DNA of 64,000 nt from Chlorella sorokiniana (taxonomy: Eukaryota; Chlorophyta; Trebouxiophyceae; Chlorellales; Chlorellaceae). The position numbers and the translations under genes are program-made. The notes beneath the pieces were generated by a model that saw only the letters and a list, made by a program, of their open reading frames with translations, was not told where the DNA came from and made no database searches. Below are positions 1 to 64,000 of this stretch, piece by piece. The number at the start of each line of letters is the position of its first letter. Positions within the stretch are counted from its first letter, which is position 1. The stretch spans positions 2,480,001-2,544,000 of the forward strand of contig CP084608.1 of NCBI GenBank assembly GCA_025917655.1, read 5' to 3'.

Positions 1-14
1 CCTCCCTCCCCCAG

Positions 15-1211
15 GTCATCGCTCGCACCGCCAACGGCCTCTTTGCCGATGCGCTGGTGGCGGCGGGGTGCCGCGCGGGCCCAAGGGCGTGTTCTTCACA
101 GACACCTATGTGAAGGGCGCAGGTGGGGGGCTGCCCGGTTGAATTGCTGTTGGTGTTTGGGTGGCGAGTTGTATTGAGTGGGGGCGGGAGGGGGAGGGCA
201 CATGCGCGTCTGCCTCGTGACTGCCTCCCGTTCTTTATTGCGACTCTGGCGCAAGCTGGTTGCGCCCGCGCCGCCGATGCCGCCGCTCGCCATCCTTTCT
301 TCTGTGCCCGCAGTGTACCGCATGCACCCGCCGGGCAGCTGGTTCCACCCCTGCCAGTGGTGGGAGGTGGAGTGCCGGCGCCGCCTGTACCGCCAGCGCG
401 TGGCGGGACGTGCGGACATGACGTGAGCGGCACGCTGCGCTGTGCCGTTCGCCTGCCGTGCCATGCTGTGCTATGCTGTGCCCGCTGTGCTGCTCTGCGC
501 TGGCGCCAATCTGCCTTCCAAGAATATCACGCGCTGCCACCCAGTTTGCGCACCCGCCTCCCTCTGCTGTTTGCTCTGCCCCGCGTGAGCACCGCCGGCG
601 GCCCCGTGCCTTCAAACAGTCCTCACCTCCAGTCCCATGGCCGCAGTGCCCCCCGCCTCCCCTCCCCTCCAGGCACCTGGTGGGCTGGCACCGCATGGTG
701 GGCAGCTGGATGGCGGGCAAGGAGGACGGGGTGGGCATCGTGAACACGACGGCGGAGCTGTGCGGCGGCGTCACCCACAGCCGCGGCAACGGCCAGGTGG
801 GCGGCTGGGTGGCGCCGCTCGTCTTCGAGGAGGCGCAGCAGGCGGGCGGCAGGCTGGAGCTGAGGAGGCGCAGGGAGAAAGCCCGCAGCAGGGGCAGGGG
901 CAGGGGAAGCAGCCTGGGGGCAGGTGGGTGGAGCTGAGGAGCGGCAGGCGGAAGGCCAGAAGCAGCAGCAGGGACAGAAGGATGACCCGCCGTTGCCCAA
1001 GCAGCAGCAGGGGCAGGGGCGGCAGGGCGAGCCGCCGTTGACCGAGCAGCAGCAGCCGCAGCAGCAGCGGGGACAAGAGCGTGAGGCGCCAGGCACAGTG
1101 CAGGAACAGCAGCAGGAAGCGCAGGCACCTGGGGCGGCGCAGCAAGATCCAGGCGGCGGCGGCGGCGGCGCCGATGGCGAAGTCGTGGCGCTGCCTTTGC
1201 TTGCGCCCTGA
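15..1211 (+). CDS. 3' part of an unrecognised multi-exon gene
   Basis: Three exons are visible. Exon 15-122 follows a CCCCCAG acceptor and reads VIARTANGLFADALVAAG, then GVFFTDTYVKGAG after one apparent missing C near 83. Exon 314 to about 417 reads VYRMHPPGSWFHPCQWWEVE. Exon 673 onward reads HLVGWHRMVGSWMAGKEDG and IVNTTAELCGGVTHS, and seems to continue into a Gln-rich tail ending at the TGA 1209-1211. The Trp- and Cys-rich middle part looks like a folded conserved domain, but I do not recognise the family. The Gln-rich end needs a frame change around 860-920, so the true stop could be nearer 937. The 5' part lies outside the window. Confidence 0.45.
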
Positions 1212-1702
1212 CCTGCGGCCTATTACCCATTGACTGCTCCCAGCACTGCTCGATTTCATTGTCAAACATCCCCCTGCTTCGGCTGGCTCTGACCCTCTGC
1301 TGCGATTTCGTAACAAATTACAGGCAGCAGGTAATCTTGACCATGGTGCAATGCAATGGTGGTTGGTGGTGTGAGGCTGCCGCCTTCCAAACCTCTGATC
1401 CTCAGAACTTGACACCCGCCACTGGCTTTGCCAAGAAATCTGCAGCGACAGCAGCGAACGGGCTGGAATCCGCTCAACGGGCGCACTGCCGTCTGCAGCT
1501 GCGTCCCCTCGGCTGCCTCGGGCTGCCACAGGCTGCCCAAGGCCCCCGGGCCGCGCATCGCCCGCTCCGGTGCTGCTGCCCCTTGTAGCTGGTCTTGAAC
1601 CGTGAGACACTTCGCGCCCCGCGCCCCCACCCCCACCCACCCACCCACCACCACCACCCCCACCACCACCACCCCACACACACATACCCCCTTGCTTCCC
1701 AC
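1212..1702. other. Convergent 3' region between the partial gene and RPS2
   Basis: This stretch should hold the 3' UTRs of the plus-strand partial gene and of RPS2, and the unresolved last exon of RPS2. Its right end is a run of CCACCC and CCACCACC units (about 1625-1682). A TTACA at 1318-1322 is TGTAA on the minus strand, the usual green-algal polyadenylation signal, and could serve RPS2. Confidence 0.4.
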
Positions 1703-4700
1703 CTGAGTACTCTTGCAGAGGGTTTATGGAGGCGGGGTACTTGGGCCACATGTCGGGGGTGAGGAAGGCGTAGGAGGACTGCGGATGGCGCAATATCGAT
1801 GGGTGAGTGAGAGACAAAGAGTCGTGCAAAGCAATTGTAAGTGTGCGGGCCCATGGATGGTGCGCTGAAGGGGCGAGAGGCAGGATGCTGCGCACTCTTC
1901 AGGGCGCGACTGAAACCATGTGGTGGTAGGGTGACGGGAGGCAGGGCAGCACGGGCAGAGGAGCAAGGCAGCAGGGCGCAGCGGCGGCGCACCGCCAGCG
2001 CGTAGAAGGTTGCCTTCACAAAGTTGCCCTGCAGGAGCCAGAGCGTGGCGAGAGGTGGGGGACACGGCTCAGCTGGCGATGCGGAGAGGCGGGACTTGTG
2101 CCGAGAAGCAGGGCAGGCCAACCCCCTCTGTATGCGGCCATTCCTGCCCCCCCCGCCCCCTTCCCCCCTCCCCTAGCCCCCTCCACACACACGCACACGC
2201 TCATGCCCACATTGCGCCTCCACCCCTTCCACCATGTGCGGTGCTCTCTGCCCCCGCCTACCCTCGCCCTTGTGCACACCCACCACCCGCCACCACCATT
2301 CACCACCCACCACCCACCAGGGTCTTGGTGTTGCCGCGCGAGGCGGTGTAGCAGTCCTCGATGCCCGCCATCTGCAGCACCTTCTTGGGAGTGCTGCAAA
2401 GGGTGAAGGAGGGGTTCAACCTGGCTCTCAGGGGTGATGGGTGGGCAGCTCCCTGCTGGGGTCTGAAAAATTGTGAGGTCGGGCCTTCGATGCTGCTCTA
2501 GCACCAGCACCCCCCCCCCCCCCACCCACCCACACACACACATCCCCCCATCCCACAGTTGCACCCATTCCCACGCCCACATGCCCACACACATGCACAT
2601 ACTGGCTGGGCGTCTCACCGTGCTGCAACGATGCCAGCGCCACGAGGGGCTGGGATCAGGCGCACGCTCACGGAGCCGCACTGCCCGGTCAGCTTGGTGG
2701 GCACCTGAGGGGGTGGGGCAGGCAGGCAGAGCAGCAAGTGATCACTCATGAGCGGGGGTGAGGACTCAGCAGCACTGCAGTCATTCCTGTGCAAGCTTTC
2801 CTCCGCCACATGCCGCATGGAAAGGCTGCTCCGCCAGGGCATGTTAGAATGGACTGCAAGCGACAGCCTGCTACCCACACCCCAAGCTGCCAGCAGGCCA
2901 TGGCCTTCACCGGCACAGCCCTGACGCCGCTGCCGTGGCCACGTACCGGCCTCCTACTTCATGCTCACCGTGTGGACCTTGCCGATCCCTTCCCACCCAC
3001 AATGCCGCCCCACTGAAACCCCCTGCTGCCGCTGGGTCGCCTCACCGTGTGGACCTTGCCGATCTTGTTGCCCCAGTAGCCGCGCCGCACAGGCACCAGC
3101 GCCAGCTTGGCCAGGATGATTGCGCCTGCGGGGAGGGCGGTGGACGTCAACGGAGCATTTGATGCGAGAAAGCCACTTGGGTTGAAGCCCATTCACCGCC
3201 CCCGAAAACCCCTTGTGCCCGGCTCACCCCGAATGGCAGTCGCTACCTCCTTGGCCACCTTGACCCCCAGCCCGATGTGGCCGTTGTAGTCGCCCACACA
3301 CACAAAGGCCTGTGGGCAGCGGGAGGGGCATGGGTCGCAGTGCTGAGTGCACTCCCGGCCGGTGCAACAGGGCAGGCAGCGGCTTGCTGTATGGCAGCCG
3401 CAGACAACAGGCTGAGCATGCGCTGCTGTGAGGCAGCAGCTGGACTGGGCAAGAAAGGTGCAGGTTGAAGGTGTTGGGGCTCGCCTTCATGCGCGTGCGC
3501 TGGCCGGCCTGCGCAGACAGGGCGGGTGCAAGTACTGGAGGCTCAGCATCGACCCGGCACCAGTGGCGCTGCCATGTCGAGGGGGTCCACCCTACTTCAA
3601 GTTGCTGATGGCTGCTCAGGCATGCCCTCTGCTGAACTGCTGCCCTCGAAATGATAGCTGCCCAGCAGAGCCCGGCCCTTAGACGTGCGCAAGTACTGGA
3701 CCCAGACCTGTCCGCAACTCTGCCCTCACAAGCCCTTCACAAGCCCCGTACGGCCAGGCTGTCGGCGGCCCACCTTGGTCATGCGTTGCACCGGCATGAT
3801 CTTCATCACCTCATCCTTGAGGGCCGGCCCCAGGAAGTGGTCGATCACCTGCACGGGCAGTCGAGGGCGGTGGCGGCGTCTGCTCATCTGGTTGCGGCCA
3901 GCTCCCTCCCTTGCCTCGCCTGCACCGCCCGCCTGCACCAGCAGCGGTTCCAGCAGCACACGTGCAGCACAGGCTGGCGCTGTATGGTAAGGCCCAGATG
4001 TGTTGTGCTGGCACACCACCCACCCACCCACCCACCCACCTGGTACTCCTTCACGGCCAGCGAGAAGAGAAAGATCTGCTCCAGGCTGCGGATCTTGCCC
4101 TGCGGCACAGCAGTACGTTGGCACCGCCTGGCAGAGATCTCTGCCGCTAATGGGGGCAGCAGCAGAAGCGCAAGATCGCTGCCAGCGACTGCGGTCGCGT
4201 GCCCTGCCGACGCATGCTGCTGTTGGTCGCTGCAACTACAGCGCCCTCGCAGCGTGCGCCATGGACGGGGAGGCCCTCGGGAGCTGGAAAGGCACCCTGG
4301 CTCTTCCGCCCAGCCCACCACCCACCTGCTGCACCAGGCGGCCGAGCTTGGTGGACGGCACCCACTTCTCCTCGCCCTCGTCTCGCCTGCGTGCCAGCTG
4401 GCGGCGAAACACAGGTCAGGCGCTGGGTTGCACATTCGACGTCATGCTGGCACGGCGGGCATGCCGGATTGAGCGCTCACCTTCCACGGCCGCGGCCGCG
4501 ACCTCGATCACCCCTGCCGCGCCCCCTGCAGAATGATGCGGGGTTTGAGCGCTGTGAGGGGAGGCTGGTCATGAAGCGGCAAGCCGACGTTCGCCGCAGC
4601 AGCCGGCTGCGCTCCTGCTGTGAATGCATGCAGGCCTGGCAGCGGGTATGACAGTTCCCTGGATCACGGCTGGCAGCGTTGTTGGTTGCAGAAAGGCAGA

Positions 4701-4846
4701 GGAGCAGCCTTGGAGCAGTCCGACCAGGCCGGCTCTACCCACGGAGCGACGCAGCTCCTCCACCCATCCTCTTACCCTCCAAAGCCACGTCCAAACCCAC
4801 CCCTTGCGCCCTCTGGCCTGGGGCCCGCAGGAGGGGCGTCAGCCAT
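1703..4846 (-). CDS. RPS2: 40S ribosomal protein uS5 (RPS2)
   Basis: Small-subunit ribosomal protein that helps line the mRNA entry site. Twelve exons join in frame: 4776-4846, 4481-4525, 4326-4386, 4040-4099, 3774-3848, 3485-3508, 3228-3309, 3046-3125, 2619-2704, 2318-2393, 1993-2028 and 1703-1778. The N-terminus starts [18 protein letters not shown] and runs into an RG-rich arm typical of eukaryotic RPS2. The S5 domain follows, with [56 protein letters not shown] and [17 protein letters not shown]. The end of the visible part reads [16 protein letters not shown]. The 24-nt exon AGQRTRMK needs a GC donor at 3484-3483. The last visible exon ends in phase 1 at 1703, and the final short exon between there and about 1260 was not resolved. 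About 257 residues are accounted for, close to family size. Confidence 0.95.
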
Positions 4847-5627
4847 GGCTGTCCCAGTCGCTTGTCGGGGAAGAGAGGCGCTCAGACGTCCTACGGGGAC
4901 TGATCGCCTTGGGGATAACGCAGGAAAGGGCCGACCAGGCCTGAGAAGGGAAGCATCAGCCAGCGGCGGCAGCCAGGGTCCAAGGCTGGGCTGCCGCCTT
5001 GTGGCGCCTGGACGACGCTAGATTTGGCCGATTGGTCGCCTTTACACCTGAAAAGTAATAGCACATTATTGATCTCTGCTCCAAGGCCGCCTTGCAACCA
5101 CCACCCTGAACTGCCCCGCCGGCAGCAGCGCCAGGCAGCCTCGTCCGCGCTTCTGCCGCACATTGGACCCGTGTCTCTGCTGCAGCAGGTGTCCATTCGC
5201 ACGTCTGGCATGCCTGTAAAGGGTGCCAAACCATGAATGCTGATTGCTGACCGAGGACACGGCAATAGTCGTGCCCGCCGCTGATGCCTGCTATCACCAG
5301 CTATCGGTCAGCGAGAGTGCGCACCACTTTCATGTCACAGTCACAAAGACTCTGCAATGGATATGTTGCAGCGCATTGCCAATCACAGCAAAGGTGGATG
5401 AGAGGGGCAGAGCAAGCGATGAATGTCAGTGCGAAGCCCAGCAGCATGCTTGGAACGCAGGAACGAAAAGCGACAAGGGGCGTGCAGCGGGAGAGGCAAT
5501 CAAGAAAATTGAGGGCAGGGTGTATGAAACGGGCTTGCCGAGCCGGTGGCAGGTGCAGCGGCTGCCGTGGCATGCGGCACGGCTGCTTGCAGCCGCCACA
5601 AGACGAACGGCAGCTGCCGAGCGTGGT
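4847..5627. other. Gap between RPS2 start and DUF2009 stop
   Basis: Both flanking genes are on minus, so this should hold the RPS2 promoter and 5' UTR and the DUF2009 3' UTR. I see no further gene. No TATA box stands out. Confidence 0.4.
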
Positions 5628-8600
5628 TCACTTGAAGTCGCCATCAAAGCCCACGAAACCAGCCAGCTTGAACTGCGAAAAAGTAGCGGTAGGCGGCATC
5701 AAATGAGCAATAGTGCAATCGCAGTGAAGCGGGCAGCATAGTTGCCAAAGAGGAGACGAGCAGGCACAGCCGGCAGTATCCTGCCGACCGACGTTGCAGC
5801 AGGATCCCTGTCCACAGCTCTTCCTCTTCTCCCCCTCCACTCACCACGTGATAGTAAGGTTTCTTCTCGATCTGGGGAAGGAAGGGTTGCAGAGTTGGTT
5901 GTTTGGTGGGACAGGGCGGCTGGTGCGGGCCACAAGACAGCAAGCCGCATTCCCGTGCCACCAGCTGCTGGGCGCCCACCAGCCCTGAGCCCACCTTGCT
6001 GCACCAGTTCCAGGCTGAGGTGAGGCGTCCGTCGATGCAGCTGCCGGCGTCAAAGAAATTGTCTGCATTGTGGGGAGCGGCAGGCGGGGGTAGGCTGGGG
6101 GTTGTCACCGGAAGGATGGGCCGGCTGGGCGCATGCACGCCTGCCAGCGTGTTGCAGGTACACACGAGCCGCGGACAGCCGCGTCGTCCCTGCCCATCCC
6201 CTCCCGACACGGCCTCAGCCAGGCGCGGCAGAGGAAGCTGCCAGGAAGCTCTCACCGGCGCCGCTGCCATCAAACGCGTGCCGGAAGAAGTCGAGCAGGA
6301 TGGCCTTGCGGCAGGCCTCCACGCCGCCAAACGCGGCCTGCACATACGCCGCGATCTGCGAGGGCAGGATGCAGGGCAGGGGTGAAGGGGAGGTGGCAGG
6401 CTTGGGGTCAGTCGGTGATGAAGCTGGCCGCAGGCCAAACGGGAGGAAGCTTTGCAGCAGACTTCTCCTTCCAGCGGTGTCCCGCCAAACGTGCTCCCGG
6501 CGTTCCGTGGAAGGCGCGACGCCGCTGCCGGTGCATCAGCAAAGAGAAGGGCAGCCAGCTGCCCCGTGGCTTCCCCACCTGCGGATCGCGGCACAGCTTG
6601 GGCAGCTCGTCCAGCACCAGCACCACGGGGTTGAGGATGCGGGGCACCTGTGTGGGGTACGGGTGGAGGAAAGGAAGGGCAGCGGGTGAGCGAAATGCGG
6701 GGGTTGAGTCGGCGGGGAGCGGCACAGGGCAGCGCTGCGTTTTTCAGCGTTCATGCGTGGAGCTGCAGGAAGAATGCATTGGTTGTGGAAGGCCACCTTC
6801 GTCTTGTGAAAGGCGCCGCATCGCAGCCGCTCGTGCATGCAGGTCCCAAATTTCTATGGCACCCACCACCTGGTCGCCCACCCATCCCAAACCTCCCACC
6901 CAACCCACCCACCTGCGTATACTTGTCGATGAACACTGATGGAGGGATTACAGGCAGCGGGGAGGGAGGGAGGCAGGCGAGGGCAGTCAGCGGACACGCA
7001 GCGAAGGCAGCCAGGCAGCCAGCTTCAGTGGCAGCCCAGAGGCCCGAGCCCACAACCTCCCTCTCGCCAGCTCGTTCAAAAAGAGGAGGACCAGCGAACG
7101 CCAGAAATCCCAGCGACAGATGTAACACCCCCGCTCACTCAATGCGTTTGGGACGTTGTGATCTCCCAGGTGCACCACGCTGCTGCCCACCCAGCCGCCG
7201 ATGCGCCGCTGGCAGCGTGCCAGGATGGCTTGCATGGCGCGGCCCACTGCAAAGGGTAGGGTGTAGTGGGGGCAACGTGATGGGTGGGTGGTGACGTTGG
7301 TCTGGGGAGCGGGGCTGCCACGGCGTGGAGGTTAACTAGGCAGAGCAGGTGTGGAGCAGAGGTGGCTAGCAGTGCGCAGCGCAGCAACACTGCCAGCCAG
7401 CTGGGATGCTGGCTGCGCGGCCTCGGCTCAGCCTGCATGTGCGCAAGGAAGGAGCAGTACATGTGCAGCGGGCGGCGGCGGCGGCTCACCGCGCGGCGCA
7501 GACTGCACGCGATTGAGCCCCTGCCCCGTATTCTGCAGGTGGTACCGGTTGCCCTCGGCCAGCAGGTCTGCATCTGCCAGGTACCACAGCTTGAACATCT
7601 GCGGTACAGCGCGGTACATCATGGTATACATCGGTTCAAACAGCATAGTGGTGGCAGGGTGCCCGGCCGAACCAGGTGGGCATCGCAGCTGCTGGTTCGG
7701 AACCATCAGGGGCCAAGCAGAGGGCCAAGGCACAGCCAGGAAGTCGTTCGGCGGCCAGCAGGCAGGGCTGGCAGGGCAGCAGGTCTGCTTCACAGGTTCT
7801 GATTGGGCGCCGGCAATGGTCAGGGGAGAGCACCGGGCACCCACCTCGTGGCTGATTTCACGCCACAGCGTGAGGCTCTGCAGCACGTAGTTGTACTGCA
7901 GCAGGACGGGATGAACATAAATGAGGGAATTGTTGAAGCGAGTGCGCGTCAAGAGTCCGCCGCAGGCGGCAAGCCATGCTTGCAGTTGCTGGGGAAAGGA
8001 TCATTGGCGGAGCAGAGGTTCCTTCAACAACAAAGCGGCAGGGACCGTCGCCTGCCCCGGCAGCGCCACCGCCCACCTGCCGCTCGTGGCTGTGCGTGAG
8101 GCGTGCGCCCTGGCTGCCGCCCTGGATGGCCAGGGAGTAGCCGGGCTCAAAGTGGGTGGGGGTGAAGTACGCGTGCAGGTACGCAATCATCCTGCACGGG
8201 GGTAGAGTTGGGTGGGGCAGCAAGAACAAGCCGATCAGCGGTTGCTGGATCATGTCGGACGCTGCAGGGGGCCAAAGTGCTCAGCGAACGCTATATCCTA
8301 TCCCCCCCCACACACACACACATACACAAACGCCCGCCAAAAAACTCGCTGCACCTACACATGCACCACCGCGCCCCCAAAACCCCAACAACAACAGCCC
8401 CCTCCCCCTCACTTGTCCACGGGATCGCGGTTGAACAGCAGGTAGGAATTGTTGTCGGAGATGGAGTAGAGGCAGCGCAGGATCTCCTCCTCGCCGAGGG
8501 AGCGGGAGCGGAACTTGCGCGCCAGGTGCTCCCGCGCCCGCTCCTTCACCTGAGGCACACAGAAGAAGGTGGCGGAGCGTCGGGGGGGCGCGAGGGCATC

Positions 8601-11600
8601 AGGAGGGAGCAGTGGAGTGTGGGGGCGCAGCACGCAGGGCTGCTGAGCAGCCCAGGCAAGCAAGGGTCGGTGCGGTCCAGCAGCAGAGCTGGGGTGGCAG
8701 CTCGAGCCCACCCACCTCGCTGGCTTGCCGCAGCAGGCGAATGGCCCTGCCTCAGGCACCCCCAATCTACACACCCACCCACCCAAGGATGCCGACCACA
8801 CCCAACCACTCGCCCACCTTGATGTCACGCTGCACCTCGTGCCGCGGCCGCCCGCCGCCACAATCTCGGCGGTGGCTGCCTCCAGGGCGGGGTCGTCCAG
8901 CAGCGCCAGAGCGCCGCGCTCCTCCAGCAGCGCATACACGGTGCGCAGCGGGCGCACACACCTGTTTCATTGTTTGAAAGTTTGGGGGTGGGAGTGAAAG
9001 GTGTGGGTGGGTGGGAGAGCGGGCTGCGGGACAGCAGTTTGCGGCAGGTGAGGGTGCAGCTGAGCTGCAACAAGCAGGCAAGTGCGAGGCTGAGAGCGCT
9101 CGGTGTGCAGCTGACATGCTGCCATGCCGCCGCGGCGCCTGCCCCTGCCCCGCAGTGGGCACGGTGGGGCAGCAGGGTGCCGGCTTGATGCAGACCCCAC
9201 TCCAGTCCCCGGTGAGGGGTGCAGCCAGGCGGGACGGGCCCTGGCCCAACTCACTTGAACTCCAGCAGCTGCAGCAGGCGGCACAAACAGCACCGTGAAT
9301 TGAGTAGTCCAACGTCACAACGTTGAGGCAGCCACGGGCGCAGCCCGGCCAGGTGCTGATTTGAGAATGCGAAGCTGAGGGAGGGAGGGGCGCCAGCTGG
9401 CATCGTACCTCCTGTATCTCGGGGTCGGCGCTGTCCTGAAGCAGGTACATCATCTTCCCAAAGGTGTCCCGCATCTGCGCATGTACAAATCACCGTACAA
9501 ATAGCAGTGAAAACCCAAGAAATCCCTCGGAAGAAGCAACACGAAGGCCGCCTTTCGAATGAGGGGCAGCGCCAGCTCGCGGCCCAGCAGCTGCGCCGCA
9601 GCAGAGCGCACGGGGTAACCTCCCTCGAGCAGCCCACCTTCTCCGGGTTCATGATTTTATGGCGGCGCCCACCTCGAAGCAGTCCTGCAGGAGGCAGGCG
9701 AGCGCAGGCCGCAACGTTTGTTGTTGAAAATACGTTTCGAGCTCGAATTGTTACCAAGCAGCTGCAGCATGCGGCACGCCTGGACAGAGCAAGGCTGGAA
9801 ACAAGGCGGGGTGCAAAACAAGGCAGCAGAAGGGCAGCGCCGGCGCTCAGCAACCAGTGCGATCCAGCACAGCCAAACAAGCACCTGAAAGAACTGGCGC
9901 AGATCCGAGAAGTCTCGGTCCGTGATCAGCTGCTGCCCCCGCCGAAAGTCCTGCACAGGCGGGCAACGGACGTCGACGCAGCAGCCGCATGTTTGTGGCA
10001 AGCCAGCGGCGGCCTCGTGTTTGCGTGACACCAGCTGCCACCCTACAGCTCTCCACTCCAGCCTCGGCCTAAAACGGCTGCCAAACCGGCCAGCCTTTGG
10101 TCCTGTCCCAGTCCACAGACCGAGATTGGTGAACAAACATTCACAAAATGAGGGCGAAAAGACAGCAGAAGGCCCCCAAAACTGGCTGGCGCAGCCGCTC
10201 GCCTGTGCCACCACCAGGCCGCACAGTATGGCGCACATGTCCCGTATCTGTGCGTGCACGCGCCCGCTCTTCTTGCGCCATGTGATGACGTCCACGCGGT
10301 CTGCGGCAGGGGCAGGGGCGGGGACGCACGGGCAAGAGGGTGGTGGGTGTGTGCGGAGGTGGTGGGGGGGCGCGGCTGAAGGGCAGGCCACCACCACCCA
10401 CCGCTTGCTCCCCGCAAAACAACCCAATCATCCCCTTGAGAGCCCGCCCCCAGCTTGCCCACCCACCTGTGTACTCGCTGACGTGCAGGGCAGCTTCCAG
10501 CAGGCGCAGCAGCCGCCGCTCGTCCATGTCCAGGCGCAGCGGGATGTACCGCGCACGTTCCCGGAGCTGTCGTGGAAGCTGTCCTGGTCCGCCGCTGCCG
10601 CCGCCGCTGCCGCCGCGCCCGCGGCGCCGGGGGCAGCGCGGGGCCGATGAAGCCAGATGCGGGGGCTGTTCCGGGCCTACCGCAGCGGCAGAGGGATCAT
10701 CCTCGAACTCGCCGCCGTCGTTGGAATCGCCCGCATCCTCCCGTGGCCGCTTCATCTCCACGTCTCCATTTGACTCCAGGTCGGCCTGCAGGCGGCAAGG
10801 GGAGGTGAGCAGGCAGGGGGCAGCGGCGGCGCAGCAGCGGATGGCCAAAGGGGGCGTGACACCCGCTGAAGTTCCTGCCGCGGTGACAACACCATGCACA
10901 GGGCAGCCCAGCGCGACGCAGCACCCGCAGGCGTCCCTCCAGAGCTGCTGCCGGGCGGGCGCCAGGCTCAGCCCACAGCCCAGCAGTGAGCTGAGCAGCC
11001 GCCGCCGCACCCCACCTGCGACAGGGAGCGCTTGCTGGTCTCGGCCTTGAGCTGCGCAGCGCTGGCCCGGGCCTCGGCCGCCGCCACCCCGAGCTCCTCC
11101 AGCAGCTTGCCCATCTCGGCGGCGGCGACGACGGCGGCGGCGCCGTCGCTGCCGCCGCCCGCAGCCCCCATCCCCGCCAGCAGGCCCTGCAGCTGCTGCG
11201 CGCGAGCCAGCAGCGCTGCGGCATCCGCCTCCTTTTGGCCCAGGTACTCGCTCCATTGCTCCTGAGCCACCGCAAGCCGCCGAGCGTTGGCCTCAGCATC
11301 TGCCTCGGCCCGCAGCCCGCGCAGCGTGCTCCTCTGTAGGGCGCATTGCAGAAGAGGATGTTGGGGTGAAAACTAGGATGCGTTGTTACCAGTAGCATCC
11401 TCGGGCAGCACGCACGCATTGAGAAAGGAATGGCAACCACAGCCGGCAAGTCCATGCAAGCACCCCACGCCGCTGCCGGCCCGACTGCGGCGACGGCATT
11501 GCTGCAAGGGTGGCCAAGGGCGTTGTTGGCAGCTGAATACCACATCTGCATGACTGCCTACGCACCATACAGGCGCTGAGCCTGATCATCGCCAGCGGGC

Positions 11601-11788
11601 TGCCCGTTCTGTTGACTGCTGGTGGGCTCCTGCTCGTTGTCGTCCAAGATGGCGTTCAGCGCAGTGTGCTGCGCCATCCTGGGCGCTTCTGACGCTATCC
11701 CTCCGCCGGTCCACAGCCTCAGAGTCTTCACAAGGGTGTGAAGGAGGCCGCCTTCAGCAGAACTTCTTTCGGGCGGCAAAAATGACAT
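5628..11788 (-). CDS. DUF2009 family protein
   Basis: A conserved eukaryotic protein of unknown function found in plants, algae, amoebae and some fungi. The match to the DUF2009 family is strong along its length. The N-terminal exon starts MSFLPPERSSAEGG; a second ATG at 11677 (MAQHTALNAI) is an alternative start. A long Ala/Glu-rich helix follows (about 11000-11330), then the family blocks in order: RYIPLRLDMDERRLLRLLEA (10490-10560), DVITWRKKSGRVHAQIRDMC (10210-10300), NPEK, LGEEEILRCLYSISDNNSYL (8430-8500), YNYVLQSLTLWREISHE (7850-7900), NTGQGLNRVQSAPR (7490-7550), GGWVGSSVVHLGDHNVPNAL (7140-7200), VFIDKYTQV, FDGSGADNFFDAGSCIDGRL (6020-6290) and finally FVGFDGDFK before the stop. No catalytic motif is evident. 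The intron-rich layout matches its neighbours. One frame change around 8860 resembles the other single-base losses in this window. Confidence 0.9.
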
Positions 11789-12459
11789 TCAAATCGCAAT
11801 CATGATATGCTCACAATGCCAGAACAGCCATCACGGCCCGAAAGGCGCTGCCCACTGAAGTACGGCGTGCAAGTACGCACCCGACTTCCCGTTGTCCTGT
11901 GGTAAAATTTCGGGCGGCGCCGGCCAAGTGATATTTTCGGTTGTGTGCTCAATCAAGGGCCCGTTTGTGGGGGCAGGCGAGCCGGTTCGCTGTTTTGTGA
12001 CTGATTACGGACATCTCTCCTGGATTTTTACCTCTTACAGGAGGCAAGTAAACGTTGAGCATATCGTGAGCCGGGATATTCATGGAAACGGGTTGGAGTG
12101 GGTGTTAAACTCGCCCCTGACGGCTGAGAGCGACCATAGTGCATTTCCAACGTTGAATAAGTAATGTTAAATGCTGTTGTGGCAGCGCTGCATTGCGCCA
12201 CACCCCAAGCACACCCTTTTCCGATCAGCCGCCTGCCTTGCGTCCTGCAGGGCCACCTTCAGCCTGCCTACAGACAATGGCATACGCACGCAGCTCCTGA
12301 AAAGCGCCATGCAGCCGCTGGCAGGGCGCAGGGCCGAGGACAGCGGTGCTGCTGCCGCCGCCCAGCACGTGCCTGCCTCAGCCCCTCGCCCGGCAATGCC
12401 AGCAGCAGGTGCGGGCTCAGGGCGTGCATGGCGTGGGGAAGGCGCGGCCACGCGGCGCC
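11789..12459. promoter_or_regulatory. Divergent upstream region of DUF2009 and the CCCH gene
   Basis: About 670 bp lie between two outward-facing genes. Base composition is lower in GC from about 11880 to 12170 than on either side. No clear TATA box or repeat was found. The real 5' end of the plus-strand gene may lie inside this stretch, because its start at 12460 is tentative. Confidence 0.35.
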
Positions 12460-15400
12460 ATGATCAATGCTGACGCCGCCTTTGCTTGCTGCGCCGCTCG
12501 CAGGCCCCGCAGCCGCGCCGCCGGGCCGCGAGGGGCCGGCAGCAGCGGCGGCGCGCTGCAGCCGCTCCAGCAGAAGCTGCAGCAGCACATTGACCGCGAG
12601 GACCGGCGCATCAAGGAGCTCACCGAGGGTGGGCTGCGTTGTCCCGTCTGACTGCAGTTTGACAGGCACCCCGCCATATGATCTGCATGGCTCCCTCCAC
12701 CGAGGCTGCCTATGGGCAACGACCTCCCCCGCCGCCGCCCCCTCCCCCTGCCCCGCCCATCAGGCATCCTGTACGACTTCTTTCCAGCCGCGCTGCGCTC
12801 CGTGCTGCCCAAGGGGGCCGACCCCGCCTCCGGCCCGACCCCGAGGCCGCCCGCCGTGTGGCGGTTGCAGCGCTGGCGGTGGCCACGCTGCTCAACGCCC
12901 CCGGCTTCCTCGACTTCCTGCTCTGCGTGCCTTGGGCCGAGCTGGGCCCCCTGTATGTGCAGCGGGCGGGAGGAGGGCGGCGGCCAGCTGCCCATCCCGC
13001 AGGCGAGCCTCCCAGCTGTCGGTTGGATCGGCGCGCCGCGCAACGGCTGCTCCTCTCCTGCCGCCATGCTTCCAGCTCACGCTTCTCAGCAGAGGGGGCA
13101 GCGGCGGCTGCACAACATGCTGGTGCTGGTTGCCGTGGCGTGCGCCTGCAAACCCCAGCCAGCGCTTTCCGTCTGCAAGTGCTTCCTCCCCTCCTGCCCC
13201 GACCTCATGCTGCCTTGCCCCTGAAGCATCCTGCACTTCCTGCCTTTTTGTTGCAGCTGCTGACCACCCAGGAGCGGCGGTCGGACCTGGTCAACGCGCG
13301 GCTGGACTCCGAGCTGCTTGAGGCGGTGCTGGATTTTCTGTACAGGTGCGGTACAGGGTCTGCACACACTTGCGGCGGTGCTGCTCAGTTGGCAGCGCCC
13401 GATGCGCGCCCTGCCCCGCCCTCCGTGGTAGTGTAGGTGCAGCCGCCCGCAGCTCCGCACGCCCACCGCCCGCCCCACCCTCCCTCCACGCCACCCCGCA
13501 CCAACACCCACCCACGCGCACTCTTGCTCGCGTTTATCCACACTCTCTGCTGCCGCGCTTCCTCTGTGCGCTGCAGGGAGCACCTCCAAGACAGCCTGCC
13601 CCCATGATCCGCCTGGGCCCACCCGCCCCTGGATCCAGTGGGCAAGGCGGGGGAGGGCGCCCCAGCCGCGACGCTGTGGCCGCGCTGCTGGACGGCGCCA
13701 CGCCCTGCACTGCGCCGCGCTGCGCGGCAACCCCGCCCAAGTGGACCACCTGCTGCTGTGCGGCGCAGACCCGCTGCTGCCCAACGCGGCCGGTGAGAAT
13801 CTGCACCACCGCGCCCGCCGCTGGCTGCTTGCTTGCAGCAGCCGGCCAAATGGCTCTCCAGAGGGCTGGCCTGCGTGCGGCGGTCTGCCAGAGGATGGAA
13901 AGGCGGGGGCGGGCTGTGCTCAGCCATAGCTGCGCAATCTCTGCTGGAGGGCGCTTGCCCGGCAATGCGTCGCCGCCTCACGCTCCGCACTTGTTCGGGC
14001 GCATAAACGCAGCGCGCAGTCGCTCACCCACGTTTTTGCATCGTTGGTTTGCGTGAAATGCAGGCGAGCTGCCCCTGGAGGTGGTCCCGGTGTGCGGCGA
14101 TCGCTGCCTGGGCAACGGCAAGCTGTCGTGCCGCTGCATGGGCGCCCGGGACCAGGAGGCGTGGGAGTGCCGGTCCCGCCTCGCGCGCACCCTCATCCTG
14201 CGCCGCTGCGTCCTGCAGTTCAGGTGGGGCGCCCTGCCGGGCTCCCTTTTGCGGGGAGCGCTTTGACGCGCTGCCTGTGTTCCAGCCTCCCCTGTTGGTT
14301 GTGGGGAGGAAGCGCTTTGGGATGCTGCGTGCGCTCCAGCCTCTCTCGCTGTCGCTGCGAGTAGGGGGCCGCTGCCCGTCGTGAGGGGATGGCAGCGAGG
14401 CAGGCAGGCAGGCGGGCGGACGGGCACTTCCCCCAGTCTCTTCCTGCTGCTCCTGACACCGCCGTCGCTGCCACCCTCCCGCAGGACCGGGCTGTCGGCG
14501 TGGCTGCGCATGGCGATGCTGTGCCTGCTGTGCCTGCTGGGCTTATGGGGCAGCCACACCACGCTGCACCGCCCCTCCCTCACCCAGCACTCCGCCCGCC
14601 GCGCCGAGCGGCGGCGCAAGCGCCTGCTGCAGCAGACGCAGGCCGCGCTGCTGCAGCTGCGCATCAACGCTGCCGCGGGCGCAGGGCGCTAGATGGCGAC
14701 CCGGGCGGGGGAGCCCGCAGCGCCTCGCCTGGCAGCGCCTCTGAGCCGCCGCCGCCAGACGAACCGGGGGACAGCCAGGGCGGTGAGGAACCCAAATGGA
14801 GAGGGGACAGCGGCACAAACGACACCAACCTACAACCAGCGGCGGAAGGGGGCGCTGATGCGGGGTGCCACGCCGCCGCCACTCCTGCCGACCAAGCGTA
14901 CGCCTGCTACAGCCGGGCGGTTGAAATACTGCAGGCAAGGGGCGCCTGTCGCTATCTGCGGGCGGCTCATCAAGCTCTGCCGTTTCCGCCGCATGCACAG
15001 CAGTCGGCGGCTGCAGCGCTCGATGCGCTGCGTTGTCTTGGGGCCAAGCTGCAGAGGCCGCACGGCAGGCAGGCAGCTGCCCTCCGTGCCTCCCCCGCAC
15101 AGCGCGCACCGACATGGGCCAGAACCTCCCGCATTCATACCCCTTCCTCGCCATCCGCTCCCTCAGGAGCTGGATCTACAGCCCGGCTGCCTGCCAGCTG
15201 GCTACGTCGAAGCGCGCGCCCTGGGCAGCAAGCTGGCGGCGGCGGCGGCGCCCGGGGGAGGCGCCACGGCGCTCGCCAGCGCGGCGGCCGCCGCCGGGGC
15301 TGCCGCCGTCGCTGGCGCAGGCACTTGTGTGCACCCCGACGAGCAAGCTGCCGTGTACTGCGGCTGGGCGGAGGCTGCGCTGCGGCGCGTGAAGCGGTGC

Positions 15401-18400
15401 GGCTGCGCGGGCTGCGCCGCCGCAGCGATGCACGCTGTTGCGACGGGGCAGAAGCGGGTGGCGTGCCTGCTGGCCTCCCCCGACCTTGCGCACGCCGGCC
15501 AGCAGGCAAGCGGGGTGGGGCACGGGTGGGGTGGGGTGGCGTTTGCGTGATGCCTTGGGTACTCTGTTTTTACATGTTTCGTCTTTACTTCTCCATTTCT
15601 TTCTTGCCGTGCGTGTGTGTGTGTGTGGCGACTACGCCGAACAGCGGCTGAGTCACGGCGGGCTCCCTTCCCTTGCTCAGCTTTTCGTTCCCAAGCCCCC
15701 TCCCCCACACGCAACCATCCTTTCTTTCTTGCAGGAGCGGGTGGAGCGCGTGGGTGCCGCCATGGCCCGCCTCGTCCACTCCAAGGCGGCGCTGCTCCTC
15801 GCCACCGACGTGCGCGCCTCCGCCACCCGCGCCGCGGTGTGGAGGGCGCAGCAGTGCCTGGCCGAGTGCGGCGGCTGGCGCAGCTGGGGGTGGCGGCTGA
15901 CCTGGGGGAGGAGGCGGAGCTGGATCGGGACTGCCTGGAGGCGTGGTGCAGGGCGGCGGCGGCGGACATGCTGCTTCTGGAGGCGCTGCGCGGCGCACCG
16001 CTGGCCCCGCTGCAGCCGATCGCAGAGGTGCTGCCCGCCTGCGTGGCCGCCGACCCAGAGGGCGGCGCGCGCCGCGCCTGCTGCGCCCGCTGGGCGCGAC
16101 GTGGCGGCGCAGCTGGTGGCGGCGCTGGCGGCGGCGCGGGGCCACGCGTCAGGTGGGCCTGTGGGCGGGCGGTTTGCAAGTTCCAGCTGAGGGGCTGCAC
16201 GCTGGCCTGGCCCCTCCCTCTCCGCTGTATGCCCCTGTCGTGTATTCACGCTGCTGGTTGCGCCCAGCACTCTGTTGCGCCGCCGCCTCTCGCCCCCACA
16301 CCCACACACCTCATCCGCCCCTGCACGCGCCCCCCACACACACACACACACCCACATACCCACACACACACCTCCTTCAGATCACGTCGTGCGCGTGGCC
16401 GAGGCGGTGGCAGCCTCCCTGCAAGCCGAGATCAGCGCCGGCGACCGGCTGCGGGAGCTGCTGCAGCCGCGCAGGTGGGTCGCTGCTGCGCGCCCTGAAA
16501 TATGCAGTTCGTCCTGCTGCTGTCCTGCCCTTGCCACGCCGACAACTGGAGGTGCAGCTTGCTGTGGGATTCGAATTCCGTATCAACTGGAAACACCTTT
16601 GGCAGCCCTGCCCCGAGAAGCCGGCCCCGCTGCCCCGCCACAGTGATGGCCAGCCTGGCTGGGCGGGCGCCCTTGGCTGCGCCGTGGAGGCTCCACTCCC
16701 TGCCGCTGCTGTGGGCTTTTTTGAAGATGGGCCGCTGTTCGCACAACTTTGGTTTCAACCCTGCGCGCGCGCCCGACCCCGCATGTTCTGACCCCTTCTC
16801 TTCATGCCGCACCAACCCCCTTTCCCTCGTTGCAGCGGCGGCATGAGTGTGGAGGAGCTCTCCGACGCGATCGCCGACGCCGAGCGGTACCCCAGCCTGG
16901 CGGCGGAGGTGGAGGCTGCGCGGGCGCTGCGCGAGCGCTGGCTGAAGCGGGCCGAGGCGCAGGTGGGGCGGCGGTGGTGCTTGTTGTTGGTGGGGCGGCG
17001 GTGGTGTTTGTTGTGCAGGGTGCTGGGTGGGCGACTACATGCAGCGTGGGCGACTGTGTGTCGCGTTTCATCTTTGACGCCGCTCCCGCCCGCCCTGCAA
17101 CCGCGCCTGCCCTTCCTCAACATCTCTTCCTTTGCCTTTACCCTGTTGATCTCATGCCCCCTTGCGCTGCACCTCCCCCTCCAGGCCCAGTTTGACTCCG
17201 CCGTCGACCGGCTGTCGGGCCCCGCCCCGGCGCCCTGCTGGCCCGCCGATCAGGCGCGCCGCCCGCCCTGGACGCCGCCGCCTTCTGGGCTGAGCTGCGG
17301 GGCAGGGTGGGGGCGCTAGAGGCGGCGGTTGAGGAGGCGCGGCAGGCCAACATTGGCGTGGCCAAAGCCAAGCGGGTGCTGAAAGAGCTACAAGCACAGG
17401 TGGGAGGGGTCCGCTCTTATCAAGCTCTGTGCAGCATAGCACGTGCGCGTGCTGCCGAGCGGTCGCTGCGGCACGGGTACGGCAGCCGCCGCCAGCAGGC
17501 TGCCGCGGCAAACGCTTGCGCCGCTCACTCGCTGTGGGGTGGCCAGCTTCGTGGCACCCCAGGAAGCATGTTGAGTATCGCTGCCAGCGCCAGTGTTTTG
17601 CTTGCGTTTCTGCAGCCTCAGCAATCCTCCTCTCCCTCTGTCGCCCGCGCTGCTGCAGGGCACTGCTGTGGAGGCTGCGGCGCGGCTGGACGAGGCCTTG
17701 GCCCAGCCCCGCTGTTCCAGCTCCGCCCTGAGGACCGCTCTGGGCAAGGCCGAGGCGGCGGCGGCTGCGGCGGCGCCGGGCGCCTGCCAGTTTGCGGTTG
17801 GTGCCGAGCTGCTGCTGCCGCGTATCCAGGTGGGCAGGCTGCCGGGGCCCTCTGAGGGTGGATCTGCGCAGCTGCATGGGCAAAGCTGCATTGCAGTGGG
17901 TGCCATGCTGCGGATCCGCAGCGGCCTTGCCCCACCCTACCGCGTCTGTTCGCTGCTGATCACCTGCTGCTTTATCGTCTGCCCTCCACTGCACGCTCTT
18001 GAAATGCTTCCTCCGCCTCTCTGCACTGTTGTGCTATGCATCTTCACCTCGCCCCCTCCCTTTCTCTCAACCACCATTATTCACCACCCACAATCCCCAC
18101 CCCTTGTGACCCCTCCCTCCCATGCCCACCCGCCTCCCTGCCCATGCAGGCCGCCCGCCAGAAGCTGGAGGTGGAGCGAGCGGCAGAGGGGCTCGCGCGC
18201 GCCGCCGCCTCCTGCCGCGCTGTGACCGACCTGCCGCGCTTGGAGGCCGCTGTGCTGGCGGCGCGCAAGGTTGGGGCCCACGAGCTGGACCCTGAGGCCT
18301 ACAGGTGGGCTCCTGGGAGTTGGTTGGAAGTTGGTTGAATGCGAAAGGGGATTCATGTCCAGAAACCAAGTACTGCCATTGCCGTGGGTGCTCGTGCGTG

Positions 18401-21400
18401 TCAGGTCGGGTTGCTTGGGGTTTTACGCAGGCCGCCTATCCTCGGGGCCCGCTACGGTTGTGCACGCAAGGCTGCCACAGCCTTGGCAGCTGAATTGCCG
18501 CCGCTGCCGCGTGTGTGCCGCCATGCTGCAGGGCCGCCTCGGAGCTGCGGCTGCGGCTGGACGGCGCGGCTCGGGCGCGGGCGGCGCTGGAGGCGGCGCT
18601 CCGCAACCTGCAGCGCATGGGGCGGCAGGAGGACGCCGACGCGGGTGGGTGGTGGTTTTTTTGTATGTGGTGTGGTGGGTGGGTGAGCAGCATGCTGCCT
18701 GGCATGGTCGATGTGTGTTGGTTCTAGCCGCTGCGCTGCCAGGCTGCGCTGTGCGCATGCTTGAGCGCCCCCACCCCCTGGCACCGCCAGCGAAGCTTTG
18801 CAAGCTGCTCTGCGGACACCCCCTCGATCTTGCTCCCGCCTGTTCCTCTCCTGCCCCCACGCAGTGGAGCGCTGCACAGCCGAGGCCGAGCAGTGCGGCG
18901 AGCTGCTGCTGCCCGAGGCGGCGCGGGCGCGGGAGGCAGTGCAGCGCTGGCGGGCGGCGGCAACCGCCGAGACGCGGCTGTCGCGGGCGCTCAGGTGTGT
19001 GTGTGTGTGTGTGTATGGTGGAGGGTGGGGGGTGGGGGCGGCTGGCAGCACGCCCCGTGCCCTGGCTGCCTTGGCTCAAATGCCAGGCACAGCTCCACAC
19101 CGAACTCATCCCTGCCAAAGGCGCCCCTCTTGCTTGGCTGCTGCTACCTTGAACGCTGTCGAGTTTCCCTTCCCACCCCGCTGCTCCCAACCACCCAGAA
19201 CGCTCGTTCCTCACCGCCACCACCATCCCCCTACACACACTTCACTGCCCCCACCCCCTCTCCTACATCCCCAGGGACGGCGTGGGCACCGCCCACCTCT
19301 CCCGGGCCATCAAGGAGGCGGCGGCGGCCGGAGTGAAAGTTGGGGAGGCTCGCCGCCTGCTGAAGCTGATGCAGGGGCTGGAAGCCGCGATGCAGGCGGC
19401 GGCCGAGGGGCCGCTGCAGTACCAGGCCCTCAAGGTGGGGGAAGTAACTGCGGTACCATGGCTGTGCCAAGTGCAGTACCGCATCTGTGTCCCGACTGCA
19501 TGCCCCGCTCGAGCCACCTCTGCACGCTGCTGGTTGCCTCCCAGCGCTGGCGTTGGCGGCGCAGAGCGCTGCTCTCGCCTTCCCCACCGCACGGTGCTGC
19601 CCCCACCTGTTCCCGAGATCCTCCATCTCCTCTGTCCGAAATGCTGGAAGTGCCCGCTCCTCTCCCTCCATCAGGCCCGCATCGAGCAGGCGGAGGCTGG
19701 CGGGTGCCCCGAGGCGCTGCTGTCGGAAGCCAAGCGGCAGCTGCACCGCCTGCTGCTCGGGAGGTGAAGGGGGAGCTGGAAGCCGTGCTGAAGCTGGGCC
19801 GGGCCGCAGACAAGAGCGTGGCGCAGCGGCTGTCGGCCATCAAGGTGGGGAACTGGTGGGGGTGGGCAACTGGTGGGGTCTGGATGGGGGCGCATGGGCA
19901 CGTGCCAGCTTTGGGGGGACGGTGGGGCTTGCAGGGGGCGCCTGCCACGTGGGAACGTGTTGAGGCCGGGATTTTACCTCCCGCTGCCGTCTCCATTGCT
20001 GTCACGAGGCGCCTCATGGACCACAGAATTTGGCGTCTTCCTGGTTGCTCCTGCTCTTTCCTGTGCTTTCTTTCCCGAGCTTCTCGCTGGCTTCCCCTGC
20101 GTCGTCCCCGCAGGCGGTCCTGGACAAGGCGGACGTCGTGCTGGCGATGGATGCGGAGCTGCAGCAGCAGCAGCAGCAGCAGCAGGCGGCCGCTGAGCCT
20201 TCCGAGGGCGGCGCCTCCGACGGCGCTGCCTCCGTCTCCACGCCCGACAGGGCGGGAGTTGCGGCAGGCGGTGCCCAGCTGCCACTGAGCAGAGCAGACA
20301 CGGGGCATCCGCGGCCAGCGGCGGCAGCCTGCCTCCCGGCCTGGCCAGCCCTCGGGCGTCAGCCGCGTCAAACCGCGCGCCCGACAGTCCCTCGGGGTGG
20401 CCGCCGCCGCTTCCGTGTGCGTCTCCGCAGCGCCCTCTGAGGCCGCCGAGCACGGCGTCGTCGTCGGCGGCGGCGGTACCGCTGATGTTACCGACGACGC
20501 TGACGTGGCGGTGCTGCTGGAAGCTGCGGGCAGCGACGCGGTGCAGCTGTCCATCCTGCTGCCCGCCGCTGCTGAGCCGGCGCGCAGCGGCGGCGGCGGC
20601 GCCAGCGAGGACGGCGAGCCTGGAGGCAGCGAATCGGAGGAGGAGCTGCCTTTAGAGCTGGAAGGTGGGCAGGAGGAGGGGCACCGCTCCGCGAGCACCC
20701 TGCCGCCTGCCTCTGCAGCCACTCTCCCTCATTGCTGCAAGCTGCCCAGTTGCCGCCCCCACCCCACCCCTCACACACAACCGTCCGCTCACCGTCCCGA
20801 ACCCCATGCTGCCGCACCATGCCCATGCACCCACGCACGATTGCCACCACCACCCTCCACCCCAGCAGGCGACGACCTCGCGGCTGTGCGGCGCATGGTG
20901 CGCGGCGCGCGGCGGCTGCTGGCGCGGGAGGAAGCCGAGCAGGCACGCATCGAGCGGGAGCGGCAGGAGGAGGCAAGGGTGCGGCGGGAGCAGCAGGCCC
21001 GCGAGAAGGCAGAACGCGAGCGCGCCGACAGAGAGCGCGCCGAGAGGTGCGGCAGCGGCAGCTGCTGCTTCTCGCCTGCTTCCGGCCTGCTGCGGCTGCC
21101 TGCGGGCTCAGCTGCCTGCAGCGAAACCATGCAACAAACCTACACATGCAAGCGTTCTCGCCCACTCATGCCCACACACACGCAAATGCACCCACATGCT
21201 CTTGGCTGCTGTCCCGGGTGCTTGCTGCGCAGGGCCAAGGCTGAGCGTGCTGAGCGCAAGGCGGCCGTGGAGGCCGCCAAGGCGGAGCGGCGGGAGCGGG
21301 AGCGGCAGGCGCGAGCGGAGAAGGAGCGCCAGCGGCAGGTGCGCGGCTCATCCTTCTCGCGGGGGCAAGGGCCTGGCTGCGGGGCAGGGGCGCCCTGACC

Positions 21401-22268
21401 GCAGCAAGACTGTTAGCCCTGGGTTGTTCCACCCGAACAAACCCGACTCTAAAACCCTGAAACGCGGCTGCAGGCTGCTGCCCACGCCCCCTCCTGCTGC
21501 GCGCTCGCTCCCAGCCCTGCTCTGTTGCTGCGCCCCCGCCTGCCTCCCTGTTTTCTTCCGCTTGCAAGCTTCTCGGCCCTGCCATGCCCACCGCTCATAG
21601 CTTTTTCTTCCGCCACCCCCCAAACCCCATTCTCCCAACAACTCTGCAGGAGCGTGAGAAGCTGGCCAAGGAGCACTTTGCCCTGCTGCAGAAGCAGCGG
21701 CGCCTGCTGGAGGCGCAGGCAGCCGCCGCCCGCGCCGCCGCCGTCGCTCCCGAGGCCGCGCCGCCGCTGCCTCTGCCGCTGGGCCCTGCGGCGGGTGGCC
21801 CAGGCCTGTTTGCGCTTCCCCCGGCCTCCGGGGCCCAAGCAGCGGCCGGCGCGGGGCTGCCTTCGGCTGCCACGGCGCTGGAGCTCTGGGCGGCGGCCCG
21901 CGGCGGCGGCGCCGCTGGTTCCAGCTTTGCGGGGCTGTCGGGGCTGCTGCCGCCCGCGCACGATCGCAGCGACAGCCTGGAGCTGCTTTCGGAGCAGCAG
22001 GGCTTGCTGGACCTGCTGAACGACCAGCCCGCTGAGTTTGTGGGCGGCGCGGCGGCGCCGCCGACGCCCTTTGATGCCGCCGACTCCTCCGCTGCGGCTG
22101 GCGACGGCCCGCGCAGCCCATGCGGCACAGCAGCAAGCGGCGAGTGGGAGCCGGCAGGCAGCGGCAGCCTGGCGTCGGCGCGCGGCGGCGGCACACGCAG
22201 CCGCGCTGGCCGCGCCAGGCTTTGGCTCCGGCCGCTGGAGCAGCGTGGAAGGAAGCGTGGAGGGGCTG

Positions 22269-22300
<32 letters not shown>

Positions 22301-24362
22301 AGGAGGACGTGCAGAGTCTCTGGCCGCTTCCGCTGCCCGCACCCCGGAAGCCAGCCCCATCAAGCAACCCGCCGGGCTGGCGGCGGCGGCCGGCGGCAGC
22401 GCCGGCACCGCCGCCGCCGCACCCTTCCTCGACTTTGGCGGCGGCGGCTCGCTGTGGGCTGCGCATGCCGGCAGCAGCAGCGGCGGCGGCACCCGCAGCA
22501 GCTGGCCCTCAGACCTGCCAGCGATGCAGCCCGCGCTGGGCGGCGGCGGCGGCAGCATGCATGCCGGTGTCTCTTCAGGCGGCGTCGGCAGCAGCAGCGC
22601 CGCGGGCCTGCTGTGGGGCAGCAGCGGCAACCTGGCGGCAGCAGCGGGCGCCGCCGCCAGCCCCGCCCGCCCGACGGCTCAAGACGACTTGGCGCTCGTC
22701 GGCCTGGGCAGCCGGCTGTGGCAGCCCGCCGCGGCCGCTCCCCACTCTGCCAGCAGCGACGGCTGGGCCGAGGCTCTGGGTGGGGCGCCCGCGGGCGCCT
22801 GCTGGCCTCCCGCAGCGGCCGCCGGCGGGGGCGCAGCCCGGCGGGGCGGCGGCGCTGGCGCTGCTGCAGGCGCGGCGGCAGCAGCAGCTGCTGGCGGCGC
22901 TGGACGCGGCCAAGGCGCAGCTGGCGCAGCAGGCGCAGCAGGCGCAGCAGCGCCCCATCTGCAAGTACTTCCTGCACGGCTTCTGCAGAGAGGTGAAGCT
23001 GCACCGCCTGTACTGCCCTGCACGCAGCCAACCTCCCCCAACCTGCCTGCCGCTGCCCTTGCTGCTTCCGTGTCGCTCGAAGCATGGGGGGCAGAGGGTT
23101 GGTGTCGGTACATGCACGAGACGGGGAGAGGCGGGAGGGGGTTTACATTCAGCTGTTGTTCAGCCGTCCAAGCAGCGCAGCTGCGGTTGCACCCTGGACT
23201 TGACCGCCAGCAGCCCTGGTGCCCTGCTGCCACGCTCCATCTTTGGCGCTTTCTTCCTCGCCGCCCCGCGAGCCCGTCCCCCCTTTGCCTCTCACCGCCC
23301 TGCGCCTGTTTGCTTTCCACCCTGCTGCAGGGCGACAGCTGTCGCTACTTGCACGCCCTGCCAGGCCGCACCGCGGGCTTGGGGGCGGCCACGAAGGGCC
23401 GCAGCGCACCTGCTGGGCCTGCGGCGGCTGAGCGGCGCGCCGCCGCCGCCGCCGCCTTTGACGCCGCCTCGGCCTCGCAGCAGCAGCCGCACGCCACCCA
23501 GCCCGGCAGCGGCAGCGTGCTGTCGTTCGGCGCTCCGGGCGCCGCGGCGTTTGCCGGGCCGGCGCGCGCCGGCGGCAGCGCAGGCAGCACGCGAGCGGGG
23601 ACGCCGGAGGTGCGGCTGCCTGCCGGCGGCGGCGGCGCTGTTCCCCCCAGCCTGCAGCGCAGCGGCGGTGTGGCGGCAGGCAGCTCTGGGTTCTCAGTTG
23701 CCGCCCCTGTGTTCAGCCCCCGTGAACCCATGGCACGCATGGGCAGCGGCAGCGCCGCCGCAGCCGCCGCCGCTGCGCGGCCGCCGCCGCAGCGGCGGCA
23801 GCAGCGGGCGGCTTCCCTGCAGGCACCGCCTCCCTGCCGGCCTTTGCCGGCGCGGCGGGCGGCTTTGGCAGCCGGCCGGGCAGCGCCGCCACGTTGGGTG
23901 CGCAGGGCGGCGCCGTTTCATTGCCGTGGCCGTCCTGCACTGCCGCTTCGCACGCGCCTGCTGCTGTTTGTAGCATCCCCTCTCACACACGCTGTCTCCT
24001 GCCTGCCTCCTCTCCCCGCCTGCAGCCTTTGCGACCCCCGCGACGAGCAGCGCCTGTCTGCGGAGGCGGAAGCCTTCAACGTCGACGCCCTTCGCTCCGA
24101 TGCCTACAGCGCCGACGCTTTGCCTGCCCAAGCCGGCGAGGATGGCGCCGAGGAGGCGGCAGCCGATGCGGAGCTCGCCGCTGCGTACGAGGAGCTGGGC
24201 ATGGCACGGCGCGGCGTCGGCGCCGCCGCCACCGACGACGGCGCTGCTTTCTACGACAGCGCGGCGGAAGCTGGCGGGCAGCAGGACTCCCTGGGCCTGC
24301 CCTCTGAGGCTTCCCTGTTCCAGGACCTCCCGGATTTCCTGCGGGACACAACAGACGACTGA
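12460..24362 (+). CDS. Very large protein: ankyrin-like unit, helical repeats, CCCH zinc finger
   Basis: I read this as one long multi-exon gene; it could be two, with a break near 14692. The start is taken at ATG 12460 (MINADAAFACCAARR). Domains in order: a helical N-terminus with LQQKLQQHIDREDRRIKELT and ILYDFFPAALRSVLPKGADP; one clear ankyrin-like unit at 13696-13791 (HCAALRGN, HLLLCGADPLLPNAAGE); a hydrophobic segment at 14502-14556 (RMAMLCLLCLLGLWG); and, from about 15170 to 20140, many helical units of the pattern LxxAIxxAxxxGV...AxxLLKxLQ, such as HLSRAIKEAAAAGVKVGEAR. Then come (GCA)8 coding Gln, an ERER/AKAE charged coiled coil (20890-21340, 21650-21720), a Gly/Ala/Ser-rich stretch, and one C-x7-C-x5-C-x3-H finger, CKYFLHGFC plus CRYLH, split by an intron (22960-23354). 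The acidic tail ends PDFLRDTTDD before TGA. The finger suggests RNA binding; the rest is unassigned. Frame losses occur near 12831, 13706 and 14685. Confidence 0.55.
20161..20185 (+). repeat. (GCA)8 trinucleotide repeat in an exon
   Basis: An uninterrupted run of CAG units inside a coding exon of the CCCH protein. It encodes seven to eight Gln between a helical segment and an Ala/Ser-rich stretch. Such runs tend to vary in length between strains. Confidence 0.8.
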
Positions 24363-25226
24363 GGAGCGGCGGCCGTACAACGGCGACCACCGCACTTAGA
24401 GTGCTGTGGTCGTGCCGCACACATGGTGCCCGCTCCGTACTGTGAATCCCCTACACTTGGTGCGCACACGCGTACCCCCCACCCCCATCCCCCCAAAACA
24501 ACACTCATCCCGCATCCCACCCTACCCACCCACAAACTCACGCACCACCCACAAACTTCACGCAAGCAACAGTCCACCAGCCATGCGCAGACCCAGACCC
24601 TCTGCCCGCCACACCCACCCCACCTCGACACCCCTCGAACTTTCTAGCCGCTCCCTTGGTGGCTCAACGCTGGCGCCGCTCCGCCAGCCAGAGCCGCCAG
24701 GCCGTGCCCATTGAACCCGCCCGGCTCTGCCTGCATGATTGCTCAACTCTGCATGCACGCTCCTGCACCAACTCCCATAGGGGTTAGCTACAACCCAGTT
24801 TTCATTCCTCCCCTTAAGCTTATGCCTCCCAAGCCAACTCTTCCCTGCACCATTCGCAAACGCCTGACCCCCAATGTAAACAAGCTACCGCGCAGTTGCG
24901 GGTCACAGGCGTGGATGCTTCTGAAGGAGATGCAGGAACCTGGATGCAGCCACACGTGCCACCCATGCAGGGCTAGGGATTTCTCAGGTGCCTGCTGCGC
25001 CGTATGCAGCTTTACAAAGGCACAAACATGCCTGCGCCTGTCTGAGGGCGGCAGGCCGTGCGCCCTCTCTCGTCGAGTGCAGGAGCGGGGCTGCCTCCTG
25101 ATAAACGGCGGCCGGCCGCCGGGCAAAAAACAGCTGCCAGCCCCAGAGCAAGGCGTGGCTGCTCCGCCGAGGCATTCTGGCCAGTCGGGCGGCGCATGCG
25201 CTGGTCCAGCCGCCGCGCGGCTCAGT
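24363..25226. other. Convergent 3' region between CCCH gene and HIG1 gene
   Basis: This holds the 3' UTRs of two converging genes. TGTAA at 24875-24879 on plus fits the end of the CCCH gene. TTACA at 25011-25015 is TGTAA on minus, about 210 bp past the HIG1 stop. A C- and A-rich stretch with CACACC and CCACCC units spans about 24470-24630. No gene seen. Confidence 0.45.
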
Positions 25227-26000
25227 CTACGCCGGTGGCCTTGGGGGAGGGTGTTGCGCCCCCTGGCGCTCCTCCTCCAGCCACTGCACCATGCCAGCTA
25301 TGCCCAGGCCCGCCAGCGTGAGTGCCTGCAACCGCATGAGCCAGCTTGTGAGGCGGGGGCTGTGAGGTCCTGCTCATAGTCTGCGCAGGCGGCGAGCTGA
25401 GCCAGAGAGGAGTGCAGCACACGCGCTGCCGCGCGGCAACGCTGCGGGCTCAGGCTCAGGAGGGGCGGGCGCTGTGGGGGATGCAGCGCATGCGGCAGCG
25501 TGCCTCCACCTGGGCATACACTCGCGAGTGGATCAGCTTGAGCTGCGGGGAGGACACACACAGGCACCACTGATTCGTTTGAGCTCTGCTCACAGCTGCA
25601 GGAGCAGGAGCGAGCCTGGCCAGCCGAGGCCGCAGGGGTGAGCGCCAAGGCCTACGCGTGTGTCCCGGCTGCCCCCATTGCCGCGCGCAGTCTCCTACCT
25701 GGGTGGGGATGGGGCGGCTCCACTGCCACGCCAGTGAGGTTGTGAGACCGGTAGCCCAGAAGGAGACTGCGGGCGGCAAGGGGAGCAGGCGGGATGCGTG
25801 CGAACAGGCTAAGCGGCAAGGCCGGGGCAGCCTGCCGGATAGAGCCGCAACAAGATGCAGCGATGGCTGGCCTGAAGGCTGAAGCGCCCAACGAGCGGGC
25901 TACGCAGTAAGAGACTTGGATGTGGATAGACCGGCTCACAGATGGCCTTCAGCTTGTTCTGCACCACCCAAGCGCGCAGGTCCTCCATAGCGCCGCTCAT
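25227..26000 (-). CDS. HIG1-domain (hypoxia-responsive family) mitochondrial protein
   Basis: Four exons join in frame: 25940-26000, 25699-25766, 25510-25542 and 25227-25325, giving 86 residues. The product starts MSGAMEDLRAWVVQNKLKAI, continues FSFWATGLTTSLAWQWSRP, then IPTQLKLIHSRVYAQALTLA and GLGIAGMVQWLEEERQGAQ. This layout of a short soluble start, a first membrane span, a basic IHxRxxAQ loop and a second span is that of plant HIG1/hypoxia-responsive proteins, which are small inner-membrane proteins linked to respiratory-chain supercomplexes. Both membrane segments and the IHSRVYAQALT loop are intact. It is divergent from the methyltransferase gene 415 bp away. Confidence 0.88.
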
Positions 26001-26414
26001 CGTGGCTCCGCTGCTGCAGCAGCAGGCGGCAGCGGCAGGCAGGGCAGGGCGGTGGCGGCGGCAGCGAAAACTGCACGGTGGAAGACCCTTGGACCCCTGC
26101 TGGAGCCGTCTCGCTTCCTTAACGAGGCTAAGAACATCAATTTACGACCGCTGAGACACCCACCAAGCACAGGAGAGGCGAAACCCAAGTTCTTCTCTCT
26201 GTTGGGCGCACGTAGTGATCCGCAGACGAGATGAACGAACTCGAGCCACAATTGACACAACCAGGAGGGGGATGCTTTTCCCATTTGGTTGTCCAGCTCA
26301 GCTTCACGAAAGGAAACGGAGGCAGAGAGGGCATGTGAATCTTGGTGATGTTCCATTGAGTCCACCAATTTGCAATAAACGATTGGAAGAGTGCAGACCA
26401 GCAGCGACACAAGC
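26001..26414. promoter_or_regulatory. Shared upstream region of HIG1 and homocysteine methyltransferase genes
   Basis: A 414-bp divergent intergenic stretch that must hold both promoters and 5' UTRs. It is less GC-rich from about 26200 to 26400. A CAATAAACG stretch near 26374 is the most AT-rich point. I see no convincing TATA box. Confidence 0.4.
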
Positions 26415-27780
26415 ATGTCTCGGCCCGCACCCCTCCTGCTCGACGGCGGTATCGGGCACCTGCTCAAAGCCAAGGGTGTCGATCGGCTGGTGCCTGGCCT
26501 CAAGTACGAGGAGCTGTTCCTGGCGGGGGCGCTGGCCAACGCCCTGGCACCAGACGCGGTGGCGGCCGTTCACGGGGAATATGTGGATGCGGGTGGGGCC
26601 GCGCATGCAGCAAAATGCAGGAGAATGCAGCCTGCAGATGCTGCCAACCCCGCAGCCCTCCTTCAATCGTAGAAGCACCTGCTGCGTGGTGCATGCTGGC
26701 CGTGTCAATGTCGGTGATGTCGTCACCGAAGACCTGCAGCTGGCTGACGTGCAGCCAGCTCCGCCCCACCAATGTGCCCGCAGGCGCCGACGTGCTCACC
26801 GTGAACAACTTTGCTTGCACCGAGTGGTCTTTGGCGCGCATTGGGCAGGCTGACAGGCAGCTAGAGCTTGTCACGGCGGCAGCGCGGCTCGCGCGGCGCG
26901 CGGCCGACGACGCTGCCGCAGCCGGCCGCTCCGTGCTTGTTGCGGGCAGCCTGCCTCCGCTGCGGGAGAGCTACCGGGCTGCTGCAGGGTTGGCGGACTT
27001 CGAGTTGATGCAGCCGCAGTACAACGAGCTGGCGGGGGCGCTGAAACCCTACTGCGACCTGCTGCTGTGCGAGACGCTCGCGTCGGTCGCAGAGGGCCTT
27101 GCAGCCGCCACCGCCGCCTCTGCATCTGGGCTGCCGTGGTGGGTCAGCTGGACGGTGGAGGACCGGCAGGACGCGCCCCTGCTGCGCAGCGGCGAGCCGC
27201 TGGCGGCGGCGGTGGAGGCCGTGGCGCAGCTGCCGGGCCTGGCGGCGCTGCTGGTCAACTGCAGCTGCCCGCAGGCGGTGGGCGCTGCTCTGCCGGTGCT
27301 TGCAGCGGCGGCTCCCCTGGAGTGCTTGTTGGAGGCTATGCAAACGGCTTCAAGACCACCACCTCGGGTGGGGCTGCTGCTGGGGCAGTCACGGGCGCAG
27401 AGCTGGTCATGATTTCTCCTTTATGTGGTCTTTCACTTCCACTGCATGCTGCCAGCCCCCCCCCCCCCCGCCCCGCTTGTAATCGGTTTCAGAATCCTCT
27501 CTTCTCCCAAAACCACCCCCTGCTCCAACTGCGGTCATCCGGTCTTCCCCAACCCACCCCAATCTCTGTCTGTCTGCAGAGTGGCTGGCGGCTGGCAGCA
27601 GCTCTCGCCCGCCCCTGGCTTTGCCTGAGGAAGAGTACGACGCTGGGGGATCATCTTGCCCGAAGCGTACGCTCGCCACGCCGCCCGCTGGCGGCAGCTG
27701 GGGGCCGGCATCGTCGGGGCTGCTGCGGGGTGGGGCCTGCTCACATTGCTGAGCTGCGCAAACTGTTCCCGCTTGACTGA
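26415..27780 (+). CDS. Homocysteine S-methyltransferase family protein
   Basis: Transfers a methyl group, usually from S-methylmethionine, to homocysteine to make methionine. Three exons: 26415-26592, 26784-27367 and 27580-27780. The start MSRPAPLLLDGGIGHLLKAK carries the family's DGG motif; next come GADVLTVNNFACTEW, LVAGSLPPLRESYRAA, LLCETLASVAE and WTVED. The three zinc-binding Cys are present in two places: LLVNCSCPQAV for the first, and the GGCCGVGPAHI motif near the end, read in the frame that also gives ELRKLFPLD before the stop. GYANGF near 27340 is typical of this branch. Three single-base losses, all in G runs (about 27318, 27647, 27717), separate these blocks; with them the length is about 321 residues, the normal size. 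I take them as assembly errors. The methyl donor cannot be told from sequence. Confidence 0.88.
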
Positions 27781-28029
27781 CCAGCATGTGTAAGCTTGAA
27801 CTTAAGCCTTGCATGGCAGCGAGCGTTGGGTGGTAGCGAAGTGGAGGAAAGTAGCCTTGCACTGTACAGCTTGCAATTACATCTTCAGGCTGTGCGGTCA
27901 CTTCAGTGTGTGGGCAGCAGGGCAGAGCACAGGGCAGGCAAGTGCAGCAAAACTCCTCTTTGCTTGCTGCTCATGGCTCGTGATCACGGATGCACGGCCC
28001 ACAGCAGCTCCGAGAGTCGCCTGCGTGCC

Positions 28030-30119
28030 TCACAGCCCCGCTTGCGGCTTGAAGAACGTGGCCGGCGCTGCCAGCGCCATGCGCTTGCTCCACTGCCGCA
28101 GCTCTTCGGTGTCGGGAATGGTCGGCGGCGGCCTGCAGCACACAGCCACCAGCCACCGCAAAGCACTAATCAGTGGCCCGCGCTGGCTTGTCTGCAACCT
28201 CAAAAGCAGCGGCAACGCGGTTGGCGTGCCCACGGCGCAGCCGCACAGTTGCGCGGAGCGCCATCTGCCCATACACACCCAGCATGTCCCCTTGCAGCGC
28301 ACCTGTACTGCTCCACCTCCTCCCATCGTCCCGCCTGAAACTCCTGCCGCGCCGGGACCACGTGGCTCCACCAGAAGTCTGCCAGCACGCCCCACAGGCG
28401 CCCCCAGTAGGCGCGGTCCCGACGAATGTGGTACACTGCAGCGCAAAACCAGTGGGAATGCTAATTAGTAAGATATTATGAAGGCAGACAGGCAGGCCAG
28501 CGCTGCTGGCAGCAAGGCAGGGCTGGTGAGCAGCACATGTTTTGACTGGGCTGCACACTGCGCTTTGCGCTGCTGCTGGCTCACCCGCGCTGCCGCGCTG
28601 CGGCGTCCAAATGTACAGGTTGCACCACTCGCAGTCAAAGATGTACATCAGGCCCTGGACCTGTACCGCAGGGGACACCGCAGGAGGGCAGCTTGTCAAG
28701 GCGGCCAGCGGCGTCCTGACGCACCTTTCCTGCGTGAACATCTGAAACAGAACATAAGGCGGAAGCGCGCTCTGGGCCCTGGCCTAGCTGCCCAGTCTGC
28801 CGCGCATTTCTGCGGGGTTGGTGCTGCATGCGTCAAGCAGCTTCACCCACCTGAGGCATGTAGTACCAGGTGGCGTGCTGCGGCGGTACCGCCAGCTCCG
28901 GCTGGCCGCGGTTGTGGGGGCACTTGATCTCCAGGATGCCGCGCCCCGGCCCCGCCAGCGGCCCCCGCCCGAACGCCACGGCAGGCCAGGCTTGCGGCGG
29001 CATCCCCTCCTGCTGCTGCTGCTGCTGCTGCTGGACTGCTGCTGGGTCCGTTGCGGCTGCCGCCCCTGCTGCTGCTGTCGCCGCCTGCGGCTCCAGCGCC
29101 AGCGACTCGATGAGCCCGTCGGGAGAGGCGCCCAGCCAGCCGTGAACGGGATCGTCCCGCCGTACTGCAAGCGAGTGCGGGCGCCGGGGGTGGTACATGA
29201 CGCCCGGAGCCTGGAAGCGCTGGAAGCACGATTTGCCAAACCCTTCCCGGCCCCTGCTCTATGGAACGTGCTTGCAGGCTGAGCCACCTCCCCTCCACCC
29301 CACCCACCGCCCCACTCCCGCCCATCCGCCTCCCCCACCCCCAGCAAAGCCCACCCTGGAACATGCAGGAGGTGATGCGCTGCCCGGTGACGGCCTGGTA
29401 GGTGTCGAGGGCGCGCGGCTCGGCGGAGGTGCCCCAGGCGGTGGCGGCGTTGCCCGCAAACGGCTCCACCATGCCCACCTTCTCCCCCACAGCTGCTGCC
29501 GGTCGCCTGTTGAGGGGTGGGTGGGGTGGGGGCTGGAGATCGTAAGATTCCGGGAGGCAGCGGCACTGGGGGTGGTGCAGTGCAGGAGGGAGGAGAGGGG
29601 GCCAGGGCAGGGCAGCTGCCGCCATGCCGGCCCACTGCTACACAGCCCCACGGCGCGCCGGGGCAACGCCGTGCACAGCCAGCTCAGACCCCAAGGTTGG
29701 CCATCCTCACCGTCAAACAGGCCGATGGCCTTGCTGAATGCGGAGGCGGTGAGGCGCCCCCGCGCAGGTGGAACCACTGGGCTGAGCGCTGCTCGGCGGC
29801 GGCCGCTACGGCCGCAACGCCGCCGCCGCCCGCCGCCCGCGCCTCCGCCGCGGCCGCCGCCGCCTCAGCGAAGGAGGCTCGGAAGGCGGCTGTGCTGGCC
29901 TTGATGCGCCTGTTGCCGCTCATGACGTACTCCTCGCCCTCTGGCGTGTGCGGCTGGTGCCCCACCTCCTCTGCGTGGGCCTCCTCCGCCGCCGCATCCA
30001 GATCCGCATCGGCCCCGCCGGCGGGCGGAGGGGCGGAGGCTGCGGGCGGCGGCAGCTGGGGGCGCTTGAGGGGCTCGGCAGTCCTGGAGGAGGAGCCATT
30101 CAGCTCCTGCCTGTCCAGC

Positions 30120-30152
<33 letters not shown>

Positions 30153-31060
30153 GCGTCTAATGGCTGCTGCGCTCTCGACTGCTGCTGCGCTTGCTGCGGG
30201 GCGGGCTGCGCGGGCGGCGGCTGGTGCCGCGCCTGCCGCGCAGCGGGCAGCCGGCTGCCCAGCTGCAGGCTGAGCGCCGCCGCCTGCACGGCCGCCAGGG
30301 CGGCGCCCACCGGCGTGACGCGCTCGGTCGGCGCCAGCTCAGCGTACCGCCACAGCTGCTGCGCGGCTGCCACGCAGGCGTGGGCCGCCGCCGCGTCCTG
30401 CAGCCGCCCTGCAGCCGACAGCAGCTGGCGGGCAGCCCACTCCCCCACGGGCACCCTCTCCAAGCTGCCCACCACGTTGGTGTAGCCAGTGCGCTGCTCA
30501 TACTCCAGCGCAGCACCCAGCTTATCCAAGTCGGCCACGAGCGCTGCCTGCGCACCACGCAGGCCGCCGGGGCCTCGCCGGCAGGGTCGGCGGGGAGGCT
30601 GGTCAGCGAGCGGGCCTGCGGCGGCGGCGGAGCACGGCGGCCGTCGCCGCGTCGGATCGCTGCCTGCACTTCTGCGGGGAGGTGGTGCAGGCGGGTGCGG
30701 GGCACGTGCCACTGACGCTTGATGTGCTCGTACTGCTCCCGCTGGTGGCTGCCGCCGCCGTGCTGCGGCGGCGCAGCCTGCTGCCGCGGCTGCTCGGAGG
30801 GCGGCGGCGGCGACGGGGCGGCAGCCGCCGCCACCCGCCGCTGGCTGCTGCAGGCGAAGCGCCGCAATGCTGCGAGGGGCCGGGCCCCAACAGCAGGCTC
30901 GGTCCAGCTGGTGAATGAAATGGAGGCCTGCGTGGCAGGGAAGCAAGGTATTGAAAGTGCACACAACGGCGGCCAGTCTCCTTTGCCTGCCGCCACCGGG
31001 CTGCACTCACCATCAGGTCGCGAAAGCAGCTTGTAGCCCGCCTCATACACTGCAGTGCCG
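28030..31060 (-). CDS. YqaJ-type nuclease domain protein
   Basis: A lambda-exonuclease-like domain of the YqaJ viral recombinase family, here in an intron-containing nuclear gene. The C-terminal half carries the family signature: WFHLRGGRLTASAFSKAI, FAGNAATAWGTSAEPRALDT, HGWLGASPDGLIESL, ILEIKCPHN, YYMPQ then VQGLMYIFDCEWCNLYIWTP, and YHIRRDRAYWGRLWGVLAD. The usual active-site residues (E after GNAAT, D of SPDG, E and K of EIK, and the Q pair) are all visible. Clear exons include 28030-28132, 28303-28435, 28585-28660 and one ending at 28851. The N-terminal half (29711 to about 30900) is long, Ala- and Gln-rich, and has a run of about ten Gln codons. The first exon is uncertain; a candidate segment reads AVYEAGYKLLSRPD near 31030-31055. 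A role in organellar or nuclear DNA repair is a guess. Confidence 0.75.
30121..30151 (-). repeat. CTG/CAG repeat coding poly-Gln in the YqaJ gene
   Basis: About ten uninterrupted CTG units on plus (CAG on the coding strand). A second run of about seven units lies at 29011-29033 in the same gene. Both code Gln and are probably length-variable. Confidence 0.8.
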
Positions 31061-31421
31061 CTGTTGTATGTGCTTCCCTTCACCCCAGGGCGTCTCAGCT
31101 GCCTTCAAAAGGTCCCCAGCAGCACCCCTCCTCGGCAGAACCCCGGGCGCATGGGTTGAACTCGGACAATCAGCTCCTCATTCATGCATAGCACAGAGCG
31201 CAGAACTTGTGCAGGTGCCTGCTGTACGCCCTTGCGTACCGTGAACTTTTGGAACTCAAGTTAGCAGGCAGATTGCGCCGCGCCTTCTGGCGCTTCGTAT
31301 TGCGATCGCACATTTGTGGTCTGTTGCAGCCGTACAGACCAGCATTTCCACCCATCGTCACTTGATCGGGCTCTGTCGCCCGGTTGCAATACGCTGACGA
31401 TTCGAGCAATTCAAATCAAGC
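31061..31421. promoter_or_regulatory. Divergent upstream region of YqaJ and squalene synthase genes
   Basis: About 360 bp between two outward-facing genes. The minus-strand first exon may extend into it. It is noticeably less GC-rich from about 31230 to 31420 (for example GAACTTTTGGAACTCAAG). No sterol-response element or TATA box was recognised. Confidence 0.35.
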
Positions 31422-34400
31422 ATGGGAAAGCTCACCGAACTTCTCACTCACCCCGATGAGCTGGTCCCCATGGTGCGCCAAGCCCTTGCGCTGCTAGTCT
31501 CGGCCCCCTGCTGAATTGCACCGTTCAGCAATGTCGGGGGCCCAAATTGCGTGATCCCGGAGTTGCACCGCACCGCCCTACCTGCCGCCCAACCGGCGGC
31601 AGCAGCAGGCTTCCTTTTTCAATGGTGCTGGTTTCCCGCTCTTGTGCGCAGGCCTCCATGTATCTTGCGGCCCGACGCGCCAAGCAGCTTCCCAAGGAAC
31701 CGGGGCTGGCATTCTGCTACGACATGCTGAACCGCGTGTCACGCAGGTGGGGGGCTGCCAGCCCTTGCTGCCGCCGCTCTCAACAGACCATGAAGATGTC
31801 CGGCCCAGTCCGCCGCGGCACCCGAAATTCTTGCTTTGACAACGCATTCGTGGGCTCTGCAGGGGTGCCAGTTACTGGTCGCCCCTTGGTTGGTTGCTTT
31901 ACTTATCAACCAGACCAAAGTGCGTCGCTGCCCTGTGCTTCCCCTGTACGGCTTCCCCCAGCTTTGCTGTCGTCATCCAGCAGCTGCCGCTGGAGCTGCG
32001 GGACGCCATCTGCGTGTTCTACCTGGTACTGCGGGCGCTGGATACTGTGGAGGACGACATGGCTCTGGAACCCCAAAGAAGGTGCCCCTTCTGCGCAGCT
32101 TCCACGAGAAAAGCTACGACAGGTGGGACCCTTGGTGTTGTGGGGGGCTGGGAGAGGTCCAATCGTGGGGTGGAGTGGGCAGGCGAAGCTTTATGAATAG
32201 TGCTGCTGCGTTGGCGCTGGCGCTGGCGCTGGTGCTGGCGAGCAGCGGCGAGCACAGCCTGGTGCAGCATCGCTGTGCTAGAGGGTCAGCCAGCCCCTGC
32301 CGCCCAGCTTCTGCTCGTCTGGCGCGACCCCAAGGTTGACTCATGTTTGCAACTCATGTTTGTTGAGTGTTGGCATCCCCAGGAGCTGGAAGATGAGCTG
32401 TGGCAGCGGCGAGTATGTGCGGCTAATGGAAAACTACCCGCTGGTCACCGGTGAGGCTGCGGGGCGGGCACAGCGCTAAGGTGCCGCTTGCAGCTGCGCC
32501 AGGCTGCCAAGCATGCCTGGTAGATCCAGCGCCCACTGCCCTCAGCACTCCAATCCCCTCGCGCTCATCGCCCGGCCATCCCACACCTTGCTGTTGATGC
32601 TCCCCCTGCAGACGTGTTCCTGCGGCTGGATAAGAAGTATCAGGACGTCATCGCGGACATCTGTAAGCGCATGGGAGCGGGCATGGCGGAGTTTGTAACA
32701 GCGGAAGCGGCAGAGTCGGAGGTGAGTGGGTGTGTGTTGGTGTGTGTGTATGTGGGTGTGTGCGTGTGGTGGTGGTGGTGGAGGGGGGCGGGGGTTAAGC
32801 GGGCCCACGTGCGGTATGGGGGACGCTGCCCGACTGGCTGGCTGGCTGGCTGGCTGGGGGCAGGCTGAGTGGCAAGGATCAGGTACAACGGGATAGGCAC
32901 CAAACTATTTCATTTACCTCGGCCGCTAGCCTTGCCATCCTCTGCGCTGCACGCCTCTCCGGGCAACCAGACCCCGCCCTGCACCGTGGCCAGTAATGCC
33001 AGCGGGACTGCATTTGCACTTCACTTGTACCGCATGTGTACCGCAGGTGGACAGCGTGCAGGACTACGACCTGTACTGCCACTACGTGGCGGGGCTGGTG
33101 GGCATCGGCCTCTCCCAGCTCTTTGCCTCCTCAGGTAGGCTTAAACGGTGGAAGGGTGAGCCAGCGCCACGGCGGGTCACGGGCACGGCTGTTGGGTCAC
33201 GGGGACGGCTGAAGGAGCCTCAGCGGCGGCGCTGCAGGCGGCGCTGCTATGCTTGGCAGCACAAAGGTTGCTCTGCAAGGGATGCCGTCCTTCTGGCATC
33301 AACAATCGAGTCGGTTGACGTGTGACCCCCTACCCACCCACCCGCCCACCTCCCTGCGCAGGCCTGGAGGCGCCGTCGTTCCACGACACCAAGGACGGGC
33401 TGGCCAACGACATGGGCCTGTTCCTGCAGAAGACCAACATCATCCGCGACTACCTGGTGTGTCTGTGTGTGTGTGCGACGGCGGTGGTGGTGTGTGGGTG
33501 TGGATACAGCAGCATAGAGACCTCTTCTCCCTCAAAATGTCGGGCTGCTGCTGGCAACCCGCCCCTTGCCTGCCTGCCCACTCTCCCGCTGCATGCCCCG
33601 CAAAACAGTATCAAGAGCCCCACCCACACCCTCACCATCCACCCCTCACCCAACCCCCATCGCCTCCCTTCTCAGGAGGACATCAACGAAGAGCCGCGGC
33701 CGCGCATGTGGTGGCCCCGCGACATCTGGGGCCGCTACGCCGACTCGCTGGAGGCCTTCAAGCAGCCCGAGCATGCAGCGGCGGCGGTGCGCTGCCTCAA
33801 CCACATGGTGAGGTGGCGGTGGCGGGCCGGGAGGCGCAGGGAGAGGAGTCAGGGTTGGGCCCCCTGCTGTGTTGGGAGACAGCCGTGGGGGCAGCGAGGG
33901 CAGCGGCCATCTGCCAAAGGTGCTGCTTCATGGGGCCTGGCCCAGCAGGCAGCTCTGCCTCCGTGCCTGCGCCGGTTTCAGCCCAACCGCCTACGACCGT
34001 ACCCTTGCTTCTTGATATTTCTTGATAACCCCATTGGACTTCCGCACCAGCACGCAAACAAACGCCACCACGAATGACCCCCCCCCGCGCCGTCCTCCAG
34101 ATCACTGATGCCCTGCGCCACGTGCCCGCCTGCCTCGAGTACATGTCTCGCCTGCGGGAGCCCGCCGTCTTCCGCTTCTGCGCCATCCCGCAGGCAAGGC
34201 TGCTGGGTGTTGGTGGTGCTGTTTTTGCATTTTACGAATGGATGCTTTGACGCTCCTGCTGGTGCCTCTGAAGGCGTGATTTATCGTCATGAGAGGGGAG
34301 GGTTGGCTAACCGCTTCCTGGCTAGCAAACCCACCTGTCTGCCCTGCCCGCATCTGTGCACAGATCATGGCCATCGCCACGCTGAGCCTCTGCTACAACA

Positions 34401-35985
34401 ACCACAACGTGTTCACTGGTGTGGAGGGGCGCGCTGCATGCCTCGTTACGTGGCACAGCCGCGATGCCCGCCAAGTGCTGCTTTGCCTGGCCCAGCACGC
34501 CAGCCGGCCACGCCGAGCGCCACACGATGCGGCATCGCCGCCGCCTTGCCCCCTGCCCCTCATGTGCCGCCATGCTGCCCCTGCGCCCCCTCTGCAGGCG
34601 TGGTGAAGATGCGGCGCGGCGAGGTGGCCAAGGTGTGCCTCCTGCCCTTCTCGCCACACAGCACGCTTGTTACAGCAGGCCTACCACCTTGCCGCTGTGC
34701 GGCGCCGGTGCTCGCATGCCGCAGCTGCTTGCCGCCGCCGCCTCAATCCTGCCCCCTGCTGCACCGCTCACCGCTCCGTACCGCTCTGTACCGCAGATAA
34801 TGTACCGCTTGGAGGACTTTGGGGACGTGCTGGTCCTGTTTCAAAACTACGCGGAGGAGATCCGGGCGTGGCGGAGGCGGTGGGGGCGGTGCTGCGCTGC
34901 GCTGTGCACGCTGTGGTCGTTGCAAGCGGGCTGGGCATCCTTTGGTTGGCTGCTGCTGTCGCCTGCCGCGGCACGCTCGCCGGCAAACCGACCCTCTGGC
35001 CGGGCCGGGGCTAAAGGCTGCACGATGCTTCAGATGGCGGCTGGCTGGGTGTATGAGCTCCTGCTGCCTGGCGATGCCCCCTCCACAGGATGCTGAGGGC
35101 GACCCCAGCCGTGACGCCACGGTGCAGCTGTGCCAGCGCATCGCGGAGGACTGCACTCAGAGGCTGCACGTGAGCCCCTGCTGCAGCTTCTGGGTTTGAA
35201 TTGCAGGGTTCTCAGGGTTCTCATGCAGAGGCTGGGAGCTCCCGCATGGGCCCTGCTGCCGCGGGAGGCTGCCTTCGCCCTTCGGCCTGCATGGCGATTG
35301 CCAGCCTCTGCAACCCCTGGCATGCCTGGTTTCAAGCCCTGCCCGCCCCTGCTCTCGCCCCCCCCGCCCGCCGCCGCCCCCCCCCCCCATTTCGCGGTAT
35401 TGCTTGACAAGCGAACCGAGTATGGGCTGAATGTAGCAATGAGTTATGAGTTACGACCCCGCCGCAGCTCCCCACACCCAGCCCCCAACTCCCGACACCC
35501 GCAACAACCCCCAACTCCCGACACCCGCAACAACCCCCAACCCCCAACTCCCGCCGCCTGCAGGCCCTGGCGAGCAGCAAGCGCAGCAAGGAGGCGGAGC
35601 TGCTGGCCGCCCCTGCCCCTGCCTCCACTCGGCTTGCCATGCTGCTCATGGCGCTAGCCTACGCGCTGTACGCGTTCCGCATTTACGAGGTACGGCTGCA
35701 CTGCCTGGTGCTGCCGCTGCGTGACACCCCAGCTGCTGCAGTGGGACGTGGGGGCAAGTCGTCCTTGGCTGCATGCGACGGCGCACGTCCTGCATGGCCC
35801 TGCCCTGCTGCCGCTGCCGCTCACGGTCTGCTGGTGTGCCGCCCGCACTGCAGGTGCGTGCGTGGCTGGGCATCCCCAACCCCGAGAACGCGGCAGCCCT
35901 GGACAGCATCAACATATACATGGCCTCCGCCTTCCTCCTGTACGCGCTCTTCGTCCTGCTGACGGGCAAGCGCCTGTTCAAGTGA
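31422..35985 (+). CDS. SQS: Squalene synthase (farnesyl-diphosphate farnesyltransferase)
   Basis: Joins two farnesyl diphosphates to squalene, the first step committed to sterols, at the ER membrane. Fifteen exons: 31422-31496, 31652-31746, 31962-32122, 32386-32450, 32612-32721, 33047-33134, 33362-33456, 33676-33807, 34101-34193, 34364-34418, 34598-34632, 34797-34865, 35089-35169, 35564-35689 and 35854-35985. They give about 470 residues, normal for the family. It starts [20 protein letters not shown]. The first Asp-rich motif is in [20 protein letters not shown], the second in [57 protein letters not shown] and a C-terminal anchor, [15 protein letters not shown], are also present. One A is missing in CCCAAAGAAGG near 32076, which hides [15 protein letters not shown]. 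Two introns use GC donors (34194 and 34866). Confidence 0.96.
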
Positions 35986-36447
35986 ATGGCCGTGGCGACG
36001 GGCACTAGCGTGGCGGCGGCTGCCCGTGAAGCAAACACACGCTTCTGAGCGGTTGCCCCGGACCTCTGCGCAGCGGCAAGGCGTCCGGCCACCCGCTGAG
36101 CTTCCCTTGCTTGGCTCCAGCGCATCGTGCGCTGTCGGGACTGAGAGAGAGATGCACAGTGCGCGTTGAGCCGCTGGCTGCGGCTGGTTGCGACAAACTA
36201 ACTGACACTGATCCACAGTTTCCTGATGTTTTATCAAGCTGCAAGTCGAGCACTGCTGCATAGGAACGAGGCGCTTCCAGGGCAGCAGTGTGCATGGTGG
36301 AGCTGGTGACAAGTGTTCCCCGGCGTGCTGGGACGGAGCGGGGTGGGCTCATGAGTGGCAGGCCGTAGGTCGTGATGCGCTTTCAGCATGCATGGCAGGG
36401 ATCACAAGCGCTTCAAGCTCGCGTTTGCATCAGTTTGAGCTCTCCAG
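35986..36447. other. Gap between squalene synthase and aldose epimerase
   Basis: Both neighbours are on plus. The stretch holds the 3' UTR of squalene synthase and the promoter of the next gene. No further gene or repeat is evident, and no TGTAA signal was found on plus in the first 400 bp. Confidence 0.35.
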
Positions 36448-39400
36448 GTGCCGGGCTCTCGCGCACTGTTCGCAACCCTTTGTGTGGCACTCTCCTGCTT
36501 CTTTCGACTACCGCCAATCGCCGCGTCGGAAGCATCCAAGGCCATGGAGGGCTCGTTCCTGCTGAAGAACGAGAATGGGATCGAGGTGGTGGTGCTTCGG
36601 CGGGGCGCAATAATCCAGAGCCTGCGGGTTCCAGGCAGAGACGGAAGCATAGCCGACGTTGTTCTAGGCTTCGACGACGAGCAGCCCTACAAGGTCGGCC
36701 CCCACTGTAGGCTCGGGCGCGGCGGCGGCAAGTGCTGCTGCTGTTGTGCCGCCGCTCGCCCGCTAGTTCTCCATCCTCCCACTGCCCTGCTGCAGGATGG
36801 CACCTCCCCTACATGGGGGCTGTGGTAGGCCGCGTGGCCAACCGCATCGCGGGTGGAAGGTTTAGCCTGGATGGCAAGGAGTACACGCTTGCACGCAACA
36901 ACGGCCCCAACTGCCTTCACGGTGCGCCGCCGCCAACGGCAGGGCTGCTGCCACCTTCCCACCGTTCCTGCGCAGACCAGGGATGCTGCAGAGGCGTCTT
37001 CTTTGCTGCTTGCTTGGCAATGCGCGCTGCTGCCGAGGATATTGCCGCAGCGGAGCCGCCAGGGGCATCACACGTCTTTTCCTTCCTGCCGGGCGTTCCG
37101 TGTCAGCGGTTGCCTGTCGCTGCCCTTGCAGGCGGCAATGTGGGGTACGACAAGGTGGAGTGGGAGGCGGCTGAGGTGGCAGACGAGAGGGGCCAGGCGG
37201 TTCAGCTGAGCTACACCAGCAAAGATGGAGAGGAGGCAAGCCTCCAGCTGCGCTGCTGCATGGGGGCGGGCTTGGCTTCATTTGTGTGGTGGTTGACATG
37301 TGGCAAGGGTCCGGTGAGGCCGCAGAAACCTTGCGCAGCGCATGCAGCACCGTCTGCCCGGGGTACCTGGGGACGGCGCCGCCGCACTGCGCTGCCCTTT
37401 TGCCGGCACTGTTCAAAACAGTGCCGGCAGATCCCCGGGCTGCCCTGCATACGAGGGCTGAGCTGGACACCTGTCGGTGCGCCGTACGGCTGCAGGGCTT
37501 CCCGGCACGGTGGCGGTACGGGTGCGGTATGTCCTCACCGCAGACAACCGCCTGATCACGGAAATGCGGGCCACGACAGGTGCCTCAGCTGCCAGCGTGG
37601 CCGGCCCCGCGGCTGCAATTTTGCGCAGACAAGCAGACACGCTGATCTTCCAACCACAGGCCGAGGTTGCTGCCCCTGGTTGGCCGTGACCCGCCGCCGT
37701 GTGGCCCTCTCCCTGCCCCTTTGCGTTGCGCCTCCCCCGCAGACCAGCCCACTCCACTCAACCTGGCCCAACATTCGTACTTCAACCTGGCGGGCCACGG
37801 CAGCGGCACGGTGCTGGCCCATCGCCTCACCATCCACGCCGATCACTACACGCCGGTGCGCTGCTGCTGGATGGGGAGAAGGCGCTGCGCTGCGTGCGCT
37901 GGCGGGTCGGCAAGCCAGCAAGCCTGAAAGCATGTCGCCCGGCAGCATCCACGCATCATGCTGGGTGTGCTTTGGCGGGGGCGACAGGCCCTGCCGACAG
38001 CCCCTTGGCACGCTGCCGCGCCAGGCAGCGTGCAGCTACCGGCAGAGCAGATTGCGCGCTGTGGTCCCTGCTGCGCCGCTCTTCTTGACTCACTTTCCAC
38101 CCCCCGCCCTGCCAGGTGGACGACGTGGCGATCCCCACGGGAGAGATCCTGCCTGTGGCGGGCACACCCTTTGACTTCACCTCGCCGCACGCGGTGGGGG
38201 AACGCATCGCCGACGTGCCGGGTGAGCAGCGGGAGCAGAGCCAGGGAGGTCCTTGTTTGTGTAGGCCTTTGGTTGTTTGGGGAAGGGGCCTGCACATTGG
38301 CGAGAAGTTCGACGTGCAAAGCTAGCTGGATGCCGTAAAGCCGTCGGCGAGAACGGGTGAAGTTATGTTGCTTTCACTGTGTTTGTCCACCGTTTACTTT
38401 GACTATATTTGGGTCTGTAGTCTAGGTCGGTGGCGGGTTCATGCGAGACGCGTTGCTGGAATTCTGAGGAATACTGGGGAACTCCGTCTTGTTCGCAATG
38501 AAAAGTAGCTTTTTGGTGCCTTTCTTCTTTTGAATCAATTTGAATCAATGCCTTGAATCTTTTTGAATCAACGCCAGCCATGACTACACATGACTGCACA
38601 TGACTGGCATTGATTCAAAAGAAGAAAGGCGTCGAAATGCTACTTCTCATCGCAAACAAGGGAATTCCATGGAATTCTTGGGAAATCTAAGAATTCCGTG
38701 GAAATCTGAGGATTCTGTTGGTGTTTCTCGATTGTTTGCTTCTTTATCATATCAACAGTTGGACTGCTGGCAGCCTAGCACGCCCGGCAAGCAACGCAAG
38801 GGCAGCGCGCTGCTGGCGCCCGGGCGCTACGCCCCCGGGCGCCGACTGGCGACGGGGCGGCCGTGCTCCCGCCTGCCTGGCTAGCTGCTGTCCGCTGCGC
38901 TCCCCGCTTGCGCAGCGCCGACCTGGAGCCCCTCCCCACCTGCAAACCCCAGCAGGCCCTGTTCCCGGCGGCTACGATCACAACCTGGTGTTGTTCGGTT
39001 TGGGCCCCCAGGCCAGGGAGCGGTGCACGGGCGGCATGGCGTCAGAGACGTGAGCGCCGGCTCCAACAGCCGCTGCAGCTGCCAGCCCTTGCCTGGCCAG
39101 CTGTGACACATGAAGCTTGGCCTGGAGTGGGCTGTGCTTGTGCCTCTTTCACGCCCGTGCCTGGAGGGGAGCCGAGGCCGCCTCCCTCTGCCGGGCGGCA
39201 AACCTGGCCTGCTGGCGAACTGACATCCGTGCTCCGCCCCCCCGCCCCCTTGCATGTTGCTTGCGCCGCCATGGGCAGCCCCCAGCTGGCGGCGACCCTG
39301 GTGGACCCCGCCTCCGGCAGGGGCATGCGCGTGCTGACGACGGCGCCGGGCGTGCAGTTCTACTCCGGCAACTTCCTGGGTGGGTGGGTTGACATCCCAA

Positions 39401-39930
39401 CGCTTGAGTGCCTGCCATCTGGGAGCTGTACGTAGTGGTGCACAGCCCTCCCCCTCACAGTGCCGATAGGGGGCGGCCGCTGCTGCCGTGAGCTGGCCAG
39501 CGGCAGCCACTGACTTGCCAGGCCTGCTTGGAGCCCCACCCGATGCGGCCGCAGCCTTCCAAGCCCCAGTCCTCTAGCCCGGCAGCTGTGCGCTCCCAAC
39601 CCCTGTCCCCCGCTACCTCTGCAGACAGCAGCCTGTTGGGCAAGGGGGCGCTGTGTATGAGAAGCACGCGGGCTTGTGCCTGGAGACGCAGGGCTTCCCG
39701 GACGCCATCAACCAGCCCAGCTTCCCTTCGGGTGAGCCGCCAAAGCGTCACCCTGGCATGGCTCCGTGCAGCACAGCCCTTGCCTGCAGAGGTTGCACCA
39801 AGGCCAGCAGCTTGCAAGGCAACCTTTCCACGTGGCACGCCCGCTCCTGCCCCCTTGCGCAGTGGTGCTGCGGCCAGGGGAGGAGTACAGGCACACGTTG
39901 GAGTATCAGTTCTTTGTTGAGGAGGCGTGA
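36448..39930 (+). CDS. GALM: Aldose 1-epimerase (galactose mutarotase)
   Basis: Interconverts alpha and beta anomers of glucose, galactose and related sugars. Ten exons: 36448-36693, 36796-36921, 37132-37235, 37496-37579, 37743-37855, 38116-38221, 38956-39049, 39279-39379, 39625-39731 and 39863-39930. Phases agree throughout if one base is restored in each of three runs (36806-36809, about 37503, 39644-39648), giving 383 residues. Motifs: [17 protein letters not shown] with the substrate-binding Arg, [26 protein letters not shown] with the catalytic-type His, [37 protein letters not shown] and [15 protein letters not shown] with the catalytic Glu. The start at 36448 adds [20 protein letters not shown], which looks like a secretory signal; ATG 36544 ([12 protein letters not shown]) would give a cytosolic form. 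Intron 3 needs a GC donor at 37236. Intron 6 holds a foldback element. Confidence 0.93.
38456..38698. mobile_element. Foldback (MITE-like) inverted-repeat element in a GALM intron
   Basis: An AT-rich island inside the intron 38222-38955, in an otherwise GC-rich region. The arms 38518-38539 and 38609-38630 are perfect 22-bp inverted repeats (GCCTTTCTTCTTTTGAATCA plus two bases). The match continues outward at about 80 percent (38491-38510 against 38639-38658) and again around GGAATTCT near the ends. A nested pair lies near the tip (AATCAACGCCAGCCATG against CATGACTGGCATTGATT). A perfect 16-bp palindrome, GAATTCCATGGAATTC, is at 38662-38677. There is no coding capacity. The structure fits a small non-autonomous foldback DNA element; a target-site duplication was not identified. 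Confidence 0.6.
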
Positions 39931-40285
39931 CAGCTGAGGGACAGCTGAGGCTCAAGTGTGTTTTGCCAGGGAGCGAGCGTGTTGTGTGCCACCGGAGCCA
40001 CCCGTGTCACCCCCAGAGCCGAGTGTGAAACTTGTATGCGCCTTTGTCAGGCCTCACGCAGCTTTTCGCAAGCTGGCAATTCACAATCAGCGCACGATTT
40101 GCCAGGCTTCTACGAAGCGAGGATGGGTAAGGAAGCAGATCAAGGCTAAGCAGCAGGGTTGAAGCAGTGGGAGAGGTGGGGCTGTGGAGTGGACAAGGCA
40201 ACAAAACTGGTCAGGAGCGCCGAGCGGCAAGTCAACTGGTCAGGCAGAGCGGTAACCGCCGCCCATGAACAGGCGGCGTGCTGGG
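39931..40285. other. Convergent 3' region of GALM and CCHC genes
   Basis: A 355-bp stretch between two converging stop codons that should hold both 3' UTRs. Nothing else was recognised. Confidence 0.4.
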
Positions 40286-41317
40286 TCAGTCTGAGTCGGA
40301 GCCGCTGCTGCTGCTGGAGCCGCTGCTGCTGGAATGCCGCCGCTTCTTCTTCTTCTCCTTGCGGCTCTTCTTTTCCTTGCGGCTCTTCTTCTCCTTGCGC
40401 CGCCGCTTCTCCTTGTCCTTACGCTTCTTCTCCTTCCGCCGCTTCTTCCTGCAAGTCAAGCACCATGCACGCAGCAGTCAGCAGCGTGACGAGGGCTTCC
40501 CAAGGACCGGAGCCCTGGCTAGGACAAACGTGCGGCAGCCAGCCCAGCAACTGCGGCAGCCAGCACATGCGGGCAGCCTCGCAAAGTGGCAGCTGCAGGC
40601 CCCCCCCACACACACATACACGAACACAAAACTCCCCCATCTACCAGGCACCTGCGCCGCTCCTCGTCGCTGCTGTCGTCGCTGAGGCTCAGGCTGCCCA
40701 TGCTGTCCTCGCCGCCGTCGACGGGCTGGGGCAGCGCGGCGGCGGCATCGGCGGCGTCGGCGGCATCGCCGCCGCCCCCGGCAGCACAACGCCGTTGCGG
40801 CACTGCTTGGTGAGGTGGCCCATCTGGCCGCACACCTTGCAGGCGCCGCGGGTGCCGCTGCCCACCGCGCCCTGCTGCTTGGCCATGGCCAGCAGGCTCT
40901 GGTAGTTGGTGATGCTGGTGTCAAAGCCGCCGGTGGCCATGACGGCCTCCGCCGCCGCCTGGCGACGCGCCTGCGTGGCCTTGCGCCCGCCGCCAATGGT
41001 GGGCGCGTTGATGAGCGCCTCCACCCCGTGTTGGTGCCCGCCTGCTGCTCCGTGATGCCAATCACGTTCTCCCACATTGAGTTGCCCTGCAGCGCCGTGC
41101 TCGTACGCACACGGTTCGTGCTGGCCTTGAGCACGCCGCGGGTGCGCACCGTGGCGGGCCTGCAGGGGAGCAGGGTGAAGCCGGGTTGACTACGCAGGGC
41201 CAGCAGAACTCTCGGGGTGGTGCGGCGGCCGAGCTGTCCCCGAAAAGTGGGGTCGGCGGCGCTTTCCCAAGCGTTTACAGCCACTGGGAGTCACGCAGAG
41301 GCCGTGGGAACTCACAT
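40286..41317 (-). CDS. CCHC zinc-knuckle, Lys/Arg/Ser-rich nuclear protein (ZCCHC10/SREK1IP1-like)
   Basis: Probable RNA-binding or splicing-associated nuclear protein. One zinc knuckle, CKVCGQMGHLTKQC (C-x2-C-x4-H-x4-C), at about 40795-40840 is followed by an acidic Ser-rich stretch (GSLSLSDDSSDEERRR) and a basic tail with KKRRKEKKRKDKEKRRRKEK, then KEKKSRKEKKKKRRHSSSS, ending in SSSSSDSD. This order of knuckle, acidic-Ser and KEKK/SR tail matches SREK1IP1 and ZCCHC10. Coding exons are 40652-41159 and 40286-40448. The start appears to be split by an intron: AT at 41317-41316 next to GTGAGT, and G as the first base of exon 41159, giving M-PATVRTRGVLKASTNRV. The internal Met of MWENVIG is the fallback start. 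Single bases are missing in C runs near 41025 and about 40770 (plus strand), giving about 224 residues. Confidence 0.75.
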
Positions 41318-42432
41318 ATTGAGAGGACGGGGCTCGTAGTGCGCGCCGCGCGCTGATTGCTTGCCCTCTGGCGCTGTGCCCTGCTACAGAACCCTTCTTA
41401 GCCTCTGAAGGGCTGGTGTCAAAGCGAGGCTTGCAGCACGGAAGCGGGACACCCAAGTCCCTAGCAGATTCTTGTCGGCGCTGTGTTACCGATCCTGGCG
41501 CAGCGCTAGACAGACAAAGAGAGTAACGACTGCGCTATCGCGTAGCTTCCCTTTCAGTGGCTACCAGGCTGAGCTGGCGGCACCACCGCCGCGGCGCTGC
41601 CGGCCTACTCCCAGCAGCACGCTGAGAGCACTTCTGGAACATGCTGCTCGCAGCGGTTTGCTCTGGGGATGTACGCCTTCACTCAGTTTCAAACTTAAGG
41701 AGCAGCTGATTCATTTGACCGCTGGAAAATGTATCGTCGAGCACGCGTCTTGAAGCCTCTTCCCCAAGTGGCTTGAAGGAGGGTTGCCCTCCGCAAAATG
41801 CCAATCATTGATCCATGCTACCAGAAACGGAAATTTTTGGTGGTTTTCGGGATTGGACAGTCTGCAGAAGGCTGCGCCCTGAGCTGAGATTGAAGTTCCT
41901 GGCACAGCGGGGACTGCCTGTCCTGTGCTGTCTGTCCAGTTGCAGGTGCAGGTTGAGCCAATTCTGCAGCCTTGTTTCCGATGCTGTTGGCATGTGCTTG
42001 AGTCTGCCGGACATGTTCACTCTAGAAAAGCATGAGAAACCTGAACTCCGGGCGGGAAAAGGGCGGGGATACGACCTCTCAACGACAAGCTGCCTCTGAC
42101 AGGGCTGCAGCCGTTCGATAACTGAGTGTGAGCGGGTGAAAATGCACTGGCGGAACTGGCAGGAGGTGCATTGGATTGTGGCGCATCTGGGCGCCGCTTC
42201 TTGTCTTTCCAACGCAGAGGACAGCACCATTTCGCCAACGCTTGAATGTTTCAGTGTCGCAAGGTTTCGTAGTGCGTCGATTGTTTTGGGCTTACCGCCT
42301 GGTGTCTTGCACAAGGAGTTCAGGAGCGGTTTGGCGTTTTAGGCCCATGGTTTCGCTTTCCAGTCTGTTGTGATTGCAATCACAATTGGCCAGAGCTTGC
42401 TGAGCAGCAAGCTCGCCGGCTGCCCCGCCATT
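41318..42432. promoter_or_regulatory. Divergent upstream region of CCHC and rhodopsin kinase genes
   Basis: About 1.1 kb between two outward-facing genes, with lower GC from about 41690 to 42370. GCGGGAAA at 42052-42059 matches the E2F consensus in reverse, 370 bp before the rhodopsin gene. I see no gene here; the open stretches of 60 to 170 codons look like chance. Confidence 0.35.
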
Positions 42433-45400
42433 ATGCCCGCTAAGGGTGCCCCCGGGCGCACCCGCTTGCTCAGAGGAGTTGGTGGAGCAGCAACCCGATA
42501 AGCGCCTGCACTTCTCAAAGAGTGCGGCCTATGTAAGGTGCGGAGGGTTGTGTTTCTGGTGGCAGCAGCGTGGCCTTCCGTTGCCTCCCTGGCAGCTCGA
42601 CACTGTCTGTGCGGTTTGTGCATGGCAAGGTATGCCCTGTCGGCCATGCCGAGCGCGAGCGGGACACGCCGCTTGCGGGTGACGGCGGCGCAGCCTTGCG
42701 GCGGCACCACTCACTGCTTGCCCGCATTCCGGTCCCACACGCAGCATCAGCGCGCTGTCGTACGCCTTCTGGATCCTCTACATGTGCCAGCATACCGACC
42801 CGGAAGCCGCCGAGAAGTTCTACTCGCAGGTGAGGCTGCAAGGTTGGCGCAGCAGCCGGGAGGAGCGGGCGCCCGCTAGCAGCATCGCTTGCTGCTGCAC
42901 CGCTGCCCATCCCAGCTCTGCGCCCCAGCCCAAGAGCTGCCGCCCCTCTGCGCCCTGCCCACCCTCCGTTTCAGGTCCCCGAAGCCCTGTACATGTGGCC
43001 CATGATTGCCTTTGCCACCGCCATCCTGCTCAACCTGCTGTCCATGGCGTTTGAGCGGCGCCCCGTCAAGCGCCAGCTCTGCTTCCTCGCCGTCTTCATC
43101 TCCGGCGTCGCGTTCGTGTACGAGTTCCTGGCCTGGCAGCAAGTGGCGCCCGTCTACCTAACAGCCGCGGGCGGCCCATCTCGCTGCTGAGGCGCGCAGC
43201 TGCCCCTGGGTGCTGCCACCACCCTGGAACCACTGCGCAGAACCCAGCAGCCCCTGGGTTGCGGAAGTGCTGCTCTTGTATCCACACACACACCAGCTTG
43301 CATGCCGCGCCTCCGTCGCTCCTTCAACAACCCCCCGCCACACACACCACCCCCACCCCCACCCCTGCAGATATGTGATGTGGGCCCACGCCACGCCCCT
43401 CATGCTCTACGCCCTCTCCATGATCTCCGACTTCAGCGCCGCCCAGGTGGGGCAGACCATCGCCGTGGACATCGTCATGATTGTCACCGTCATCCCCGGA
43501 GAGCTCATCCCAGGTGCCGCATCTTTCATGTTGTTGATGCTGCGGGCCTTGTGATGCCTGTGCCGGCCCCCGCTTTCCTGCTCCTGCGCACATGCCTTCT
43601 CCCTGCTGGCCCTGGTTGCCTGCATGGGTCTTTCCGCTCTGCCTCGCAACAGCCCAGCTGCTGCTGGAGGGATGGCTGTGCTTGGTTGTGGGTGGGTGGA
43701 GGCCGGTAGGCACGCGTGCCGCTGGCCCTGGCCACCACTGTTTCCACCCCTTGCTGCCCCCTAACCCTCCCACCCACCCACCCAATGCTGCCTGTGCGCA
43801 GCTTGGCACCGCTGGATCTGGAACTTCATCTCGTGCGCTGTCTACCCCTACATCTTCCACCAGGTGCGCCCCTCAACCCCCACCCCCACCTGTGCACCTG
43901 CTGGCCCCGCCGCCCCTGGCTGCTGCCAGGGGGGTCAGCATTACCTGCTCTGAACAGGCAGAGATTCAGCCCTCCGTGCCCGGTCGTCTCCTCACACTTC
44001 ACCTCCCTCTCAGCCGTCCGCTGCTCCCTCTGCTGACAAGGCCCCCCTCCCCTCCCTGATCTGCCTTGACCTGCTCAACAGCTGTGGACAATGTACTCGG
44101 CCGCCATCGCCGAGGCGCGGATGGACGGCACCCAGGCCTCGCTGCGCATGCTGCGCAACGTCACCGTCGTCTTCTGGTCCGTCTTCCCGCTCGTGTGGGT
44201 GCTGGTGCAGGTGGGTCGTGCACCGAGCATGAGGGGGATGCTGTGTCTGTACCATGCAGAGGGCCAGCCGGGCTGAGCTGGGCGACTAATGTGCGCTCAA
44301 TTGAGCGCTCGACAGAGGGCTTGTGCTGGCGAAGGTTCGCGGCACAGCGCGGACACAGCGGCTTCATTTCACGCCGTGCAAATCCGCAAATACCCTCCCG
44401 CGCGCCGCGCCCCCTTTCAACACACCGCCTTCAAAACGCCCCCCCACCACCACCACCACACACCCACCCACACACTCTGCCGCCCTTCCGCAGCTGGACT
44501 GGGTGTCTCTGTTCACCGAGGAGCTGCTGTGGTGCGTGGCTGACACGTGCGGCAAGATCTTCTTCTCCTCCACCCTGCTCCACTCCAACTTCATGTCGAT
44601 AGAGCACCGCCGCATGGTGGCCATGCGCGTGGTGGAGGAGGCCAACCGGTGGGCCGCTGCGCGCGGGCGCTGTGCTGTGTCGCGGGGCGGGTTGGTGCGG
44701 CGTACGGCCATGAATGATTTGGGTGGCTAGCTGTTCCTGGTTTGCGTTTGAGGATCGGCGCAGAGCAGCGGCGTGGGCGATGCCAGCTCCCCTGGTACAA
44801 TCTCCGCAAATCTCGCTCAGCTGTGACAGCTAATGCTGGCGGGGGCATATTGGATCCTTGCCCTTCCCAGCATGGCGACATGCAGCGTCGGGGCAGCTTT
44901 TCCGCCCCATCCCACCCCAACCTCTCACCCACTCTGACTGTACCGTGGTGTACCGCCATGTACCGCACCGCAGCATCAAGGTCATTCACGAGCTGCGCCA
45001 GCTGCTGGAGCAGAAGGAGTCGTTCATTGCCACCATGAGCCACGAGCTGCGCACCCCCTCAACGGCATCATCGGCCTAAGCAACGTGCTGCTCATGGATG
45101 CAGGTGTGTGTGTGTGTGCGTGTGTGGGGGCGGGCGGCGTGCGACCTGCGCAGGTGACGTTTTTGTTTGTGGCTCTTGCACAGGCGGTACCGGTCTGGTT
45201 CTGGTCTGCAAGAGTGTGCGCTTGTGCACATGGGCGCGGTCGTGGGGAGGGGCCTGCACAGCTCACCAGTTGCCGACCCTGTGTCGTTATTACGACAATG
45301 GCCACGACCGCCAGTCTCAGCGCCGCGCTCACTCTGCAGATGCCGCAGTGCCTTCGCCCCGCGAGCTGCGCGCAGTCGCCCGCCGCCGACTGCCGTCGCT

Positions 45401-48210
45401 CGTGTTCCCACCCTTCATTACTGCAGATACGATGCCGGCCGACACCGTCAAGACGCTGACCACGATCCGCAACAGCGGTGCGCGCCTGCTCAACCTCATA
45501 AACGACATCCTGGACGCGGCGGCGCTTCGCAAGGTGGGTGGGCGTCGTGAAAGGGCTGCGGAGTGATGGCTGCCACATTGGTGTCGGGAGAAGGTTGGGG
45601 TGCTGGAGGGTAAGGAGGGAAAGAGATCGTTGCGAGGATGGCAGGGGCAGCGTGGAAGGCCACGAACACGGCATCAGGCCTGCGATGTCGTTGCAGCGCC
45701 GGTCCCGGCCTTCCCCACCCCTTGCTCCCCCCTCCCCTTTGACCTGCCACCTGCCAGCCGCTGCCGTGCGCCGTTTTCTGGCACTTCTGTTCCGCCCGCC
45801 GACCTTTCTCTGTGCGTTTCGCGTCGCAGGGCAAGCTGACTGTGCGTCACGGCAAGGTCAACCTGCGGCATGTGGCCGACGACGTGTTGGACCTGGCCGC
45901 CGCCCTGGCCAAGCCGGGCGTGTCGGTTCGCAACCGCATCGGGGCGCACATCCCGCAGGTGCGCTGCGCACGCTGGGCCCTCGCTCATGATGGCAGCGGG
46001 GCAGGGCACCATTCCCTGATCCAGCTGGCCGGGGGCAGGCAAAGAAGGGGAGAGCACCTTTGGGTGCAACGGTGCTGCCCGGCTGGCTGGCTGGCTCGTG
46101 GGCAGGAGGAGCTCCATGGCACTGAGCAAGCTGCCGCCTCTGTGACAGGGGCCCGTCTGCGGCCGCATGTCTGCCAGCCGGCACCGCCAGTCGCATCCTC
46201 GCATGCACGCCCCTCTTCGCATATTCCCATGCCGAGCCCCACGCACAGAGCATCCCTCCCTTTTCTTCTGCCCACAGCTTGATTTCCAGCCTGACAGGCC
46301 ATCCACAACACTTGCCGCTGCGTGCCGCTCCCCCGCTGTCCGCTCTCAAACAAAATAAAGAAGAGACGTTCTTTTTGTGTTTCTGCAGGTGGTCGGGGAC
46401 ACCAGCCGCATTGTTCAGGTGCTCTACAATCTGGTGGGGAACGCGGCCAAGTTCACGGAGAGGGTGAGGAGCGCCGGGTTGTGTGTTCAGCAGCAGCGTG
46501 CGCAGTGCATTCCCCTGTCTGCCTTCAGTTTACCACCTGCAGCAGGGCGGCACCCTGCCGCCGTTGCTGCTCTTGCTCCTAGGCCCCCCACAAACAAACT
46601 CGCACGCTCGTGCGCGCACTGGGCGCCACTTGATGGCGCTGCTGCTGCAGAACAACCAGGCATGCTGTTTCCGTTCCAACCCTGCCGCCGCTCCCCCCCT
46701 GCAGGGCGACATCTGGGTGGATGCCGTGCTGTCCAAGGGCGGCGACGTGGTGGCCGTGTCGGTTCACGACACCGGCATCGGCGTCCCCGCCCACAAGCTG
46801 GACGACATCTTCGCGCCCTTTGCGCAGGTCCGCGCGCGTGTGTGTGTGTGTGTGTGTGTTTAGGGGGTGCTGTTTGTTTGGTGTGGGTGGGTGGGAAGGC
46901 AGGCGCTGCGCTGACCTTGCCATACCCACAGGCCGCCTCTCTCCGCCTCACAAAGAGCTCCCCATCAAGCCCCCTCCTCGCTACACACACCAGCCCCGCC
47001 TCCCACCCCCACCGCCCCAGGTCGACATGTCGACCACGCGGCGGTACGGCGGTACAGGCCTGGGCCTCAACCTGGTGAAGCAGCTGGTGGAGCGCACGGC
47101 GGCCAGATCAGCGTCGCCTCCCGACCCGGCCGCGGCTCCGTGTTCACCTTCACGCTGAGGGTGAGAGGGGTGGGATGGGTAGTGTGTGTGTTCTGGGTGT
47201 GTGTGTGTGTGTGGGGGGGTAGTTCGCTGAGGTGGTGGCTGCTGAGGCTTGTTGAAGTCGTGCCTGGACAGCAGCGGCCTCCCAGGTTGCCGCGGAAGCG
47301 CGCCGCCCGGCGCAGCGTGCCTGGCTGCTGGCTGCCACCGCGCTGCTTGGAAGCAGCCGCCGCGGTGCCGGCCGCCCACCACACCAGCTGGTGTGCCCAC
47401 CCGCCTGGTGTGCATGCGCTTGCTGGGTCCCCCACCCGCCTTGCTGCATTATCATCATCATCATCCTGGCTGCGCAGGCGTGGCGGGACGGCGAGGCAAC
47501 CCCTGGGCCAGTCTCTGCAGAGGAGCGGCGGCGGCTGCAGGCGGCGGCGCGGCATGCTGCGCACGAGGCTGACCAAGAGCTGCATGGGGTGCGCTTTGTT
47601 TCAGTTTCATTGCACCTTCCCAGGGAACAGGGGCTACCCGGGAGGGCGGCGTATGGGGCGGGCCCGACGCTCCGCTGTGCTATGAGGGAGCTTGTGGCAC
47701 ACAGATCCCTCCCGCTGCTGGTGCGAATGCGGCGGCAGTGACAGGCGGGCCCTGGTGTGCAGCATGCAGCCCAAGTGTGATGCCGGTCCACGGCACAGGC
47801 GGCAGCGCAAGCCCCCACCGTTGGCAATGCCGCCGCGAACCTGCGCTGTCAGCGCTGTCTGCCCCCTCCCTCGCCTCCATCAGGCCCATGCAGCTGCCTG
47901 CACCTGTCACCCCTCAACCCGCACACCCCTGCATGCACCTCCCCTCAACCTCTTCTCTCAACCGTTTGATCCGCCTCAGGCCGAGGATGGAGAGGATGCG
48001 CCGCTCCTGCGTGGCGACGACCCGCCCGGGCGCTCGGCTGCTGCCGCCGCCGCCGCCTTCGGCCGCCGCGACTCGGAGGCGGACCTGACGGCGCGGCTGA
48101 GCCACGACGCGCAGCCGCACAACATGCTGCAGCGCCTGTCGGGTGAGCGGCTGTGGCTTTGCGGGGGCGACGCGGCAAAGAGGTTACAGTGCTGGGTCCT
48201 TGGGGGGCCG

Positions 48211-48241
<31 letters not shown>

Positions 48242-51045
48242 CGCACGGGAAAGGGGGGGGATGTACAGGTAGGGTTCTTCCCATGGCCGGTATCTGTGCC
48301 GGCAGGCCCGCTGCGTCATCTGCAGCTGCGGCCTATTGATTGAAACAACGCAGGATCCCCAGCCCACTCATGCCGCCCCCTATGTACTGCCACCCTGTAC
48401 CACAGCTGACTCGCGCATGCGCTCCTCCTATGATGCTGACTACACCAGCTACCACAAGGCGCCGCAGCAGCTGTCCCCGCAGGTACCGCGGGCCGCCACG
48501 CTGCGCCGCTCTGCACTGCTCGAAAGCATTGCCGCTAGCTGTGCCACCGCAGCGGCGGTGCAGCGCATCCCTCGCCGCTGCCCAGCAGCCCGGGCACAGC
48601 TCTCTTACACCCTGAAGTTATGCGCGCGCCCCCCCCACCCACCCATCCACCCACCCACCCACCCACCTCCTGAATCCAACCCCGCAGGCAGCCTTCAGCG
48701 CCTTCCTGTCGGCGGGCGCCCATCAAGTGGTGAAGGACATCCAGCGGGGGCAGTGGAGCAGCCGCAGGATTTGGCGGCCAAGGCAGCCGAGGAGAGAGAG
48801 CTGCGTGCGGCGGCGGCGCCGCCCGCGGCCCCCGCCACGACTGGCTGCTGGCGGACCAGGCAGTGCGGCAGGGCGCCGTTGCTGGCGGCATCAAGGTGCG
48901 ACACCTGCTCTCTCTTCCTCCCTTTTTCTTGCCGCCGCCTCGCCCGGCCTGCGCTCCCCCTGCCGTGCCGCTTCCCTGGTGCCGTCCCAGCAGCTCTGCA
49001 CAGCACAGGCGTGGCTGCTGCCGCAGCTTCCCATGGGCAGCGACAGCGACACTTTCAACGCCCGCATCCCCTCCTCATGTACGGAACGGTACCTGATGTG
49101 TGCCCTGTCCCGCGGTACCGTACCGCAGGTGCTGTCCGTCGACGACGACCCCGTCAACCAGATGGTGGTGCAGAACACGCTGACCAAGGCCGGCCTCGCG
49201 GTGCTGAAGGCTGCCGACGGCCAGAAGGCGCTCGACATGCTGCAGGTGTGTGTGCACGTGTGGGTTGGGTTGGAAAACCGGCTGTGGCGGCAACTAGCTG
49301 CCAGATGGTGTGTGTGTGTGTGTGTGTGTTTGGGTACATGAACTGTGTGGTGGTGGGGGTCTGGGGAGGAGGGAGTGGGGGTGTTTTTTGCATGCAACAT
49401 TGCGGCCAGGGTTGCAGCAAGCCCGGCTGGCTCCTCATGCCCTGTCAGCCTGCTGCTGGCGCCCTCCCTCACCTCTCCTCGTCCCCGCTTGAGAGCAGGA
49501 GAGCGTCGAGCGCGGCTCGCCCCCACCTCATGCTGCTGGACGTTATGATGCCGGGGCTGAGCGGGTGAGCACCCTGCAGCAGATCCCCAGTTCAGCTGGA
49601 GCACCTGTTCTTCCTCAGCCTTGCTGCTGCTGTGGCGCTTGCTTCTGCAGCGGCCCTTGCAGGGCAGGCGCTTGCCCTTCTCCGGCTGTGCTGTGGCCAA
49701 TGTCCTATGCGTATCCCCCTCCGCCGATCCTTCTGCTCTGGCCACCCGCTCGCATGCTCTCTGCTGTTGCTTTTTCAGCGGCACTCTCACCCTCCCCCGG
49801 CCCCCACCCACCCACCCACCCGCGCTCGGCAGATACGACGTGGCGCGAGAGGTGCGTCGGCGCCACCCCTCCCTCATGCTGCCCATCATCCTTGTGTCGG
49901 CCAACTCGAGGGAGGACCACGTGGTGGAGGGGCTGCAGGTGGGCTGTGGTGTATGCAGTGGTGGGGGGGCAGGGGGTACAAATATCCGGCAGCAGGGAGG
50001 TGCTGCTCCGCTGGGCAGGAGAGGGGCCTCTGTTCAACGTCTTGCAGCGAGCTGTGCGGGTGGGGGCGAAGAGCTCCCTTGAGTTGCGACATGCGTCAGA
50101 GACAGTCGGGCAGCGCGCGGCGGCAGTGTCTCCTGCGCTGGTTGGCAACAAGAGCAGGGCCTTCAGCCAGCCATGACCCCGGCCTGCCCCCCCCGCCCCG
50201 CCATCCATCCTCAGGCCGGTGCCAACGACTACGTGACCAAGCCCTTTGGCGGCCGAGAGCTGCTGGCGCGCATACACGCCCAGCTGCGCACCCAGCACTT
50301 TGCGCAGGGCGTGACGGAGGGGGCGGCAGCCGAGGAGGCGGCGGCCCCCCCGCCGCCGCCAGCCCCCGGCAGCCGCCGCCACCGCCGGCCGCGGCGGTTC
50401 CGTTGATGCCGGGCCTGGCGTCGCTGGCTGCGGCCTCCTGCCGCGCACGTCCTCTGCGCCTGAGCTTGCAGCAGAGGAGGCGGCGGCGGTTGCTGCCTCC
50501 GCCGCCGCCGCGCTGGCAGTCGCCGCTCAGGCTCCGCCCAGCGCCTCGGTGCAGTGGCAGATGGGTGCGCTGCAGCAGCAGCTGACGGCCGCGCAGCAAC
50601 AGCTGGCGGCGCTGGCGGCCGCCGCCGGCACCGCCCGGTGCTGGCGCAGCTGCAGGCCGCTGCTGCCAGCTCAGCCGCCGTGCTGGCGCCGCCGCCGCCC
50701 GCCGCCAACGGCGCGCCCCACCGCAGCGGCAGCCCTGGGGGCGGCTCCATTGTCAGCTTGGAAAGCAAGGACAGCGGCAGTCCGGAGCGGCGGCAACCGC
50801 AGGCGCCACTCCCTCCCCAGCTCAAGCAGCAGCAGCAGCAGCATGCGGAGCCCCGCTGGCGCCCCCGGCAGCCGCTGCCGGGCCAGCCTGCAACGGCACC
50901 AGCGCGCGTGGACCCGGGTGCTCCTCACCCGGCAGCCAGAAGGCCGATTCTGGCTAGGTCGCCGAAATGTGCGCCGCGTGCGCACACAGCCCGCTCATCA
51001 AGCCTCGAGTGTGGCTCTTGCCCCCACCAATGTGGCGATTCTTGA
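42433..51045 (+). CDS. HKR: Histidine kinase rhodopsin (HKR): retinal domain, kinase and receiver
   Basis: A predicted photoreceptor joining a microbial-type rhodopsin to a two-component kinase and receiver. Retinal helices: YMWPMIAFATAILLNLLSM (exon 42975-43191), LCFLAVFISGVAFVYEFLAW, RYVMWAHATPLMLYALSMIS (43371-43513), TIAVDIVMIVTVIPGELI, WIWNFISCAVYPYIFHQLW (43802-43863), VVFWSVFPLVWVLVQ (44082-44210) and CVADTCGKIFFSSTLLHS (44494-44648), where Lys 44554-44556 binds retinal. Kinase: SHELRTP H-box (His at 45041), YNLVGNAAKF N-box (46389-46463), DTGIG (46705-46827) and RRYGGTGLGLN (47021-47160). Receiver: SVDDDP (49129-49245), LLDVMMPG with the phospho-Asp, LVSAN (49833-49938) and DYVTKPF (from 50215). 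The tail is Ala-, Gln- and Pro-rich and has no cyclase domain. Single missing bases at about 43173, 45056, 47095 and 49522 interrupt conserved motifs. The first two exons and the ATG are tentative. Confidence 0.9.
48211..48244. repeat. (GT)n(GC)n dinucleotide tract in an intron
   Basis: An alternating purine-pyrimidine run of eleven GT units followed by six GC units, inside an intron of the rhodopsin kinase gene. Such a run can adopt Z-DNA and is prone to length change. Confidence 0.75.
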
Positions 51046-51774
51046 CACCCATTTCTTGCTTCTCTCTCCCCATCACAGCCAGACAGCTGACTGCAGGTCG
51101 CCCGCCTCTTGCGCCTGCTCCTGAGGAAGAAACCAGCCGTGCCTGTGCGGGTGTGTATTTTTGTGTGATGCCGCGGCGTGGGCTTGCACGCGTGGCAGCC
51201 ATCCCTCCCCCAGTTCAGCTCTTTTTCAAGCGGGGCTGTTTTCTGTTTCAAACCTTGCTTACCCCATCAACCACCCTCTCAACGAACGCCTCGCCCATGC
51301 TTGCTGCGTCCTGGGCGGCTGCACATCGCGCCGCCTCAGCTTGACGCGTCTTCGCTGCCTCGGCCCCACAACCTGTCCAGGCAGTTTTGTCCCCCGCCTT
51401 GCTTTCGCGGCAGTCCTGCTCGCATGCATACCGTGTTGCTGCCTTTACCCAGCCATCTGTCTGCCTTTTTTCCGTTCTTCGCGCCTTGCTCCTTGTCAAG
51501 CGGCTGCTGGCTTGCACATTTCCGCCGAGCGCCCCATATCTTGCTGCTTCATGTGTCCTCTTCCTTCCAAATTCCTTTCATCCAAATTTATGCGCCGCAT
51601 CCCGGCCACACAACCTGTCACCTGGTTGGTTCACTTGGGCAGCCCAGGCATGCATGTGCTAGAGGCAGCTGCGGGGGCCATGCCAGGTTGTTTGCATGGC
51701 TGGCTGCTGGTGCTGCCGCTCATGGCAGCCTGTTTGTCACTCAGCTGGAAGCCTAGCCTAGCCCTGCCGCCGCC
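51046..51774. other. Convergent 3' region of HKR and DDX31 genes
   Basis: About 730 bp between converging genes. It is T- and C-rich on plus from about 51250 to 51620 (CTTTTTTCCGTTCTTCG and similar), as in many 3' UTRs. The end of the HKR reading frame at 51045 is itself tentative because of its low-complexity tail. Confidence 0.4.
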
Positions 51775-53274
51775 TCACACCAGCGTGTAGGTGCCGCCTG
51801 TGCCGCCGCCGCCTACCGCCGCCGCGCTGCGCTTTCTCTTCTGCTGTTGCTGCTGCTGCCCGCGCGACACATGCGTGGCCTTGCGCTTTTGCTGGGCTGC
51901 CTGCTTGGTGGAGGACTTGCCCACGAGGGTGGGGCGCTCCCTGGGGGGTAGGGGGTGTTGAGGGGAGACACAAAGGTAATAGCATCAGCCCAACGCGCCG
52001 CGAAGGCCCGCCACACTCCCCACGCTCAACAGCCCACCCAGCCGCCGCCATGCCCGGCAGCAGAGCGTGGGCGCAGCAGCGGCGGGCGTGCTCACTTGAG
52101 GGCGAAGGCGTGCGCCACGTGGCCCAGGTGCAGGCGGCGCACGTGGAAGACGTGCTTGACGGCGGCCGCGTGGGTGGCGAGGCGCGCACCCAGGACCTGC
52201 GTGTGTGGGTGTGTGTGTGTGCGGGGGGGTGCGGTGTGGTGTGTGTGGTGCGGTGTGGTGTGTGCGTGTGGGTGGGGGGGGCTGTCAAAGGGGGGATGGG
52301 GGTGGTGGCGGTGTAAAGATTGATGTCATGCAACCATGATCTCAGTGGATCGGTAGGTGGGTGGTTGAATAGTTGTTTGTGTTGGTTGGTTGGCTTGGTG
52401 GGTGCAGGAAGGGTCGACAGGAATGGCAGCAAGGCAACGCCGAGCGCAAATGCAATGAAAAGATGCCGCGGGGCAGAGCTGGGAGCCCACACTCGGCGGC
52501 TCTGCGCCAGCAGGACATGCCAGAAGCGTGCCAGGAAAGGCGACGCTGCAAGGGAGCAGCGCCGCGCGGCCCCCACCTGAAGGCGTCGCCGCCGAGCCGC
52601 GTCAGGCGGCGGTCGGCCGCCACCGCCTCCATGAGCTGGCGCTGCAGGGCGTAGGCGCCGTGGTGGCGCTCCAGAGGCAGCTCGGTGCCCGCCTGCAGCG
52701 ACAGAGCGAGCGCAGGGGGCGGCCAGGGGAGCTGGGGCAGCAGTGCGTGCAGCTTGGGGGCTCGCCTTTTACCCTGCATCACCAAGCCTCGTCAGCGCGG
52801 CCGCAGCTTTGGTGCGTTGAGGTCAGCAACAACCCGTCAGTGGCGGGAGTTGCAAGTCAAGAACCCCTCTTCCCGCCCAACACACACGCCCACTAACCCA
52901 CCCACCCACCCAACCACGCAACACACAGCCCACTCACCCCCTCCTCACCTTGCGGTCCGCCCCCAGCACCGCGTTCAGCATCGGCGCCGCCGCAGCCTCC
53001 CTCAGCCTCACGCCGTGCGCAGCCAAGTGCTCCACATACTCTCGCTCGCTGCAGCACAGCGGGCCGGCGCACGGTTCAAGCGTGCTTCTGGATTGAGGAC
53101 AGGTCGGAGCGACAGCACGGCGCGCGCAGCAAGAGCGCCTCTCGGGACTCTGGAAGCACACATGTGCGCCATCCCATGCGCCACCTTGCCCCCACCCCCA
53201 ACACACCCCACCCAAACACACCCAACCCCAACCCATCCATACGCAAATCACCCGCACAAGCCCCCCACACCCCC

Positions 53275-53323
<49 letters not shown>

Positions 53324-56300
53324 CTGGGCATGAGGAAGAGCGTGGCGTTGCCGCGGTGGCCCAGCCGAGCGGTGCGGCCCACGCGGTGCACGTACCTGCA
53401 GCAGCAGGGAGGGGGCGGGCGGGTCGCAGGGAGGTAGTACCCGGAGAGCCAGGCGCCAGCTCAGGGCGTGCTGAAGGACGGCAAGAAGTGGCGAGAGTTG
53501 GCGGCAACGCCACCACAGAAGCGCGGCCCGGCCAAGGCTGCCCCGCCCCCTGCCGCCGTGAGAACACAAGTGCGTGGCAGCGCGTTGGCGGCAGCGAACG
53601 AAAGGAATGATGGCAGGGGAAAACAAATTCTCTGCCTGGCGGCAGCAAGAGCACAATCGCAGGGAGCAGGCAGGAGGCGCTCACTCCGAGGCCTCGCCCG
53701 GCGGGTCAAACTGCACAATGTCGGAGACGGCGGGAAGTCGAGGCCCCGCGCCGCCACGTCGGTGCACAGCAGCACCCCAGCGGGAGCCTTGGAGAAGGCG
53801 AGGAAGGCGGCGGTGCGCTCCGCCTGCGCCATCGAGCCGTGCAGCTTGAGCAGGGGCGCCCGCGGCGGCGGCGGACAGCAGGGGCTCGCCCGTGGCGGGC
53901 TCCCAGGCCTCGGCGAGAACTGCGTGGTGGTGGGATGGGGGTGGGGGTGGGGGTGTGGGCTGATAGGGTACGATTACGGGCATACAAGCAGCAGTGGCCT
54001 TGTGCAGCGGCGCAGATCAGCACGGGTGGACTGGCTTGCGGCCACCGTTCGGGGTGGCCGGCACATGCAGCGGCGGCGCACGAAAGGGACCAGCTCAAAG
54101 GGTTTTGGGTTTCAAGGGGTCCTCAAGCCACACTGATGGCAGGCTTGCCTGCGTGATAATACTCCACGGCATCCGTGGTGGCCAGGAAAGCAACCAGCTT
54201 GCAGGTTCCCGGAGCGGCTGCCACGCGGGCACGCAGCAGCGCGCCCAGCGCCACCAGCCGCAGCTTACAGGGGACCTCCAGGAAGCTCTGGCGCAGCTGG
54301 GGGGCAGGCTGAAGCGCTGCTGCCCCGCGGCGGCAGCAGGGGCGGCTGGTTCGCCCTCCGCCTGCCCCTGCTGCGCCTGCTGCGCCTGCTTCACCACCAT
54401 GCGCCCCTCCACCATGTCGCACTCGAAGCCGACGGCGGCCGGCTCACGCAGGCTCATCGCCGCCAGCGAGCCCAGATTGCTGTGCAGCGTGGCCGAGAGC
54501 AGCGCCGTGGTGCGACGCGCAGCGTAGTCGGCGGCGGCGCAGCGCGCGTCCAGCAGCGCGCACATCTGTGGGGAATGTGGGGGAGGCGGCGGCGGCGGGC
54601 GGCCGTCGGGGTGCGTCGTTTGCGAGGCGGCCCCTGCCTCTGCCCTCCAGCATGCAGCGCAAGCACGAGTTTGGCAGCCTGTCTTCCTCGCTGCGGAGGC
54701 GCTCAAAAGCCGAAGTTCACGGGCAGGCAGAGCTCCCTCCTCCCCATCATTTCCAACTATCCGACCATCCGCTCCTTCATCTGCCCTCCTGGCTACCCAC
54801 CCACCTCGCCGATCTTCTGCTCGAAGCCCAGGTCCAGCAGGCGGTCAGCTTCGTCCAGCACCAGCCAGCGCAGCTCCTCTGCTTGGTTGGTAGTGGCGGT
54901 GGTGGTGGGTGGGTTGGGTGGGTGGGTGAGTGGGGGAGGGGTTCAAATGCAGGGGTGATGTTGGTGGGGTTGTGGGGTGGGGCGGGTGGGAGGACTTGCA
55001 TGGGTGGGGGGACTTACATGCCCCAAAACAGGGGCTTGATGAAGCAGGGGCTGGGCGGGCAAGTAGAGGCCCGTGCAGGTGCTTCCTGGCATGCAGGCAG
55101 AGACCGCTGGCGGGCGTCCTTGCTTGTGAACCCCAGCCCCACCCACACACCCACACCCGCAAACCGGCCGCCGCAACGCGAGCGACCCCGCCTTGGAAGC
55201 AGCAGCGGCGCCACACGCTCAACTCCCAACGTGCGACACCCACCCGTGCGGAAGGCCTGCGTGTTCTGAAGGTGGTCCAGCAGGCGGCGGGGGTGGCCAC
55301 CAGCACGGTGACCCCCGCCGCAGCCGCGCCTTCTCCTTGCCCCGGTCCTCCCCGCCGTGCACGGCGCCGCCCACCTGCTTGGCAGAGGGGGCAGCGACGG
55401 GTTTGTGTGTGTGTGTGTGTTTGCGTGGAAGGGGTGTGCATTTGATTTAGATGGGTACAGATGAGAACGGGGGATGGAAGGCATGGCAGCGCCCGAACCA
55501 TAAACACTGGGCAGGCGGGGAAAGGGGGTGGGGCCCGGCAAGGCTGCTGAACAAGGGGCAGCGGCCTCCCGCATGGCATTTGCCCGCCAGTCGCACCAAG
55601 CCGCAAACAGCGTCGCCAACTCATCCGCCGCCCGGCTCCTCCCCACCGCCCACCCAGCAACAGAAGGGCACCAAAGCCCCGAAACGGTGCGGTGGCTCAC
55701 CAGCCAGACGAAGCGGCGCAGCAGCATGGCCAGCACGTCGGCCACCTGCAGGCAGAGCTCCCGGGTGGGGCACACCACCAGGGCGTGCGTGCCCTGGCCG
55801 CGAGAGATGCGCGGCTGGGCGGCGGCCAAGCAGTCGACGATGGGGGCCAGGTAGCTGTCGGGGGTGGGGGGGGAAGGGTGGGGGGCAGGGAGGGAGCGCA
55901 GCGTGAGGCCGTGTCGCACAGCGTTGCACAGCATGTGGCGCAGCGTTGCAAGGCCCGTGGCGCAGCATGCCGCACGCAATCAAGGGGCGAGGCCAGGCGG
56001 CCGCAGCGGGGCCACCACAACAGCAAGCAAACGCAGCAAGCGCAGCCAACAGGTGGCCGAGGCGCCCTGCGGGCCCAACCTGAGGGTCTTGCCAGAGCCG
56101 GTGGGGGCGTTGACCAAAGCATCCCGCCGGGCCTGCGGTGCCCAACACACGGGGTTCAGCAGCGGTCGCGGCGAGGCTGCTGAGCCACAGAGAACTAAAG
56201 GAAGCGGCTGCGACTCGAGTGCAGGGCAGGCTGGGACCTGGACAGGCACGGGCTTGGGATTGAGCAGGCAGGAAGAAAGCGTGGGAAGGGAGCTGCAGCC

Positions 56301-58123
56301 AGTCAGAAACCCGCACGCGACCCCCAGCAGCCGCCGCCTCCCGACCCGCTGCAAACCTCACCAGCAGCAGCGGGATGGCCTGCTGCTGCACCCGGGTGGG
56401 AGCGGCAAAGCCGTGGGCCGCCAGGTGGGCGGCCAGAGCGGGCGACAGGCCCAGGGCGGCAAAGCCGCCGCTGTCGCCGCCGCCAGCAGGCCCAAACAGC
56501 TCCGCCGCCGCGGCAGCGGGCAGCTGGCCGCCGGCGTGAACCAGCTCGCCGCGCCGCACAGCGACCGCGGGCGCCTTGCGTCGTGCGGCAGCGGCGGCAG
56601 CCGCAGCTTCGTGCTCCTGCCGCCGCTTCTTGCTGCGCAGCCGCCGCTGCTCGTCCCGGGCAGCGCCGCCGCCAAAGTCCACCACCCCAGGCCGCCCCTC
56701 CCTCCCCTCCTCGTCGCTGCTGTCGCCAAAGCGGTCCAGCGCAACCGCCAGGCCGCCGCCGCCCCTGCGCACCCCGCCGCCGCCCTCCGCCTCGTCCTCA
56801 TCAGACGAAGTGTCGTATCGCTGCGCAGGCTGCCCCTGCGGCACCGCCAGCTCGCTCTGCAGGGCGCGGTCGCGGGCCAGCGCCGCCGCCACCGCAGCCG
56901 CCACGTCGTCTGACTCGGCGTCAGAGCCCGCGGGGCGGGCGTCGTCCAGATCTGCCAGGCAGCAAAGCAGGGGAGGCGGACTGTGTGGCTGCGTGAAACA
57001 GCCCATGCAGAGGCGCACGCTGAAAGCAGGGGAAAAGGGGGTGTCTGCACCGGCGTGGGCGGGGTACGAACGAAAGGACAGCTCGAGAGGCATGCGGGGC
57101 TGCAACCTGTCCCCCACCTGGCGTGGGCTCCCGATAGCCTGCCTCGCGGGAAGCTGCCCTCAGCTTGCCGATGCGTTTCGCCTCGGCGGCGGCGGCGCGC
57201 TGCCGCCGCCAGGAGCGGGCGAGCCGGGCTGGGGGCTGCCGGCGCGGCCGCGATGGCGCTGCTGCCGCCGCTGGTTGTGCTCTGCGGCGAGGCGACCGCC
57301 GGCGTTCGTCTCCGTACCACCACGCCATTCCCCTTCTGCGGCTGCTGCGGGGCTGCTTGCGCTGCTGGACGGGCAGGCTGGGGGTGCTGCACGTCCTGCT
57401 GGCGCCCTGGCTCCTTCTGCTGCGCCTCCACAGCCGTATTCTCCACTGGCTGCTGCTGCTGTGGCTTCCGAGACCCACGTGTCCCATGCGCAGAGCCGGT
57501 GCCGCCGCTCTGCTGCTTGTACTGCTGCTGCTGCTGAGCCCTGGGCTGCGGCTGCTGCACACGCTGCTGCACACGCTGTTGTACACGCTGCTGTACAGGC
57601 TGCTGTACAGGCTGCTGCTCGGCGGGCGGGGAGACAGCCGGGGAAGGCGGGTCGAGGGAGTACCCCTTCATTTGGCTGCCCCCGACGCTTGTGGGTGCCG
57701 CTGTCTGTTGGGGGCCACCGCCGCCCAGCCAGTTGGGCCGTGCTGGCCCCATGTACCCCACATATTGCTGCCTCTGCGCTTGCTTCTGCAGGCCGGATGA
57801 TACAAACGGGGTTTGAGCGGCGGCGGCGGGGCGGCAGCAGCGGCGGCATTGCTGCTGCCTCAGGCATGCATGCGAGTTGACTCCGCCTTGGCACGCTGCC
57901 GCTGGGTCGCCTCAGTCAGGAAGGGCTGGGAAAACATAGACAAGCCCATAAACTGCGCCGCCCCCTCTACCAAAGTTGCGGTGGTGCGCGATTGGCCCAC
58001 CTTGATGGCACGTTGTTGTCTCCACTTCTGCTTGCGCTGCTGGGTGCGCGACTGCCGCGGCTGCGTATCCTGGGCGAGCACTAAGTTCAGCTGCAGGCCG
58101 TCAGCATCGTCTTCGGCTGCCAT
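51775..58123 (-). CDS. DDX31: DEAD-box RNA helicase, DDX31/Dbp7 type
   Basis: A nucleolar ATP-dependent helicase of large-subunit ribosome assembly. The start [18 protein letters not shown] is at 58123; exon 1 is 58001-58123. A long Gln- and Ala-rich N-terminus follows, with ESDD and TSSDEDE acidic clusters. Helicase motifs in order: [13 protein letters not shown] (56360-56400), APTGSGKT (56080-56115), VVCPTREL (55750-55790), VLVATP with GRLLDHL one frame away (about 55270-55310), [20 protein letters not shown] (54805-54880), [11 protein letters not shown] (about 54485-54515), [14 protein letters not shown] (53740-53775) and [18 protein letters not shown] (53340-53395). The DUF4217 C-terminal extension is present ([39 protein letters not shown]), and the product ends [18 protein letters not shown] after SATL and [15 protein letters not shown] fit the Dbp7 branch. 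One intron needs a GC donor at 53323-53322, which restores [13 protein letters not shown]. Confidence 0.9.
53278..53319. repeat. (CA)21 microsatellite directly after a DDX31 splice donor
   Basis: About 21 CA units on plus, that is TG units on the transcribed sense strand of DDX31, beginning four bases after the end of the MPS-coding exon. It is the longest simple repeat in the window. Confidence 0.9.
57551..57622 (-). repeat. 12-bp tandem repeat coding VQQR/VQQP units in DDX31
   Basis: Five to six near-identical copies of a 12-bp unit (GCTGCTGCACAC or GCTGCTGTACAG on plus). On the coding strand they give repeated V-Q-Q-R and V-Q-Q-P tetrapeptides in the Gln-rich N-terminal extension. Substitutions between copies suggest recent local duplication. 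Confidence 0.8.
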
Positions 58124-58386
58124 TGTGCTCAATGTGGTATAGCCGACCGGGAAAAAACACAATCGCGGTCAAGCAGGCCCCGAATCGGTTTGTGCGGTTT
58201 TGGCGCCCTCTGCTTTGCCCGTGCTGCGCCTAGTTAACAGCATGGGCTCGGCCTTGCGACCTCCCCACGTCTTCAGCTGCTCGGAATCATTGCTGCCACA
58301 TCTGAGGCCGCTGCTCGTCTCACAGACCGCCGCAGTCACCGACAGCTTTTCTCGCCAACTACTGCTGCAGCAGCCGGCCTGCCACC
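58124..58386. promoter_or_regulatory. Bidirectional promoter of DDX31 and NUF2 with an E2F-type site
   Basis: Only 263 bp separate the two start codons. TTTTGGCGCC at 58198-58207 contains TTTGGCGC, an exact match to the E2F/DP consensus TTTSSCGC. NUF2 is needed only in dividing cells and helicases of ribosome assembly rise in growth, so a shared cell-cycle element is plausible. No TATA box is seen. Confidence 0.55.
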
Positions 58387-61332
58387 ATGTCGCAGTTCGG
58401 GACCCCACTGTTCTCGGAGAAGGACATAAGCATATTCTTGAGCGAGCTGGGCATGACCGCCAGCGCCGAGCAGCTGGCAAAGCCCACCTTTGAGTTTGTG
58501 CAGCCCATATTCGAGAACTTGGTCACCGCGCTGACGGGAGTCACGAGGTGAGCGCCGGCCAGGCGGTTGCGGCGGGCCGGCAGGAGCCCTTCCGCTGCCG
58601 CTCACCGCCGCCCTTGCTGCCGCAGGGAGGAGCTCCAGCAGCCTGTGTTCATGGCCATCGACGCCCTCGAGTTCCCGGAGCTGCACGACGAGTCCATCCC
58701 CGCCATGGCCTTCATCCGCCACCTTACAAAGCTGCTGCAGGCCGCCGGCGTGCGCGACTTCTCACTAAAGGTGCCGCAGCCTCGCATGCTTGCCGCACGT
58801 GGTGCAAAGCTGTCCAGACGCGTCATACTGCTGTCACGACATATTAAATTCACGCTATGCAGCCGTGTGTTTCTCTCCTCCATGCGCATTCGCTGCCCAC
58901 TGTGCATGGCCCGCTCGCTGCCCCCCCGGCCTCCGCGCTGACCTGGCCGCAGGATCTGTACAAGCCTGAAGGGCCCCGCCTGCGCAAGCACCTGTCGGCC
59001 ATCCTCAACTTTGCGATGTTCCGGGAGGAGAAGCTGGCTGCGTACACGGCGCTGCAGGAGCAGCTGGAGGGCCTGCTGCAGGCGGGTGGCGGGGCTGCCA
59101 CAGCTGGCTTGGGGGGATGCCCCGGATGCCAGGCTGGCCAGCGGCAGCCATATCTTGACACCTGGGCAGCCGGGCACTGCCTGCTACTTGCCGTACAGAT
59201 GGGAGGGAATGCATCCCAGGCTCATGCTGCCCAGACCCCAGCACAAACCTCATCTGTGCTGCTGCCTCCCCCGGCCCGCAAAAAACCATGCAGGAAAAGG
59301 AGGCGGCGCAGGAGCAGCAGGCCGCACTGCAAGCTGAGCTGCGTTCGCTGCGTGAGGCGCGCGAGGCGGAGCGCCCGCAGGTGGCGGCGCTGGAGTCGGA
59401 GCAAGCGGCCCTGTATGCAGAGAATCAGGCGCTGAACAAGCAGCAGGCGGGGCTGGGAGGCGAGGTGCGCGGCCTGAAGCAGGCCGCCAACGCGCTGACA
59501 GACGACGCCAGCCAGCTGCGCTACAAGCTCAGCCAGGCCAAGGGGCAGGGGAGCTGCTGCGCAGCCAGATCGTGCAGTCGCCGCAGAAGCTGCAGGCGCT
59601 GCTGACAGAGCTGGCGGCGGCGGTGGAGCGGGAGCGAGCCATGGTGGCCGATGCGGGTGAGCCTTGCGGGGGGAGCGGGGCAGGGCTGGTTGAAGGTGTG
59701 CCGGCTGGGGGTGGGCTTGATGGCACGCCGGGATGTGATCTGCTGCGTGGCAGCAGTGGCCCACAGCGGGAGCCTCCAAACCGTCAATGCTGGCTGCGCT
59801 TCCCCCACGGTTCAACGGCTGCGCTCTGCAAGCGCACGAGCGTACTGGATCTTTGGCACACCTTCTGGCTTGCTTTCCTCCTGCGCAGACCGCCGCTCGC
59901 GCGAGCTGGGCGCGCGGCTGGAGCTGGTGGGCAAGGTGGAGCGGGAGGTGGGGCGGGCCAGTGGGCTGATGGAGGGGGTGGAGACGGAGATTGCACGCAA
60001 GAAGGAGGTCTCACGCAAGGTGCGCGGTGCGGCAGGGGCTGCTGTGATTGTGTGTGCCGTTGTGGCAGGGTGAGTGGTGCGTGTGATGTGTGGGAGTGGA
60101 CGGGTGGTTGGTGTGTGTGTGTGTGTGTGTGGGGGGCGGGCAAAGTGTTGCGCTGTCAGTTGAGCTGCAATGGAGGAGCGGCAGTGGCGGCTGGCTGCTG
60201 GCCTCCCACCCACCCTCCTCACCCCCGGTCCATCGTGTCTGTCCTGCCGCTGCGCCGCCGTCCGCAGGTCAAGGCGCTGCACGGCGAGATCTCGGCGGCG
60301 GAGCACGAGGCGCAGCAGTTGGAGGCGCAGCACCAGCACCTGAAGCGGCAGCAGGCGGCGCTGCAGGTGGGGCTGGGGAGAGGGGTTGAGGCCCCGGCCA
60401 GCCGCAACAGGCGCAGGCGACCCGCCAACCGCGCAGGGCAGCACAGCCCCACTGGCACACTGCACCCGCCTCTGCAGGAGCGCATCGCGCGGCTGGAGGC
60501 GCAGCGTTCCGCCAAGCACGATGCGGCTGAGAGCAGCATCGAGGAGCGGCTGCGAGACAGGGAGGCCATTGAGGCGGAGAACGCGGCGGCGGCCCGCCTG
60601 GAGCAGAATGAGGCGCTGGTGGGTCTGCTGCGGCTGCGGCTGGGGTGGTGGGCAGCGCAGGGGCCTAGGAGGCTGGCAAACGCTGCTGCTACCACCTACG
60701 CATACTGCCTGCTGGGCGGCAGTGTGGCTCCGATGGGCGGCAGCCTCCGCTGCTCCTCTCGGCCTGCAGCTGCAGCTCCTGCCATGTTTCCAGGCGTGGA
60801 GCGGCTAGGGCGATGGGGCCGCCCCCGCCTGCACAGCCTGCCCAAGGCACCCCGCAGCAAGTCAACAGCCTGTTTGCGTCTCGCCTTGTTCCATGACCCC
60901 GCTGCCCTGCTCCCCTTGCCGCAGATGCGCAAGCTGCAAGTCAAGATCGAGGAGGTGGCGGCGGCTCACGCGGCGCAGCTTGCGGCGGTGCTGGGCGAGT
61001 ACGAGGCGCTGCTGCAGCAGGTGGGGGCGGGGTGGGGGAGGGGGCTGCAGCTGCAAGCAGATGCGGATGACTCCCTGCCCTCATGGTTGGCGGGGGGGGG
61101 CATCTACCAAAGCCTTCTTCCCCTTGGCCTTGGCTGCCTGCTTCCCGCTGGAGCCTCTTGCTGCTCCTTTTCCGCACAGCATTGACAACAATCCTTGCCC
61201 CGCCCCCTTGTTCCTGCCCTCCAACACCATCTTCATTGCTAGGTGGGAGAGTACCACCGCGGCGTAGAGGCGGCCATGCAGCCTGCGGCAGCACCAGAAG
61301 GCCCTGCAGTCAAGCCCATGCGCGTGCGGTGA
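58387..61332 (+). CDS. NUF2: Kinetochore protein NUF2 (Ndc80 complex)
   Basis: One of four subunits of the Ndc80 complex that ties kinetochores to spindle microtubules. Nine exons join in frame: 58387-58547, 58626-58770, 58953-59081, 59294-59656, 59889-60019, 60268-60366, 60478-60618, 60925-61020 and 61243-61332. They give 451 residues once a single G is restored in the run 59548-59551, close to the 460 or so of other NUF2 proteins. The N-terminal calponin-homology-like domain is clear: FSEKDISIFLSELGM, PTFEFVQPIFENLV, FMAIDALEFPELHDESIPA, FIRHLTKLLQAAGVRDF and LRKHLSAILNFAMFREEKLA. The rest is a continuous coiled coil (EQQAALQAELRSLREAREAE; RELGARLELVGKVEREVG; KALHGEISAAEHEAQQLEAQ). The intron after 59081 uses a GC donor (CAG then GCGGGT), which keeps the frame. 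Confidence 0.93.
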
Positions 61333-61877
61333 CGGGAGCATAGACAGGCTGCACCCGTGTACCATGCTGGCCGCGCTTCCTGCCGCTCGTGCGCAAAACG
61401 CGGTCAAATCGACTTGTGCCTCATCGTGGCTTAAACATCTGACAGACGCACACGCTTTGGCACCTCCATGAATCTACTTCAAGATTTCGGAAGTTTGCAA
61501 GGGGAGCAAGTCAGGCAGGGGATGGCTGTTGGCTGAGCGAGGAGGCCTGACAGAAACATGCGGCACGAGGAGCAGGCAGTGCTTTCAAGGTGAAAACCGG
61601 GTGTCAGATGAATGAAACATCAAGATTTGCTGGAGAGGGAGCACAAGCACACTGGCAGTCAACTGTTAATGACACAAGGGCAGACGATGGTCACACAAAT
61701 GGGAGAACAGGACATGGCAGTGCGCGATACAAGGGTGTGCTGACAGGAACTGCCCGGAACAGCTTTATTGCAGCTTCCTCGCCCCCTTTTACGCAGAAGC
61801 ACAGCTGGGGCTGAGGCAGAGCCTTGATGGGGCGCCGGGTGCCCGGCAAGCTTCGCCAGGCGGGCGTCGCTGCCTGG
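61333..61877. other. Convergent 3' region of NUF2 and FKBP genes
   Basis: About 545 bp between two converging genes. It is A-richer than the exons (for example AGATGAATGAAACATCAAG near 61606), as expected of 3' UTRs. No further gene or repeat was recognised. Confidence 0.4.
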
Positions 61878-63431
61878 TCACCCCTCCACCAGCTTCACCC
61901 GGTACCCCGTCGCATCCTGCTTGATGGACAGCAGCTCCACCTGCAGCGGGGGGGAGGGGGTGGAGGGCAGGGTCAGGCACTGGACGCGAGGTAGTGGAGG
62001 AAGGGTGGGGGTCACAGGGGAGCGGGGGAAGCGGGGGAGGGGCGGGTCCACTTGCGGGAGGAACGGCTTCTCAGCGATAGATGTTGATAACAAGAATTGA
62101 CAATGAAAAAAACAAGAAATGTCGCAGTGATCTCACATCCATGTCGAGAGTGGCCCCGCCTGGGATCTCGCCCACGCCTGCACACGCCCAACACAATCCA
62201 GGTTGCGGTGAGTAGGAGTAAGTAAGAGAGAGGCAAGCCGCCCCGCCGAATGACGGTGAGCCCCGGCCAGCACTGCATGCCCTCGCTTGCAGGGGTCCCA
62301 GGCCCGCTGCTGCATCCTTGTCCCTTCGGGACGGGACCAGCTGCCTGTGGCCTCCGCCAAAATCAAGCCCAGATGCAGCTGGCTCCCTCACCCTTGTCGC
62401 CATAAGCCAGGTTTGGCGGCACCAGCAGCTTGCGTCGGCCGCCCACGCGCATGCCGCGCACGCCGAGGTCGAGCCCCTTGAGAGTGCCGCCCGCGCCGGG
62501 CTTGGCCCCCACGTCGAATCCCAGTGGAGTGCCGCCGGTGACGCCCATGCCCTGCCTGCAAGGCAGAGGCCGGCCGGAGGGCCAGGTGGCGGGCAGCTGG
62601 GTACATCAGCGCTGGAGGCGGGCACCTCAGGCGGCGCTTTTGTTCCAAGGCGAGTCAGGCTGTGCCCAGCGCAGCCCCCCATCCGCTCGTCAGCGTGGGC
62701 TCGCCGCTGCCACCTTTGCCATCACGGTCGCGTCAGCCCTGGGGAACCCGCCCTCCTGGCAACGGCGCTGCTGGCAAGAACGCTGACAAGACGTGCTCGC
62801 GCAGTTGCCCCGCCCCAGGCTGCCCACCGCGTAGTGATGAATGTGACGCCGCGCCACTTGGCCTCAAAGTGAACCACCACCCGCTTGCCCTCCACCGCCT
62901 CGGGGCCCTTGCCAACAGTCACGTCGTAGATCCTGGCAGTGGGAGGGGAGCGGGTGCAAGGGAAGCCATGGAGAAAGCAAGGGGGAAGGAGTGCATTGTT
63001 GCCCGGCAGCTGCCTTCTGGGCTGCCCGGCGGCGAGGCACACGGGCAGGCTGTTGTGCCCTGCTTCCCAGGTGGTGGTTGCTCCGATCTGGCAGGCTCAA
63101 ACTGGTGCCCCTCCCCGGCTCACCTGAGGCCGTCGGGCCCATCGCTGTACTCGCTTTCAGGTATCTTGAGCTTGCGCTTGTTCGTCAAATCCTTTTGAAA
63201 GCCAGGCAGCGCGTGCGACGGCAGCGGCGCTGCGCTGCTGCCGGCCGCTATGGCTGCTGCGCCCAGGGCCACATGACCCAGCATCTCGCGCCGCCCGCTG
63301 GCGGCAGCAGCAGGCTGCTGCTCGGCGCGGCACAGCACGGGCGCCGCAGGCCGCCGCTGCTGCTGCCCCAGCGCTGGCCTGCGCGGCTGGAAGCAGGGGG
63401 TACGGCTGCAACATGTCGTTGCGGCACACAT
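61878..63431 (-). CDS. FKBP-type peptidyl-prolyl isomerase, thylakoid lumen
   Basis: Catalyses cis-trans isomerisation of peptidyl-proline bonds and probably acts in the thylakoid lumen. Five exons join in frame without any correction: 63124-63431, 62828-62932, 62392-62555, 62137-62177 and 61878-61940, giving 226 residues. Residues 1-45 are a Cys/Arg/Ala-rich transit peptide. Then SGRREMLGHVALGAAAIAAG with twin Arg and a hydrophobic core, and SHA before LPGF, form a Tat-type lumen signal. The FKBP domain carries IYDVTVGKGPEAVEGKRVVV, HFEAKWRGVTFITT, LKGLDLGVRGMRVGGRRKLL, VPPNLAYGDKG and EIPGGATLDMDVELLSIK. Several rotamase-pocket residues are conserved (Asp of LGLD-like LKGLDLG, the PP-x-LAYG loop, IP). 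Among plant lumen FKBPs I cannot fix the orthologue. Confidence 0.92.
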
Positions 63432-63775
63432 TAAGTGATAAGGTGCCGTTCAGCTCTTCCAAAACGGAGGCCTTATCTCTGCCCTGTCAGAGGGTGCCAG
63501 TACAGCTTGCAAGCCGCATCCGTGTCTCAGCAGCAATCCATCGAGATCATAATTCGCTGGGCTCATGCAGCACCCCAGCACTGCGGGTGTGGTACATTCG
63601 TTGTACTGCGCGCCCTGAATTTGGTGATCTCTCCCGTGATGATCACGAAACAAACCCATTATTTATTGGCAGTCTGAGACGCGTTCAGGCAATTGAACCG
63701 TCTTTACTCCTTCCTGCGCCCCGTTTTGCACCACGATCGCTGCGGTCCGACATTGATCTAGAAACCACACACACC
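63432..63775. promoter_or_regulatory. Divergent upstream region of FKBP and oxidoreductase genes
   Basis: A 344-bp stretch between outward-facing genes. GC content falls around 63500-63680 (TTATTTATTGGCAGTC near 63659). A TTATTTAT element sits about 115 bp before the oxidoreductase ATG, but no precise TATA spacing can be claimed. Confidence 0.4.
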
Positions 63776-64000
63776 ATGGGCGACAACAAGGCCGTGCAGC
63801 TCAGCTCTTTCGATGCCGCCAACCCCACCAGCACGCTGACGGTTGCGTCGGCGCCGCGCCCGACGCCCGGCGAGGTGCGAAGCCGCTCTCAGCTGCTGCC
63901 ACCTTTGCCTGCGACCTTTGCCTGGCTCCTGCGGCCGCTGAGGAGGCCTGGAACCGGCCTAAGCGTCTGTCTCTTAGCGCACTCGACCCAACCATGTTAC
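63776..64000 (+). CDS. First exon of an MDR-type NAD(P)H/quinone oxidoreductase-like gene (partial)
   Basis: ATG at 63776 in ACACCATGGGCG starts MGDNKAVQLSSFDAANPTS, then LTVASAPRPTPGEV, with a donor at GAG then GTGCGA near 63875. The pattern of a short beta strand, a PRPTPGEV turn and then the catalytic core is that of medium-chain dehydrogenase/reductases, notably quinone oxidoreductase-like proteins. The nucleotide-binding and catalytic parts lie beyond the window, so the substrate is unknown. Confidence 0.55.
   Translation, partial: MGDNKAVQLSSFDAANPTSTLTVASAPRPTPGEVRSRSQLLPPLPATFAWLLRPLRRPGTGLSVCLLAHSTQPCY

Follow-up and report, generated by a model that had tools for sequence, protein, structure and literature searches.

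Among the histidine kinase rhodopsins (HKRs) of green algae, Cop5/HKR1 of Chlamydomonas reinhardtii is the one whose photochemistry bears most directly on the present work. According to the parts of the literature available to us, it is bistable and is converted between a form at 380 nm, in which the Schiff base is unprotonated, and one at 487 nm, both of which are stable in the dark; the UV form is taken as unprotonated also in the available part of PMC12046560. Cop5 and its relatives are described as having eight helices and a cytosolic N-terminus (PMC6284317, in the sections at hand). In published chimeras, as far as these are covered by the same body of text, the Cop5 opsin controls an enzyme. 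The output of switch-Cyclop1 goes up with UV-A and down with blue light, and a chimera retaining the Cop5 kinase has low activity, on which light is without effect. Other HKRs described in these sources absorb, or have their highest sensitivity, in the green.

The residues of modular rhodopsins at the position of Asp85 in bacteriorhodopsin (BR, whose numbering is used throughout) are collected in Table 2B of PMC7693036 (Awasthi et al. 2020), the 43 rows of which correspond to 46 proteins in our count by hand. A methionine is tabulated for five of the 46, namely Cop5/HKR1 (where it is M113), Vop5, GpRh4, CsRh1 and ApRh1. All five carry Asp212, Thr90 and Glu204, while an alanine at position 89 is listed for CsRh1 and ApRh1 only.

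In the present work, we examine a locus in a 64,000-nucleotide stretch of Chlorella sorokiniana DNA (the window), for which an earlier note had proposed a UV or blue light sensor lacking the helix-C counterion. We will argue that the gene encodes an HKR of the Cop5/HKR1 type that belongs to the CsRh1/ApRh1 subgroup (Met85, Ala89, Asp212) and probably switches between UV and blue forms, a reading by analogy to which we assign a probability of about 0.72.

Open frames, protein similarity and splice borders together outline one intron-rich HKR gene on the + strand, from ~42.4 to ~51.0 kb of the window, for which 21 exons were modelled (Table 1). The intron borders are GT-AG in 19 of 20 cases, the single GC-AG pair being that of intron 3. 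Its donor (GAG/GCGCGC) lies ~15-30 bases past the frame change within exon 3, and may itself be a sequence error. The same intron splits the Arg82 codon in the splice model (43190-43191 plus 43371), in which the AG of the genomic AGA at this site belongs to the splice acceptor. Downstream of its last stop, exon 1 is without an in-frame ATG, and one in a neighbouring frame is found at ~42.43 kb. A single full-length transcript would span the whole gene. The rhodopsin had previously been placed at 42975-44648, and it does occupy that interval, but it begins upstream of it, in exons 1 and 2.

Table 1. Features of the HKR gene, in window positions; a slash marks the exon-intron border.
Feature	Position	Strand	Remarks
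Exon 1, 3' part	42404..42537	+	Ends ...SKSAAYV with split Ser codon; donor AAG/GTGCGG
Exon 2	42745..42829	+	Remainder of additional N-terminal hydrophobic segment, SISALSYAFWILYMC
Exon 3	42975..43191	+	Helices A and B; frame change ~43163-43178; GC donor at 43192
Helix-B Glu codon	43122-43124	+	On BR Tyr57 (ungapped BR alignment); one position earlier in Rh-PDE alignment (manual reading)
Exon 4	43371..43513	+	Helices C and D, RYVMWAHATP...; start of Arg codon supplied by exon 3
Met codon ATG	43378-43380	+	BR D85 position
Ala codon	43390-43392	+	BR T89 position
Exon 5	43802..43863	+	Helix E
Exon 6	44082..44210	+	Helix F: W182, F185, P186, W189
Exon 7	44494..44648	+	Helix G: E204, D212 (44542-44544), K216 (44554-44556)
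Exon 8	44974..45103	+	HisKA H box, His codon 45041-45043; frame change near CCCCC run at 45054
Exons 9-10 with intron between	45427..45958	+	Remainder of dimerisation domain
Exons 11-13 with introns	46389..47160	+	HATPase_c: N box, G1 DTGIG, G2 GGTGLGL; frame change past G2, ~47.09-47.10 kb
Exons 14-17 with introns	47478..48895	+	Linker; frame suspected to change twice in exon 17
Exons 18 to first part of 21 with introns	49129..50400	+	Response regulator; frame change near CCCCC run at 49520
Response-regulator residues	49539-49541; 50239-50241	+	Codons of phospho-acceptor Asp and of Lys, respectively
Tail	50400..50957	+	Ala/Pro/Gln-rich; frame and stop codon uncertain (candidate ends include 50957 and 51045)

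For the Pfam scan, the exon pieces were joined across the introns, with an X placed at each frame change. Bac_rhodopsin is matched over exons 1-7 with E = 1.6e-29 (PF01036; 103.4 bits against a cut-off of 24.6), which is far above chance, and exon 7 contains the D-x3-K motif; the features of a microbial (type I) rhodopsin are thus present. HisKA (5.3e-13) and HATPase_c (2e-29) follow in exons 8-13, and Response_reg (2.5e-28) in exons 18-21, such that the HKR order of rhodopsin, HisKA, HATPase_c and Response_reg is found within one exon chain. The catalytic motifs are kept, these being the H-box His, the N box, G1, G2, and the Asp and Lys of the receiver. In the linker (exons 14-17), no Pfam family was matched in the 140 residues scanned, which cover exon 17 in part. 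The three + frames of 50215-54002 contain no cyclase or other Pfam domain up to E 0.01. A two-component cyclase opsin was rejected on this basis, and the receiver is without a detectable fused output enzyme, in contrast to that of Cop6.

The reading frame of the gene is interrupted at several places. Four frame changes lie within conserved stretches, namely in the B-C loop of exon 3 just before helix C, after the H box in exon 8, after G2 in exon 13 and before the receiver Asp in exon 19, so that three of them adjoin catalytic motifs. Exon 17, for which no family is available as a guide to the frame, is suspected to contain two more. With these breaks, and with a start codon that is not placed in frame, one might take the frame changes as genuine and the gene as a decayed or non-expressed copy from which no full-length protein is made. 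However, the retinal-site and catalytic residues that were checked are all kept, and so are the GT-AG borders at all introns but one. Furthermore, C or G runs of at least five are found near four of the six breaks, compared to 0.4-0.7 of six expected from other stretches of the same exons, a pattern typical of sequencing or assembly errors, although the stretches around the breaks were picked by hand and the enrichment is therefore only suggestive. The breaks of the B-C loop and after G2 are away from such long runs, which speaks for decay. For runs of at least three there is no enrichment (five of six breaks, with 3.6-3.7 of six expected). We consider a decayed copy highly unlikely, and the frame changes are probably errors of sequencing or assembly. 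These in-exon frame changes and the unplaced start codon nevertheless make a functional product less certain.

We now turn to the retinal pocket. Among the best 60 of 125 PDB matches listed, the closest solved relatives of the rhodopsin part are Rh-PDE (9.3e-19) and bacteriorhodopsin chains (from 7.8e-18), the top one of the latter being a mutant with Ala in place of BR D96. The Rh-PDE entries, 7cj3 and 7d7q, are presumably from Salpingoeca rosetta. In the material at hand, Rh-PDE is described as an eight-helix enzyme rhodopsin; it differs from the present protein by having Glu85 and a phosphodiesterase output. The segment RYVMWAHATP pairs gap-free with RYADW of bacteriorhodopsin and RYAEW of Rh-PDE, which puts the Met on D85, as the earlier note had it. 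On the N-terminal side, GRPISLLRY of exon 3 aligns with QNPIYWARY and GNPVWLMRY, respectively. The landmark residues that the note listed are likewise there, with R82, Y83, W86, P91, D212 and K216 of bacteriorhodopsin all matched. Thr90 and Glu204 are also present, the distance from the Met to Asp212 is 125 residues, position 96 is Ala, and the Tyr185 position is Phe (in the W-x-x-F-P motif).

It is important to establish that the Met is not an artefact of the sequence or of the exon model. A change from ATG to an Asp codon takes three base changes, and to a Glu codon two or three, and a single-base sequencing error was therefore rejected as its origin. Exon 4 is flanked by AG and GT, and all six frame breaks fall outside it; two of its three frames are free of stops, but the rhodopsin helices come from one frame only. 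The re-examined exon thus leaves the Met in place. A light-driven proton pump was rejected on the basis of Met85 together with Ala96, which leave no carboxylates at positions 85 and 96; since position 96 is Ala, the donor of a pump is missing too. The protein is thus probably not an ordinary proton pump, in agreement with the earlier view.

The Met column was also compared with the HKRs of the PMC7693036 table, in which the same residue is given for Cop5/HKR1. It had been presented as a striking departure, but it is already in print as a feature of one HKR subgroup, the five of 46 proteins named above. The comparison with CsRh1, ApRh1 and Cop5 is one of tabulated residues and spacing rather than of full sequences. 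On these terms, CsRh1 and ApRh1 share with the present protein Met85, Ala89, Thr90, Glu204, Asp212, Lys216 and the 125-residue spacing from Met to Asp, and in the available part of the paper both are tabulated as HisK-RR and are absent from the cyclase list. They differ from it by having Thr96 in place of Ala96, and position 194 is Leu here and in CsRh1 but Ala in ApRh1. To judge by its prefix, ApRh1 may come from Auxenochlorella. Cop5/HKR1, Vop5 and GpRh4 have Met85, Thr90, Glu204, Asp212 and Lys216 in common with the protein, and Cop5/HKR1 also the order rhodopsin-HisK-RR. Their Thr89, on the other hand, is Ala here, their spacing is 126, and the excerpted descriptions give Cop5 a cyclase domain without key residues, whereas no cyclase was found here. 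With Ala89 rather than Thr, the protein is therefore grouped with CsRh1 and ApRh1, as HKR1-like but outside the Thr89 set.

A single chain also combines a rhodopsin with a histidine kinase and a response regulator in Cop6/Cr2c-Cyclop1 and Vop6. Gln85 and Asn212 are tabulated for them (PMC7693036), and Cop6 is described as green-sensitive (PMC8815786) with an active guanylyl cyclase (PMC6284317), in the portions at hand of these papers. When the helix C-G protein was used as a query, viral contigs were free of pattern matches, and prokaryote contigs yielded 15 of these without any relative in tblastn, as expected, since algal relatives are unlikely there.

The earlier note derived the UV/blue assignment from the loss of the counterion, which was assumed to shift the absorption to the blue or UV. 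This does not hold as a general rule. A neutral residue in place of the counterion leads to a red shift according to the available text of PMC10743670, with bR D85N absorbing at 604 nm, and HKR2, in which carboxylates are absent from all the common counterion positions, has its sensitivity maximum in the green (PMC8815786, in the part at hand). Two outcomes are thus possible after counterion loss, and the choice between them rests on the comparison with HKR1. These precedents raise the alternative that the protein is a visible-light sensor with HKR2-like signalling, in which protonation of the Schiff base is maintained by Asp212, perhaps together with a helix-B Glu, and the effect of Met85 is confined to colour tuning. 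The helix-B Glu does exist in exon 3, but the alignments disagree on where it falls, and the sole Met85 HKR characterised in the literature searched is a UV/blue protein. We find this alternative unlikely. In the available part of PMC7693036, CsRh1 and ApRh1 are labelled 'green' via the proteorhodopsin-105 rule, which calls Cop5 green too, although Cop5 is UV/blue. No spectrum of an Ala89 HKR was found in the literature searched, as far as that text was accessible. By homology, a UV/blue sensor is the best reading, because Cop5/HKR1, which shares this Met, behaves as a UV/blue switch. The proposal of such a sensor with kinase output is in this sense probably right, by homology to one characterised protein, but the reasoning by which it was reached is unreliable. 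The substitution of Thr89 by Ala means that the photochemistry may differ from that of Cop5.

Upstream of 42975, exons 1 and 2 encode an additional hydrophobic segment, with a hydropathy maximum of 1.47 over 19 residues. In the hydropathy scan, this segment stands out along with helices A, B, D, F and G, while C and E, which stay under the cut-off, were placed by alignment. The segment is in line with the eight-helix design, with a cytosolic N-terminus, that defines enzyme rhodopsins of type Ib and is described for Cop5 and relatives.

The Glu in helix B affects what can be said about the counterion. Asp212, which had been regarded as the only counterion left, is present, but whether it is the only one is less certain in view of this Glu. 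The bacteriorhodopsin and Rh-PDE alignments differ in where they put this residue, which leaves an uncertainty of one position or more, and a search of the helix A-B fragment against the PDB returned nothing useful (two matches, with E 1 and 2.1). If it faces the Schiff base, the Glu may be a second acidic group beside Asp212, and it could then stabilise a protonated Schiff base, which would count against the UV form. Another option considered is that the Schiff-base carboxylate has been shifted from helix C to helix B, such that the Glu at or beside Tyr57 pairs with Asp212 and, as the proton acceptor, decides between a UV and a visible chromophore. We regard this as distinctly improbable; if it were the case, the Met85/Ala89 subgroup would switch via a proton path unlike that of HKR1.

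The UV/blue-switching kinase that we favour would operate as follows. The domain order, the residues and the presence of the catalytic motifs are read directly from the exons, and the steps connecting them are proposed by analogy. Retinal would be bound to Lys216. Since the counterion site of helix C carries no carboxylate and the face formed by Met85 and Ala89 is hydrophobic, one stable state at least would most likely have an unprotonated Schiff base, and the rhodopsin would alternate between UV-A and blue/cyan forms, like HKR1. Helix G would then relay the change via the linker into the HisKA/HATPase kinase, which would phosphorylate its own fused response regulator. Since no cyclase was found, the receiver domain would hand the output on to partners encoded by other genes.

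The locus adds a new Met85/Ala89 member, apparently cyclase-free, to the small set of HKRs. A comparison with HKR1 would tell whether Met85 is sufficient for the UV/blue switch or has to be joined by Thr89 and other residues, and a bistable UV-A/blue rhodopsin driving a two-component pair could become a light-controlled kinase tool. The advance is a modest one, because the literature already contains the Met as well as a description of how one Met85 protein behaves.

A number of other genes were observed in the window. On the - strand, convergent with the HKR gene, there is a helicase gene at ~52-56 kb, perhaps of the SPB4 type, in the pieces of which Helicase_C is over the cut-off and DEAD and CTE_SPB4 are just under it. 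In the same region but on the + strand, ARAGORN with the bacterial code predicts a tRNA-Arg (anticodon gcg; 54290-54369), the only one in the window, which may be spurious. A zinc-knuckle (CCHC) protein is encoded at 40692-41189 (-); its match is weak and under the curated cut-off, and our impression is that the frame may switch within the gene. At 5647-11292 (-) lies a gene for a DUF2009 (non-canonical E2 ubiquitin-conjugating) protein, with profile positions 1-31 and 412-436 of 455 matched in the two ORFs scanned. An aldose 1-epimerase gene of several exons is found at ~36.5-37.9 kb (+), with a best E of 2.5e-20. Finally, part of a squalene synthase gene is located at 31951-32082 (+), with SQS_PSY at E 3.7e-14 in Pfam and a best PDB match of 4.1e-13; the 10 PDB matches listed are squalene synthase or farnesyltransferase chains, and a weak further SQS_PSY piece is seen near 33.4 kb.
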